Shown here piece after piece: positions 1 to 64,000 of a stretch of 64,000 nucleotides of DNA. The translations under genes and the position numbers were made by a program. Numbering within the stretch: the stretch's first letter is position 1; every line of letters begins with the position of its first letter. The DNA comes from Byssothecium circinans. Its lineage: Eukaryota; Ascomycota; Dothideomycetes; Pleosporales; Massarinaceae. Location of the stretch: positions 388,457 to 452,456 of the forward strand of contig ML976997.1 in NCBI GenBank assembly GCA_010015675.1. The letters run 5' to 3'. The notes beneath the pieces were generated by a model. It made no database searches and was not told the DNA's origin. It worked only from the letters and a program-made list of their open reading frames with translations.

Positions 1-75
1 AATATTCGTGTAATTGATTGATTCTCCAGGTTCCAGCGATTCAATAGCTGCAAGCGCAGCCTCGATTAAGCTCAT
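1..75 (-). CDS. pogo/Fot1-type transposase, N-terminal 25 codons (partial)
   Basis: On the minus strand an ATG at 75 opens a frame that stays open to the window edge. It starts MSLIEAALAAIESLEPGE and continues through SINYTNI. This is the typical start of Fot1/pogo transposases, whose N-terminal Psq-type helix-turn-helix begins M-x-x-I-E-x-A followed by L-E-P-G-E. The element at 34679-36762 begins with the related MDPIEEAIVALKSLELGE. No stop occurs in the visible part, unlike the other copy, so this copy may be less decayed. Only the start is visible; activity cannot be judged. Confidence 0.7.
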   Translation of the reverse strand, partial: MSLIEAALAAIESLEPGESINYTNI

Positions 76-164
76 ATTGGTGGAGTTATATCGCGTTGAA
101 ATTGGGGTGCTGATTTTGCGGATCGTGCGTCGCGCCGTCCCGTGCGTCGCGCCGTCAACCTCGG
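1..164 (-). mobile_element. End of a Fot1/pogo-like (Tc1/mariner) DNA transposon
   Basis: The first 164 bases are one end of a DNA transposon that runs off the left edge. They align along their length with the right end of the complete element at 34679-36762: the same transposase start region, the same spacing, and a 40-bp terminal block beginning GTGCGTC and ending CGG, followed by TA at 165-166, the expected target-site duplication of this superfamily. The terminal block differs from the other element in the middle (GCGCCGTCCCGTGCGTCGCGCC), so this is a related but distinct family. It lies 126 bp upstream of the tRNase Z ORF. The other end and its TA duplication are outside the window. Confidence 0.75.
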
Positions 165-290
165 TATCGATAGGAACCTCCGACCCAACTCGATTCGCCG
201 ATGTAGAAAAAGTAAAAGCAGACTCACATGCAGCATTCAGCCGCACTCGTGTGCTTCTACACTCCCTCCGTCGCTCCTTAATCCGCCAAA

Positions 291-3200
291 TTGGCTTCCC
301 TGTTACCTTCGGTCGGGCGCGTGACTGTCACGACATCAACGACATCTTCACTCCGCCCTTACCGCGCCTTCACCACCAACCGTCCCCGCGACTCACCACT
401 CAAAGACGTTTTCGATGCGCTAAAGAGGCTCTCTGTAGGGCACGAAAAGCCCGACCCCGAAAAGCCCCAGGCGTTTGAAAACGTCCTACACCGCCCCATT
501 GGCCCGCCGGACGAGGGCGCGCGACCGCGATACCATCTCTCAACACCCACAGCTGCGCCGACGCCGACTCCAACCCCGACCCCGAAAACCACCCCCAGGC
601 TTCTTCTACCGTCCATACACGACAGGACGAGGCCGAAGGAGGTTGACCTGCGCCGCGATATCACTATCGCTTCCGACGCGATGAGCTCTTCGATACATGT
701 CGTCACCGTCCCCACGGCGGACACACCAGGAACCACGCTCATCCTACAAACCCAGAAACAACACTACCTATTTGGCAGCTATGCGGAGGGTACGCAGCGC
801 GCCATGACACAGATGGGCACCCGTCTGGTCAAGGTGCAGGACTTCTTCATGACGGGGAGAATAGAATGCGCAAATACAGGTGGCTTGGTCGGCCTGTCCT
901 TGACGCTGGCTGACTCGGCCTCTACGTCGTATGAAAGCAATATGGAAGTATGGAGAAAGAAGAAAGGGAAAGGCACCAAGAACAACCCCGAGCCTCAGCT
1001 GCCAAAGATAGACGTCTATGGTCCACCAAATCTGAAGCACATGCTGGCCACGTGCCGCCGCTTTATCTTCAGAAAGGGCGTGCCCATGAGTGCGACCGAG
1101 TACAAACATGCGCCGCCTGAGAAAGATGCCGATGGCGACATACTACCGACATGGCAGGACAACAATATCCAAGTGTGGGCTCTACCCGTAACGCCTGCAC
1201 GAGAGGCGGATGAAAAGGAAGAAGAGGCATTGGTCAAACAGCAAGCACACTACGACAAGTTCTTAAACAGCTTTGAGGAACTACAAGCACCCGAGGACGA
1301 GACCGCGGCGGGGAGAGAAGCGCGGCATGATCGCATACGCTCGGCAGTCCTTCAGTTCATGTTCAATTCCAACTGGAGCTTTGACGCGCTGATCGAGCGC
1401 CACATATCAGAGGTTGAGGTGCCGGCTGCAATCTTCGTCCGCAACCCACACACGCATGGCATTGAACCTTATCGCGGACCTATGCCTGGCGGAGTGGCGC
1501 CACTTCCTGACATTAGAGTGCTCATACGAACACCTTGGCCCGGTGCGAGAGTCGCCAATTTACCTCCTACGAAGCCTGCCCGGGAGTCGCTATCATACAT
1601 AGTCCGCCCTCACAAGGCACGCGGTACATTCGACCCTAAGCGTGCAAAAGAGCTTGGTTTAACCCCAGGTCCATTGTTTGGGAAACTGAGTGATGGTCAC
1701 TCCGTCCAGAATGAGGCTGGCGAAACCATCACCCCTAACATGGTCATGGGCCCCGACAGGCCTGGCCAAGGGTTTGCTATTCTAGATGTTCCTTCTGTGG
1801 AATATTTGGAGTCGCTCGCTCAACGGGAGGAGCTACAGTCGGAAACGGTCATGCATGGTATCAATGCTTTCTTCTGGCTGCTTGGGCCTGGAGTTTCGGG
1901 CCATCCGATGTTCCGTCAAATCACGCAGAAGATGGATAAGGTGCAGCATATTGTGTCTTCTGTTGATACCTGCGTTAACGGCATCGCGCTCGAATCTGTT
2001 GCTGCGCAAACCGTACGACTTGGCAACATTGATCCTGCCCGATACAACATACCCTTCTCCGATCACGTTAGTCTACCACAAAACAGTTTGTATGGCCGAG
2101 AATCGACTGCGATGGGCGGCCTCCCGCAAAACACAATCGCAGCAGGTAGAGGCATGTCCTATGGTCTTATGCCCCGGTTCGAGAAGCAAAAAGATGTGAT
2201 ACCGTACGACACCAAAATTGCCCGTCACGTCTGCGAGGCCATGGATCCGGAGGTCCTCGTGAGTGCAAAGGACGCCCAGAAAGCAGTCCAGGACGATACA
2301 CAAGCTTTGACAGCGTGGCGAAAGCTACTCGCGCGACCCGACTCCGAAGTCATAACCCTTGGGACTGGTTCAGCTCTCCCATCGAAATACCGCAACGTCT
2401 CCGCCACTCTGCTGCGGGTGCCCGGCGTTGGAAACTACCTCTTCGACTGTGGCGAGAATACTCTGGGTCAATTGCAAAGAGTGTTTCCTCCCGAGGAGCT
2501 TGTGGACGTTATCAAGAACCTGCGTATGATCTGGATCAGCCATCTCCATGCCGATCATCATCTTGGAACGGCTTCGGTAATCAAAGCATGGTACAAGCTC
2601 AGACACAACGGCGTGCCGATAGAGGAGCGACCGCACATGCCGTTGATCGCCTCCAACACATCCACCTACGGACTCTCCGTTGTCTCACACGAGGGTATGG
2701 TCAATTGGCTATGGGAGTACTCGTCAATCGAGGACTTTGGGTACAGCCGCATACTTCCCTTTGCGGTGAGCCCTGAAAAGCAGTCAAACCCTGGAACGAA
2801 GCTCACTCTGACATACGGTAACCGACCATCTAACGGTGTCGACTATGAGCTCAGACCCCAAGACTACGAGGCCGTCTTCGGCCTGGCAGATATCCGCGCG
2901 TGCCCCGTGCGGCACTGTCACGGAGCCATGGCTGTCTCTCTAACCTTCCCCCCTTCTCCATCCGACCCCCCAGGCGTAAAACCCCTCAAAGTATCCTACT
3001 CGGGCGACTGCCGACCAAGCAGGGACTTTACAGTCATCGGCCGCGACACCACCGTTTTAATCCATGAAGCTACTTTCGACGACGAATTACATGGAGACGC
3101 GGTGGCGAAGAAACATTCTACTACCTCGGAAGCGCTCGGTATCGGCGCACAGATGGACGCTAAAGCAGTCATCCTTACACATTTCAGTCAACGCTACCAG

Positions 3201-3758
3201 AAGATTCCAGTCTTGGAGACTGTCAAGGATGGTGAGCAGGAAGACGATTTACCGGGGCCGGAAGCTATGGAGGATGTGCAGGAGGGAGAGGAGGAAGTGG
3301 AAGTGGAAGTGGAAATGGAGGGAGGAGATGATAGACCGGCTGATAACGTGGATGCGCATTCTTCGGCTAAGACTGTGAAACCTCCTTCCACCGCCACCGC
3401 TGCTTCGCAACCCGCATCCCGAACACCAGTTCGCTATGTCCATACCGGCGCTCCCACTCACGGCACCGCAAACAGCCACGAACAAGTCATCAAAGTGCGC
3501 TCCAAGGACATGAAGGTCGGCGTTGCGTTCGATTACATGCGTGTTAAGATCGGGGAGATTGCGCAGTTGGAGAAGTTCAATGCGGCGTTGAATAAGTTGT
3601 TGGCGAAGGATGAGGAGATGGGTGAGGAGGGGTTGGAAGGGGAAGGAATGGGAGAGGAGCAGGTGATCAATGGGAATGGGAAGAAGACTAGTGGGGATGA
3701 GGGAGGTGGTGCGAATGCGAATGCAAAGAAGAAGAAGAAGAGTAAGCGGAATAATTAG
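291..3758 (+). CDS. trz1: Long-form tRNase Z (tRNA 3'-end processing endonuclease)
   Basis: This enzyme is the endonuclease that removes 3' trailers from precursor tRNAs in nucleus and mitochondria. The 1155-residue intronless ORF has the long-form (ELAC2/Trz1) layout: a degenerate N-terminal metallo-beta-lactamase half (from about residue 131) and a catalytic C-terminal half. The zinc motif HLHADHH begins at H751; downstream come GTGSALPSKYRN before it and SYSGDCRPS, HEATFDDE and ILTHFSQRY after it. The conserved family start is M131 (position 681, MSSSIHVVTVPTADTPG). The 130 residues before it are Arg/Ser/Thr/Pro-rich with a PTPTPTPTPK stretch and an MASLLP... start that could be a mitochondrial leader, so two starts may give two locations. 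The C-terminus is acidic, then Lys-rich (KKKKKSKRNN). Function is confident; the start is not. Confidence 0.93.
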   Translation: MASLLPSVGRVTVTTSTTSSLRPYRAFTTNRPRDSPLKDVFDALKRLSVGHEKPDPEKPQAFENVLHRPIGPPDEGARPRYHLSTPTAAPTPTPTPTPKTTPRLLLPSIHDRTRPKEVDLRRDITIASDAMSSSIHVVTVPTADTPGTTLILQTQKQHYLFGSYAEGTQRAMTQMGTRLVKVQDFFMTGRIECANTGGLVGLSLTLADSASTSYESNMEVWRKKKGKGTKNNPEPQLPKIDVYGPPNLKHMLATCRRFIFRKGVPMSATEYKHAPPEKDADGDILPTWQDNNIQVWALPVTPAREADEKEEEALVKQQAHYDKFLNSFEELQAPEDETAAGREARHDRIRSAVLQFMFNSNWSFDALIERHISEVEVPAAIFVRNPHTHGIEPYRGPMPGGVAPLPDIRVLIRTPWPGARVANLPPTKPARESLSYIVRPHKARGTFDPKRAKELGLTPGPLFGKLSDGHSVQNEAGETITPNMVMGPDRPGQGFAILDVPSVEYLESLAQREELQSETVMHGINAFFWLLGPGVSGHPMFRQITQKMDKVQHIVSSVDTCVNGIALESVAAQTVRLGNIDPARYNIPFSDHVSLPQNSLYGRESTAMGGLPQNTIAAGRGMSYGLMPRFEKQKDVIPYDTKIARHVCEAMDPEVLVSAKDAQKAVQDDTQALTAWRKLLARPDSEVITLGTGSALPSKYRNVSATLLRVPGVGNYLFDCGENTLGQLQRVFPPEELVDVIKNLRMIWISHLHADHHLGTASVIKAWYKLRHNGVPIEERPHMPLIASNTSTYGLSVVSHEGMVNWLWEYSSIEDFGYSRILPFAVSPEKQSNPGTKLTLTYGNRPSNGVDYELRPQDYEAVFGLADIRACPVRHCHGAMAVSLTFPPSPSDPPGVKPLKVSYSGDCRPSRDFTVIGRDTTVLIHEATFDDELHGDAVAKKHSTTSEALGIGAQMDAKAVILTHFSQRYQKIPVLETVKDGEQEDDLPGPEAMEDVQEGEEEVEVEVEMEGGDDRPADNVDAHSSAKTVKPPSTATAASQPASRTPVRYVHTGAPTHGTANSHEQVIKVRSKDMKVGVAFDYMRVKIGEIAQLEKFNAALNKLLAKDEEMGEEGLEGEGMGEEQVINGNGKKTSGDEGGGANANAKKKKKSKRNN

Positions 3759-3761
3759 TGC

Positions 3762-3832
3762 GGCGATGGCGATGGCGATGGCGATGTTGAGGGATGGGGG
3801 AAGATCAGTTTGGGGGGGGGGGGGGGGGGGGG
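3762..3832 (+). repeat. GGCGAT hexamer run and a 21-base G tract after tRNase Z
   Basis: Just past the stop codon there are four GGCGAT units (about 3763-3786), then an uninterrupted run of 21 G at 3812-3832. It lies in the probable 3' UTR. Such a run may be length-variable and is error-prone in sequencing. Confidence 0.9.
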
Positions 3833-6800
3833 ATTGAGAGCGGAGGGGAGGGGAAGCAAAGGAGGGAGAATAGGGAGGGGAGTGCGGAGTAGGGAGAGTG
3901 TAATATACCTGCATGGCATAGCATTAAATGGAGTTTAAGACTTACTACTGAGGGGTAGATTTGGGTTTGGGTTTGGAGACGTGTAGCGTGTAGTCTGGGT
4001 CTGGTGCTGTAACCTAGGTGGAAATAAGGAAAACCTTTTGCATCTCACCATCATCATCATACATCATACCTTTCTCTAGCGAGTTGATGCCCACCATCAT
4101 CACCTTGGTTTCCACCGTACCGCGACCTCGGGTAATGACAGACAGCATCGTCGTGGAAAAGGAAAACTAAATTGACGCAGGGGAGGACTGGAGACATGTT
4201 CGCACTGATATCCTTCTTTTTTTTCTGGTCCTTTTTCTTTTTTTGATGCGATACCACGCATGGCGGAATCATGATAATTTTTTAAATTAACAACTCTTTC
4301 TTCTTATACAAGTTTGTGTACATACATATATATATGCATGCACCTTTTTTTGTACGGACAGTTCTGGAAATGCGGCCAGACTCGTCGTGTGAAAGTTATT
4401 TTTTGTTCGTAATTCGTATATGCATGGGTGGTATGGTTTACGTCTTATTTCTTAGTCCTTATTTTCTTTTTTTCCTTTTTTTCTGCGATTTCTTCCCGGT
4501 GCGGGAGCGGACAGACAGCGAGCGGCATAAGGTTGCTCTGCCAGTTTTTTTCATTCTGTTGGAGGGGGTTTCGTTTTTTTTCGTCGTGCTGTTTGCTGTA
4601 ATTTGTTGAGTCCTGGAGTTTTGCTGTGGCTGGACGCCGCAGAACGACATGAGATTTCTTTGGTTGTGTTTTTGAGCGACTGTTATAACTTATTAAGTCT
4701 CGAGCATTTATTTTGTGGCTGGGCACAGAAGCAGCACGACATGATGTGGCAGTGCCTTCTTTTTTGTCACGCTGGTATCATGTTTTCTCTTCGGCATGTG
4801 CGCAGGTGGGGTACATGAGTTACCTCTCGAGAGGCTTTTTGGATTTGGGATAGTGGATATTGGATGGTTGATAGCGGGGACGTAGGGGGTAGGGGAGTGG
4901 GAGATGATGATAGGTGGTGGTGGATAGCAGACGGCAAGCATCGAATTCATGTTCTGGTCATTTCGGCGTTCACGGAAAGCGTATGGGAGGAATCCAGGAG
5001 TTTGACAGGCTGCGGGACTGGGGGGGAGGTGACAAGTTTATTAATCTTTGTTACTGCTGGTTGGAGGCATGCGCGCTGTCTGCATCGTTTTACACTTTGG
5101 GGAAAGTAGGCAACAACACTGGGATCAAGCCGAGGACGGAGGACGGACGGGACGGAACACAACTGTGATCGTATTGTGATTTAGAGCGAGGAGGGTGCAG
5201 GGGCAGCGGACATAGCAACTGATGTAGGAAAGTTTTTTCTCCGGTAGGTATTTGGATTGAGGTAGCATTCCTCTTTATCAAGTGTGACTTTGGAGCGAAA
5301 GAGGCGCAAAAGATATTCCGCTGTGCGGTCTCGATTTTCGCAGGGACTGGATTTAGGGCGGGAGAAGGGGAGGAACATTCTTTTCTTCTGAATGTACCGT
5401 ACTTTTAGAGTGCGAGGTTACAGCCCATCACGGACATGCCTTCGGTTCAAAGGCATTTTTGAAGGGCGAGGAGGCGCAGCGGACATGTAGTGCTCCGCAA
5501 CGCAATTTTAGTGGATACTTGGATCGAGGTGAGGGTTGGAGGAGATATAACCATCTTTTATTAGGGTTTAAAGTGAGGAGGCACAGCGGCCACATGCCTG
5601 GATAATGTGTTTCTTTGTAGGCGAAACCAAGGTCTGAGAGTGGACGGAACATGCGCTTCCATAGGTAGAATTTTGGAAAACGAGGAGGTGCGGCGGACAT
5701 ATTTCCGGGAAATTGACCACTTTCGTATGCAAAAGCTGGGAGTTGAAAATTGTGAGGGATCGGAGTGGTGAGGACGTGGAAATGCGGATATGATTTCAAG
5801 GACGTGGGAGCGTTTCATCCATTTTGAGTACCTAGGTATGGAGTGTTCTTTTGAAAGATGGGGGTTGGTGGGAGAGACGGGGAGGATGCGGAAGCAAAGA
5901 CGCGTGCATCATTGAAAAACATTCACAGTTTTGGAGGTGTTACGGGAATGCTTTCGTCATACCTAGTGGAACCCATGGCTTTGGTGATGGAAAGGAATAT
6001 AGGGTGCTGGGCACTAGGAGAACCCTATGTCTGGCGAGTAAATATTTTGGAGAATAAAAGCCTTTTATCTCCCGCGCACTCATTATGCGGAACCTCGGCC
6101 ATTTTGTAGAGGAGAAGAGAGCCGGAGGAAACTTGAAATGCTTGTGGGGGATTTTTTGGTGGATAATAGGTCCAGAGGGGCGAAGGCCGAGACATGGAGA
6201 CCCAGTACATAGGTCTTTAATGCAAGAGGAAGGAATCTTCCATATGCTCGTCGTCTTCACGGTTTTTCTTTGGAAAGATAGAATGAGAGAAGAGGAAGAG
6301 GGGGACGTGAGTAAGGAGCGCGGCGGATTTTAGTGATGTAGAGAGCTGATATAACGTGTTAATGGAGCTGAGAATAGAGAATTTCTGGTGGCTGTGTGCC
6401 TAAGCGGAGGTTTCTTTATATGCCTTCGCCATGAACATTATTTTAGTGAGGAGGAGAGAACGGAAAGCCTTTTTATGCCGTGGTACATTTTGGCGTTGGA
6501 GGGCTAGAGTGAGGGTTGGGTCGTCGGATCTCTTGTTATACAGTTTTGGAAATTGGCGGACTGTCGCCGGGTATTGTTTTTAAACAAGATCATGAGTCAT
6601 CTACCTTAGCCAGAGCTAGGCCCCAAACATGAGGCCTCCGTTATGCGCATTTTTGAAAGGTATGGAAGAGGGAGGGATTTTTCTGATGGCTTTCGGCTCA
6701 GTTCGTTTTTAGATAAGGTGGTAAGTCGTGAGATGGTCCAGGGAAGGAGAAGAGGCACACATGATATTTGTGTTCACCAAATTTTGGTCAATAGAGGGGT

Positions 6801-7371
6801 GGAGTAAGTGGCAGGATATGACATAATGTCTGGACTAGTATGGGGAGGGGAGGTGCAGACGTTCTTCCCAGATGTGAAGCTGGCGGTACAATACTTTTTG
6901 ATGAGGAGGATAAGGTGGAGACATCGAGCTCGCTGGCATTGATTCTTTGCCTTTGTTCAACTTCTTCATGCGGAAGAAAGTAAGGGAGGAAGCCATTGTC
7001 TTCTAGAACTTTTTTTTTAGCGGATGAGTGCGGCGAGGGGTGAAACACATCGGACGTAATTACAGCTGAAAGTTTTCTGATGTTCAAATTTCAAGTGTCC
7101 TGGAGTGGCGTACGACATCAGCGGCAAACTTGTTGATTTCGGGAACCCGCGTCTTTTCCATATGTGTTTTCCTTTGCATTTTGTTGAGGTCGAATAAACA
7201 TAGCATCATTCCAGAATGTTTTTTTTATAATAAGGCAGTATGAATGAGAGGAGCTTGAGAAAGGATTTTGGTTGGGTTTCAAAAGTTCGGAAACAATCAC
7301 TAGTTTCCTTTGCTTTTTAGAAACGCACTTTGCGTTGCCCGCATGAAAGTGAACAGGTTGGTACATGCACG
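3833..7371. other. 3.5-kb non-coding stretch with decayed repeats
   Basis: No convincing gene is seen. ORFs here are short, lack recognisable domains and have low-complexity translations. The plus strand is G/T-rich at 3760-4000 and 4300-4900. From about 5160 to 5700 a degenerate motif recurs (separate entry). The first few hundred bases probably contain the tRNase Z 3' UTR. A long non-coding RNA or old duplicated DNA are possible; I cannot tell which. Confidence 0.5.
5186..5700 (+). repeat. Degenerate repeat with core GAGGAGGYGCRGCGGACAT
   Basis: Four related cores are visible at about 5186-5213, 5468-5486, 5575-5596 and 5682-5700. The last three are about 106 bp apart; the first lies 2-3 periods away, with a weaker match near 5295-5310. 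Flanking sequence between cores is only loosely conserved (for example ATTTT-rich segments followed by GGATA or GGAAA). It looks like an eroded tandem array. Confidence 0.5.
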
Positions 7372-7611
7372 TCATGCAACATCCCTAATTCTAAACCCCC
7401 AAACTCCACTCAAGTTTTCGTCACAGTAATTGCATGCACATATTACCACTATGCCTTTGAGAACCACAGATCGGCCTTTGAAACCTCCGCCCGCGGACTG
7501 GAAGCCTTTCGCGCAGGCACCCCCTGTTATGGCAGAGCCATTTCCAGCCTCTGCTGTTTCAGACCACGGGAGCTCGCTGCTCAGCTTGTTGTACACTTTT
7601 CTTGGCGTGGA

Positions 7612-7926
7612 TCACTCTGTACGTGCCGCCCCCGTTGAGTTGATCTGTAGCATGAGATTCTGCATGGCAATCAGCATGTCCGACTGCTCGCTATTGGGAT
7701 CACCCCGGTATTGCTCTCGGCGAATGATATTCCCAATTGATGAGATACTCTCAATCTCCTTAGCAGACATCTCGTCGGTTTTGAAGAGGAAGAATGAGCT
7801 GTTGAGCGGGAGCGTAGGGCCATGCTCGACAATCTGAGGCCAGATCAGGGTTAGGTCCCAGCGTGCTTTCAATGAGTACCCTGCACCGAGGCGTGTAATT
7901 TGCGCGGGCGACAAGCCATTAAACAC
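7612..7926 (-). CDS. Possible 3' exon of the kinase-ankyrin gene, or small separate ORF
   Basis: This ORF encodes about 104 residues (LSPAQITRLGAGYSLKARWD...). It lies 34 bp beyond the stop of the kinase-ankyrin gene, on the same strand, and its composition looks coding. A 36-nt intron from GT at 7979-7978 to AG at 7945-7944 would splice the ankyrin frame into it, reading ...VELSAAYRFLVFNGLSPAQ and avoiding the stop at 7960. That intron is shorter than the others in the window, so this is tentative. A further open stretch (7372-7596, minus) follows, with no family I recognise. Confidence 0.3.
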   Translation of the reverse strand: MFNGLSPAQITRLGAGYSLKARWDLTLIWPQIVEHGPTLPLNSSFFLFKTDEMSAKEIESISSIGNIIRREQYRGDPNSEQSDMLIAMQNLMLQINSTGAARTE

Positions 7927-7959
7927 TAAAAACCTGTAAGCTGCTCTGCGGAAGAAGCT

Positions 7960-10900
7960 TCAGGCGGAAGGGTCTGTACCTGAGAGTTCAACCTTCAATA
8001 TTTTAAACCCTTCCGGCTCATAGAGGAGTACGAAAAGCTCATCAACCTCAATCTTTGTGACAGATGCCATAATCTTCCTAGGCTGCACCCGATTTGTGGC
8101 ATAAAGCATGTGCAATATCAATAAGGAGCCTTCAAAGTGACGTTTGTCCGCCTCGTTGCGTTTCTCCTCGGGCACCTCCCAAAGTTCCATGTGTGGAGCC
8201 TGGTTCTTGAAGAGGCGGCTCGCAAGATCTATAAGGCTGTTGCCTTCATGGTCCAGTAGCGCGAGGTCCAGGCTGTCTCCTTCCTCGTCCAGGAGATAGC
8301 GTACTGCCTCCTCATTGCACGTTTTCACGGCAAGATGCAATGCGGTGCTGCCCTTGTATACGCCCTCAGAAATAACTAGGTTCAAGTACCCTGGGTTGTA
8401 CCTGCGCCTGACAATGCTCTGTAGCGGAGAGGTGGAGCGAGACGAGCCAGGCCGGTATTCCACCATGAACACTGCCGCGTGTAGTGCAAACATTTTCGAC
8501 CCCTCGAGGTGGATCACATCATAGTATACAGCGTCTGTGATGTTCATGTCTAACAAGGCGTCGATATGGCGAGAAGAATTGCTGTATGACTTGGATGACA
8601 TAATAAGTCGGCCTAGAATCGTGTCCCCATCGGTCGTTTTCGTCAAGTCGCATTTTCCCGTTTCATAGATCCAATGAGCAAGAACGTACTTTCCCGCAAC
8701 GAGCGCCCTCTCGAAATGGTCGTGGAAATTGGCATCGGACCGGCGGTAATGTCCAAGGTGGTCGAGAAATTCGGTGTCGTCGGGCAGGGCATATGTTGCG
8801 GCAAAAAAGGAATTCCACTGCTCCGAAGACACTTTGTCCGCTTGCGAATAGGACACGAGCGACTCGAATGCGACTTTGTCTTGAAGAACGCAAGCAATCC
8901 AAAGACAGCGTATCCACTGTGAAGGATCTGGCTGCAGCTTTCCGCTCTGCCAGCTCATCAAATAGTCTAAGATGTACGGTTGACTCCGTTCCAGAGCAGG
9001 TACGATGACGGATTCGCCCTCGCCATTGATATCTAGCGGGTTTGCTCCATGGCGGATAAGAACTTCGAACGTTTTTTGAAAGGCCTTCTCATAATCCTTT
9101 CCATGGATAAGGATCCGGTTGAAAGTGCTGGAATTCCCGTCAGTGACAACCCAGCCAAGAATTGCAAATGGATCCTTCAAGGCATCACTGCCAAACTTGC
9201 GGTAGACACCATTCAAATGTTCAGCGTAGTCTTTTGAGGCCTCGAGTAGGATTTCGAGGAGCCAGTACTGGCAGGTGACGGAGGCCTGCCACACTGGAAA
9301 GACATGGACGCTGTTCGACCAGTTATCGTCGTACTTTATATCTCGTCCCTGTACATCAAATGGGTCCGCCCCAATATCCATGAGCGCCTGAGTGGCTGTT
9401 TCGTTACCTGCGGCAACAGCCCAGGTCAAGGGAGTTCCTTCTACGGTTCCATATGTTGAATCAATGCACTGACTATATTGCCACCCTTTACGCGAGCGGG
9501 CTTCTCGGTCAGCCCCTGCCTGGATCAGTGCATCTGTGATCTTTGGAATGTCTTCTTCATCAAACGAGCCCAGGAAATGCAACGGTGTAACTCCTTCGTC
9601 ATTCGCCAAGGTGGGATCGGCGCCCTTGTCAAGCAGAAGAAGAGCAATCTCAGCGTGGCCAGATCGACATGCCTTTAAAAGAACAGTCTCATTTCCCATG
9701 TAGAGTTTGTTTATGTCCAGCTCTTGGGCTTTTGAGGCGATGATTCGGCGTACAAGTTCGTATCGACCCCCGGTCGCGGCAAGCTGGAAAATGTCTCCGA
9801 GACTACTCAGTGAATCTTCAATGGCCATGAAGAAAGAATCATCATCCACCAAATCCGAGTCGTAGTAGTTGCGGGGCGCTACAAGTCCAATCCCAACGTA
9901 GCGACAACGAAGGTGTGAAACTGCCCGTTGATATTCTCCCATATCGAGAAATGATAATCGTCTTCGTGCCGTGGAATTGCCCTTGCAGATGGCCGCATAA
10001 AGCCACTGCTTCTCTTCTTTTGTAGAAACGGGAAGTGACCTATCAAACGCAGCATGAAGCCATCCAACCATCCCGCCAGCTACGGTGTGCCCTAGTCGAG
10101 CTGCAAGAAGCACTGCTTGAAGTATCGAGTTTAGCTCCTCCTCTTTGCTTTTCTCCATCTTCCTCAGTCGGAATCGAAGAATAGAGCACTGCCATGCAGC
10201 TTCCGCTCGACGTAGCTTGTCTTCTCGTCCATCGTGCGCAACGACCGTCATTTCAGTCACTATTTGATTCAGGACTGATGTCGGTAGGAGTCTCAGAGTT
10301 CCAAGTGATCTATCTGCCTGTGCTAAACGTCAGATTGAGCGCATTTTATCTTTAATCTATCTCATACCTCAACAACAGCACCAGCATTACGTATTGGATA
10401 CATCTCCTCTGGCGTTGGGAGCTCGTGTTTTTTCCTGCTACTGTTAGCTTGTGAGCCAGCTAATAAACCTTGACTCCCACCAATTCTTTAGTATTCTGGC
10501 AATTCTATGCGCGGATTCGATTTGCGGGATTTCATCAAGCCCCGGGAGGTCTCGTTGTTGGGAGATGGCATAAATGCTCCTGTCAATATACTCGGTCATC
10601 TTTGCGTAATGCCAGACGCGCGCCACATCTTCCTCTGTTGGTGTTTGATTCGCTTGATTTTCAGGTAAGCGGCTTGCACTAACACCTAAAATAGCTCTCT
10701 TACCTGGATTTTGTAATATCTCTTGTTCCTGCGAGTTCAGGTCTCTCGCTTTGATGAACTCTCCCATTCTTGCATGGTCAGAATAGTTAAGCGGGTTTAG
10801 TATGTCCCTATTGAGAACCCAGCTAAGGCATATTCGTATATTTCGGTGGAGTACGCCACTCCTTCGTTTGACTGCAGGTTCGAATAGGTGTGACGAGATC

Positions 10901-12078
10901 GTCTCCCCTACTGCTCGCGCAATCTGGGCAATGGTCTTGAGTTGAGAATCATTGTCGGTATCATCGTCGACTTCTCCATTTTCCCCATGACCATTCGTCA
11001 TCCCATCTAACTGTTGCTTGGCAGCCGGCCCGTAGCGTTTGTTCTCTTCGGCCTTGAGAGCAGATCTTAGTATAGACTTTAACGTGTAGTAGGCACATCC
11101 TGCCGCTTTCCGATACCTTCCTTCGATATCGTCTTCAGACTGCTCAGATTGCTCATGCTGTTCAGGTGGTCCGGACTGTCCGGGGTGCTCAGACAGCTTA
11201 TTAGATCCACCATCCCCAAACATCGCCATCATATATCCTCTGCTGAGCATGTGTGCCACGAGAAGGGCCAGAGCGAATGTATCGGCCGCGATGAGTTGCT
11301 CGCCGTCAAGAGCTTTCTTACACTCCGGAGCCTGCCAGATTCCACTGCTGAATGGAAGACGGATTGGCTCTTTGACATCCGTTTTGAGTAATGACGAGCC
11401 GAAATCTGAGATCTTGGCAACAAACTTGAGTTCTGGGTCTTTAAAAATCAGGACGTTCGCCGGCTTGATGTCGCCATGTATAATGCCAACTTCGTGGAGT
11501 GCGGATACACCGGCGCAGACGTCGATGGCAAGTCCAAAGGTTTTGTGAGTGCTCATTTTGTCGATTGTGAAGCCTTCGGATTCCATCATCGCTTGGAGAT
11601 TTGTGTGAGCGACCTCCATGACAAAAGCGGGCATGACCTGGCCTCTTACTGATCGCCAACAGACTCCTAGGACGGTGACAATATTTTCATGGTCTTGAAT
11701 ATCTGGGTGTCGCAGTATCTGCAATTCCATCGCCATGGAGCTCCATAGCTTTTGGTTTCGCTTGTCGCGTAGCTCGCCCGTTATTTTTGGGCATTTGACG
11801 GCGACAACTTCTGGGAGAGCTTTGCCGGGTACCTCCGAATAGCTTGGCGGTGAGCGTGTTTCTGTAAGGGACCTGGAAGCAATGCTGTATACTTCGAAAT
11901 AGGCACCTTGATTGATTGGGGGTGGCAGGTCGAAATTCTGGTCGCTAATGAGGACTCCGATGAGTAAAAGGCCTGCCGTTACTGTCTGATGAGAGCAAAT
12001 GAATATGGACAGCAGTGACAAGAGGTCATGGTCACGCTGATGAAAGCCGACATTTGTTGCGGCGTCTTGAGTTGCCAT
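7960..12078 (-). CDS. Protein kinase-ankyrin repeat fusion (RIPK4/ANKK1-like architecture)
   Basis: This is a likely three-exon gene: 12078-10481, 10434-10368 and 10317-7960, giving 1340 residues. The two introns (46 and 50 nt) have a GCTAAC and a CTGAC branch motif and restore frame exactly. Start M (MATQDAATNVGF) is preferred to an upstream in-frame ATG at 12264, which would lie in the shared promoter. Residues about 50-330 form a kinase domain with K95 (VAVK), E118, HGDIKPANVL (D203, N208), DFG at 225-227 and APE at 250-252, so it appears catalytic; the HRD arginine is glycine. After a charged linker the last 785 residues carry degenerate ankyrin repeats, for example GNETVLLKACRSGHAEIALL, GTPLTWAVAAGNETATQAL and GSTALHLAVKTCNEEAVRYL. 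No signal peptide or clear membrane span. It is divergent to the HeLo-pseudokinase gene, suggesting joint regulation. An unspliced reading would give two proteins instead. Confidence 0.75.
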
Positions 12079-12411
12079 GATGGCAGACTGCAGATGCACG
12101 ACGTTTGGGCTGTTGATGATCGACTCATAAACACTTTTGCGCAAGGTGAAAGTCTGGATCGTTCCCCTTTGGCGTGGCGCCGGGACAGGGGCTATTATGC
12201 AGTCAGTTGATTGGGTGGCCACACAGCCATACCGCCACAAGAGGGCTGTGCAGACGCATAACAACGTGTCACTCGAAGCGCAGCATTACCAGCCTACAGC
12301 TCGCTCCTTACTCCTCACTCCTCACCCCTCACCCTCACAGCTCACCCACCACAGCCCACCCACCACAGCCCACCCACCACAGCCCACCCACTGTTCACAG
12401 CGCATAGCGCC
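12079..12411. promoter_or_regulatory. Shared divergent promoter of the kinase-ankyrin and HeLo genes
   Basis: 333 bp separate the preferred start codons of two divergently transcribed genes. It must hold both promoters. The side near the HeLo start is C/A-rich and contains a 14-bp direct repeat array (separate entry). I see no clear TATA box. Confidence 0.6.
12343..12392 (+). repeat. 14-bp tandem repeat CACCCACCACAGCC, three units plus partial
   Basis: Three identical units at 12343-12356, 12357-12370 and 12371-12384 are followed by a partial CACCCACT. The array ends about 20 bp before the HeLo gene start, so it is probably in the 5' UTR or core promoter. Confidence 0.9.
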
Positions 12412-14157
12412 ATGGCTCCTGTGGACTCGTTGAGCGTCGGCAGTACCGCAGTTGGTGGAGCAAGCTTTCTCGTTCAAGTCTTCCAGGGCTGCGTAAAAAG
12501 CTTCGAATTGTGGAGAAAAGGAGAAGAACTCGCCGATGAAGCTGAAGTGTTTCAAGTAAGACTTGAAATGCAAGCTGCAAAGTTGAAGACTTGGGGCGTT
12601 GAATGGGGGCTGGACCGCGGCCCTGATTCTATGCATCTCAAGGACCGGCGTTTTCAGGAGCATGGCGATGTTGCAGTGAAATACGTCGTTCTCATCTACC
12701 ATTTCTTGGATGAGCTCGGCAAGCTGGAACAGGACTTCCCTGCAATTTCTTCGGCTAGTAACACGTCGATATCCACCGCCTCGTCCATCACGAAACTGCT
12801 CGACATGGCCGACCCGACCTCGGTGGAGCGAAAGGACCTCGAGGCAAAGCTAAAGAGCATCCAGGATGACGCTGGGCTGAAGGACAAAATGAAGTGGGCA
12901 CTTCATGACGGCGGCCCACTGAAAGCTCTTGACCAGCTGAAGAATTTAGTCGATGAACTGCTCGACTTTTTCAAGCCTCCAAAAGTTGATCCTGCGGCGA
13001 AATTGGCATTAAACAGTCTTTTGGCGACGCTGAGTCTAGCAAAGCTGCAAACATTGAGTTCACAATCGGATGAGAACTCGGAACTGCGGGGATTGGCCCT
13101 TCTTAAATCGGCAATTATAGAGATGGATGCCCGAAAGACCGTTCTTGGAGGTGAGGATGTAAAGGAGAAGGATCGGTTCCTTGCAGTGACTGGAGCAAGA
13201 GATGAAAAGTCTGGTCGAAGCTATGGCGTCTTTACCAAAAATGGCATGCATGACGTGCTGGTAGAGTGGAAGCTAGTAGATCCTGTGCAATGTCCCCCGA
13301 ACGATTCGAGAGCAATGTACAAAATGATGCTGAAACACCGGATCGAGAACTTGGCCAGACTTTTGAAGGCTGAATACAAGCCTGTCGAGCTGCGTACACT
13401 GTCATGCATTGGCGTCGTCACAAAGCATCTTGTAGATGAAAAGCTGGAGCACGGCCTTGTGTTCAATGTCCCCGGAACAACCCACCAATGTTTATCGCAA
13501 ATCCTTGAAGGAACCGGAGATGGTCTTGACGCAGGAGATTGGTATCGCATTGCTAGGAGTATCTCCCGAGCTTTGTTGTACATGCATCTCGCTGGCTGGC
13601 TTCACAAGGGCATCCGAAGCGACAACATACTCTTTTTTGCCGAGAACAATAGCAGCTTTTCGTACGACAAACCTTTTATCGTCGGATTCGAATACAGTCG
13701 GGAGGCGCTTGCTCTCGCCCAAACAGAAGGCGTCACAGATGACTTCGAATTTAATCTGTATCGCCATCCAGACGTGCAAGGCCTGCCAGCCGCGGCACAA
13801 TCAGCAACAACACAGGCAACATCATCCTCCAGTGCGAGCAGAATACCGTTCGACTATACTCATGATCAATACAGCCTAGGCATTCTCCTTCTAGAGCTTG
13901 GCTTGAGGGAAAGCATCAAGAGTATACAACAGAGGGCCTCTCAAATCCCCGGATATGCAAGCCACTCTGCTGTGGAGTTTCGAGATCGCATTGTTGATTG
14001 TGAAGTACCCAAACTGGCTTCAAAGATGGGCAAGGGTTATCGGGATGCGACGAAGCTCTGTCTCACTGGAGGCCTAGTCCCGACACAGTCCAGAAGCATC
14101 CAGGAACAGTTTTATTTAAAGGTCGTTAGAGTGCTAGATGATTACAGAGTACCCTAA
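12412..14157 (+). CDS. HeLo-domain pseudokinase (MLKL-like architecture)
   Basis: This is an intronless 581-residue protein. Residues about 10-230 match the HeLo (prion-inhibition-and-propagation) domain of HET-S-type cell-death proteins: an N-terminal hydrophobic helix (VGGASFLVQVFQGCVKSFEL), then RLEMQAAKLKTWG, then DKMKWALHDGGPLKALDQLK, which corresponds to the KWALY...L..LV segment of the family. Residues about 285-575 are kinase-like but lack catalytic motifs: HRD is HKG at 398-400 (N405 kept) and DFG is GFE at 425-427. In HET-S the HeLo domain forms membrane-damaging oligomers; in MLKL a four-helix bundle is controlled by a GFE pseudokinase. A membrane-active, signal-gated cell-death executor is therefore inferred. 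It is divergent to the kinase-ankyrin gene, a plausible upstream partner. Domain assignment is strong; function is not demonstrated. Confidence 0.85.
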   Translation: MAPVDSLSVGSTAVGGASFLVQVFQGCVKSFELWRKGEELADEAEVFQVRLEMQAAKLKTWGVEWGLDRGPDSMHLKDRRFQEHGDVAVKYVVLIYHFLDELGKLEQDFPAISSASNTSISTASSITKLLDMADPTSVERKDLEAKLKSIQDDAGLKDKMKWALHDGGPLKALDQLKNLVDELLDFFKPPKVDPAAKLALNSLLATLSLAKLQTLSSQSDENSELRGLALLKSAIIEMDARKTVLGGEDVKEKDRFLAVTGARDEKSGRSYGVFTKNGMHDVLVEWKLVDPVQCPPNDSRAMYKMMLKHRIENLARLLKAEYKPVELRTLSCIGVVTKHLVDEKLEHGLVFNVPGTTHQCLSQILEGTGDGLDAGDWYRIARSISRALLYMHLAGWLHKGIRSDNILFFAENNSSFSYDKPFIVGFEYSREALALAQTEGVTDDFEFNLYRHPDVQGLPAAAQSATTQATSSSSASRIPFDYTHDQYSLGILLLELGLRESIKSIQQRASQIPGYASHSAVEFRDRIVDCEVPKLASKMGKGYRDATKLCLTGGLVPTQSRSIQEQFYLKVVRVLDDYRVP

Positions 14158-14197
14158 ACCTTTCTCTTGCTGCAGTCAAGAGTCAAACGCTTGTAGA

Positions 14198-14617
14198 TTA
14201 ATTTACGGGATCGAAGACTCGGCCGTGGAAATTTTCACTATTAAGCACTGAGGTAACTAGGCAGAGATAGGCTTCAACAGTGTCGCGGGTGAAAAATGGC
14301 GTTGCCGCCATTACGATCAAATTTCAGAGATAGCTGGTCAATCAAAGAATCCTTATCATCCGTAACACAGTTCTCCACTGACCCATTGCGTCTCCGGTCA
14401 AAGTAATATGGGCACCAGTGGTCGCATCATACCTCTTCTCCAACAAGATTACAAACACCGTCGCAAGGTCATAGTACTTGTGGGTGACGTTATCTTCGTC
14501 TTCATGCGCCTATTTGGCAAGCATTAGTACCAGGCGCCCTATGGTCTTTCGTTCTTGTGCGTTTTGCCTAGTATCCTCCCCAACTTGAACCATCAGAGCT
14601 ACAGCACAAATCGCCAT
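14198..14617 (-). pseudogene. Decayed gene fragment of unknown family
   Basis: The minus strand reads as a coding relic: ATG at 14617, MAICAVALMVQVGEDTRQNA..., an in-frame TAG after VLMLAK, then HEDEDNVTHKYYDLATVFVI and TGAHITLTGDAMGQWRTVLR, a frameshift to KDSLIDQLSLKFDRNGGNAI, and another shift to RDTVEAYLCLVTSVLNSENF ending at a stop at 14198. The continuous sense in three successive frames argues for a real former gene with one nonsense change and two small indels. I do not recognise the family. It lies tail-to-tail with the HeLo gene. Confidence 0.45.
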
Positions 14618-14639
14618 CCTTAGGATAAGGGATAGGGAT

Positions 14640-15180
14640 AGCTAAAGGATTCTTATCTATATTAAAAGGGGAAGCTATGGTACATAAGGGTGTAGATAAA
14701 GAAGGAAGATAGGTAAGAGAAATAGTAAGGCTTAAATTTATATAGTACGACTTTAACTAAGCGAGTAGATAAAAAGTATAGTAAGCATATAAAAAGCACA
14801 GGCCTAAAGAATTTAACCCGTGTAAAGCTAGGTAGTAGTAATAACCGCTATAAACTTGGCCCTTATGGCCCTCCATCCAACTCGCGATGGCCGCAACTAC
14901 AACCTAATAGAGGCTGGCGGTAAGGAATTGGCAGAATTGTTAGGTTCTGAAATTCACTACGCTTCGCTCCATGAATAATAATTCATTCTTTCCATCCTTC
15001 AACCCTCGACTGTCCATCTCCAAGAAACACTCCGCTTCGTCTCTTGGCCACCGCTAGTAGAAAATAGACACACCATCAGAACTATAGATAATAATCATGT
15101 GCAGCTGTGCTTGGACGCCGACGTGAAGTTTGACCCCTCTCGCCAATCCGGCAAAATTATGTCGACGATGCACCAATCAA
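14640..15180. other. AT-rich decayed DNA before the foldback element
   Basis: From 14640 to about 14830 the sequence is rich in TA, with long stretches lacking CA and TG contrast, as expected of RIP-mutated repeats. A dispersed repeat copy (14798-14904) follows. No gene is seen. Confidence 0.4.
14798..14904 (+). repeat. Dispersed repeat, copy A (pair with 25437-25541)
   Basis: About 105 bp match copy B at 25437-25541, including GTAATAACCGCTA and AAACTTGGCCCT, then ATGGCCCTCCATCCA and CTCGCGATGGCCGCAACT. Differences are mostly C-to-T or G-to-A type in copy A (TATAAACTTGG for TACAAACTTGG; CCCTTATGG for CCCTCATGG), as expected for RIP. The parent element is unknown. Confidence 0.75.
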
Positions 15181-15189
15181 CATCATACC

Positions 15190-15891
15190 CGTGTCCGTGC
15201 GCGTAATGCGCGGATTCGCGTAATGCACCGCTTTTTACTAGGAAAATCAAAGAAAATAAGCAACTTTAAAGCTATATAACTCTTTAACTACCTTTTCTTT
15301 TTAAAAGCTTCCTTAACTAAAGTTATAGAGAAAGACTATCTCTATAACTCTAGAATTTTAGTTTTCTAATAATAATTAATTTTAAGAAAAAGTATAAAAG
15401 TACTAAAACTTAAGTCTTTAAAATTTAAAAATAATATTTTTTTAGGAGTAAAGTATACTATTTAGAATATATTTTATATTAGGTTCTTTCTAATAAAACT
15501 GCTAACTAGAAAGTTATATTATCTTTTTATTTTTTTTAAATAAGAAAATTAGAAAAGATAATTTATCTTCTTAAGTAGTTCTTTATAGAAAAAAGTCCTA
15601 ATATAAAATATACTCTAAATAGTATACTTTACTCCTAAAAAAATATTATTTTTAAGTTTTAAAGACTTAAGTTTTAGTACTTTTATACTTTTTTCTTAAA
15701 ATTAATTATTATTAGAAAACTAAAATTCTAGAGTTATAGAGATAGTCTTTCTCTATAACTTTAGTTAAGGAAGCTTTTAAAAAGAAAAGGTAGTTAAAGA
15801 GTTATATAGCTTTAAAGTTGCTTATTTTCTTTGATTTTCCTAGTAAAAAGCGGTGCATTACGCGAATCCGCGCATTACGCGCACGGACACG
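15190..15891. mobile_element. 702-bp foldback / MITE-like element with 294-bp inverted arms
   Basis: Left arm 15190-15483 and right arm 15597-15891 are near-perfect reverse complements, separated by an AT-rich 113-bp centre. The outer 40 bp are GC-richer and begin CGTGTCCGTGCGCG; the rest is A/T-rich. There is no coding capacity. TA dinucleotides lie 1-2 bases outside both arms (15186-15187 and 15893-15894), compatible with Tc1/mariner-type insertion but not proof. Arm differences include a C/T transition in the AAAAYTTAAAAATAAT segment. A transcript through it would fold into one long hairpin. It sits at the 3' side of a broken SDR gene. Confidence 0.9.
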
Positions 15892-15894
15892 TTA

Positions 15895-16291
15895 CGGTTC
15901 GAAGGCTGCATCGGCGAAAGAGCCTGACTCATGTACAACACATCCAACCTCGGAGGCCCTCCGGCAAACGGCGATTCCTGCTCTTGCTGAATAATCTTCT
16001 GGGAAACATTGTCCACCTCACTTATTAACGCCAAATCCGAAGCCTGGATGAACCGCCAATCTGAACCAGGACTCGTTTCGCGACCGTATTTGAGAAGAGA
16101 GCCTCTGCGCGTGAAGCATTGCGTCCGACTATGTATATGCGAAGTTTGGATCCGTGCTTTGTGAACGTCCTTGCAAGCGCTTTAGCGACGTAGTTTCCAA
16201 CGCCCGACGTAGCGCCGGTCAAAGCGACAACGAGAGGAGAGCCTTTGGGAAGTTCGGCGATGCCGGCGCGGATGGTTGAGACGTCAGGCAT
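15895..16291 (-). pseudogene. Short-chain dehydrogenase/reductase, truncated and frameshifted
   Basis: The minus-strand ATG at 16291 opens MPDVSTIRAGIAELPKGSPL, then VVALTGATSGVGNYVAKALA with the Rossmann TGxxxGxG motif and IYIVGRNASRAEALFSNT. Near 16085 the frame shifts; the family-like reading resumes as SPGSDWRFIQASDLALISEV, then RLDVLYMSQALSPMQPSN. It is then cut by the foldback element at 15891, and no convincing C-terminal part is found beyond it. The catalytic YxxxK region is missing. This resembles a fungal SDR group with the same MPxVSTIRA start. It is almost certainly non-functional. Confidence 0.8.
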
Positions 16292-16980
16292 GTTGGTAAG
16301 GATGCTTAAGCTGGTGGAGAAGATGACGAAGATGATTACTGCTAGCTCGGGGGATTCAGCAGAGCTTTATACACCTAAAGCCCTTTGACGACCATCCGAT
16401 AATTTTGTAGTTATGCAATACGTCCGTTAGAGCGTAGATTGGCTTTCGTGAGCCAGCTCGTGAGCTAGGCTTAGCGGGTGCACGATCGGTGGCCAATCTC
16501 ACCGATGACATGGGGAAATACCATGGAAATGAGGAAGTGGAAAAACCGCAATAGCATAGTGCTAGAATTTGTGGGGAGGGCTATTGGGCCGTCGGAGGAA
16601 AGTTGCGACGGAATCTAGCGAATGCGAGCTAGCGCCTTGCTCAAAGGAGGTCAAACGTTTCGATGCGCGAACGGTGAATACGAAAGAGGGCATAGAACGA
16701 TATCTCCAGGGCCATATGGCTTGCACGTGTCGCCAAAGTGGTTCAAAGGAAATGATGACACTTGTCAAGCTGTTCAGATAATGTACTATTGTTCATCACC
16801 AATAAGATTGTAAAGTGCTCCGAATCAGTGATATCATTAACATTATTTGGGATAAGATACGCCAACCAACAAATGAACTATGCAGACTCGTACATGGTAC
16901 ATAAATGACACCCGAGGGTATAGAAATAATCATCTCAAAACGCCATTGCTATGCTCATCTCTTCAAAAAGGACCAACCGC
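16292..16980. other. Intergenic region
   Basis: Between the start of the SDR relic and the 3' end of the ferritin-like gene I see no coding signal. The last few hundred bases probably contain the ferritin-like gene's 3' UTR. A TATACA-like box occurs about 75 bp upstream of the SDR start. Confidence 0.4.
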
Positions 16981-18075
16981 TCAATCAATCTCGATCAAAC
17001 CCGGACCCAATATCGCCGCCTTTGCAGCATCATCCGCGCTTGCGAAAGGTCCCATACCCTTTGTGACCGCAGCGATAGTCAAACCATTCATGAGGAACTC
17101 GTCGTAAGGAAATGCCGCCTCGAACGTAACCGTTTCGCCGTCTACAGTGGGGTTGATAAGCGACTTCTCGATAGGCTCATTCTGCTGGTTGATCCAGACG
17201 AGGGCCAACGATGCCCAGTCCTCGGTGCCAGCATCAGCCTTCCTGAAGCTGAACTTGATGTTCTGCGTGGCAGCCTTGATTTTCGTGGAGACGACATTGA
17301 GAGACTTGAAGGTCTTGAGCTTTATGAGGTTAATGTTGGGGCAGCTTCCGGGGATAGTGAAGCCTTGGATGGCTGTGAAGGCGAAGTCGCGAGTAGAGGT
17401 GGTGAGGAAGGGCTGCGCCGAAGCACGCTTTTTCTGGACGAGACGGAAGAACCCTTCCTGCTCGGCCTCGTTGCCGATGACTGAGGAGACGGCGCGAACA
17501 AGAGCAGCGTCACCGTTTTGTGCAAAGATTTGATTGACATCCTGTAGGGTACCAAGGACGACATCGGTGAATGTTCCTGCCAAAGCGATGGCGGAATGGA
17601 AGTCGGTGACTGGGAAAGCATATTTGCAAGGCTGAATGGGCTCTTGATTAAACTTCTTGAGAGCCCCGTTCGCGTTAAGAAGATGGAGCTCTTCTTGCGC
17701 AACGATAGCGCTGAGTGTATCGAGCACATAATCATGGCCGTAGCCTAAATCATAGCCGGGAAGCTTGTTCGTGACGTTGTAAACGAGTTCCGAGAAGAAG
17801 GCGACTTCGAAAAGTTCATTGAGCGCGATGAGTTGAAGGTTGGTCACTCCTTCCGGGCTCAGTGTGGGTGGTGGTGGGCCATTGGGAAGAGTACCTTGGG
17901 CCTGTTTCTGGATCACAACGATCTGATCGTTGCTTGGGTTCGGGAAACCATCCTTGAGGGGGAAGTATTTGCCGTCAGGGGAAAAGTCGGAGAATTCGGT
18001 TCGCCGAGTGTTGGTAGGTAGGGCAGATGCGGAGCCTGCGAGCAGAACGCTGCCATAGAGGATTGAGGAACGCAT
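16981..18075 (-). CDS. Secreted ferritin-like protein (Rds1 / late sexual development type)
   Basis: The 364-residue protein begins with a signal peptide (MRSSILYGSVLLAGSASALP). Residues about 75-225 form a ferritin-like four-helix domain with spaced Glu and His residues (ALNELFEVAFFSELVYNV, IVAQEELHLLNANGAL, DFHSAIALAGTFTDVVLGTL, VIGNEAEQEGFFRLVQ). A beta-rich C-terminal part follows. The fungal family includes stress-response Rds1 and the late sexual development protein LsdA; members are extracellular or wall-associated and are induced by starvation or development. The metal-binding role is inferred from the fold only. Intronless; the start is clear. Confidence 0.85.
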   Translation of the reverse strand: MRSSILYGSVLLAGSASALPTNTRRTEFSDFSPDGKYFPLKDGFPNPSNDQIVVIQKQAQGTLPNGPPPPTLSPEGVTNLQLIALNELFEVAFFSELVYNVTNKLPGYDLGYGHDYVLDTLSAIVAQEELHLLNANGALKKFNQEPIQPCKYAFPVTDFHSAIALAGTFTDVVLGTLQDVNQIFAQNGDAALVRAVSSVIGNEAEQEGFFRLVQKKRASAQPFLTTSTRDFAFTAIQGFTIPGSCPNINLIKLKTFKSLNVVSTKIKAATQNIKFSFRKADAGTEDWASLALVWINQQNEPIEKSLINPTVDGETVTFEAAFPYDEFLMNGLTIAAVTKGMGPFASADDAAKAAILGPGLIEID

Positions 18076-19099
18076 CGTTGCAATTCAATTACAGATATTA
18101 TGATTAGAACGTAGTGGACGACTGTGAATGATAGAACGAGAGATGAAGTAGGATGAGATATGCAACTGGTCGGGAGTCCTCCAATGTTTATATGCGCGAC
18201 ACGCATGCCATGGAGTATCCGGATCGCATCCGACCGGTAATCTTCGAGCCCGCCATACTGTACAACACTATTCTGACACCACCACAACGCCCGAAGATCA
18301 CCAATCATGCACAAGATTGGACGGCCGATTTGTATGATCAGTTACAGCCACAGATGGCCGGCAAGACGCACTGCCGAGATGATGTGGTGGTGCTGATGCT
18401 GCCACGCTAACGTAGTGCTGAGGCTGAGTCGAAGAGCGCACCGCGAAACAAAGGAATGCGCTACTCGAAATGGAGAATCCAGAGCTTTCATTGGCGAAGT
18501 GTTTGCTAAGCACGAGGAGGAAGAAAGCTTGTTTCGGCCCATGCCCTTTGAAGGTGAAAATCGAAGGTGGCATCTGAAGGGTTTCAGTGTTTCGACTCGC
18601 GAGCAAGGAGACTCCTGTCTGGACTACCTAAGAGAGGGTTGAGAACGCCGGCTCATCCTCAGGCCGAATTGTTGGCAGAGAGCGGGAAGCAATATGGCAG
18701 GCTTCGGGACATAGGGTTCCGATGACTGTGCCACCTTGCTGTGATGCTGCAGGGTCGAATTGGGGGTTGAGTTGATAAGAAGTGCTGATGTTTGCCGGCA
18801 GCTGCCCGAGGCTGTGCCGGGTCAGTGAGGACCCGAGATTCAAGTCACGTGCCCACCCATTACCACCTTGACGAAATTATCCCACTTACATCAATTCGTG
18901 CTCAATGAATCTCCAGATGCATCAATACGCCTACAAATTGTAAGATAAAAGAGCGACTCTAGTTAAGTAATACCATGGTACAACTTCACGACAAGAAAGA
19001 TCCGTACGCATGAAGGAAAGGAATGTAAAGGTGCGCCAGGAATATCTTCAAGCATCACGCAGTGCTGAGATGCCACCAACTTCAAATAATCTCTGACCG
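18076..19099. other. Intergenic region upstream of the ferritin-like gene
   Basis: It holds the ferritin-like gene's promoter at 18076 onward. A CACGTG E-box-like site occurs near 18846. No ORF here has a recognisable domain or coding character. Confidence 0.4.
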
Positions 19100-19470
19100 A
19101 GTAACCTGCACCTTTGGGTACCCCAAGCAGTGACCCCTACCATTGAGTCACGTTGATGCAAGCCTGCACCGCGACCTTGGAATCATGCGGATTCGCACCT
19201 TCGATATCAAGCTCAGTGATAGCAACTTCTACGCCCGTAGAGGCGGGCTGCACAAGCGCCTATTGCACAGGATCAGAACGACATGTTCAGCCTCGGGGAT
19301 CAGTACTAAATTCCACATGGGATAAGATGAGAGAGAAGAGAGTTGACCTACCTGGTGCGAGATGCATCTGCGAGCCAATGCCATCAATAGGAATGCTAGC
19401 GAGCTTCCACTTCTTAACAAGGAATAGGAGCACGCCGTGTTCCATCTTCTTCACAGTATTGATGATCCAA
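19100..19470 (-). pseudogene. Glycoside hydrolase family 10 xylanase relic
   Basis: On the minus strand two exon-like pieces match the C-terminal third of GH10 endo-1,4-beta-xylanases. The first reads LVKKWKLASIPIDGIGSQMH, ending LAPG at a GTAGGT donor. The second, after a CAATAG acceptor, reads ALVQPASTGVEVAITELDIE, including the nucleophile motif ITELDI, then DSKVAVQACINVTQW and an in-frame TAG at 19139-19137, where active enzymes read C-V-G-I-T-x-W-G. Upstream sequence is only weakly xylanase-like. The N-terminal two thirds are missing from the window at this place, so this is a dead fragment. Confidence 0.75.
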
Positions 19471-19604
19471 GATAATGTAATAGTTGTATCGTAGCTATCG
19501 TGAGATATGGTACATCATGGTATGCTAATTAGATCGAAGAATGATGATGTGTTAATGCGACAGAACAGTTCGCGAAATATTGCGATAGAAAAGTTAACAA
19601 AATA

Positions 19605-19935
19605 TCAACTCACAGCACACTTCAGCATAGCCTTCGTAAGCTCTTCTTCGTTCTTTCGGTCTCGTTCCTTTCGCAAATTAAGAACAACCTCAGCAATTCT
19701 CACCACCTCACCCTGAGGAATACGGAAGCGTGCGCAAATCTCATCTGCAATTCCCAACTTCTCCGCCGTCTTCATCTTATTTCCATCCGATTTCTCAATA
19801 TGAGTCAAATCTACGGTGAAATATCCAACGACGACGCTATGACCCTCTTCAAAAGGGTCGGCCACGATTCCTCCGGATTAGTCGAGTTTTTTGAACTGCT
19901 CTTCTTGGCGTAGTGCAAAAGTGGTAATGCTTGTC
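19605..19935 (-). pseudogene. C-terminal remnant of a tandem copy of the 20189-21421 gene
   Basis: The minus-strand reading LRQEEQFKKLD, stop, SGGIVADPFEEGHSVVVGYF, then KLGIADEICARFRIPQGEVV and RIAEVVLNLRKE parallels the C-terminus of the neighbouring gene (RPQNEQFKKAVENAGFI, VDVMCAELGFPLGEFARIAA). The TAA falls where the intact gene has a sense codon. The rest of the copy is not found. An ATG after the stop leaves an 86-codon ORF, but the alignment argues it is residue of a duplicated gene rather than a separate one. Confidence 0.55.
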
Positions 19936-20188
19936 ATGCTATCAGTCCAAAGAACTACACTGAAATAATATTGGCGACCTCACTATAATGTTGTGTAAAA
20001 CGTAGAATATAGAAATGATGTATTGAACAATTCTTGTCGCACTTTCACTATCGAGAAATTAGTTGTCGTCCCAAAATGCCGAAATCGGATTTGATAGAGC
20101 GGCTTCGGTACCAGAGAAGAACAAGACCACGCACCGTTAGACCAGGCACACTAGACGCCGCCGATTTGGAAACGCCCACTTGTACCAG

Positions 20189-21421
20189 CTACCTACGCCC
20201 ATCGATCTTGGTTAAGTAGGCCAAGCGCAAGATCACTGTTGCCCAACATGGGTCGACTGCTTCAGGCCGGGCAGGTGTAGTCATACCAGCCGCCGTACAA
20301 GTTTCCACAACGGTCGCAGCAATACGTGCAAACTCGCCTAGTGGAAAGCCGAGCTCCGCGCACATAACGTCAACCGTTGAAATGGCCTCGAGATCGTCTG
20401 CCGAAACGGAGCACCCGTTGAGAAGAAAATGCAACTTGATATGTAGGAGAACGATAGCTGCTTTGACAGAATTGTCAGTATCGTTGTCGTGCTTTTGGAT
20501 GAACCCAGCATTCTCGACAGCCTTCTTGAACTGTTCATTCTGGGGACGTGCTAAAAAATCCTCATTTGGTATTTGCATAGTGATGGCACAGTTTTTGAAG
20601 TCGACCATCATGGTAATACCGGTAGCGATCCACTCATTACCATATTTACATGCGGGCAAACTCTGAGGCTCGTACTCAAATATGGTGTTATGATAGATGT
20701 ACTTACGACCTGGAAGATTGTTGCCAGTATTTCCCAATCGCGAGTGGTTGGCTTTTAGGACAAACATCGCAGCAGGCATAGCAAGATCGCGTATCACTGC
20801 AGCCATGTCGAAGGACACGTAAACATCATTAAACAGCTTGCCCTTGGAACCCTCCACTCCGTCACAAAACCACTCATCTCCTTCCAACAGGATGCGGCGC
20901 CCCGCATCTGGTCCAGCTCCCTTGTAATACCTATATGTAGCGCATTCGAAGTGAGTGCTACCAAAGTCAACACACTTCATGACAGAGGCACTACTATTGA
21001 TGGGGATCTTGACGGCAAGGGGGTGCCGTACCGTGTCGATGACTATGGCCCCAGTTTCAAGGTGGATAAGAGTGGCAGCGTGAAAGTCTCGATCAGTGGT
21101 GACGACACCATTCTTGCTAGTGATCCGAACGACGAGTTCAACAGAGTCGGTATACTGGGACAGTCCAGGTGTCCCATGGATATTCGCTTGAAGTAGTCCT
21201 GTTACCATGAATGCCATTCCAAGGCAGTGGGTCATACATGCTTTACCAGCTATGACCTGATCCTGCAAAGTAGTGATATCAGCGACAGAATTGAAAGTGT
21301 TCATATACTCCCAAACTGCAAAGCTGTTCCAGATCAATTTTTTGGACTGCTCGAAGGCGATTTCGTTGGCTATTTCGAAGAGCCGCGCCTCGAGCGCGGG
21401 GTTAGAGGGTGGGAATTGCAT
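20189..21421 (-). CDS. Unknown protein with candidate Cys-His-Asp (papain/transglutaminase-like) triad
   Basis: Intronless, 410 residues from M at 21421 (MQFPPSNPALEARLFEIA); the frame is open to 21505, but the internal start gives a more natural N-terminus. No signal peptide. Residues 55-70 (QVIAGKACMTHCLGMA) followed by DFHAATLIHLETGAIVIDT resemble the order cysteine-histidine-aspartate of thiol-protease-fold enzymes such as transglutaminases (C62 or C66, H114 or H120, D129). This is a motif-level inference. The C-terminal 150 residues are repeated in decayed form immediately downstream. I do not recognise a named family. Confidence 0.6.
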   Translation of the reverse strand: MQFPPSNPALEARLFEIANEIAFEQSKKLIWNSFAVWEYMNTFNSVADITTLQDQVIAGKACMTHCLGMAFMVTGLLQANIHGTPGLSQYTDSVELVVRITSKNGVVTTDRDFHAATLIHLETGAIVIDTVRHPLAVKIPINSSASVMKCVDFGSTHFECATYRYYKGAGPDAGRRILLEGDEWFCDGVEGSKGKLFNDVYVSFDMAAVIRDLAMPAAMFVLKANHSRLGNTGNNLPGRKYIYHNTIFEYEPQSLPACKYGNEWIATGITMMVDFKNCAITMQIPNEDFLARPQNEQFKKAVENAGFIQKHDNDTDNSVKAAIVLLHIKLHFLLNGCSVSADDLEAISTVDVMCAELGFPLGEFARIAATVVETCTAAGMTTPARPEAVDPCWATVILRLAYLTKIDGRR

Positions 21422-21975
21422 CGCTCGATCACTTAAAAATGACACCTCTGACTCAATGGCAACTATGACTATTATGCTTGTTCCAAAATTTGGAGCGTAG
21501 GTCAATTGGAAATGGAACAGCAGTCATGTAAGGAAATGCATTGGTGAAGATGAAAGCTTTTATATAGACATGGTCTTATTAGCGACGTGCCATTATTGTT
21601 AACGTACATGTAGCTTCTCAGATAAGTAATGTTATGGTCAAAACATTGTAGACGTCCATTGTTCATCATAGTTGTGTTTTTATTGAAATTTTTTTTTTTT
21701 TTCGAATTCAACAATACAGTACTTGAATTATCAATTTACAATGCACCACTTCACGTCTCTATACAAAAACACCGAAAACCCAAACCTGCTCACTTGATCA
21801 CTATTTACACCACATTTACACATCACACGGCGCGGTCACATAGTCTTCATTTTCACCATAAAGCTTGCTGTTGACAGTTGCGACTTGAAATTCCTTCAAT
21901 TTGTGCGGGCCTCTTCATTGTACAGTCATTCCATTTCACCTCATATCGCTTCTTCACAGTTTAGAAACCTTCACT

Positions 21976-22143
21976 ATGGCTGGTAGATGGTGGCAGGGCA
22001 AGAAGGTAGCTGCCCGGGCAGCCAGGCGCGAGAACCAGAAGTGGGCGAAGGACGACTTGAAGGATTATAATGACGAACAGGAGCAACAGTGGCTGGATGA
22101 GTCTGAGCGAGACAGCTCGACACAGGGTGGGTACGGATATTGA
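21976..22143 (+). CDS. Small hypothetical protein, 55 residues
   Basis: The ORF starts MAGRWWQGKKVAARAARREN and ends DSSTQGGYGY. It is highly charged, with no signal peptide or domain. The ATG context (TCACTATGG) is good, and it is preceded by a pyrimidine-rich leader. Real expression is uncertain. Confidence 0.35.
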   Translation: MAGRWWQGKKVAARAARRENQKWAKDDLKDYNDEQEQQWLDESERDSSTQGGYGY

Positions 22144-22668
22144 TGGCAATGAGTGATTCGTCGAGGAGAATGGATGAGAAGAACCGACGATAGTGCATCA
22201 TGAGGGGGGATTCAAACAAAAAATCAGTGGCATGCTGGTAAAGGATACATAGATATCTCTTCCTCGATAATGCAATCGGAAGATGCCGTTGCGCATCACC
22301 TAGATCATGACATAAGATAGTTCAAATGTCCTCGCGGAATGCTTAACAACCAGACTCATTGCCTCCCTGAGCACTAACCCCTTTCACGAAGGTTTGATCA
22401 TAGTTAATTGAAGAAACCAAGCTACTACCATTTGCATCACAGCCCCTAAACTCACAGTGTTCTTCATATGATGTTTGTGACAGCTTCTAAGTCAATTCTT
22501 TATGTGCTTCAATTGTCAAATTCTCTCCACCAACGATTACATCCAGCGGTCCCTGCGTAAATAAAACAAAAAATCAACGTCAACTCCTCAGAAACAACCT
22601 CCGGACTCGCTCACACTTCCTTCACTATTACATATTTACCATTTGGCTGGCCCATTATTTCACCTATC

Positions 22669-23169
22669 ATGTCGAACTCGCAATCTATCGAGGGGAACAC
22701 CCCAAAGAAAAAGTCTCGCAAGTCACGTCAACCGCGGGTATCGGCTCCTGAAGGTCATTCTATTCTCAAGACTTGTAAAGACGGAAGAGTGGTCATTCAG
22801 CGAGATGGCCCAAAGATTTCTAATCCCAAACACACACTTCAACAACCCCGTGGAACCGCTATACCGGAACAGGATCTACGGAAGAAATACCCTTCTCCAA
22901 CAATAACCCCCAAAGCACCGCAACTTCCTCTGCAAACTATTCCGGAAGAGCTGGAAGATCATTGTGACGAGAGCCCCCACATCGAGCCGACGCCATCTTT
23001 GCCCATATTTCGTTCTATGAAGGCCAAGGAGAAAGAGACACGGGAACAAGAGAAGCAGCGAGAGAAGGTAAAAGCAAATGGGGATAAGCAGCGAAAGAAG
23101 GAGTTGAAACAGAGCACAAATGCAGAGAAGGATGGAGGAAAGAAGAAGTCATTGTGGAATGGGAATTAG
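22669..23169 (+). CDS. Hypothetical basic, low-complexity protein, 166 residues
   Basis: It starts MSNSQSIEGNTPKKKSRKSR, has a Pro/Gln-rich middle and ends in a Lys/Glu-rich helix-like tail (SMKAKEKETREQEKQREK). It may be disordered and nuclear. The start has a CCTATCATG context after a pyrimidine-rich leader. No family recognised. An 18-G run begins 12 bases past the stop. Confidence 0.45.
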   Translation: MSNSQSIEGNTPKKKSRKSRQPRVSAPEGHSILKTCKDGRVVIQRDGPKISNPKHTLQQPRGTAIPEQDLRKKYPSPTITPKAPQLPLQTIPEELEDHCDESPHIEPTPSLPIFRSMKAKEKETREQEKQREKVKANGDKQRKKELKQSTNAEKDGGKKKSLWNGN

Positions 23170-23180
23170 TCACAAGGGGC

Positions 23181-23198
23181 GGGGGGGGGGGGGGGGGG
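23181..23198 (+). repeat. 18-base G homopolymer
   Basis: An uninterrupted run of G follows the sequence AGGGGC just past the stop of the preceding ORF. It is the second such tract placed directly downstream of a coding region in this window (compare 3812-3832). Confidence 0.9.
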
Positions 23199-23672
23199 CG
23201 ACATTCGGCTTACTTATTTGAGATCAAATTTGTTGGAGATCTCCAGGATCAGAACTGGTGTGGCGATATATTGGAATAGTGAAAGATGACGGGGTCTCAG
23301 TCTCAGGCTTTACAGTTGGTGCGTTTCCTTTCTTCAATTCTATGGAAATGTTGCCTTACTTCCAAAGCGCTTGAAGCCCCATACTTCCTGTACTTTGGAC
23401 ATAAAGAAGGGTTTCTCCTCTTAATATATATATGCTTTGCTGTTCCACAACACCCTTCCCTTCGTATCTAAGTGAATCACTTAAGCGCCTTACATCGAAA
23501 CTTTAAGTATGGCAGCAGGTGGCCACACAACCACCTCACTAAGCCTTCAAAGCTTTCTATAATCTCCAGGTCTAGTCCCCTTTGCACTGTAAAAATGATG
23601 TAAAACATTCTAAGGCTGTCAGCAGAGGTCTAAAATCCCACTAATTTATAACGCCGCATTTCCCCCCACACG
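23199..23672. other. Intergenic region
   Basis: No coding or structural feature stands out. A short TATATATA stretch occurs near 23423. Confidence 0.4.
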
Positions 23673-23933
23673 ATGCCCTTCAGGAACCCCTTTCAAGGCT
23701 ACATCAACAGCCGTAACGGCAGGCGACAGCTCGAACAACATATGGAACGAAGGCACAGGCAACAATACGAAGCAAATGAATTGATAGCTCAAGAAAACCA
23801 CAACCGCAGGGTTCAGTTCATTCTGAACGGATGTCGGAGAAGCGTCGATTATATCCCTCCTTGTAGCCTCTACGATAACTCAAGTCCCATATCACCGTAT
23901 AGTCATGTCTTTCCCACCAAAATTTCAAACTAA
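23673..23933 (+). CDS. Small hypothetical protein, 86 residues
   Basis: The ORF starts MPFRNPFQGYINSRNGRRQL and is Arg/Gln/His-rich in its first half (QHMERRHRQQYEANE), suggesting a charged helix. No signal peptide or domain. It could equally be a chance ORF. Confidence 0.3.
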   Translation: MPFRNPFQGYINSRNGRRQLEQHMERRHRQQYEANELIAQENHNRRVQFILNGCRRSVDYIPPCSLYDNSSPISPYSHVFPTKISN

Positions 23934-24142
23934 AGTTAAAGAGTCACTCTGGAAACGACCTGCTGCTACTTTTGTACTAAAGATAAGTATAATTAGATAG
24001 CAGCGAAGCTACGAGATTATAGGAAAGCGTTATATAAGTTGTGGTTAAGGGACATCCTTGCAAGGGAGGAAGATAACTCTAAGAAATCAAGGGCAGAGAA
24101 TGCGCAGGCGTTGAAGCTGCGGTCACCAAGTCCGAGCATTCG

Positions 24143-24227
24143 ACGAAGGAGCTCGTATATAGTGCGTCATCAGCCTTAGTGCAGTGGCCACCGTGGCTGG
24201 CGACTCGCCAAATACGAGCTCCTTCGT
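24143..24227. repeat. 16-bp perfect inverted repeat with 53-bp loop
   Basis: ACGAAGGAGCTCGTAT at 24143-24158 is the exact reverse complement of ATACGAGCTCCTTCGT at 24212-24227. It lies about 130 bp upstream of the NTF2-like gene start. It could be a regulatory hairpin or the ends of a tiny insertion. Confidence 0.75.
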
Positions 24228-24359
24228 ATACGTGGCCAGGCTGCAGACCTCGGGAGATATGTTCAGCTAAGATTCACATCTTTCTTTTCCCACCACTTTA
24301 GGCAGAAGCTGAATTCGAAAACGGCTGTACAAAGACAACATTTAGTTGCGATCATAACA

Positions 24360-24891
24360 ATGCAGAGCCAAGAGACAATTCAAGCTCTCATCGAAGCCCG
24401 TTTAGCGAGCCTACGGGAAGCATCGGAAAAGCGCGATGTCGATGCGCTCATGTCATGGCACGCAAAAGACGCCGTGTTCACGGACGTAGGTACGGAAGCT
24501 GAACCTTTGACTCAGTAATGAGACCCGGCTAACTTGACATCACAAAGTGAATGGTATTTCTCGCGAAGGTATCGACGCGATACGCGAGTTCTACACCCAA
24601 GCGTACTCCGCCATGCCCACTTTCCGCATCATCGAGCCGCAGACAACGGGGTTCACGCCGGAGTTTGGGGCTTCCGAGATGAGATGCGAGGGAGAAGTTG
24701 TAATAGACCTTCCCCACGCGGGCCTCAAAGCGGGGGAGACACTGCGCTTAGTTGGCGTCTCGCTGTTTTGGTGGAGATGGGAGGGTGATGGTGCAGAATG
24801 GGATGGGAGCTTATCGGATGAAGCTGTGCGTGGGTGGAAGATCGTGCAAGAGCGATCGTACTACAACTTTACAAACAAAGGCTCGCAGTAG
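24360..24891 (+). CDS. SnoaL-like / NTF2-fold protein
   Basis: Two exons, 24360-24489 and 24548-24891, give 157 residues. The 58-nt intron has a GTACGG donor, a GCTAAC branch site and an AAAG acceptor; the acceptor is slightly unusual. The N-terminus (ALIEARLASLREASEKRDVD, then ALMSWHAKDAVFTDVVNGIS) is typical of SnoaL-like/DUF4440-type small proteins that bind a ligand in an NTF2 cone; the C-terminal ending DEAVRGWKIVQERSYYNF fits the last strands. These proteins act as small-molecule isomerases, cyclases or stress-related binders; the substrate here cannot be predicted. Cytosolic; no signal peptide. Confidence 0.75.
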
Positions 24892-26226
24892 AGGATTACG
24901 TTACACCAACGGCCAGCGCGAGATGGCTTAGCTGTTCATTCTACGACTTTGTTCAACTCCAAATAATGTCAAATTCATTGCAATCATATATAATATCCCC
25001 GCAAGGATCGTTTCCATTTCCAGGAACGCCATCTTCGTGAAGCCCGTCATCATACTTATCCGGTCATAAATGTAAGCGGGATGTTAGTCTCACGGCTTCA
25101 ACTCGTTTCATGGAAGCCCTCATCGCCGCAGAGAACCGAAGCGATCGCAATGTCCCGTCTGTCGATAGACTGATTGTTCGGACCAAGGCTACGGATATTC
25201 CTCCCCTTTTAATGAAGAAAGGGCTAGCGACACAGCCAAGGAAGAGCTCTGCTGCTTCGACACGCAGGAACATATCATGCTGGGAGATTGTGGAAGGCGA
25301 TATGATCGGAGGACTGTACTAGGATTCACTATGTTGATAGGGCTGCATGGCATGAACCACTGCAGAGCCAGGGAAGGAATAGACTCAGTGCATGGGTAGG
25401 ATGTATTCGAAGATGCAAAAGCAACGCTGACACAAAAGCACATGCCTAGAGGATTCATCCCGTGTGAAGCAAGATATTAGTAATAACCGCTACAAACTTG
25501 GCCCTCATGGCCCTCCATCCACTCGCGATGGCCGCAACTCCAACTCCAGCAACGCTGACATTGAACGATTCATGACTTGTAGGTTTATGTACACACAGCA
25601 GGACAGACTGACATTTGGAGATCAATTTGTTCGATAACCCCGAAATATCACGTGAGATGAGGGGTTCCAGGAATGGTTCCAAGGTTGCTGAGAGAAAAGG
25701 CGCGCCCTCGCTGCCCAGCCTTCCTTTCCCAAGTCCTGGAGGCCTCGCTTCCATTCGACTAGTCATTTGCCCACCTTTCTTTTCTTTCCTCGCGCCTTTC
25801 TGTCACCACACCCGTCCTTTGGCCGAGTCCTTCGTTGATGAAGACGTACCCTGAAGCCCCTTGCTTATTTCTCAGCCTTGGAAGCCATCATGCACGTGCA
25901 AGATTTGTCAGACATCGTCTGTCGAATGGGACTCGCGCTGCCCCGCCTCTGCTTAAGCCAGCTGTATCGGCCGTTCCCTGGTCTTTCCTTTTATTTTTCA
26001 CCCCAACCTCCGTCCTGAGGGCATTGTTTACTCTCAGTTCGCACGAAAAATATCATCTCCTCACAACTTATGAAACAACCCTCAACAACCGAAAGAGCTG
26101 TTCGCCCCTTACCTGGCGAGCGACGCTTATTCGTACGTATCCCATGCGGTTGGGATATCACGAAGGGTACGGCAATAGTTAAAAGGTATCCATCGTATCT
26201 CCACCATCCGGGCTGGAATCACGATC
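24892..26226. other. Intergenic region with one repeat copy
   Basis: A 70-codon ORF at 25110-25322 (plus; MEALIAAENRSDRNVPSVDR..., ending in WEIVEGDMIGGLY) has a coding look but no recognised family; it may be a small gene or a fragment. Repeat copy B lies at 25437-25541. The final few hundred bases are the HET gene's promoter and leader. Confidence 0.4.
25437..25541 (+). repeat. Dispersed repeat, copy B
   Basis: It matches 14798-14904 (see that entry). This copy retains more C and CA/CG dinucleotides and looks less mutated. Confidence 0.75.
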
Positions 26227-28399
26227 ATGGGCGATGGGACCTCGAAACAGACCATCCGGCAACATGACTACGGGTCTCAGCCGCGCCTGGACGTGTACGA
26301 GCACCTTCCTCTGAATGTTGCGCAAAAAGAGATACGGCTCTTGGAGATCCTAAATACCGAACCAATGCTGGAATGCAAATTATCCCGGGTGTCATTGTAC
26401 GCCAGCCCCGAGTTCATTGCCATCTCCTATACCTGGGAATCCGGATTACCTCTAGTACAAATCACGCTCAATGGGTACGAATTCTCGATTCGCGAAAATC
26501 TTCATAACGCTCTTGTGCAATTCAACTCATCCGCGCCTGGTACTTGCTTCTGGGTCGACGCCATCTGCATCGATCAAAGCTGCATTCCCGAACGGAACGC
26601 TCAGGTTCCACTCATGAGGGACATTTACTCGTCCGCATCCAGGGTATGGGTCTGGCTTGGGGATGGCACACACCGGACTGAAGCTCTGGTGTCTTTGATA
26701 CATACCTTGCCATACATACCAGGTACTTTTAAGGATTACACGCCCCTGTCCGAGATAGGCGACCTCGTATCCTTTATTGCCTATCGCGAAAGCTGGAAGC
26801 ATGAAGCAGAGGAGTGGGATTACCTCTTCAATAGACTATGGTTCAACCGTACATGGGTACGAAACTCTAAAGGCAGCTGCTAGAGATATGGCTAGGTGTT
26901 TTACAACGCCCGACATTTAGAATCGTGCTGATTGAAGGCAGTAAGGAAGAAATTCTGATTTTGACACCACCATTGCCATAGTTGTATGCAAACAACGCTG
27001 GAACTACTTCCCATTGAATTTCGTGAGTTGATTATTTGCTAATTTTGCGCCCACATAAAGGATACTGCAGGAGATTGCACTGTCCGCCGAGCCACCACTT
27101 CTGTTTTTTGGTTCATGCTCCATTTGCTGGGACTGTTTCGTCCAATTCCTTGAGTGGGTTGTGACTTACAGTAATATGGCCAGACCACCTCCTGGAGACC
27201 CTTCCATAAGTCTTCAACAGAACATCTCATCCATCAACAGGCGGACCCGGTCGATGTACCTTCTCCGAAACGCGGCAAGAAAGAGAGTGCTCTTAACAAA
27301 CCTCTTACTTCTCTCTCGGGGATCTCTAGCAACAGATCCGAGAGACCATGTCTATGGTTTGTTGGGGATGGCATACGAGGAATGCATCACTGTGGACTAC
27401 GAGCAAATGACCACCCTAGATGTTTACTTGGCAGCGATGCGTAATTGCCTTCCAGTTGGCCTAAATATGTTGTCAATGTGCGATTTTGAGACTAACAGCA
27501 CAAAGAAAGGTTGGCCCACGTGGGTACCAGATCTGGGGAACCCAAAGCTATCCTATCCCACCCCACTCAGTGGCAACGGCAACTGGATTCCCAGTCTTGT
27601 GTACCGCACATTTACCAGGGGGCTTGGCAGTGGTTGCAACTTCGATGGAGATCGGCTGGCCACCAAGGGGATGCTCATTGGCGATGTGTCGGAGCTTACA
27701 GAAATGACAGTGTACCATTACGCTAGCAATTCATGCTGCCTCCGACCCGAGGAGATTGTTCGGATCTACGCGAAGGCATCAAAAGATGCCCGCTTGGAAT
27801 ATGGAGGTCACGGCTCTGATTCCTCTTCTCGCGTCTACCTACCAGGTCACGCAGAGAGGGGTATCGCGCTCAAGGAAGCAATATGGAAAACGCTAGTTGC
27901 AGATTGGCTGGATCCAAATGAACGTTATATGGTTGGAGGTCGCGGTGCGCCGGCTTCTAGAGTGTATGCACGCTTAGTTACGACCTTAATCATGTCACTT
28001 CTCGAAACCACCGACTCTGGCCGCGAAATATTGGGGACTGTTTTTCCCCTGTCCCGGGAGGAAGGGAAAGAGGAGACGGACAAAACGGGAGGGTATGTTG
28101 GAGAAGAGGAAAAACAGCTGAAAGCTATCATCCTCAAGAGAATGGAAACGATTGGCGAAGGACGTGCAGCGTTCCGAACAGCAAACGGTTATATCGGCAT
28201 GGGTCCGCGAGCGATGAGGCAAGGCGACGTGGTGGTTGCTCTTGACTCCGGAGCGGTTCCTTTCATCCTCCGTCCTAAAGCTGACCACTATCTTCTTATT
28301 GGAGAATGCTATGTTCACGGAATCATGTTTGGGGAACTATTCGATGGCAAAGAGGATGAAGAAATCATGGAGAAGTTGCAGTGGTTTAACATCCACTAA
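26227..28399 (+). CDS. HET-domain (heterokaryon incompatibility) protein
   Basis: Exon 1 (26227-26856) carries the HET domain: FIAISYTWESG, CFWVDAICIDQ and SASRVWVWLGDG, ending LWFNRTW at a GTACGA donor. Exon 2 continues it (LLFFGSCSICWDCFVQFLEW, then DPRDHVYGLLGMAYEECITV) and ends in a C-terminal part of the usual type (LIGECYVHGIMFGELFDG). HET proteins trigger cell death after non-self recognition on hyphal fusion. The junction is odd. With an acceptor at 27060 the conserved VLQE motif appears only after a one-base frame slip (GATACTGCAGGAG). A CAG acceptor at 27070 restores frame but deletes VLQ. The intron is then 204-214 nt, longer than the others. The gene may be intact (652 residues) or recently disabled. 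Confidence 0.75.
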
Positions 28400-29184
28400 T
28401 GCGGGGACACATTCGGAATTGCTTTATACGGGAATCAAACAACAACGAACGCTACGTCAATTCAATACGCATGCACAGTCTTCACCCTTTCAGCACTTTT
28501 CAGCCAGGATTTCAGGAACCATCAGAAAACAAACTTGCTACTCAAACTCGTCAACTCCGACTATCCCCTGCGGACAGAAGGCCGAGCGACGAGCATTTTC
28601 ACAATACATCCGAGACCTCCAGCCGTAGGAGAGAGTAGACTGAGCTAGAATAGTCGGATGCCAACTCCGGCCTTATCACCTTCATTCAAGAGTACGACCA
28701 GAGATGTAACCCCAATTCTAGGATTTCAGAGGCGCAGTCGTCTGCCTTAAAGGTATCACTTGCTTTGCTAGACAAAATACAGTTTTTGTAGCCACTTAAA
28801 CCAAGTCTACGTCTACCTTTATTAGCGTTTTTGTACCGTATTTAAACTTTGATAATATTAACGCTTAGCTTTATAGTATTAGTTATAATACTACGACTAT
28901 ACTATATACAACTAGTTTCTATTGAGCCTTATCATGTCCTTTCTCCCCCTTCTTATTGTCGGTAGTTTTGCCAGCGCCGTAATTGTCTTCGCTAGCGCCG
29001 TTATCTCCTTCGCTGGTGCTATCATCGTCAAGCGCGAGGTTAATTATCACAGGTGTAACTTGTATCTTGTCTTCCTTATGCTCCTTATAGTAGTGAAAGG
29101 TGCGTACATAGTGTGTGTCTACATAATACCTTCGATCTGTACATTCTAAGCTCTTTACATCCGCAGATATCGCTGGTCTAAAGA
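28400..29184. other. Intergenic region, partly AT-rich
   Basis: Between convergent genes. An AT-rich stretch at about 28790-28920, with repeated TATAATACTA-like runs, may be a decayed repeat. A minus-strand frame continuing past the next gene's stop (28919-29221) is acidic and low complexity; I do not call it a gene. Confidence 0.4.
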
Positions 29185-31227
29185 CTACCGCTTGTAAGCA
29201 GCATAAAGCGCGCTGCCACAATCCGTCTCAATCTCGCCAGTCTTTAAGAGTCCGTTGCCCTTGTTACCTAGAAAGTATTAGTACGAAACATTGCACATAA
29301 TTATAATAGCGAACTTACAGTCCTTGCTATCTGCAAATGTATTGAAGATGTCCTCGCAACTAAAGGAACACGTCGTCCGCTTGTCCGCCGGATTTGTTTT
29401 GAAATGGAACGACCAAGTCACAGGATCTTCATCTCCATTGTAACCATCATGCCAGTACATATCGCCGTTGGGACCGCGAATATTTGTGCCTGCGCGGAGG
29501 TCCTTGTGCTTGCCACACATCTCTTTAATTTTGCTACAGCAATGTTAGCTCAAATATCAGATCAGATGCAGTCAGGGGGGAAACATACTCCTTCCATTTA
29601 CCCGACAACTCCTTTGATTCCTGTAGCTCTCCCTCGCACTTGGGCTCGAACTTCTGCTCAGGGCTATCAGCGAGCTTAATGAGCTCTTCCAGCCATTTGT
29701 ATTGTTCGTCCATATATGCGCTTTCGACTTCGGTATGGTCCGGGAAGTAGATTGGTGTGCACCTGCATCCTTTGTTCTTAGTCTATTCACGGTTAGGAAG
29801 ATGCAGCCGCTACTATACTCAGGTGCGCCTACCTTTTTGCAAAACGCATTTCTGTCCGCAACAAAGGTTTCATCTTGTTGCTGTGCACCACAATCTCCGT
29901 CAATGCACAGGATCTCGTTTGGACAAGTGAATTCATCTTCTTTCAGCTCTGTGCTCACGGCGTCCTTTGAAACAAAGATGTCGAGCGCAACCTGACCGGC
30001 GAACATGGCCGCGTGCGAGAGGATCGTCATTCCAAGTGCACTTCGCACCAACGTGGGAACATGGAACTGAGGTAACGGTACCGTTGGAGGAGGTGCAGCT
30101 GGGGCTCCTCGGGCTCTCATGTGCGCCCTCAGGATATGGTATGGAACAATGATCAGATGCACCTGCTCAATCACCACGTTCTGAACCGGATAGCCGATAG
30201 CACCTCCTGGAGCGGGTTGAGCCGGGAAGTTTTGCGGTGCTAGTTGCAAAGCGCCCTCTGGCGCAGTCTCGAGGAAATTGGAAGTCATGTCGCTGAGGTC
30301 TTTCCAGCATTGCTCGAGCGTGTTGGCACGCTTCTTTTGGTTCCTTTGAGGGCTGAGCAAGTCGTAACCTTTGCAAGACTCCACCAGTCTGTCGATGCCG
30401 AGCATACCGAGAAGGTCCTGGATTTTCCGAGCGGAGTCTACAGGAATATGGTAAACGATGTCCCCGGCCTTGTGGTTGCCAGTGTCCGCCTTTAAGGTCT
30501 CAAGAGTGATGAAGTTTGGTCCAGTTGAGGTTGGCGGCTTCACTGGCGTACCAGGTATGACGATGGTGGCAGGCGGAGCATCTGGGTCATTCTCCATGAC
30601 GACGCCTACTTTGTCGGTTCCACCGAGTTGATGCAGTTGATCAAGATCCGAGTATTCGTACTTGACGGCAGGGGACTCGGAGGCGAGCCAAGCAGCTCCA
30701 ACAGCAGCAGCCGCCGTTATGATGTACGCAGTGGCCCAGATCAGCTCAAAAGCAAGGAAGGCGCTGATCAGAATGACACGCTTGGCGTGTGTATGTATGT
30801 CCGTGTTATCCAGGATAGGAATGAGTCTGTTGCGACAAGCTTCTTGGTTGGCTTGACAATCGCTGCCCATGGTGTCGATGATGCGTTTCTTCAAATCTGG
30901 CCCAAACACTAGAGTGACCCCGTCCTTTGGGAAATCGTCATATATCCCTCTAGGATACATCTGAAGTTTATCTCCAGCAGGTAGTGGATCTTCATTGCGC
31001 TGAGAACTGCAGTTAGCTTGCTGTGAACCATCGTTTAGCCGTCGACGACGTTGACGTACCCTTTCCACGAGATACTTATCAAGTGGCCTGAAAGTGACTG
31101 TAGGTATTGGAGGATCTTGTCGCTTCTCAACTAGATCGAGTGAAGGTGTTTGAACATGAGTTTCAGCTGCGTGAACATTGCTTCCAACGAACGACGCTAC
31201 AGCGAGAGCCAAAAGAAGGCGAGCCAT
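29185..31227 (-). CDS. Secreted or membrane-anchored protein of unknown family, 626 residues
   Basis: Four exons: 31227-29833, 29776-29589, 29533-29319 and 29267-29185; all phases agree and the introns are 56, 55 and 51 nt (the last with a TACTAAT branch). It starts with a signal peptide (MARLLLALAVASFVGSNVHA), followed by a possible kexin site (LVEKRQ). A strong hydrophobic span lies near residues 150-180 (ILISAFLAFELIWATAYIIT). Pro-rich linkers and a second hydrophobic segment (ALGMTILSHAAMFAGQVALD) precede a Cys-rich C-terminal region (CPNEILCIDGDCG, KGCRCTPIYF, CSFSCEDIFN, ETDCGSALYAAYKR). The last segment resembles the C-terminal module of several fungal secreted orphans. Function is unknown. 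It is divergent to the metalloprotease gene. Confidence 0.7.
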
Positions 31228-31921
31228 GTTAGCCCGAATTTGTGTTAAAAAATGAACTGATGGACAGGCTGATGGACTGCAGCGAGAGTCTCTTATAATA
31301 TTTCCAGAGTAACTCCGATGTCCATGTTGCATCAGGCCAAAGAGCGTACCTGACATGCACACAGCATTCTGCCTTATTACCTGCAAGGATGCGGTGCATT
31401 CCATCAGTTATTTCTGGCAACGAACTTTGATAGTTGAGCTGAGTGGACCTTGGTGACCTCTCCGAATAGATGTTCTGATCATCTTCAGCCCCAAATGCGG
31501 CAACTATCCTACACAACGCTGTAGCTCAGTCGTATGGGCGGAAATCACCACAAGACTGTTGGTATCGCAGAGTCTCCGACCTCTTCGCCTTGCTGCGATA
31601 AGTATAGGTGCATCATGGTTGCTGCGGTTCGGGCGTGACTGGGCCGCATGCTGGGGCTGGGCTGGGGTTCAATCACCCACAACATAAAACGCCGTGTAAG
31701 AGTAGCAGTACGGCACGAAAAATAGTCAGACAGTTGTGGTACAGCTCAGGAGAAGGACTATTCTCGGCACAAGAGTCCGCTGCGCCTCGCTGAGGACTCA
31801 GACTGGCTACGTAGGGGTATCTCTTAGGAGCTCGTGATGCTTGGGACTTCGTCGCAGCCTTGATACAAATACAGGTGTGGACTCGCATGTTTTGCACTCA
31901 TTGCCAAAGCACATTTCCACC
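31228..31921. promoter_or_regulatory. Divergent intergenic region between two secreted-protein genes
   Basis: It must contain promoters for the minus-strand orphan and the plus-strand metalloprotease. No TATA box or known operator is obvious. No coding signal. Confidence 0.4.
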
Positions 31922-33268
31922 ATGTTGTTCCTCCACGCATCCTTGTCTGCGGTCCTTCTTGTCCTACCTACCATTGTCTTCGCCTACAAAATCGACGAGT
32001 CCTGCGTTGCCAAAGGCATCGCTCCCGACATTCGCAATGCAATGATCAGTGCATTCGACATGGCGGACTCTGGACTGAATCATCTGAATCAGGACCCTTA
32101 TGACCAAAACACGGCAGACCTCGTGCAGCGACTATTTCTCGCGAAGGATGGACAGGACGTGAATGACCGACCGCGCATGGAAAAAGTGAAAAGTATCTTC
32201 CGGAGCATCCGTCGAAACTACCGCACGGAAGTTTTCGGTGACGTGCACATACACGATGTGGTATGTTTGCCATTTGATTGAAACGAAACTCCGTTCGAAG
32301 CAATGCTAAGTTCATCAAGGTGATCTATTGCGACGACTCGCGCTGGGTGAAGACCGACAAGCGTGACCTCCTCGGCAGGCCACTGTTTAGAGACACAAGT
32401 ATGCCGTCTTTCATCCATCACATCTTCACAGGGAGACGTCAAATGCTAACTTCTCGCGCGTCCGTTAGTTACTGGCTCCCTGATTGTGTACAATAACCAG
32501 CAATGCCACGAAGCAAGCCTTGTTGGGAAGGTCGCTCTAGCGGTGACATGGAATGCATTCAAGAACGTCCAGAGCTACAACCCGCAAACCGGCGTTTCAG
32601 AGACTCGTCCACAAGAGTTCCCCACGCAGATCCAGCTTTGCGCATGGTTCATCGATTGTGCGTCATAGAAATTGGGCTCCTTCATAGCATGCTAACCGTG
32701 TGCAGGGATTAAGAGCAAGGAATACAAACTCGGTGATCAAGTTGCAAGAACCAGGATCGGAAGGAAGGTTGTGAAGAAGGCTGAAGGCAACAAATTTTTG
32801 AGGCAGATTGGTACGTATGAGCAGAAGCTCACCGTGCATCAGGGACTGACTGCTTCATCCAGACGCCTTTTCACTGCTTGACAAAGTTCTCCTCCACGAG
32901 ATGACCCACGGAAAGGCCGCATGGTTTGGCTATGCCGGTAAATATTATTACAAGGGCACTGACGATGCGAGATGACCTGTGTGACTTGCGTCAATGATAC
33001 GATTGCTGACGTTACATAGATTACGGTCCCCTTGAGCATTTTCAACATTCCGCTTCCCTTTGGCTTCGTACCTGCATATGGCTGGAAATGGGTTAGAGAT
33101 TTGGCTCGACTTGGTCCGGACGTTGTTGGTACGCATGATTGGAACCCTAAAGCTGCGGATCACAATGCAGATTCGATTGCGCTATTCGGCAGTGCTGCCA
33201 AATTGCTGGATATTCCAGACCCAATGCGCGTTACTGAGGATGGGAGACTTGAGCCTCTCAACACGTAA
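31922..33268 (+). CDS. Secreted zinc metalloendopeptidase, M35/peptidyl-Lys type (aspzincin-like)
   Basis: Six exons: 31922-32260, 32320-32398, 32469-32657, 32706-32810, 32863-32966 and 33020-33268, giving 354 residues in frame. The start has a signal peptide (MLFLHASLSAVLLVLPTIVF). Exon 5 encodes LLHEMTHGKAAWFGYAG, the HExxH zinc motif, followed by KGTDD, fitting the GT-x-D part of aspzincins. Exon 6 holds AYGWKWVRDLARLGPDVV and HNADSIALFGSAAKL, matching the YGW and NADSYALF features of fungal lysine-specific metallo-endopeptidase-like proteins. The likely role is extracellular protein degradation. Intron 5 appears to use a GC donor (32967) instead of GT: the GT at 32941-32942 gives a wrong frame. 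Only the GC-AG option keeps GTDD and the downstream frame together. Confidence 0.8.
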
Positions 33269-33417
33269 ACGTTGTGGACAATCTCCAGGAGAACCGACAT
33301 GGTTGTGATTATCTTCTTGAGTGGTGTAGCTTCAGGTCTGATTTAGAGCAATGCAAAACCAGATAAAACGCATTTCTCGACGTGTTTGTTTGAATTTTCG
33401 GTCATATGTCCAACGTG

Positions 33418-34351
33418 CTATAAAAGATGAAGGAGGTGGTCGATTTGTCGTTCATGTACCGTCAGCGTGAACGGAAGTCTACCAAAACCAGCAAGCACAC
33501 TGTCAGGAACAACAATGTTCATCGCGACCTCGAATATCGGACAAGAGATGTGGACGAGCGGTTCAAGGATTGTTTTGACAGTGTCCCATTCGACGGGTGC
33601 ACGGAGTAGCTCAGACGTGTCCTTTATCGTGATTTCAAACTGGAGAGAGCGGAGACCGTAGAGATTACCCAAGATGGCGCAAGCCTGTGGCCACTGGGTG
33701 TAGTCGTCTGGGGGAAAGTGTTTGTACGCCGGGTAGGATATTTGGGGTGTCAGGAATATTGTTGAGATGTGGACGTGCCGAATTTTCTCCCATTGGAACC
33801 GTGGTGCCACAGATTTGAAAGCTGCAATTCCTCTGCTTCCCTTTAAGCTGAAATGATTCGACGAGTAAAGGATGTCGATAGCCTCCAGATATCTTCGCAT
33901 CGAATTAGTGAGACTACTATGAACTTAGCGGAAGAACTTACATGCGGTGGCAGGTCAGCAACAGCGCCAAAAGCCGGTCATCCGCCCAGAATTCAAACTG
34001 TCGCCTGCGCGATGAGCCACCATTCAGCAAAAGGGTGCCAAAACACTCGTGTTGCCAAACTAAACGTTCACTATTTGTGTCTTTACACCTCTGGCGACCC
34101 ACGCGGTTTGAGTTGTCATCAAAAGGAATCACGTGCATGAGTCGTTCATTGTCTCCCAGCGCCGCCTCGTATACTTGAATGCGCAGCTCTGCAGGAAATG
34201 AAGGATTGAAGAGCGGGCATTGGACTTGTTGGTTCCGTGGCTTGCGGGAAATGGGTGGACGTGCACGGTATCTTGGCTTCGGAGGGTTGGATGGAGGTTG
34301 AGGCGTGCGGCGAGGCTTGCTGGACCACCCGAACACGTCCCAGAAGCACAT
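33418..34351 (-). CDS. DUF7730 / F-box-like fungal protein
   Basis: Two exons, 34351-33942 and 33892-33418, give 294 residues. The 49-nt intron has a GTAAGT donor, a CTAAT branch and an AAG acceptor. After a Pro/Arg-rich N-terminus comes CPLFNPSFPAELRIQVYEAA, then LLTCHRIYLEAIDILYSSNH, the LPxELRxxIY...LLxTCRxIYxEA pattern common in a large ascomycete family of unknown function. The start (MCFWDVFGWSSKPRR) is the first ATG with a family-like N-terminus; the ORF is open further upstream. The Fot1/pogo element inserted about 330 bp upstream. Confidence 0.75.
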
Positions 34352-34678
34352 CTTGTGGTGATTGTGTGAAGTGAACAAAAGACGCAGGGAGAGAATGGAA
34401 TATGAGACGATGCTGAGTAGATTTTCGTCAGATGTAATCAAACGCCTTGCTGAGCCACAATCTGACGCGAAGTCGCCTGGGCGGTGAATGGGCCACCCTC
34501 GCCTCGAGCCTGCATCGGCCACCACAGCTTCATCAGGCTGGTACTGCTGTTACTGTTGTCGCGTCATTACAATTTACGTTCGCCGTAAACGACACTAGCG
34601 ATAAACGAACATATCTCCTCGCAACTTGTCAAAAGGTGAGCACAGTCCAGTGCAGCACATTCAAGTTCGCGCGCACTA
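34352..34678. promoter_or_regulatory. Upstream region of the DUF7730 gene, cut by a transposon
   Basis: This 327-bp stretch probably contains the core promoter of the minus-strand gene. The transposon's TA duplication lies at 34677-34678, so any upstream elements of the promoter were moved 2.1 kb away. Confidence 0.4.
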
Positions 34679-34718
34679 CCGTGTTTAGTCAGCTGGCGCA
34701 CGGGCTCACCTGACGCAC
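34679..34718 (+). repeat. Left terminal inverted repeat of the Fot1/pogo element
   Basis: 40 bp, reverse complement of 36723-36762 with one mismatch, preceded by TA. Confidence 0.92.
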
Positions 34719-34889
34719 GATTTTCGCTGAGAATCGATAAATACATTTGACGCTGTACAGCTCAATATAAATTATAATATCGCGAGATTTTATAGAGTAA
34801 TAGGTAATCGAGTATGGAGAATATTTCTATACTGCTATCTAGTCGCGATACCTTGAAGGGAGGTTGATCTGCCGCCCCCGGCGATTTAT

Positions 34890-36673
34890 CGCTAGGGGAG
34901 CTTGATCAACCTCAAGAACAGATTGCTCGCCACTACTAACCTCCTGAGGGATAGTAGATTGTTGAACCCTCCTTTTTTAAGCTTGTTTAGCAAGTTGGAT
35001 GTCCTTTTTAAGTTACGCAGCTGCTTCCCGGGCGTGCCTGTTGTCCTCTATTTCCTACTTTTTCCGTACCTCCTCCTGGAGTCGCATCTCCTTTTGAGTA
35101 GCCCTTAGACGACGTTGCTCCTCTAATACCTACTGCTTCTCTGCTTTCTCCTCAGCCTTGCGCCTTGTATCCTCTTCTTTTTAAAGTCTCTCTCTTTCTG
35201 CTTCTGCTTCTTTCTGTGCTTCACGATCGCGAGCTCGCTGCACCTTGTTCGGGCTCTAGAAGATAGCTCCACCATCCTGATTAGGAGGCTGATTAAAGCT
35301 GGAGAGCCTTACCTCTCTGCCGGCGCTTCTTTTCATTCACTAGCGCTCGTTTGAGGCCTTCGTTCTCGTGTTTCAAGAGTATATTCTGAGTTGATAGCGA
35401 GTGAATCGTCTGTGAGAGCTGCTGGGCCTTAGAGTCATAAACGTTGTCAACAACTGCCCTCAGAAGCTTAGCGATCTTTCTCCAATCCTCAGCTGTGATG
35501 ACTGACCTCGAGCTCTCGCTGGAGGAAGGTCGCTCTGCCTTAGGATCACTGAATCGGCTCAGGATAACCTCAGAGTTGAAAGGGTGGAGACCGCAGGCTT
35601 CAAAGCCTGAGAGGATATTTTTAGTCATAAAAGCCTTCTCCCACGCAGCCTAGAACATGCGAAAGAAGTCCCTCTTAGTTATAGCAGAGAAGGCTTGTGA
35701 TTCTTCCATAAAGCGTACTATCTCTAAGCTGTACGCTCGTGAGAGAGGGCCGAACAGGCAGACGTTAAGCGGCTGCAGAGTATAAGTACTATGAGGAGGA
35801 TAGACTGCTAGGAGGATCTGGTTGTTGTCGCAGTACTTGATAAACTTCATATTCACGTGGGAGCCATGGCCGTTAAGGATAAGTAGTCAGTATCGCCGTC
35901 ATAGTGACTTTGTTTTAGTCTCTCTATTAAAGACAGTCTTTAACCATTGAAGCCTGAGGTGATCGTTTGTCCAGCTACTAGGCGATGAGGCGAAGAAGGC
36001 CTTATGTACTGCAGGATTAAAATCCTGCAGCCATGAGTCTTAGATATTGCCCGAAACCGCCTGATAGATAAGGCCTGGAGAGAGCGACGATCCGTCAGCG
36101 CATATACAGGTAATCGTCGTGATCCACTCGTGATTACCGTCCTGTATAGCCTGCTTAACTCCTCCCTCCTCATACCTCCATTGAGAGAAGACTCGCTTCA
36201 TCTTTGACAGCACGCTGATTAGGAAGCCCTTCTCATCCATATTGTACATGTTTGCTGGCTCAATTTCATATTCCTTGATTTTGCGCTTCAAGAGCTTAAA
36301 ATATAGCGCGTACTTAAAGGCAGAATTAGCTCTTTTTCTCTCCTTATCTAAGCTAGTTGTCCATTTAGATACCAGGTCAACTTAGTGACNNNNNNNNNNN
36401 NNNNNNNNNNNNNNNNNNNNNNNNNNNNNNNNNNNNNNNNNNNNNNNNNNNNNNNNNNNNNNNNNNNNNNNNNNNNNNNNNNNNNNNNNNNNNNNNNNNN
36501 NNNNNNNNNNNNNNNNNNNNNNNNNNNNNNNNNNNNNNNNNNNNGATTTTGTGCCACCTTCGCGACAGAGTTGATCGTTCAACACCATATTTTCTCGCAG
36601 TCTAAGAGATATTAAGTTTTTCTCCAAGCTCCAGGGATTTCAACGCCACAATCGCCTCCTCAATTGGGTCCAT
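34890..36673 (-). pseudogene. Fot1/pogo transposase (DDE superfamily), inactivated
   Basis: The minus-strand ATG at 36673 gives MDPIEEAIVALKSLELGEK, a TAG, then ARKYGVERSTLSRRWHK, the DNA-binding helix-turn-helix. After the N gap come NMDEKGFLISVLSKMKRV, TTITCICADGSSLSPGLIYQ and LILNGHGSHVNMKFIKY, all from the catalytic DDE core, then YPPHSTYTLQPLNVCLFGPL and a charged C-terminus. Several stops break the frame. The second catalytic Asp in the usual LDGHGSH is Asn here (NGHGSH), a G-to-A change on the coding strand, and TAG for CAG in the N-terminus is C-to-T; both fit RIP. It cannot encode an active enzyme. Confidence 0.88.
36390..36544. other. Assembly gap, 155 N
   Basis: A run of N lies inside the transposase relic, between the helix-turn-helix and the catalytic core. 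The true length is unknown. Confidence 0.99.
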
Positions 36674-36722
36674 ATTGGTCGAGTTAGTATTATGTGGTAA
36701 TTTTGGTGTTCCCGGCCAAAGT

Positions 36723-36762
36723 GTGCGTCAGGTGAGCCCGTGCGCCAGATGACTAAACACGG
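36723..36762 (-). repeat. Right terminal inverted repeat of the Fot1/pogo element
   Basis: 40 bp, followed by TA at 36763-36764; partner of 34679-34718. Confidence 0.92.
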
Positions 36763-36764
36763 TA

Positions 36765-38130
36765 AATCACACGTCAGCATGCGTCAACACCAGGAACCAG
36801 CCGCATTAGCCTGAATTTCCGATTCCCAGTCACGCCAACCTCTCGCACTTTTCGTACCCTGCACGCTAATAATTTATTCTCTGATCGCTTTCTCTCTACC
36901 TTATCACTCGTACAGCTACGAATCGTCTCTCACGCCTGCTCATCACAGTCGTTTCAACGTTTCGTGGTTGCAGTCGTACTGCAAGGGCAGTATATATCAG
37001 TTAGGTGCTATAACGTAAAGCACCACCGAACCGCCCAAAAGTAACGTGAGAAGAGTAAGAAGAGTGAGAAATGACGCACTGAGGTTTCAATGGCCGTTTT
37101 CGTTTCTTCCACCGCTATAGTCACATAGCACCTTAAAATCCTCGTATATGCGAAGCCGGAATTCTGCAATGCGTTCGACACTCACGATTGATGTACGAGG
37201 GTAGACACAATGGAATCATGAGGGCAAAGGGACCTCAGTTGTTCACACAGATAGCCACTCATCAACACTCTGCTTGGACTCAACATCGATCCTTTCGTAT
37301 CGTCACACACTTTCCACTCATTCACTCACCAAGCGCCACCGTAGCTATAAACCCCGCTCTTCCTCACGTATCCATTTCCCATCCCCACTACCCACCTTAG
37401 AAGCCACTCTTATTCACATATCCCTGTCTTCCTTAACTCTCCACCCCCAATTTTTTCCAATCACGCTTCCCATGCTACTAAGGTGTCCAATCCCACTTCC
37501 AGACTCCCGAATGCCGGACTTTTACGGAGAAAAGCTAAAGTCCAACTTAGGCACCGCAATGAAGCGTGCGAAGGAACCAAGTGCTAAAGATACATCACTT
37601 ATAAAGGTGCACCCTTAGCCTATCGAAACCACCGACAAGGACCCCGAAGATGAGAGATAAGAAGTGAAGTCATTTCCAAGGAAAATTAGAGGGCGGTTGT
37701 TGGTTCAGTCAAAATGGGGCGAAAAGATAAGTCCCAAGTAAAAGGGGGGAAAGAGAGCAGAGATTCTAACAGGGAGAATCGAAGAGGGACTTAGACGTCG
37801 GTGAAGATGGTCAACATGAGAGGTAGGAGAAGGTGTCTCAGTTAGATTGTTTTTCGAGATAGTCTCTACTGTTGTCGATGTACTTAATGACTCAATGTAT
37901 ACTTTATAACTCTTTTCAGGTATTACGTTGTTGTACTGCTGGACATAAAAAGTGTGACTACAATACATGCCATGACTCAACGTAAGACCGTCGATATTAT
38001 GACTACTGTAAGTCATGACTAACCACTCTATATAAATACTCCCCCCACTGCGACCTTCTCCTGATATCCCCTCACTCGCAAAAATCTCCGAGTAACCAAC
38101 ACCACATTCCCCATCACATCCTTCATAGCG
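36765..38130. other. Gene-poor intergenic region
   Basis: ORFs at 37188-37618 have Ser/Pro/His-rich translations with no domain. A TATATAAATA-like box occurs at about 38030, 100 bp upstream of the next ORF. Confidence 0.4.
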
Positions 38131-38625
38131 ATGTCCGACCACAACATCCTTCAAGAAAACGACCTCAAGGGTCCTACCACGAACGAAACTCGAGAAATCA
38201 TAACACATACTTCCATGGAGTACATCGTCGTCATCCCACTCATTCCAAAATCCCAAAATCCACCATCAAGTTCCACCAAACCAACCGCTCAACCCGCGCC
38301 CGAGTCCAAGCCCAAACCCGAACATCCTGTATTCGATACCTTTGAAGAACTCCTTAAAATATTTCTTCCAAAAGTCTCCACTGCGCAAAAGGAGCAGGCA
38401 ACCATAAAAAAGGGTCTCGGTGACGCCCTGGCGTTTCGCCCTTTAGTACAAGAGACAGAGGCAGAGTCACAGACGCGACCAGAAGATACGGAAGAAGACG
38501 CTAGTACCAACACCAATTCGGTGTTTACGGCGGAATACTACACCGATCCAGCGGAAAGGGAGAGGAAATTAAAGGAGATACAAAGTGCGTCTGCCGCCCG
38601 ATTTCTACTCCAAAACTATGAATAG
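38131..38625 (+). CDS. Hypothetical orphan protein, 164 residues
   Basis: It starts MSDHNILQENDLKGPTTNET. The middle is Pro/Lys-rich (PTAQPAPESKPKPEHPVFDT), then FEELLKIFLPKVSTAQKEQ suggests a short helical domain; the C-terminus is acidic. A TATAAATA box about 100 bp upstream supports transcription. No signal peptide or family. An overlapping ORF in another frame (38585-38905: GGCSHITIRVAKEYGRHGWY) looks coding-like and could be a spliced 3' exon; I could not join them convincingly. Confidence 0.4.
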   Translation: MSDHNILQENDLKGPTTNETREIITHTSMEYIVVIPLIPKSQNPPSSSTKPTAQPAPESKPKPEHPVFDTFEELLKIFLPKVSTAQKEQATIKKGLGDALAFRPLVQETEAESQTRPEDTEEDASTNTNSVFTAEYYTDPAERERKLKEIQSASAARFLLQNYE

Positions 38626-38905
38626 CACTAACGCTGCATTAGATACCACCAGTGGCATATACAAGAAAGGCGGGTGCAGTCACATAACGATACGGGTGGC
38701 AAAAGAGTACGGTCGGCACGGTTGGTACGGTATGATGTGGAAGGGAGAGCCTGAGTGCGCGATGGGTGCTGTGGATATGAAGGGAATGGAAATTATTCGT
38801 CGAAGTAGTAGCATTGGTGGTCATGATATTACCGGAGTCCTCCGTGACTTGCGGGAGATATTGAAGGGATTTGGGCCGTGGATTAGGCTAAGATTTATTT
38901 CTTGA

Positions 38906-41565
38906 AGTATGAGGAGGTGACGAGGTGATGGAGTGTGTTTGTGACTGTGGTACAGTGTTAGCATCTGAATTTATGAGCGTAATAGAAACCCAGAGTCATT
39001 TCATACGAGCCAACTCGTCAAGACAGTCACGTATGACTCTAGAGATCTGACTCATCTGCGTAGATAAATACAAGTCATTGTCCTAGACAGCGCCCCTACA
39101 CTTCCAGCTTCACCAGCATGTCTATTCAAATCACCACCGCGCTTTACCACCAGATTCCTCACCATGTCCACCATAACCAGTAAAGACCCAAACACATATC
39201 CGGCGACCATAACTTTCGCCCAGTCCCACATCGATGAAGTACTCACCGCTCAAGGAAATCCTGACAACGAAGATTCTCTTCAGAATAGCATTGCTAGCTC
39301 CTGAGATAGTCGTATGATGGATATTGTAAACATCTATTGTAAGCATAAATCCAAGATTATCCCCTCATACCTATCGATAATACTAACCCGATACGCAGAT
39401 AATGGCGAAAGATACCAATTAACCTCGCCCGAATAAACCCACCTCTACATCAAGTCCACCAAGAACACAGAGGACGGAAAGTGGTGCTCTCGAATCTGGA
39501 ATGGGAAAGACAATTCTGGGAACGAAATCACCAAGACATCGACTACTTACAGTAGTAGAGACAATTTAAAAGCTCTCTAAACTCGCTATTATTACTTATT
39601 ACAATAGAGTGTAAGAAGAAGGAGACGAAGGATAAGGAGCTTGAGATGGAGGATGATGTGGATGTGTGCCTAATTATGTTATTAGCTCGATGTGGGCATG
39701 TGGAAATGTGAGTGTAAGAAATGTTGCAGGGTTGACTTAGGCACGGGAGACGGAAGGAAGGAGGCTGTTGTCGAATGAATTGGGGTGGAATATAGCGATA
39801 TCGTAGAAGAGTGGCGGGTTTTAGTTAGTCATGGCGATTAGATACAATATAAATTGTTTCCTTAGAGTTCAGTCAGATTCATTCACAGACAGTTGTCGGC
39901 AGCAGAGCAACAAAACAGCGTCAGTACTCACAAAAACGCAGCACACAATCTCCCAGTGCGTAAAGCAGACCGATCAACAACTCAGTCCTCCCCTTCCCAA
40001 TTATGACTCTATTTCAGACTCGTCATATCAATATTGCACTCATAATACCCTACATAAACCTCAATATCTATCTCTAAACCCCTCCTTTTCCCCAGCCAAA
40101 CATTCCGCAACACCTAGACCACAGTCTCCAGCGCCCACAGAATCATCAATAGCCCTTTCTTCCCAGCTGCTCCGACTTCCACCAACCCTTCCACAACTCC
40201 ACACCCCACCACCACGACAAAATGCCCACCTCCAAGCCCACCCCCCCAAACTCAAGAATACACCATAGCCCTCAACATAACAGTCCAAACCCCCATCATC
40301 AAAGAACCACCCAACATAGACGAATGCGTCACCATCCCCGCCTCGCCTCCTCACCCCTAACCCCCCGCCCCCAACCCCAGAAGACAAAAAAAAAGAAGCA
40401 GACTCAAAGCCTCCACCCCCTAAACCCCCACAAAGAATACAAAGCGACCAAGGGACCGCGGAAAAGAAAGGGAAGTCCACGAGAATTCGCCGAAGTACCA
40501 GCAAAAAGCGATACCACATCAAATTCGATCTTGGGAACAGACTTGTAAGGCAAGGTCATGAGGAGGCGCTTACCTCACAGTATGCTATGCCTAGTAAGTC
40601 TGAGTCTTGTTACCCTTTTTTTCTCTCCTTTTCTCTTGTTTTCTCTTTGCATTTCCTTTGCATTTCCTTTCCATTTCCTTTCCATTTCCTTTGCGTTTCC
40701 TTTCCATTTCCTTTCTATTTCCTTTGCAACGAAATCTTTATATAACTTTACCTAATAATGTATAAGTAGTCTAGGCTCCGCAACTATCCCTAAAAGCCAC
40801 CTACGTCTTCGTCCGTGCCGTTAGGGAAGAAGATGGTTGTAGGCGCGCAATTGCATGCGTAGGCAAGAACATAACTAGGACCGCGAGGCAAAAGAGTTAT
40901 ATGATGCGTACATAGTGCGTTCACGGATCTCGCGGAAGCGTTCAGATAGAATTATGTTGTAAAGAAGCAGCGGGTCAACTGGTCGACAATAGGTCACGTG
41001 CTAGTGGTACCCCCTTAGAGGGATCCTACCTTCTCAGAACAATTTATTAACAGCTATTTCTTAGTTTAAACCTATCTACAGCTCGTTGGCTACTTGTTTA
41101 TAAGAGGTGCACGTGGAGGAATTAAACTTGAGGGAGGAACGACTCATTAACTGTGTGTTTTGAGAAGGCACCATCCCCGTAAGGGTACCCCCGTTGCCGA
41201 AGCCGTGGCTAGGGGAGAGTTGGTGGGGTTGGAGGGTGATGTTTGCAGGGTTATTTATAGCGGTCAGGTTATGTGATTATGTGTTTTCCTTTCTCTTTCA
41301 TATCCCCCCTGTATAAGAGTATTCACTAGATGGTCGAGAAGTAGCGCATAGGATAACAGCTAGTGGTACAGAACGAAGCCGTGAGTGGAGTCCGTGGAGT
41401 TGGTTGGAGAATAAAAACTAGTTTCCAGGGTTCATTTACAGCGACAATTGTAATTTTTTCATAGAGTCCGTTTCGTACCGTACAGTAGGCTTCCAGTGTA
41501 TATCTTACAACATTCCAAACTCATGACAAAAAGGGTATCGTCCCTCTTTCCAGGGCTACCCCTAT
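38906..41565. other. Gene-poor region with low-complexity ORFs and a minisatellite
   Basis: A 46-codon ORF at 39163-39303 (MSTITSKDPNTYPATITFAQ) and coding-like pieces near 39400-39580 (IKSTKNTEDGKWCSRIWNGK, preceded by a stop) may be relics of an orphan gene. ORFs at 39831-40550 are Pro/Thr/His-rich and doubtful. Two loosely similar blocks (41198-41268 and 41379-41448, GAAGCCGTG...CAGGGTT) may be an old duplication. Confidence 0.35.
40650..40726 (+). repeat. 11-bp minisatellite CATTTCCTTTS, seven units
   Basis: Seven consecutive 11-bp units (CATTTCCTTTG / CATTTCCTTTC with single-base variants CGTTTC and TATTTC) span 40650-40726. No gene overlaps it. Confidence 0.92.
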
Positions 41566-43244
41566 CTATAACACCTCTTTAACCCACCCCAACGCCTCGC
41601 CCACTTTGACCTTCTTGCCCTGCTCGATGTTCCACTCAAACCCACCCTTCCGATGACCTTCATACCCCTCATCCAAGCTCGGCCTAACACCCTTCGGCGC
41701 CTCGAAAACAAGCACGATCGTACTCCCCAGTTGGAAGCCACCCATCTCTTCGCCTCTCTTCAGTGCATGCCCGCCAAGTACCCGACTCGCGTTCTCGTAC
41801 GTCGCTTCCGCAAAGCCGGAATAAGGTTCACCCCTTGCGACTGCCTCTTCGGCGGCGCGGTCGGCAGCCGTGTCGGTGGTGAGGGAGTTGGTGCGCAGTT
41901 CGCGATCGAAGTTTACTTTGATGGAACCGACATTTGTTGCGCCGACGGGTGTGTAGGAGAAGAAGCCCCAGCGCCAGCGGCCCAGGAGGACGACGCGTTC
42001 ATTAAGGGTGAAGAGGCCGGGCATGGTGCGTTGGAGGTAGGGTGATACGCTGTAAAGTTCGCCGGCAAAGTGGCGTCGGCTTTCCACGACCCAGGAGACG
42101 GGAGAATGGAAGCGATGGTAGTCGCCGGGCGCGAGGTAGATGACGCAGTAGTATAGCGCGGTTGGTGTTTTGATGGATGCGGGTGCCCACCAGGGACGGG
42201 CTGACTCGCTCAAGGCGAGGTCGGCGCGCACTTCGGCTTCGGAAGATGGATGTGGGCTTGTGGCTTGATCAGAAGGCATTTCTGCGGGTTTGCCATCCTT
42301 TGGCCAGGGCCCCGAAAAGAGGTTGGGTAGGGTGTAGGAAATGCCGTTGACGTTCGCAAACTCTTCATCAGCCCGCATGACATCCTCGGACCCTACTTTT
42401 GTGTGTTTGCCGCTTGCCTGTTCTCTTGTGTCGGATCCTTGCATGACGGGAGTTGGCTTCGAGGGTCGGTTTGAGCCCAGGAGTGCATCAAGACTGTACG
42501 TCACACCCTTGACCTGTTCCACTTCCCCATGCTCGATCGTGCCGAATTGAATGACCTTGCCGTCGGCGGGGGAGAGGACTGCATTGGGGTTCGGGTCGAG
42601 AGGACGTGCGCCAGGCTTGAGTGTACGGTAGAAGAAGGAAGCGAGGTTGGGGTAGACGTGGAGGTCGGGTTCCGACACTTCAGAGAGGCTATCATGGTCA
42701 GTGTGTCATAGCTGAGCAGGAGTCGAAATTCTTACTTGACGCCAAATATAAACGAGTAGAGCTTGAAGCCGGGTACACGTAGGTAGTAGGGGATCGTCAG
42801 CTCGTTGAAGCGACCCCATAACCGCGATAACGCCTTGAGCGGCAGCGTGGACATGATCTGAACCGTCCATGGCCCGCTCGGACGTATCCTCTCGCGCTTC
42901 TTCGGGCGACCCTGCTGATCTGTGCCAGTCTCTTCCTCATCTCTCTGACTTTGCGTATGCCTCTCTCTGCGTTGCAGGCGATATAATTGAAATGCGCCGA
43001 GGAAACCAACTCCGAGGGCGATGGGTATGGGCTCCCATTTGACTTTTGTATTCTTTAGCGCCGAGTTGAGCCGTGACCTAAACGACTCTTTCCTATGGAA
43101 GTTCTGCTGTTCGAATGAAGACCGGGACGAGGAGAAATTGCGCGACGGCGACGAGAAGCGCGTATATGCAGGTCGGACAGTGGTGTGGTGGTGTCGCGCG
43201 CGGAGGGCGGCTCGCGGGAGCTGGCGAGTGCAGACGGTAGCCAT
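41566..43244 (-). CDS. psd1: Mitochondrial phosphatidylserine decarboxylase
   Basis: Two exons, 43244-42736 and 42688-41566, give 543 residues. The 47-nt intron joins SFIFGVN to LSEVSEPDLHVYPNLASFFY exactly. The enzyme converts phosphatidylserine to phosphatidylethanolamine in the inner mitochondrial membrane. The N-terminus is a mitochondrial presequence (MATVCTRQLPRAALRARHHH), followed by a membrane span (IPIALGVGFLGAFQLYRL). The C-terminal half has the family motifs: FYRTLKPGARP, VLSPADGKVIQFG, HRFHSPVSW and the LGST self-cleavage site in FQLGSTIVLVFEAP, which makes the pyruvoyl cofactor on the alpha chain. The start at 43244 is preferred over an in-frame upstream ATG (43487) because it begins the presequence. 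Divergent to the ubiquitin-fold gene. Confidence 0.95.
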
Positions 43245-43686
43245 TGCTACTCCATATAAAGATCTAAAGGTGAAATAGAGCACAGATGGTGACTGTTCGA
43301 AGTATGACGGAGGAGGCATCGAAAAAGGATAGCTCTTTTTTGCGGCCAATGACGTACGCTGCTTGCTGCTTTCCTTGCGCTTCCGAGGCGCTTGGCACGC
43401 GCGCCGTCCTTGAGGGCTGACTACCTTCACCCTCACCTTCACTTCTTGCGCCAGCGCCTTTACCTTTGCTAACTCATGTTTACGCACTGTAGTTCACTCA
43501 TTTCCTGCTCAAGAGCCAGATGAAGGTCTAGTCATCCAGTCTGCTCCATCACCTGGGCCACGCCGGCGTCGGGTGGCTGACTCTATCCCGACCTCTAAGT
43601 GCAACGTATACAGACACGTCTGCTTCTTCCGCGCCTCGCAGCCGTAGCCTCCGCCAATTCACTCGCACGCCGACATCCCCACCACC
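43245..43686. promoter_or_regulatory. Divergent promoter region between psd1 and the ubiquitin-fold gene
   Basis: 442 bp between divergent start codons. The plus-strand side just before 43687 is pyrimidine-rich (leader-like). No known site recognised. Confidence 0.5.
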
Positions 43687-46107
43687 ATGGCTGAACACGG
43701 CGACTCGATCAATCTCAAGATCCTCTCGCCATCCCCCGAAGTTGAGGGCGGCGTCACGTTCCCCAATCTGCCTGCTTCTACGACCATCAAAGCGCTGCGC
43801 CAGAAGATCCAAGATGCAGTGCCTTCGAAACCGGCTACGGAGCGCATGCGCTTGATATATCGAGGAAGAGTGGTTGCCAATGACAACGATACACTGATGG
43901 ACGTTTTTGGGGTTGACAACGTAATGGCTTACCATTCAACCGCATCGGAAGAGTGGCCAGCTAACGTCAAGCAGATCCACGAGTCGCAGGACCAGAGTCT
44001 GCATCTAGTCCTGCGCGAGCTACCGGTCCCTTCCTCTGCCCCCTCACCAGGCCTACGAGCAGCGACTGCTCCGCCGAACCCTTTGCGACCGCCCCAGGGC
44101 CTCCCGCAGAACCCATTCCAAACAAACAACCCATTCCGCACATTACCCGTACCGCAACCACCACGACCGAACTCGCAACCACAAATCCCGCAACCGCAAC
44201 CGCATCACCATCATCATCATCCCCATCACCACCACCATCCTTTGCCGGCCTTTAACCCTCTCGGACAGGGAGGGGCAGTACCAACGATTCCTCTACCGCC
44301 ACATCTGCAACACCACTTCGCTCAAGCAATGGCGCAACATGCCCAAGCAAATCAAGCGCAGAACCCTCCACAGGGTGAGAACGAAGAAGGAACGCGAGCG
44401 TCGGGGGACGACGCGCAAGCCCAAGCAGGAGGACCGAGGCCGGCAATGGGCGCAGGACCATCTAATCTAGGTTCTAACGCAACTCGGACGGTACGACAAG
44501 AGGGCATTGGCCCCAACGGCGAGCGGTGGACTGTGACATGGAACAACACCAACATTACCATACCGTTTAATCCGAACCAGCAGCCCGCCCTTCCACGACC
44601 GTTCCCCTACCCGCCTGGCTTTCCTCTCCCCCCACAACGAACACCTTCTCCCGGACACCAACTTATATCCGACGCGGTGTTGGCGCGAATACGGGCATCT
44701 ATGGACTATGCGCGGCAGGAGATGGAGAATGTGAGGATACTGCTGCAGCCACCTGGTGGAGCCGCGGGTGGCACAGGTGCACTGGCTGCCGCAAATCCAC
44801 CGCCATGGCGGATAGAGCAAATACGGATCGCTATGCGGAACCTTGTAATGGGGCTGAACACCATCGATCGTGGGCTGGCGAACCTAGTAACGGATCCGCA
44901 GATGGCCCAGAATCGAGACGTCGTCTCCTTGCAGCAATCGGCTGCTGAGCTGAGAGTCCAGGCCGCGGAGTTTGAGGCTTCGCTTGATCGTCTAGGGAAT
45001 AGCAATGCCGAAAATGATTCATCCGGTCAAGGGACCACTACTACAGCGTCGGCTGGACCGCAAGCAACACCGACCTCGCAAACGCAACAAAACAGCACAC
45101 AGTCTACAGCTTTCCCGACTGAGCTATTCATCCTCTCTAGTCCGCAGGGCCCGGTCGGATTCCTATACGACCAGAGACGCACGTACACAACAGGTCCCAT
45201 GGTATCTACCATGCCCTTCCAGACCTTCAACCAGCAATTCCAAAACAATCGGCAACTCTTCGCAGGCATCGGTCAAGAAATCGCTCGGAACGCTGCTACA
45301 TATGCCAATCAACAAGCCGCCGCACCTCCAGGACAAGACCAACAGCAGCAACCAGCGGCAGATCAGGCGCAAAACGCGAACGGAGCTCCCGTCGACCCAG
45401 CAGCACCTATGCCCGGCGAAGAAAACCGCATGAACGTGATCTTCGGCCATATGTGGCTCGTTTTCAAGCTCCTTTGCTTCATCTACTTCTTCGCTGGTGG
45501 TGGTTGGTACCGACCAGTCCTGATGGCTGTGATCGCCCTCATCGTCTACCTCTCCCAAGTCGGCCTCTTCGAAGAGCAATTCAACATGGTACGCCGCCAC
45601 TTTGAAGCCTTGCTCCCCGTCCAGGTCCCCGAACCAGGAGGCATTCCAGCCGTCATGCGCCAACAAGACCGTCCCGTAGTGCGCAATGACCCAGTCGCTC
45701 AGGAAGCTCTACAAAACCACCGCAACGCACGGAATAATCGGACGCACACGCCAGAGGACGCAGCGCGTAGACTCCTTCAACAGAGAGAAGATAGAAGGTT
45801 TGGGTGGATTAGAGAGTCGATGCGGCGTACCGAACGCGCGTTTGCAATTTTTGTGGCAAGTCTTTGGCCGGGAATTGGCGAGCGCATGGTGCAGGCTCAG
45901 GAGGAGAGGGTCAGAGCTGAGAGGGCAGCGGAGGATGAGGCACGGAGACAGGAGCAGGAGAGGAGGGAGGAAGAGGAGAAAAAGAATAGAGAGGTGGAGG
46001 CTGGTGTCAATGCTGGGGAGCAGGAAATTGGCGAAGACTCGAGTGCAAAGGGGAAGGGGAAGGCGAAGGAGGTTGTGGATGGTGAAGCGTCGACGTCTAC
46101 TTCTTGA
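43687..46107 (+). CDS. HERP/Usa1-like ubiquitin-fold membrane protein (ERAD scaffold)
   Basis: An intronless 806-residue protein. Residues about 8-85 are a ubiquitin-like domain (INLKILSPSPEVEGGVTFPN, TIKALRQKIQDAV, MRLIYRGRVVANDNDTLMDV). A long Pro/Gln/His-rich disordered region follows, with a poly-His stretch near 178-190 (HHHHHHPHHHHHHP). Around 585-630 there are hydrophobic segments (MWLVFKLLCFIYFFAGGGWY, PVLMAVIALIVYLSQVGLF), and the C-terminus is a charged coiled coil (RVRAERAAEDEARRQEQE). This layout matches HERPUD1 in animals and Usa1 in yeast, which organise the HRD1 ubiquitin ligase complex in the ER membrane. Its role here is inferred from architecture. Confidence 0.85.
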   Translation: MAEHGDSINLKILSPSPEVEGGVTFPNLPASTTIKALRQKIQDAVPSKPATERMRLIYRGRVVANDNDTLMDVFGVDNVMAYHSTASEEWPANVKQIHESQDQSLHLVLRELPVPSSAPSPGLRAATAPPNPLRPPQGLPQNPFQTNNPFRTLPVPQPPRPNSQPQIPQPQPHHHHHHPHHHHHPLPAFNPLGQGGAVPTIPLPPHLQHHFAQAMAQHAQANQAQNPPQGENEEGTRASGDDAQAQAGGPRPAMGAGPSNLGSNATRTVRQEGIGPNGERWTVTWNNTNITIPFNPNQQPALPRPFPYPPGFPLPPQRTPSPGHQLISDAVLARIRASMDYARQEMENVRILLQPPGGAAGGTGALAAANPPPWRIEQIRIAMRNLVMGLNTIDRGLANLVTDPQMAQNRDVVSLQQSAAELRVQAAEFEASLDRLGNSNAENDSSGQGTTTTASAGPQATPTSQTQQNSTQSTAFPTELFILSSPQGPVGFLYDQRRTYTTGPMVSTMPFQTFNQQFQNNRQLFAGIGQEIARNAATYANQQAAAPPGQDQQQQPAADQAQNANGAPVDPAAPMPGEENRMNVIFGHMWLVFKLLCFIYFFAGGGWYRPVLMAVIALIVYLSQVGLFEEQFNMVRRHFEALLPVQVPEPGGIPAVMRQQDRPVVRNDPVAQEALQNHRNARNNRTHTPEDAARRLLQQREDRRFGWIRESMRRTERAFAIFVASLWPGIGERMVQAQEERVRAERAAEDEARRQEQERREEEEKKNREVEAGVNAGEQEIGEDSSAKGKGKAKEVVDGEASTSTS

Positions 46108-46844
46108 GGGTGCTGAGGATTAAGGACAAGTTGATCATACAGAGATGGTGGTTTGGGTTTGGGGTTTTGCTGGCTTCATTATAATGTGTATAGCACTATT
46201 TTTCCCTGTCCACAAGTATGATGTACCCGAGATATCCATTATAGTCATATAGTTTCCCAGACTCAACAAACTATCTACCTACCCGTCTTCCTTCCACGCT
46301 CCTCTGTCGCATTTTCTACTGGTACTACTGGTACTACTCGCCAAGCCGAATAAAATCCACACGGGCATTTCCTCCCATCATTCCAGTCGTACATTCTACA
46401 ACATCAATACCACCGACGTCTTACAGTGCCTCGTTCTGATCTAACACGTATAGACTAATCGAGTTAATCACTTTTCCTCTTTTATACACACGTTGTTATT
46501 CCATGTTTCCGCACCTTAGCAGCTTCTAACCTTCCGACAACGCAATCGTTTTCATTCCTTTGCGCCCTGGTAGACTTTCAATTCATACTTCTAAGATACA
46601 CATCAACCAACCAACCAACCAACTAACTAACTGTACAAAAGAAAAACCCCAACACATCGCCCCAGCACTCCGTCCAAAGCAACTTCCTCAACAACCGTCC
46701 TTATTCTCCCCCAACTTTACCGCATATGCATACGCATACGGCGGCGGCGGCGGTCCCAAACGCTCCTTCACCACATCCTCCCTATCCTTCCTTCTCACAC
46801 AAACTTTCCCAAAGCGACTCCAACGCTCCATGCATCCCAGCAAA
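46108..46844. other. Intergenic region
   Basis: 3' of the ubiquitin-fold gene. It contains short simple repeats (CAAC units at 46607-46625; TGGTACTAC units near 46320). No gene called; ORFs in it lack coding character. Confidence 0.4.
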
Positions 46845-47600
46845 TCAGTCCCCGCTTTGCCCAAGAAATTCACGCTTGCCCTCCTTGGAAGTACTCGTAT
46901 GCGCGCTCGCGTGCCATTTCCAGCCGGTGCTAGCGTCCCGGGTACCCGTGACGAAGACGTGTGTGGCTTTCGGGTCTAATTTGGGCGTGATCTCTGCGGG
47001 GAGGGGGGTTAACGGATCAGTATAATGGGAGTGAGAGAAGGTGGGGGTAGGTGGTAGGTGGGTGATAGTGGTTGCACCTCAGGGAGGGATGACCTCGGGG
47101 GGGGAAAAAAGGAAGAGGGAAGAGGGAGGAGGGAAGAGGAAAAATACACTCCAGCTACCGAGGATTTTTTTTGAGGAAATCTATACGAGCGCGCTCGGTA
47201 TGTATATCTGCGCCATGTTGCTCTTCTTCCGCGCTGTTTCCTTCGCTGGTGACTCTGCTTGATCCGTAGCGCGTGTATGTGGCGAAGAGGAACTTTTTGG
47301 ACTTGAAGAACTGCGTGGCTTTGAGGGTGGTTGAGGGAGAGACGCCAGGGGCTGAATGGGAGACTATGCTTTCTTCGATGCGTTGGCGTTTGAAGATGGT
47401 TTCGAGGGTGAGGGTGGCGATGTCGTGGTTTGGGTCTGAGTGGGACGTTTTGGACGGTGCGCTTGGGCTGTTGGTTGATTTGTTTTGGCAGGTATTGTGA
47501 ATAGAGATACGGATTGAATGAGGAGGTTTTGGAATGAGGAGGAATAGAGATAAAGGGCTAGAAGGTCGCTTTATATACTTCGAAAACTGTGAGTCTTCTC
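46845..47600 (-). CDS. Unassigned coding-like segments, probably exons of one gene
   Basis: The minus strand between about 47600 and 47155 reads continuously without a start: NTCQNKSTNSPSAPSKTSHS, DIATLTLETIFKRQRIEESI, TTLKATQFFKSKKFLFATYT, RYGSSRVTSEGNSAEEEQHG and RARIDFLKKNPR, ending at TAG 47155. A second piece follows a CCCCGCAG acceptor at 46994 (ITPKLDPKATHVFVTGTRDA, TGWKWHASAHTS, ending at 46845). The codon pattern looks real in both. I could not find a junction that keeps phase between them, and there is no ATG, so further exons or a broken gene are likely. A Lys/Arg-rich upstream ORF (47985-47716) may be the first exon. No family recognised. Confidence 0.35.
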
Positions 47601-48569
47601 CCAGAATCAGTTATTTGGGGGCTAGGGCTATGAGTCGAAGGTTCTTCTGACATCAGGGTATGTGTATGTATGTATCGTGGGCTCAACGTGTAAGAGTCAA
47701 ACGAAGACCGCACTGTCAGGTATGTCCTCTTCCCCTTTTCCCACTTTTCTTATTCGTCGTCTGCGACGTTTGTGCTCTTGCAGCTTGGATCTTCTTGTTC
47801 TCGCTCAGCGTCGCAGTGGGGTTCAGCTGGGAATGAATGGTTTGTTTGCGGCTGGGACGGTGAAACGGTGGGTTACGCGATCTTTTACGTTTTTGAGTAT
47901 GTGTAAAGTGAGGGTTTTTGCCTGGTGAAGAGGATAGAGATACTGTTGTAGAAATGCACCCGTTGGCCGTGAAGGGACTGTTCACTCTGGGAGGCTTGTG
48001 AAGGAGCGTTTTGGGATTATATGAGTTGTGGTTGGCAGGCTGGTGGGTAGGGCGGCTAGAAAAGGCGGAGGAATAGATACATGTATATACTAAGAAGCTT
48101 ATAGATATGAGAGTGGGAAGTCTTTGGGATTTGTGGATGATAAATTAGGGCTACATGTGTGATATTGCGAGCGTCTGTGTAATGTATGATAGGGGTCTGG
48201 TCGTTTCACACATGCATATGTTCTATGAAAGTAGGTGCTTGCGTGCAGAGATGGTTGTTGATGACCTTTGCTGACTTGGAAAATAGAAGCTACCATGGTA
48301 GTGGAATTAATAAGTTGGAAAAGACGGGTCCGAATGGGCGGTTGGGATAAGCAAGGGATATTGCGGCTGCGGTTGCTCTTTTTAGTGCAGTCAGAGTGGT
48401 GGGTGTGCCAATGAGGATGCAACTGTGCTTGTTGAGCGAGGTTGCTGGAGAGCTGTGCGCTGGACCAGCTGTGAGGAATGATTTATGTTGAATCAGATCG
48501 ATAGGGTATATGTATCTCCGTCAGATACTTCTCTCCCGTTCCCTTTACTTCACACTCCAAACCAGCCCC
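47601..48569. other. Intergenic region
   Basis: Apart from the Lys/Arg-rich minus-strand ORF at 47716-47985 mentioned above, no credible gene. It includes the 3' flank of the adenine deaminase gene. Confidence 0.35.
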
Positions 48570-49631
48570 TTACAGCTTCCCCTCCCACTCCGCCACAACG
48601 TCACCCAACCTCCCCAACAACTTCTCCTTCCTCGCCTCCGCACACCAACTCCCCAGAATCCCGTTCCGCACCACCGTTTCCCATTCTCCTACACTCAATT
48701 CAAATGCCTCCTGGACCGCGACATAGTTATCCAAACAATACCCTCCAAAATACGCCGGATCGTCACTATTCACACTAAAGCTAACTCCCTTTTCCAACAA
48801 CTGCCTAATAGGCACATCCCGAACCGTATCCACACACCTCAAGACCACATTACTCAGCGGACACAGTGTCAACATGGTGCCATCTTTGGCTATCTGGTCT
48901 AGGAGAACGGTGTCCGTGGCGAGTTTGATGCCGTGGTCGATGCGAGAGACGCGCAGGTTGGACAACGCGGAAGCGATGTACGATGCAGGACCTTCTTCGC
49001 CCGCATGCGCAGTGAGCTGTAAACCCAGAGCCCTCGCTCTGTCATAAAGCTCAACAAATCCTTCAGGTGGAAAAGCCAGTTCACTACTATCCAACCCCAC
49101 TCCCTTCACCGTCCCATCCTTATACCTACTCTGCACATCCTCGCGTTCAAACACCTCCACGCACTCCCGCGCAGGTAAATGCCTCAAGAAACAACTAACC
49201 AGCATCGAACTAACCCCCAACTCCTTCTCTGCGCGCTTACACGCGCGATCGAACCCCGAAACTACCGTCTCGTAGGCAACACCCCGTGAGAGATGGGCTT
49301 GAGGGTCGAAAAAAACTTCAGCATGGTGGACGCCGTCTGCGGAGGCGTGGAGGAAGTAGTCCCACGCGAGGTCTTCGAAGTCGCTGGCGGTTATTAGGAC
49401 GGACATTCCGATGTAGTAGTAGTGCAGGAAGTCGTCGAGAGAGGTGAAGCGCTGGTAGCGGGCGAGGAGGGCCTCGGGGCTTTGGAAGGCCGGGTCGTTG
49501 CGGGGAAGGGTGATGTTGTTTTTTGTAGAGAGTTTGAAGAGGATGGTGGGAGAGAGGGCGCCCTCGAGGTGCATGTGGTGTTCGCATTTTGGGAGGGCTT
49601 GGAGGAAGGTTTGGAAGTCCGGGGTCACCAT
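48570..49631 (-). CDS. aah1: Adenine deaminase (purine salvage)
   Basis: Intronless, 353 residues, the usual length. The enzyme hydrolyses adenine to hypoxanthine and ammonia for purine salvage and nitrogen use; cytosolic and nuclear. Zinc-site motifs of the adenosine/adenine deaminase family are all present: HMHLEGAL (H19, H21), LTAHAGEEG (H209, E212), RIDHGI (H233) and SVNSDDPAYFG (D290, D291). Fungal adenine deaminases have the short loops seen here rather than the longer animal adenosine deaminase form. The start (MVTPDFQTFLQALPKCEHH) is clear. Adenosine deaminase activity cannot be fully excluded from sequence alone. Confidence 0.93.
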   Translation of the reverse strand: MVTPDFQTFLQALPKCEHHMHLEGALSPTILFKLSTKNNITLPRNDPAFQSPEALLARYQRFTSLDDFLHYYYIGMSVLITASDFEDLAWDYFLHASADGVHHAEVFFDPQAHLSRGVAYETVVSGFDRACKRAEKELGVSSMLVSCFLRHLPARECVEVFEREDVQSRYKDGTVKGVGLDSSELAFPPEGFVELYDRARALGLQLTAHAGEEGPASYIASALSNLRVSRIDHGIKLATDTVLLDQIAKDGTMLTLCPLSNVVLRCVDTVRDVPIRQLLEKGVSFSVNSDDPAYFGGYCLDNYVAVQEAFELSVGEWETVVRNGILGSWCAEARKEKLLGRLGDVVAEWEGKL

Positions 49632-52600
49632 TTTGCTAGGGGAGTTGGTTGCCCAAGATTGGAACTGATGGCTTATTTGATGGCGGGGAAAATGTCGAAG
49701 TGAAGTGAAGCGTTGGACCGAACGGTGGATACACTGTTGAAGGAGAAATAAGGAAGATATTGCGGTACCATGGGCGACTTGATGAGGGGACGGTTATGAG
49801 AAAATCAGTGTGAGAAGGAGATAAGTGACATTTAGGTATATCGAGCGGTGAAGTTTCTTCCTCAATCGTTACTGCGATAGATATTAATGGCCCACTAAGC
49901 TCCATTTTCCACACAGCCTTCCATGACAGACGGCGACCGCCGACGGTCGCCAGGAATAGAGGGAAGAGGTCGAGTTAAAGTTGTTCCAACTGTATCGACC
50001 ACGTGGAGTTGGTGCTTGTGAAACATGCCGAGGCGAGTATTGTGAGACGTCCTGTTTTACGTTGTTTTGGTCATCGCAACTTGCAGTCCCAGTCCACTGT
50101 AGATTTGCGTGTTGGAGTTTGTTCTGTGTGGTCGGAGACTTCCGATGGCGGCAACGGTGCATCAGTCATCCACATCATGTTGATTGGTCGGACAGCAACC
50201 GTCGCTCTTCCTCCGGCACGAAAAAGAGAAATTAACAACTTCACGGCAAAACCACCAGCCACGACGAAGAGGATACCACATCTCTTCCTACATGAGATTG
50301 CCACACTCAATATCATCAATCGATCCCATCGTGCCACTGAGAGGCCGCCCCTCGCTTTTCCCTCCCTTACCCCAATTGACACCGGAGCCACGTCCTCCTT
50401 GACGAATCTTTCCCTTCGTCTCGTCAACGACTTGCAGAAATGTCGATTGTCCCTCCGACATCAGCACGCGTCAGGAAGGGGGCAGTGCAAACTTGTCACT
50501 TGCAGAAGCAGAGAGCGATCTTCGTGTTTGCAGACATGCCAGCGCTTGATCGTCGTTGCTATTCGGCGAACCTCTTCAATCTGCCAGCAAGGTGGTGCAG
50601 AACAGCAAATCAGGGGACGATCAAACCCGCTCATAACTCTCACGCCCGTGTTCGCAGAGATCATCGCTGTAGGGCAGCGCCCAGCCACACGCAATTGGAC
50701 TTTCTGCCCGAAACCGTCCGTCCCCTGGCGGTTGGAAACTTCATTCCATCGGCAGAGGACCTGGCTGGTGCGGAAGTTGCAGGCCCGCCACGCGGTCATA
50801 CATGTCCTGGTGGGGGCACATCTGAAGATATGTTTGGTGCACGTCCAATAATGTAACGAAAACCACGAGTCGGTCACAGCATTGATTCAATAGTTGACAG
50901 CAGATACGGGCAGTACCTCTATCGCCTCTGTTCCACAGCGTTTGGCGAAAGAAACACAAAGTATCTTTTTGAGGAACGACTGAGAGGATAGAGGACTAAG
51001 CGCGCACATGTCAAAGAGATTGGGTGTTAAGTTTATCGTATCTGCACGCACGGGCGGATCGATATCCCCTTGCCCGATGATAAACACAAGTTCGCCCTGT
51101 CCGTGCTCGGACAGTCAACATGAGCACCGACGTTTCGCCTGCCGCGTGGTCAAAGTAGACAAAGATCTCTGATTCGTGCCTCGCATTCGGAAGATGGCGA
51201 GAATGTCAACGGTCTAGACACAGCTCGGCAGTTGCAAGAGGAGCTAACTGCTTTTCCCTGCCGTCTTTCTTTGGATTCTGCCATCTCGGCAACATGCATG
51301 ATGCAGCCAAAATGAGGCTGCCACACCATCGGCCGCTTGCCAAGCCGCCAAACCGCCGCTAGAAGTCTATGATTATTCCTCGAGGCTATGGATCTGTCGG
51401 GACGGATGAAGCTGAGACGTGGGGAAGCACGTTTTCACCTGTCAAAACGCTAGAGCAGGGATCAACCTCACACCTCTGGCTGGCTGAGATCTCTGTCGTC
51501 CCTTTTCTGCTCACTTTGCCGCTTGGATGGACTATCATCTTCCCTTCTTTGACCTCGCCGCTGAGGGGTTTTCAATCGGCACCGTTGACATCCGCTGTTG
51601 CGGTGCCTAGTTGGTTCAACTTGGCTTCCATCTTCCACCTCAACCTCCGCATGTCTAACAAATCGGGATGTCGACGGTAACTGAGTGCGGGCCCAGCTGT
51701 TGTGCGCCGAGCGTCGCCTCAAAGACGTGTAGGTCGGACTCGTGCTGCATTTGGTCACCGTAGGGACGCTTATGCACCATCCGCGTGGGACAATGCCAGC
51801 GGAGAAGTGCTCCCTTGCCTTCCAGTCGCCAGACGCCTTGCCCGCCATCGTCTCATCTGGTGGTGTTGCGCGAGCCCAAGCCTCCAATTGAAGGACGAAG
51901 GCATAGCCACCAGCCGAGGACCGAACGTGTCTTTACCGAGCACATATCATACAAGCATTAGCGAGCGAAAGGGTGTGGTCACTTTTCTTCACCTACTGCT
52001 TGCAGCACGGCCCTTGCAGCAGCTCGCCAGATTCGTCCAGAGCATTGCGGCTTTGGGAATCCCGTTCTATTATTGTCGTGATGAAAGAAGGGAGTGGTAC
52101 CTGGCTAAAATCGCATGCTCGTCAAACACCGAAATCTAGTTTCAAAAGTGACCATTACATCCAACTGCAGGCGTTCGGATCTAGTTCCGATGTGAGTGGT
52201 CTACGGAGCAATGCTGCCGCGGCTAGTGCAACTTCTAGCCTAGTTTCCGTCGATGGGAACGGTTATCTGGAAATTTTCAAGAAGCTCAAGGACACTACGA
52301 CGTCTGGACTCACTCAAATATCTTTCATCGCTGGCCAAGATTCGCCTACAGGGGATGGTTGGGTCTCTGTCTATGGCTTCGCCGTCCTTTGTAGCGAATG
52401 GTAACGCAACCCATTCAAGCGTTTGAACCGTCAAACATCTCTCACACTGAGGTTTGAAGGAGTTTGAGTGGTTCCCGAGCTCCGGACGCCTATCTGAACT
52501 CTATACGATAATTTCGAACTTCGGCGACTCTGATTATGCCGCAGAGCCTGACTCTTGCCAAACCCCTGCACATCTGTAGCAAAGCCATGTAAAGTGGCGA

Positions 52601-53353
52601 CAGGACCCTGCTAATTCCCCATCTCACAAACAAGCTCTAGGCGGCTATCACCAAAGCACTCGGAATCCGAGGCTGATCGTTTGGCGTAACGTCGACATTT
52701 GGTACGCACAATCCTCGCCGAACGACTGTCATACCACTCATCATTTCCTTCGGCGCCTGACTCTGGGCGCGTAGTACCTGGTTCTACCCAAGTGCTCGCC
52801 TTGTGCCCCGGCCCCTACAGCCTCGTGCATTACAGCCGCCTACATCTTTACCGCTGCCATCGGTTGATAGCTGCGGAAGTTTCGCCCTGCAGGGAGAGCA
52901 TTCGATCGCAAAGTGAAAAGTCCTTACCTTGTTTTCTGGTTGGGTTGACCTGCTCCTACCCACGGCAACTGAGTAGATTACTGATAACGATTTGTTGCAG
53001 TAAGCTATAGCCCTTGATACTCATCTGTGACTTGGAGCCTGTAAGTCTTTGACTAGCATCTGCTGCACCTTTATATAGCATTCTTCAGCTGGTCAGACGC
53101 ATTACTCATCGTACAGTAGCTCAGAGGCTGCCACCCACAGCTGTCCCGCTCCTGGGGATTACGCCGAAACGGAGCCAGGCTAGCGCTGTGTATTAGACGA
53201 CGGCTGCCTATTGGCTCTACTTGGCTATTGGGCTCCCGAAATTCCCGTGGTGTGTCTGGCATATACCCGTGCGGCGACATTCTCGGTTCCTACCGAGGCC
53301 ATTTCCCCCACAAACATCATCCTTTGACCTCTCGAGGGGCCTATCTTCACACT
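49632..53353. other. 3.7-kb region without a recognised gene
   Basis: The largest ORFs (50003-50851 plus, 282 codons; 51973-52404 plus; 51468-51887 minus) have mixed, Arg/Ser/Cys-rich translations and no domain. It probably includes a long leader and promoter of the zinc-cluster gene (as is common for regulators) and the promoter of the adenine deaminase gene. No repeats or RNA genes seen. Confidence 0.4.
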
Positions 53354-56206
53354 ATGGATACTCCTGCCTCAGGATCTTACCAGCGTCACCCAGAAAGCTC
53401 GGTCACCAGCTCGCATACATCTCCGCCGGGATCAACCGGTGGCTCACCGAGAGGAATGATACCGCCACCGAATCCATTCGGGGTCGTTGCATCGGCCGCC
53501 CGCGCGCCTGGTCTTCAAGCACCTCCGTTACCACCGGTTGGATCACGATCCCCTGGAGGGTATAACTCGGCCTCGTATAGCCATTCTACTTCACCAAGTA
53601 CGACTTCTGGAGGAATGCCGGATGTCCAAGGGAACGAGCCTCCATATGTTAGCATTTCACCAACACAGATGTCTACCGCAGCTATGAACAATCAGAAACG
53701 CGCCTATCGACAGCGAAGAAAAGACCCTTCTTGCGATGCTTGTAGAGAGAGAAAAGTCAAGGTAGGTAGCTCTTGCACTCCCACCTCGCTCGAACTTGAA
53801 AACCAGCAGCCTGCAGATGTGATAGAGTCTCCTGTCGCATCGGTACCTCAAAGTCCTTGAACGATTATGGCTGACCCTCGATCGAGGACCTGTATCATTG
53901 CTCACTGTATTGAGTGGTTGCGGTCTTCTGTGGCATTGGGCTCGTGTCAGTCATGAGGGAGATGGCGAGCATCAGCCTCAACGAACCAACGAATAGTGCT
54001 ATGATGTTGTTGCTGCACTGTTCTTTTCACTTACGATCCAATAGTGCGACGCAACCGAGACAACAGCATGCACAGAATGCTCCAGCAGAAACCACAAGTG
54101 CCAGTTCACAAAGGAGACGAATCGGCGGATGTCTTCAATCAAGTACGCCACTCCTTCAGATCTTTCTCATCATGGCGCTCACCACAACAACAGACAAGTC
54201 CAAGATCTTCAAAGCCAAATAGCCGATCTTTCGCAAGAAAACAGGGAGCTTGCGCAAGTGAACAGCAATCTTCGGAAAAGACTGAACGATCGCGACAGGA
54301 TGGATGTAGATCGAGGTCAAAACATGTCCCTTGCACCTGAGAGGCTTGCATCCTCACAAACTAGGCAATCCAGGAGAGTTCCTGTGAGGCCCATGGGCGG
54401 GTTTGACGGTGTCCGCAAGAACATCGAGATTCATTCGAAAGGCATCTTCTCGCCCCCAACACAGCAACGAGACGTTCCAACAATGGCTCAAGCCGCAGAT
54501 CTTCCTGAACTTCCCCTTCGAGCAGATTTTGCTCACATATCCCGATCGTATCTCGATTCGATCCACGAAGCCTACCCTGTGCTTCACTGGCCAACCTTCC
54601 AGAGTGAGGTGGATGACGTCTACACTAGGAGAGAATTGCAAGGAATGTCGCACGCGTGGATAGGCTTGTTCTTCGCAGTTCTTGCTTGTGGTCACCTCAA
54701 TATGCCTCCCAACACCAGCAGTCCATCGCGCGTTGCGGACAACGGAAGAAGGTTCTATGACATCGCCGCTCGATCTATGACCCCGTGGCCGCACAACACT
54801 ACAATTGTCCACGCACAAATACTGTTTTTACTCAGCTTATACGCATCGGAGAGCAACTTGAAGTCTTCCGGAACTATGTGGCTTGCCTCCGGCATCAGAG
54901 TTGCGCAGTGTCTGGGCCTTAATTCTGAAGTCGAGGCGCAACCTTTCGTAGAGGCCGAAATGCGACGGAGACTTTGGTGGGCATTCTATGTGCGAGATAG
55001 GTGCGTCAGCGCTCTTCCATGGCAAAGTATCTCGTGTACTGACTGATTTCCAGGATCACTTCGTTGGGAATTAATAGCCCCATGACAATCAATGAAGACG
55101 ACTGCGACTCTGCGCTTCCTTCCTCAGTCGAGGACCGATATATCCAACCTGAAGGAATCTTTCGCCCGCGGGGCAACGACACGCACAGCAGCTGTTTCGT
55201 TGCGACGATACGAATAACACGGCCATATGCGGGAGTATATTCAGCACTCAAGTCCAGTATCGTGCCACGAGAAGCACTTCAGGGGTGCGAAGAGCAGCTT
55301 CGATCCAAGTTCACACTTCTGCCCCCAATTCACACACCAGATTCAGATGTCTATCTCGAGCCCGCAGCGCTTACACCGATTTTCGCCATACAGTTTGCAC
55401 GCCTCACTCTCTTCCGACGCGGCATCTCACCTGTATGTCAGCCACCTGATCGATCTGCTGCGCTTGGGAGCTGTATCGCCGTAGCTCAGGAGACTGCAAA
55501 ATACATCTCGCGAACACTACTTGCACCGCCTGGGAAGTCGGAGTCCGAGAAGAGCTGGCAGACAAGGGTGGCACATCTGGCGAGCAATATGATTTGCATA
55601 CATCTCTGGAGGTGTATACTTCTTCTCTGCTTGCGGGGAGACTACGAGGCTGCACTGATGTGTGTGCATCTTTCCGCGGGAATCGGCGACATACGAAAGA
55701 TCAATAGCGCGTGTGGGAAAAACATTGTCTTTTTCCTGGACCGACTCATTGACCGCGTACGTTCGGGAAACGGTTCCCCACGCCAACTCGAACACGACGA
55801 AGAGATGCTGGCGTACATGAGTGCCGATCTTCAAAGCAGCTTGGAACATTCTTGGGTTTGGGCAGGCACCGACTACACCTCTTCTCCCTCGAGCACAAGC
55901 ACCGGTCGACCCTTATCGACACATCAGTCACACCATCCAGCCGACACAATGAGTGGCACACTCCCCATTCGATCGAACCCAAACTCACCTGAAAATGTGA
56001 CCCAGGAATGGGACGGCTGGGCAAGAGTCGAATACATGCTACGACAGTTGAGGGAGGAGCAGAGACCGATGATGACACCTGGATCCGGACCGACGTACTA
56101 TCCACCTCCGCATAATCCTGTTAAGAGGGTGCAGTTGGCGCCGGATACTGCAACGTCGAAGTCGGTGTCGAATGCTAGTCGGATTAGCATCGCGAATATC
56201 ATATAA
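53354..56206 (+). CDS. Zn2Cys6 fungal-specific transcription factor
   Basis: Four exons: 53354-53761, 54045-54142, 54194-55000 and 55054-56206, giving 821 residues in frame. The N-terminus is Ser/Pro-rich. The zinc cluster crosses the first intron: SCDACRERKVK joined to CDATETTACTECSSRNHKCQ, with spacing C-x2-C-x6-C-x7-C-x2-C-x6-C. A coiled coil follows (IKQVQDLQSQIADLSQENRE). The middle homology region is typical of the fungal_trans family: SYLDSIHEAYPVLHWPTFQS, SGTMWLASGIRVAQCLGLN, EAEMRRRLWWAFYVRDR and ITSLGINSPMTINEDDCD. The C-terminus is Ser/Pro-rich. It is a nuclear DNA-binding regulator; its targets cannot be told. The first intron (283 nt) is long; the second (51 nt) is a multiple of three with no stop. 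Confidence 0.9.
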
Positions 56207-59200
56207 CCACCACGGAAACTGGTGCGGTGTGACGGTAGAGAAAACGGCGCCATAGTTGATACCGCCAGACTGCACGTCTATCTACTCTCATTTCTAGAGT
56301 TCCCAGTTACCAGAGTTTAGGACACTGGTGTCGGACTCGATTTGCCATCTATATCAGCGTTGTGGCTGGCACCTCGCAATCACCAGTTCACCCCGTCCCA
56401 ACCGTCGTCTTCAGCAATAGCCACAAAACTTCCGTAACACCTCCACCAAACACCTATACTGGGTCTACCTATACGAATCACGACCTCTATATTGTCCCTG
56501 ATCGCTCCCGGAGTTATCGCAAAACACACTTTGCTTGTTATTAGACAAGATGTACTTCTACACCACACTACACCATTATTTCTTGCCTGTTTGTTTTTGC
56601 CGATGTTTGCTTTATAGACTGCTCTGAGCCTCCATTCGCTTTAATGGGTGTGTTCGCGAGGTGACACCAAATAATGACATGAGCGTAGCGGGAGCGGGAC
56701 GGGGATGGGAAAATATGGCATCGCTTAGAGGAAGGAGCAACAAAAAGGAGGGGGGAAAGTTGGGTTGTGAGTACACGAACTGATTTGAGTAATACATGAA
56801 CGCTGTCTACTTTTATTCCATGTGTGGTACGATTGGTCTCAGTGATGTGCGGTACAGTCAGTCTTAGTGAAGTGTGGGAAAGTGAGGGCGTGGTAGCAAG
56901 GCTTTGAAAAGAAGAAGAAGAAGAAGAAGTCCCAGAAACGGGGATTTACTTTTCATTCACGTGTAGTGTCAGTTCAGTGATTCGTGAATAGTGAGTGTGG
57001 TACTTACACTTTGGAGGAAACCTCAGCGATGTTAAGCTTTGGAAGAAACACGACCTTGTAATCTATTCATTTTCTTCTACGAGGAGTATAGTTCCAGTGA
57101 TGTGTAAATGTGAGTGCGTGGTACTGACGCTTTTGAAGCAGCCTTAGTGACGTGAGACCGACTTTCAATACTACTTAGTCACACACACACACCAACGTGA
57201 CCGCCCAACACCACCACCGCCCCCGCCCGCCGTACACAAAGGTACATACGTATCTCCAAACCTCAATCTATACACGTCCCGTACCACCTCCTACCCACCC
57301 CACCAAAGAAGCCCCCCAAAAGAAAGGAAGATCAACACCACTCCTCCAATCTTTTACGCCTAGTAGAAGAAGAAGAACAAGAAAAAGTGTTACAAAGACG
57401 AAAACAACAACAAGCAACAAACCCACGTCTGCCTCTCTCTACACAGCATCCCTAAGCACAACCCCATCATCCCACTCTCCGTCGAGGACATTTTCAAATT
57501 ACATCACCGAGGGAGATTACGCGGCGTTTTCTATGCTGGAATGCAGTGCCCCCCGGACACGGAAGGACACGGATTCTGCGAGAGGAGCTGGATCTGGATC
57601 TGGATCTGGGTTCCGATTCTAATTCTAATCCAAATCCAATCTAAGTCTGAGTATACCGTCGTATCAAACGGTACAAAAATAATTCGGATAGAGATTCCGT
57701 CTCGAAAGGCTGGTTTGTGAGCCTCGAGTCTCACCTATGGGTTTGGTTCTTCGCCCCATACATAGACTCGACTCTCTTGTTTGAAAATCTGAATGGGAAA
57801 TTTATATATTCTATATTCTGGCTACTTTTACTAACGCTCCTCCGTCCCCCGCCAAAATAAAGCTTTAGTCTAAGCCTGGGTGGGAGCTCGTTACTGTCAC
57901 GGCACGGAGTACCGTCAGATCAGACTGGATGGAGATGTAGAGATGGAGAGGACGGCCTGTGGTCTGCGGATGTGTGGGGGGGAGATCTCTGTTGCTGTTG
58001 CTGTTTCTGTTTCCGATGAAGAGTTTGAGGTTTGGGCACGGGAGGGAGGGTATTGTTGAGGCGTTGGAGATGTTCGAACTTAAGATGGAATGGAGTGTTT
58101 GTGTGATTGAGGGAGGGTGGATGGCAGGAGTATACCAAGGTATGGAGAGGCGGAAAGGGATTGGTGAAGCGTGAAGCGTTTTGCTCCTTGTTATGGACGG
58201 GCTGGATGATTAAGGCGTGCGGTTGCGGTCGGTTTGACTACGTATGGGGCGGGCTTGTTAGCTTGTTATTATAGATTTCTTATTTCTTGTTTTTTGTTTG
58301 CTTTTGTGATGGTTAAAATTCCGGGCTGTCCGGGAAATGGCTTTCAGAATCATCTTGAGGGAAGGGAGAAGAGGATAGAGTTATCTATATCGGTAATAAA
58401 TAATCATGCTCTAAGGTTGCCGTTGTTGTGCTATCTTCATTACCTAGGTAGTTATTAACTATCTATTAGTATACCAAGCTTTCACATACAACTCAATTGG
58501 AAAATCTTCTTCCTTCATCCCTTTCTGCACCCGATCCTCGATCCTCGATCCTTACGGTGCAGCATCGCTCTCGCTCTCGCAGTGTGAGTCGGCCTTGCTG
58601 CGATTAGGCAAAGGCGTCGCAAGGATATGTTAGGAAGGGAATGTACATAAGTCTTGCAGTCAGTACCATCCTAGGTAGCCGTAAGACTTACAACTAAACC
58701 CTATGCCCCTTAATTCTTTATTAAACGACGAACGAACGAACGAGGCTTTTCATAGTCCAGTGTGCTTTACCTATATTTCGGTGTTTGGGGCGAGGTGGGG
58801 TGAGATGTGCGTGAGGAAGACAAGGCCGCGGGGGGAGGCAGATGGTGCAGTGTCATGAGCCTTGAGAAGGGAGTTGGAAGGGACGTATATCGAGTCGTTC
58901 CTAGGGGTGTGAGAGCGGGAAAGGGAAGAGGAGATGAGATGTAGGTTGGTGTAAGTGTATTGGTGATGTTTTGAGCACTTCATGGTCCTTTGGACCCAAG
59001 GCATAGAGTACCTAAGTCCCGCGGCATACCTGAGAATTTGATGAGGATGGTTCTTTTTAGCCAAAAAGGGCTGTTTTCCCCTTTGCATATATATCGTCTG
59101 AATCTAGTTATCTTGTGTGTTCAAACGAGCCGGTCTTTGCGGCCCTTGCACAGTTCGGTGGATGCTAGTATACGTTGGTATGAGGTTGCGTGTTGGGTTC

Positions 59201-59410
59201 AATCCGACCCGTTCTACTTGAAGATTAAGCAAAGATGTGCGCATGACGGCGCAACAACTGTTGCTGACATTGTTCGATGTATCCGATCGATCCATCTACC
59301 TATGCGACGCGGATATGTATATTACAACAATTCCAAGTATGTCTCAACAGCAATGCACAAACGCAAAACCTATCCAGACAAAAAGAAAGAACTTCAAAAA
59401 GTGAGCAAGC
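56207..59410. other. 3.2-kb intergenic region with decayed repeats
   Basis: No credible gene. It holds a GAA run (about 56910-56928), the degenerate repeat at 56848-57160, a CA run at 57181-57190, a GGATCT run near 57590-57606 and an AACG run near 58728-58740. ORFs inside are low complexity. Confidence 0.45.
56848..57160 (+). repeat. Degenerate tandem repeat, about 120-bp period, three copies
   Basis: Three segments share the order CAGTGATGTG, TGAGTGNGTGGTAC, ACGCTTTGGAAG and CCTCAGTGACGT: about 56848-56910, 56973-57040 and 57092-57160. Copies are clearly diverged. No coding potential. Confidence 0.5.
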
Positions 59411-60610
59411 TCACAGCTTACTCTGAGGAGCATCACCCGTCTGTTTCAACCTTACCAGGCCCTGTAAAATGTCAGTAGCTATCCCAAACAACAAATGAAC
59501 TAAACTCACCTCTTGCACACACGTAGCAATCAACCTCCCATCCCCCGAAAACATCTTCTGAAAAACCAACCCCCTCCCATCCCCACTCCACGGCGTCTCC
59601 ATCTCCGTAAACATCCACTCATCGGCGCGAAACCCCCTCGGATCATGAAAGTAAATCGTATGGTCCAAACTGACCATCATTCCAATCTCCGGCTCATCTT
59701 TTTCCTTGTCTTCCTTTTCCTGCTCGCCGTTCTTCAGCCGTCGTATGCGCTCAATGTCGTGCCGTTGGAGGAACTTGACGCGCTTGAGATCGGCATCGTC
59801 CATGGCGAGAAGCTTCTTGAGCACCTCCTCGTCGATGCTGGATTTCGTGTTGTTCTTGCGCGCCGAGGCGAAGCGCCAGATTTTATGCACGCGCGCGACG
59901 GTGCCGACGAAGTAGTTGTCGCTCATGTAGGCGAGGGCGGCGAGGTGGGCTTGGTGGCCGCCTGCGGGCGATATGGTGCCTCGGGCCTTGATCCATTGCC
60001 TGCACTTCTTCGTGTGCGGGTGAGGAGAGTCGTCTACAAGACATTAGCTATTAGCTATGTGACAGTCTCCACCTTCCAGAGTCCGGCCTGGCATACTGTT
60101 GTAGATGTCGAGCCTCTGAGTCAGAAACGGCCCCGTGGAACTGCCCTCATCCAGGTCGTTCTTGCCCTCCACTGGACTCGGCACCTGCGGCATGGTGACG
60201 GCATGTTCGACCAGCTTCTCCCCGCCGCTGTTCTGGCGCACGAAGCTTATCGTGGTTGTGAAGATGACTTTTCCTCGCTGGCGGGCCTGGACGGTGCGCG
60301 TCGCAAACGACTTGCCCGACCGCACTCTTTCTACGTGGTATATTATGGGTATCTCGGAGTTGCCGGCGAGCACGAAGTAGCAGTGCATCGAGTGGACGGT
60401 GAATTCGTCCGTCACGGTCTTCTGCGCGGCGCTCAAACACTGCGCGATTGCGGCGCCGCCGAAGATGCCGCGGGCGCCTGGGGGATGCCATAGTGGGCGT
60501 CTGTTTGTGTAGAGGTCTGCGTCGATGTCGTGGAGGGAGGTTAGTTCGAGGACGTTTTCGATGGTGGACTGCGAGGGATTGATGGGGGGTGGGCGGATGA
60601 GGGTGGCCAT
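59411..60610 (-). CDS. Acyl-CoA thioesterase II (TesB/ACOT8-like)
   Basis: Three exons: 60610-60073, 60033-59510 and 59461-59411, giving 370 residues. The introns are 39 and 48 nt, with GTGGAG and GTGAGT donors. The enzyme hydrolyses acyl-CoA to free fatty acid and CoA, usually in peroxisomes. It has the double-hotdog layout: RPLWHPPGARGIFGGAAIAQ, then VHSMHCYFVLAGNSEIPIIY in the first half; SLDHTIYFHDP, then DEWMFTEMETPWSGDGRGLV and IATCVQEGLVRLK, typical TesB C-terminal motifs, in the second. It ends APQSKL, and SKL is a peroxisomal targeting signal type 1. The start ATG is at 60610 (MATLIRPPPINPSQ); an in-frame ATG lies 48 bp upstream. Confidence 0.92.
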
Positions 60611-61143
60611 GATTCTTAGGGTGAGGTTACTTGTGATGAAGGCAGAGCGCGTGAACACTAGAGATCAATTGCAGAGACCAACTGGAGGAGAGGTTTGATT
60701 ATATGCCATCCTTCAGAGCAGCAGTGCTCAGACCGCCGGAGTCCCGCATTCCTTGGAGCCGAGGCATCTTCGGAATATCGATCACGGGACTCTGATTCTC
60801 AATTCTCGGCTAGATCGCTCAAGGCCAGGCCAAGACACTGCGTCATATCCATCCAAGGTTGAACCGTTGAAGGGCCAACCACCTCGACGCCATTGTTAGT
60901 ACTATCGTTTTGGTAGCTGTTGTGTGCGCGCCGCCATTATTCACCGCAGGAGTTATACAGCTATTGAAGCCGTACAGCAGCCATCACAGAGCCATCGCAG
61001 AGCCATCGCAGAGCCATTGACAGCCGTACGCTGCACGTCTTCTGTCTTCCCCGCGCCGACGCCTCTGACATGTCGCGACCCGCCACAACGCCCGCACGCC
61101 TCCGCCCATAGCTTCCACCGCCATCTGCCGCGAAGAAGACGCC
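60611..61143. promoter_or_regulatory. Divergent promoter region between the thioesterase and CPS1-like genes
   Basis: 533 bp between divergent start codons. It contains an 11-bp direct repeat (AGCCATCGCAG) with four units at about 60979-61022, flanked on both sides by CCGTAC. The leader before 61144 is C-rich. Confidence 0.55.
60979..61022 (+). repeat. 11-bp direct repeat AGCCATCGCAG, four units
   Basis: Units at 60979-60989 (AGCCATCACAG), 60990-61000, 61001-61011 and a diverged fourth. It lies about 120-165 bp upstream of the CPS1-like start codon. Confidence 0.85.
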
Positions 61144-64000
61144 ATGGCCGAGAACAACCCAGATCTCCAGGCGAGGCTCGATGAGCTGGAGCACGAGCTG
61201 CACGAGGGCGATATCACGCAGAAAGGGTACTGAAGCCCTGCCATCCGTTCATTGTCGCAGCACCGCCGCGCCCGTCGCACAGCCGCGGATAGCTCTGTTA
61301 ACAATTTCGACAGGTACGAGAAGCGCAGAACTCTCCTCCTGTCGCAGTATATGAGCCCAGCGCAGACGCGGCAGCTGCAGACCCAATTGCGCCTGGCCAA
61401 CCCGACTGAAGAGGGCTCTGGTTCGCGCTCTGCCTCCCTCGCCGCGCTCTCGGGCCCGCCGCCGCCGTCGATCGAGTACCCCCGTGAAGATGCACAACCG
61501 TACGGCGCGCCGAATCCGAACAATCCGAACGATGGCGGGCAGTCGCAGTACATGGCCTATCCGCCCAGTCAGGTCGGGCGCTTCCAGGAGAAGCAGCTGG
61601 GCATACGGACCAGCTCGCTGCAGCGGCAACCATCGCAGAGCAGCGAGACGTTTCTGCCCCGGCCGCAGACACCGCAAGACTACCAGGCCTACTCGCGCGA
61701 TGGCACCATGGTCGGCTCCAACTTTGCCTTCAACCCAGACACGCAGCCGGGCTTCGATGGCGGATATGCGCCACCCGGAGGAGCAGAAATGAGTCGCCGG
61801 AGCACAATGCTGGATGCCCACCAGGGCTACTTCTCCGACTTTGCCGGCCAGCAGATACAAGACAACCCTGATGCTTATGGCGGCCCGAATCGGTACTCCT
61901 CGGGCGATGCCTTCTCCCCCACGGCGGCAATGCCACCGCCCATGGTGATTCCCAACGACCTGCAAGGCGGCGTGATAGAACCACAACTCCCTCTCGAGCC
62001 TCGCGAGCTCCCCTTTGACGTCTACGACCCGCATAACCCAAACACGCTCATGTCCAAGTTCGACAATATTGGCGCCGTGCTGCGCCATCGCGGCCGCACG
62101 CAGCCTCGGCAACCTGCATTCTGGGTGCTAGATTCAAAGGGCAAGGAGATGGCCTCAATTACATGGGAAAAGGTCGCAAGTCGTGCAGAAAAGGTCGCAA
62201 AGGTCATACGCGACAAGAGCAACCTGTACCGGGGCGATCGCGTAGCATTGGTGTACCGGGACACGGAGATCATCGAATTCGCCGTTGCGTTGATGGGCTG
62301 CTTTATCGCTGGCGTTGTTGCGGTGCCCATCAATAGCGTGGATGACTATCAAAAACTCAATCTTCTCTTGACTACCACCCAAGCCCATCTTGCTCTAACG
62401 ACGGACAACAACTTGAAGGCATTTCATCGTGACATCAGCCAGAACCGCCTCAAGTGGCCCAGTGGTGTCGAATGGTGGAAGACGAACGAATTCGGAAGCT
62501 ACCACCCCAAGAAGCATGATGGGACCCCTCCTTTACAGGTGCCGGAAGTTGCGTATATTGAATTCTCGCGCGCCCCGACAGGAGACTTGAGGGGCGTTGT
62601 GCTCAGTCATCGGACAATCATGCACCAGATGGCCTGCATTAGCGCTATGGTGTCTACTGTACCAACTGGCAATACCAGCAAAGATACCTTCAACATCGGC
62701 TTGCGTGACCGAAACGGCAATTTCATCGCTAGTCCGCCTCGCTCTGGCCCCACGGAAATTATTTTGAGCTATCTTGACCCTCGAGAGAGTGCAGGCTTGA
62801 TACTTGCGGTACTGTATGCTGTCTACGGAGGCCATACGACCATCTGGACAGAAGCATCAACCGTAGAGACGCCCGGTCTGTACGCTCATCTCATCACCAA
62901 GTACAAAGCCACTATCATGGTTGCCGACTACCCGGGCTTGAAGCGAGCTGCATACAACTACCAGACGGACCCAATGGCAACGCGAAACTTCAAGAAGAAC
63001 ACCGAACCGAACTTTGCTTCTGTAAAGATTTGCTTGATCGATACGCTCACCGTCGACACCGAGTTCCACGAGATCTTGGGTGATCGGTGGTTAAGGCCAA
63101 TGCGAAATCCGAGAGCGAACGAACTGATCGCGCCCATGCTATGTTTACCGGAACATGGCGGCATGATCATTTCTGTGAGGGACTGGCTAGGTGGCGAAGA
63201 GCGTATGGGCTGCCCTCTCAGTATGGAAGAGGAAGGCGAGGAGGAGGAAGAGAAGAAAGTGGAAGACCCTACAGCTGCCAACGGCTACTCAAGCCTCATT
63301 GGTGGCGCCATCACTAAGAAGACTGACCAAAAGAAGAGCCGGACTGAGCTGACTGAAATACTGCTCGACAAGGAAGCACTGAAGGCCAATGAGGTGGTAG
63401 TGATTGCCATGGGCGAAGAAGCGAAGAAACGAGCCAACGAACCTGGTACTATGCGCGTTGGCGCTTTTGGATATCCCATACCAGATGCAACCGTCGCCAT
63501 CGTCGATCCCGAAACAAGCTTGCTTTGCTCGCCGTATATGATTGGCGAGATCTGGGTGGATTCGCCATCGTTGTCTGGTGGTTTCTGGCAGCTTCAAAAA
63601 CACACCGAGACCATCTTCCACGCCCGACCATACCGCTTTGTAGAAGGCAGCCCGACACCACAGCTGCTAGAGCTGGAATTTCTCCGCACCGGCCTGTTGG
63701 GATGCATAGTGGAGGGCAAGATTTTTGTGCTGGGCTTGTATGAAGATCGGATTCGACAACGAGTGGAATGGGTGGAACATGGTGTTCTAGAGGCTGAACA
63801 TCGATACTTCTTCGTGCAGCACCTTGTTACCAGCATCATGAAAACCGTACCCAAAATCTACGACTGCTCAGCTTTCGACGCCCACGTCAACGGCGAGTAC
63901 CTTCCCCTTATCTTGATCGAGACGCAAGCAGCGTCAACCGCGCCAACCAATCCCGGCGGACCGCCGCGGCAGCTGGACATACCCTTCCTTGACTCATTAT
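61144..64000 (+). CDS. cps1: CPS1/DIP2-type AMP-binding (adenylation) protein, 5' part
   Basis: Exon 1 is 61144-61226; after an 87-nt intron (61227-61313) the second exon is open to the window edge; about 920 residues are visible. The N-terminus (NPDLQARLDELEHELHEGDI, then YEKRRTLLLSQY) is the DMAP1-binding domain typical of DIP2/CPS1 proteins. A disordered Pro/Gln/Gly-rich region follows, then an AMP-binding domain from about residue 290: AFWVLDSKGKEMASITWEK, GDRVALVYRDTEIIEFAVAL, YIEFSRAPTGDLRGVVLSHR (a degenerate adenylation P-loop), and GEIWVDSPSLSGGFW. CPS1 was described in Cochliobolus as an adenylation-domain protein needed for full virulence; DIP2 relatives act on acyl chains/diacylglycerol. 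A second adenylation domain is expected beyond the edge. Confidence 0.9.

What the first reader, a model, noticed from the sequence alone, without database searches (positions are those of the whole stretch)
7960..14157. Divergent kinase-ankyrin / HeLo-pseudokinase pair: a candidate fungal necroptosis-like module
Seen: two genes start 334 bp apart in opposite directions. One encodes a kinase with intact K/D/DFG residues fused to ankyrin repeats. The other encodes a HeLo cell-death domain fused to a pseudokinase. Known: animal necroptosis uses an upstream RIP kinase and the executor MLKL (four-helix bundle plus pseudokinase); RIPK4 and ANKK1 are kinase-ankyrin proteins; HeLo-type domains kill fungal cells by membrane damage, and the related HeLo-like domains have been linked to the MLKL bundle. 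Inference: the pair is a sensor-kinase/executor system for allorecognition or defence. I know of HeLo proteins paired with NLRs, but not of this pair as a described system.
Basis: partly seen in the sequence, partly recalled or inferred. Interest (0 to 1): 0.88.

Follow-up and report, generated by a model that had tools for sequence, protein, structure and literature searches.

The report
Fungal kinase–ankyrin and HeLo-pseudokinase gene pair
A fungus carries, back to back, a gene for an active kinase with ankyrin repeats and a gene for a probable cell-killing protein fused to a dead kinase; the same two genes sit together in distantly related fungi, which suggests a fungal counterpart of the animal necroptosis switch.

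Summary
In Byssothecium circinans (Pleosporales) two genes start 334 bp apart in opposite directions. KANK (minus strand, 12078–7612, five exons, 1421 aa) is an intact protein kinase plus ankyrin repeats. HPK (plus strand, 12412–14157, 581 aa) is a HeLo domain plus pseudokinase. HPK lacks both catalytic aspartates: HRD reads HKG and DFG reads GFE. MLKL has the same GFE (with HGK), and the loss is near-invariant in 73 HPK rows.

The pair is conserved: relatives of both genes sit on contigs of identical length in Pyrenophora and carry consecutive locus tags in two Fusarium species and in Trichoglossum, three fungal classes in all. A second divergent pair in the same genome joins a GFE pseudokinase to an active kinase.

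Against: Bipolaris and Metarhizium KANKs had no HPK row named from those genera. By sequence HPK's pseudokinase is no closer to MLKL than to IRAK4 or RAF, so shared descent is unproven.

Best reading: KANK phosphorylates HPK's pseudokinase and frees HeLo. Adjacency and intact or dead residues are shown; phosphorylation and killing are inferred. HeLo–pseudokinase architecture is in print; seven literature searches showed me no kinase–ankyrin partner.

The parts
7612..12078 (-). KANK gene: N-terminal active protein kinase plus C-terminal ankyrin repeats, 1421 aa; exons 12078-10704, 10652-10481, 10434-10368, 10317-7980, 7925-7612
   Evidence: splice model identical to database protein P0074 over its full length
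10807..11928 (-). protein kinase domain of KANK (about residues 51-424; stretches 242-253, 288-314 and 353-378 poorly modelled)
11794..11796 (-). KANK beta-3 lysine K95 (VAVK)
   Evidence: lysine in 24 of 24 close rows P0074-P0097
11398..11406 (-). KANK DFG motif (residues 225-227)
   Evidence: DFG in 23 of 24 close rows; P0094 has a gap there
8278..9783 (-). ankyrin-repeat region of KANK (outer limits of the best-scoring Ank_2 and Ank stretches)
   Evidence: Pfam Ank_2 3.9e-21, Ank 1.8e-18
12079..12411 (.). 333-bp shared 5' region between the two start codons; holds a 14-bp tandem repeat, 4 copies, 12336-12391
12412..14157 (+). HPK gene: HeLo domain plus pseudokinase, 581 aa, no intron
12445..13020 (+). 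HeLo domain of HPK (residues 12-203)
   Evidence: Pfam PF14479 5.3e-20; HET-s crystal structure 2wvo by family profile 2.3e-20
13078..13134 (+). long helix between HeLo domain and pseudokinase (residues 223-241), in the position of the MLKL brace
   Evidence: secondary structure of the AlphaFold2 model; the functional analogy is inference
13138..14154 (+). pseudokinase domain of HPK (residues 243-581)
13603..13626 (+). dead catalytic loop HKGIRSDN (residues 398-405) in place of HRDxKxxN
   Evidence: HK followed by a residue other than D in 73 of 73 rows, the window's own included
13684..13692 (+). GFE in place of DFG (residues 425-427)
   Evidence: exact GFE in 66 of 73 rows; D at position 425 in 0 of 73, one of them with a gap there
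13723..13725 (+). activation-loop threonine T438, candidate phosphosite
   Evidence: T in 65 of 73 and in 7 of 7 of alignment A4, including both paralogues of this genome; a role is inference

Best explanation
The two genes form a dedicated two-protein cell-death module. KANK is the sensor and switch: its ankyrin array binds a ligand or a non-self partner and so controls an active N-terminal kinase. HPK is the executor: its pseudokinase holds the HeLo bundle in check. Activated KANK phosphorylates the HPK activation loop (best candidates T438 and S429, just after GFE); the pseudokinase changes shape, HPK oligomerises through its HeLo domain, and the N-terminal helix permeabilises the plasma membrane, probably in defence or allorecognition. 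Shown: the gene structures, intact catalytic residues in KANK, loss of both catalytic aspartates in HPK, the HeLo match and the kinase folds, and adjacency in several species. Inferred: direct phosphorylation, release of HeLo, killing, and the biological trigger. It works like RIPK3-MLKL on this reading; descent from the same pathway is not claimed.
For: Adjacency: 5 of 24 close KANK rows (P0074-P0097) lie on a contig of exactly the length that carries an HPK row, one of them the window itself. Three have consecutive locus tags: Fusarium sp. DS 682 IL306_005559/005560, F. nematophilum ACJ41O_009262/009263, Trichoglossum hirsutum GP486_000617/000618. Hosts are Dothideomycetes, Sordariomycetes and Geoglossomycetes. 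Division of labour: beta-3 lysine and catalytic-loop aspartate are present in 24 of 24 close KANK rows, DFG in 23 of 24 with one gap, while HPK has no aspartate at either site in 73 rows (one gap at the DFG site). MLKL also has GFE for DFG and HGK in the catalytic loop, keeps lysine K230, and is phosphorylated by RIPK3 in its activation loop (PMC5104457, passages); HPK keeps a lysine at the beta-3 position in 67 of 73. HeLo matches HET-s structures, and the HET-S HeLo domain is reported to kill and to permeabilise liposomes (PMC12881547, passages). Recurrence: of the 3 HPK-like loci that P0001 found in this genome, 2 are divergent neighbours of an active kinase gene: this one, and C14, where a GFE pseudokinase (P0196) starts about 420 bp from P0197, which has HRDLKPGN and DFG. 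A RHIM/PP-like core is absent from 5 of 5 KANKs and 4 of 5 HPKs tested (the one GxQxG match, in P0011, lies inside its pseudokinase), which leaves a route other than that amyloid motif.
Against: KANK occurs in Bipolaris (3 rows) and Metarhizium (1 row, 19 members) without any HPK row named from those genera (many rows there carry no name), and the large Fusarium KANK clusters (31 and 42 members, P0082, P0084) have no HPK row on a contig of their representative's length. Missing annotation, hidden cluster members and true loss cannot be told apart. HPK is wider than KANK: 68 of 73 HPK rows share no contig length with a KANK row (many lie on short contigs), so many may use other partners. KANK-linked HPKs do not form one clade. 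In Pyrenophora only a shared contig length of 1.41 Mb is shown, not the distance. The third HPK-like locus of this genome (C27) has a metallophosphoesterase frame as its nearest recognised upstream neighbour. No direct test of phosphorylation, interaction, death or strain variation was possible.
Confidence: 0.5

Rival explanations
1. A functional pair with the opposite or a different logic: KANK restrains HPK, or HPK's pseudokinase is a decoy that foreign effectors or non-self factors act on, with KANK as co-guard. The pair would be a poison-and-restraint or guard-and-decoy system, not a phospho-relay that switches killing on.
For: Adjacency and dead/active division fit this equally. Metarhizium KANK groups with the Pleosporales KANKs and not with Fusarium (95/99), which hints at horizontal transfer or ancient duplication.
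Against: No evidence favours inhibition over activation. Near-invariant S429 and T438 in the loop (66 and 65 of 73) look like a conserved switch, though conservation is not proof of phosphorylation.
Confidence: 0.2
2. The neighbours share a promoter region and history only; each works in its own pathway.
For: Gene pairs can persist by shared promoters; HPK is far more widespread than KANK (73 rows, 5 of them with a KANK on a contig of the same length).
Against: Consecutive tags in three genomes from two further classes, and a second, differently built active-kinase/GFE-pseudokinase divergent pair in the same genome. With 136 kinase match rows in 48.4 Mb (a lower bound for kinases, though some genes give two rows), a kinase within 500 bp upstream of a given gene is expected in roughly 0.14% of cases (my arithmetic, uniform placement), against 2 of 3 seen.
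Confidence: 0.18
3. HPK is not a killer: its HeLo domain only assembles a signalling complex at a membrane, and the pseudokinase is a scaffold for KANK, as KSR is for RAF/MEK.
For: KSR1 and RAF are among the nearest solved relatives of the pseudokinase. The highest 19-residue hydropathy in HPK, at its N-terminal helix, is only 1.32.
Against: The HET-S HeLo domain is reported to kill and to permeabilise liposomes (review PMC12881547, passages), and HeLo and HeLo-like domains are described as pore-forming (PMC4835503, passages).
Confidence: 0.12

Closest known systems
RIPK3-MLKL necroptosis switch (animals)
   Same: Active kinase upstream of a helix-bundle-pseudokinase executor; executor lost the HRD and DFG aspartates and reads GFE, as MLKL does (PMC5104457, passages)
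   Different: KANK carries ankyrin repeats and no RHIM-like core by a simple pattern; the HPK pseudokinase profile scores IRAK4, B-RAF and KSR1 slightly above MLKL; HPK catalytic loop reads HKG, MLKL HGK
Fungal HeLo/HELL proteins with kinase or pseudokinase domains (mentioned in PMC12881547, passages)
   Same: The HPK layout itself
   Different: The passages that I saw describe no kinase-ankyrin partner gene for them and give no motif analysis
HET-S/NWD2 and HELLP/PNT1 gene clusters (HeLo-type executor with NLR sensor)
   Same: Neighbouring sensor and HeLo-type executor genes (PMC12881547)
   Different: Sensor here is a kinase-ankyrin protein without a nucleotide-binding domain in Pfam; no RHIM/PP-like core found in KANK
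RIPK4 / ANKK1 (kinase-ankyrin proteins of vertebrates; recalled)
   Same: Kinase followed by ankyrin repeats
   Different: No RIPK among the 60 shown of 449 matches of the KANK kinase; shared descent of the layout not shown
Plant MLKL proteins (mentioned in PMC12881547)
   Same: Described there as MLKL homologues
   Different: Not compared here in sequence

Membership tests
HeLo domain proteins (PF14479) | Sequence match above the curated cut-off | tested here: met
   72.5 bits against 23.2; HET-s 2wvo 2.3e-20 by family profile
HeLo domain proteins (PF14479) | Membrane-active N-terminal helix | tested here: inconclusive
   Helix 7-35 predicted, but residues 1-14 under pLDDT 50; peak 19-residue hydropathy 1.32
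HeLo domain proteins (PF14479) | Causes cell death / permeabilises membranes | not testable with these tools
   needs expression or liposome assay
MLKL-type executor | N-terminal helix bundle, linker helix, C-terminal kinase fold | tested here: met
   HeLo match, helices and kinase fold of the model; the N-terminal half was not itself compared with MLKL
MLKL-type executor | Catalytically dead: DFG to GFE, catalytic-loop aspartate lost, beta-3 lysine kept | tested here: met
   GFE 66 of 73, no HRD aspartate in 73 of 73, lysine at position 287 in 67 of 73; MLKL motifs from PMC5104457
MLKL-type executor | Kinase domain closer to MLKL than to other kinases (shared descent) | tested here: inconclusive
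   Profile E-values: IRAK4 5.3e-8, B-RAF 4.7e-7, KSR1 1.4e-6, MLKL 2.3e-6 (60 of 227 rows seen); no tree with animal MLKL was made
MLKL-type executor | Activated by phosphorylation of the activation loop by a partner kinase | not testable with these tools
   only conservation of S429 and T438 seen
RIP kinases | RIPK-type kinase domain | tested here: inconclusive
   no RIPK in the 60 shown of 449 matches; 389 matches not seen
RIP kinases | RHIM amyloid core (RIPK1/RIPK3) | tested here: not met
   simple pattern [IV]Q[IVLC]G or GxQxG absent from 5 of 5 KANKs
Fungal NLR sensor | NACHT or NB-ARC domain | tested here: not met
   above cut-off Pfam finds only kinase and ankyrin families in the two KANK pieces scanned
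Two-gene HeLo executor cluster | Sensor and executor genes adjacent across species | tested here: met
   consecutive locus tags in 3 species and a shared contig length in a fourth, besides the window; not seen for Bipolaris and Metarhizium
Two-gene HeLo executor cluster | Allelic or strain polymorphism as in het loci | not tested
   no strain data available

The most novel reading that the evidence does not exclude
Fungi possess a RIPK3-MLKL-like phospho-relay: kinase-class sensors encoded back to back with GFE-pseudokinase executors form a general module class, met twice in this one genome with differently built kinases (kinase-ankyrin with HeLo-pseudokinase at C21; at C14 a kinase followed by a long frame without Pfam domain, facing a GFE pseudokinase whose N-terminal part is of unknown fold). 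Either the kinase-to-dead-kinase killing switch predates the fungus-animal split, or the same GFE solution was reached twice.
Probability: 0.35. Interest if true: 0.92.

Novelty: new variant of a known kind. Interest (0 to 1): 0.74.

Why it matters
Fungal necroptosis-like death is described mainly through NLRs and amyloid motifs (PMC12881547, passages); a phosphorylation route from an active kinase to a dead kinase fused to the killer domain would close a main gap between the fungal and animal pathways. That review asks for wider exploration of fungal HeLo proteins and of how far necroptosis is conserved (section 17). The pair gives a direct, testable object: two genes, named catalytic residues and named loop residues.

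Tried and rejected
A first last-exon choice (7979–7934) gave an early stop and was dropped.

MLKL as nearest relative of the HPK pseudokinase: not upheld by profile. With single queries MLKL was not among the 60 shown of 120 rows for P0196 nor in the 13 rows for P0066. The full-model fold search lists JAK, MerTK, RAF, CDK and other kinases, and no MLKL appears in the 50 rows of either; absence there excludes nothing.

An amyloid link: no RHIM/PP-like core by a simple pattern in 9 of 10 proteins; one GxQxG hit inside the P0011 pseudokinase. Other amyloid families were not tested.

DUF7580 proteins as a background: none of the 15 matches in this genome lies within 5 kb of a listed kinase row, except C3, where both matches are in one frame (compared by eye, not by script). 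The kinase list is a lower bound (122 of 341 candidates scored) and does not list KANK itself, so this control is weak. A motif pattern run on 12 of those 15 loci matched only L034, a canonical active site, and found no GFE type: the GFE motif may not be general to DUF7580, or the pattern was too strict.

Literature: searches showed no paper that describes a kinase–ankyrin / HeLo-pseudokinase pair; I saw listings and, for eight papers, passages. One search concerned MLKL's GFE, vic4. The library is open-licence PMC only; the 2016 PNAS paper (PubMed 26903619) was not held. Seen: PMC12881547 passages and section 17; PMC10197012, PMC9815663, PMC5485727, PMC5104457, PMC7849911, PMC11476962, PMC4835503 passages only; the rest search listings.
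Full report
What is there. The window is from Byssothecium circinans, Pleosporales (name of P0074; taxonomy). On the minus strand a gene from 12078 to 7612 encodes KANK, 1421 aa: kinase, then ankyrin repeats. It has five exons; my splice model is identical to the database protein P0074. On the plus strand 12412–14157 encodes HPK, 581 aa without intron. The start codons are 334 bp apart. Pfam gives HeLo 5.3e-20 for HPK with only sub-threshold kinase scores, and Pkinase 8.9e-20 and Ank_2 3.9e-21 for the KANK pieces.

Active kinase, dead kinase. In the 24 close KANK rows P0074–P0097 the beta-3 lysine and the H-x-D-x-K-P-x-N loop are present in 24 of 24; DFG and APE in 23 of 24, P0094 having a gap there. 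In HPK the catalytic loop reads HKGIRSDN and DFG reads GFE. Of 73 rows (the window's own included), 73 have HK followed by a residue other than D, 66 have exact GFE, and none has an aspartate at either site (one row, P0045, has a gap at the DFG site). At the beta-3 position 67 of 73 keep the lysine. The 73 include Lentinula, Laccaria and Mycena (basidiomycetes, recalled). A paper on MLKL states that its DFG is replaced by GFE and its catalytic loop by HGK (PMC5104457, passages). So the same DFG replacement, and loss of the same catalytic aspartate, occur in both proteins.

Conserved adjacency. The protein database gives contig lengths and, for some rows, locus tags. Comparing 73 HPK rows with the 24 close KANK rows, five KANK rows share an exact contig length with an HPK row: the window (745651), Pyrenophora seminiperda (1414643), Fusarium sp. 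DS 682 (23915), F. nematophilum (5812052) and Trichoglossum hirsutum (35424). In the last three the tags are consecutive. These are Dothideomycetes, Sordariomycetes and Geoglossomycetes. Orientation in the other species is not known. A profile search with 12 KANKs (137 hits among 7995 scored candidates, 120 listed) listed no further close KANK, so the KANK family looks compact within that limit.

Results against. Bipolaris (three KANK rows) and Metarhizium (one row, 19 members) have no HPK row named from those genera, where many rows carry no name; the biggest Fusarium KANK clusters (P0082, 31 members; P0084, 42 members) have no HPK row on a contig of the representative's length. Only cluster representatives are visible, so this is neither proof of absence nor of presence. 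Sixty-eight of 73 HPK rows share no contig length with a KANK row, many being on short contigs. In the HPK tree (52 of 73 rows) the KANK-linked rows fall in three places: a Pleosporales clade, a Fusarium clade, and Trichoglossum with Neoarthrinium and two other Fusarium rows. So the pairing is older than those HPK lineages or arose more than once. In the KANK tree (15 of the 24 close rows plus 3 distant ones) Metarhizium joins the Pleosporales (95/99) and not Fusarium, although both are Hypocreales (for Metarhizium recalled), and Byssothecium joins Bipolaris (86/87, below the strong-support mark) and not Pyrenophora, although the latter two share a family. Transfer, old duplication or long-lived alleles could cause this; long branches make it tentative.

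The rest of the genome. The window's own assembly (48.4 Mb) holds three HPK-like places by P0001, six HeLo places and at least 136 kinase match rows (122 of 341 candidates scored, KANK itself not listed). I looked at the surroundings of all three HPK-like places. At C14 a pseudokinase with HKS and GFE (P0196) starts about 420 bp from the first in-frame ATG of a divergent active kinase, P0197, with HRDLKPGN and DFG. The N-terminal part of P0196 matches no HeLo family in Pfam; its fold was not predicted (scanned without its first exon). At C27 a HeLo–pseudokinase with HKG and GFD (P0198) has a calcineurin-like phosphoesterase frame as its nearest recognised upstream neighbour, and a kinase row 3.9 kb away on its other side. 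So 2 of 3 have an active kinase as divergent neighbour. By my arithmetic a kinase within 500 bp upstream of a given gene is expected in about 0.14% of cases under uniform placement.

Mechanism. The division into one active and one dead kinase, the HeLo fusion on the dead one, the linker helix, and near-invariant S429 and T438 just behind GFE (66 and 65 of 73; T438 in 7 of 7 of A4) fit a phospho-relay in which KANK unlocks HPK. The ankyrin array would be the sensor. I put about 0.8 on the genes working together, 0.5 on activation by phosphorylation as stated, and less on any named trigger. No strain data were available for the allorecognition idea.

Known and new. [quoted passage not shown] So the HPK layout and the cluster principle are known. 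Not seen in searches: a kinase–ankyrin sensor next to a HeLo–pseudokinase, or the family-wide GFE. By descent HPK is not shown to be an MLKL: the pseudokinase profile scores IRAK4, B-RAF and KSR1 slightly above MLKL. I therefore call it a new variant of a known kind.

Noticed in passing
L024 (G000 C14) 4228-5818 minus and 6240-7328 plus: Second divergent pair in the same genome: GFE pseudokinase (P0196) with an N-terminal part of unknown fold, about 420 bp from an active kinase (P0197) that is followed by a long frame without Pfam domain.
   Followed up: partly
L022 (G000 C27) 6062-8032 minus: HeLo-pseudokinase paralogue (HKG, GFD) whose nearest recognised upstream frame encodes a calcineurin-like phosphoesterase; a kinase row lies 3.9 kb away on the other side.
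   Followed up: partly
L034 (G000 C3, 174256-176151 plus): DUF7580 and an active kinase domain in one 668-aa frame, a tandem layout reminiscent of JAK kinases.
   Followed up: no
window 26179-28399 plus: HET-domain (heterokaryon incompatibility) frame about 12 kb from the pair; Pfam PF06985 at 3.7e-23, followed by a 446-aa frame without Pfam match.
   Followed up: no
L026 (G000 C56) 2942-7371 minus: A second kinase frame and ankyrin frame side by side, probably one gene, on a contig without a HeLo match: a kinase-ankyrin protein without a HeLo neighbour.
   Followed up: partly
window 12336-12391: Four copies of a 14-bp repeat (97% matches) inside the shared 5' region of the two genes.
   Followed up: no
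window 14001-16000: AT-rich stretch (GC 0.378) directly behind HPK, possibly decayed repeat DNA.
   Followed up: no
P0079 (Metarhizium KANK): KANK of Metarhizium groups with Dothideomycetes and not with Fusarium (95/99), a hint of horizontal transfer or old duplication.
   Followed up: partly
G000 C21: The held contig is 735033 bases long, while the protein database gives 745651 for the contig of both window proteins, so the two records differ in length.
   Followed up: no
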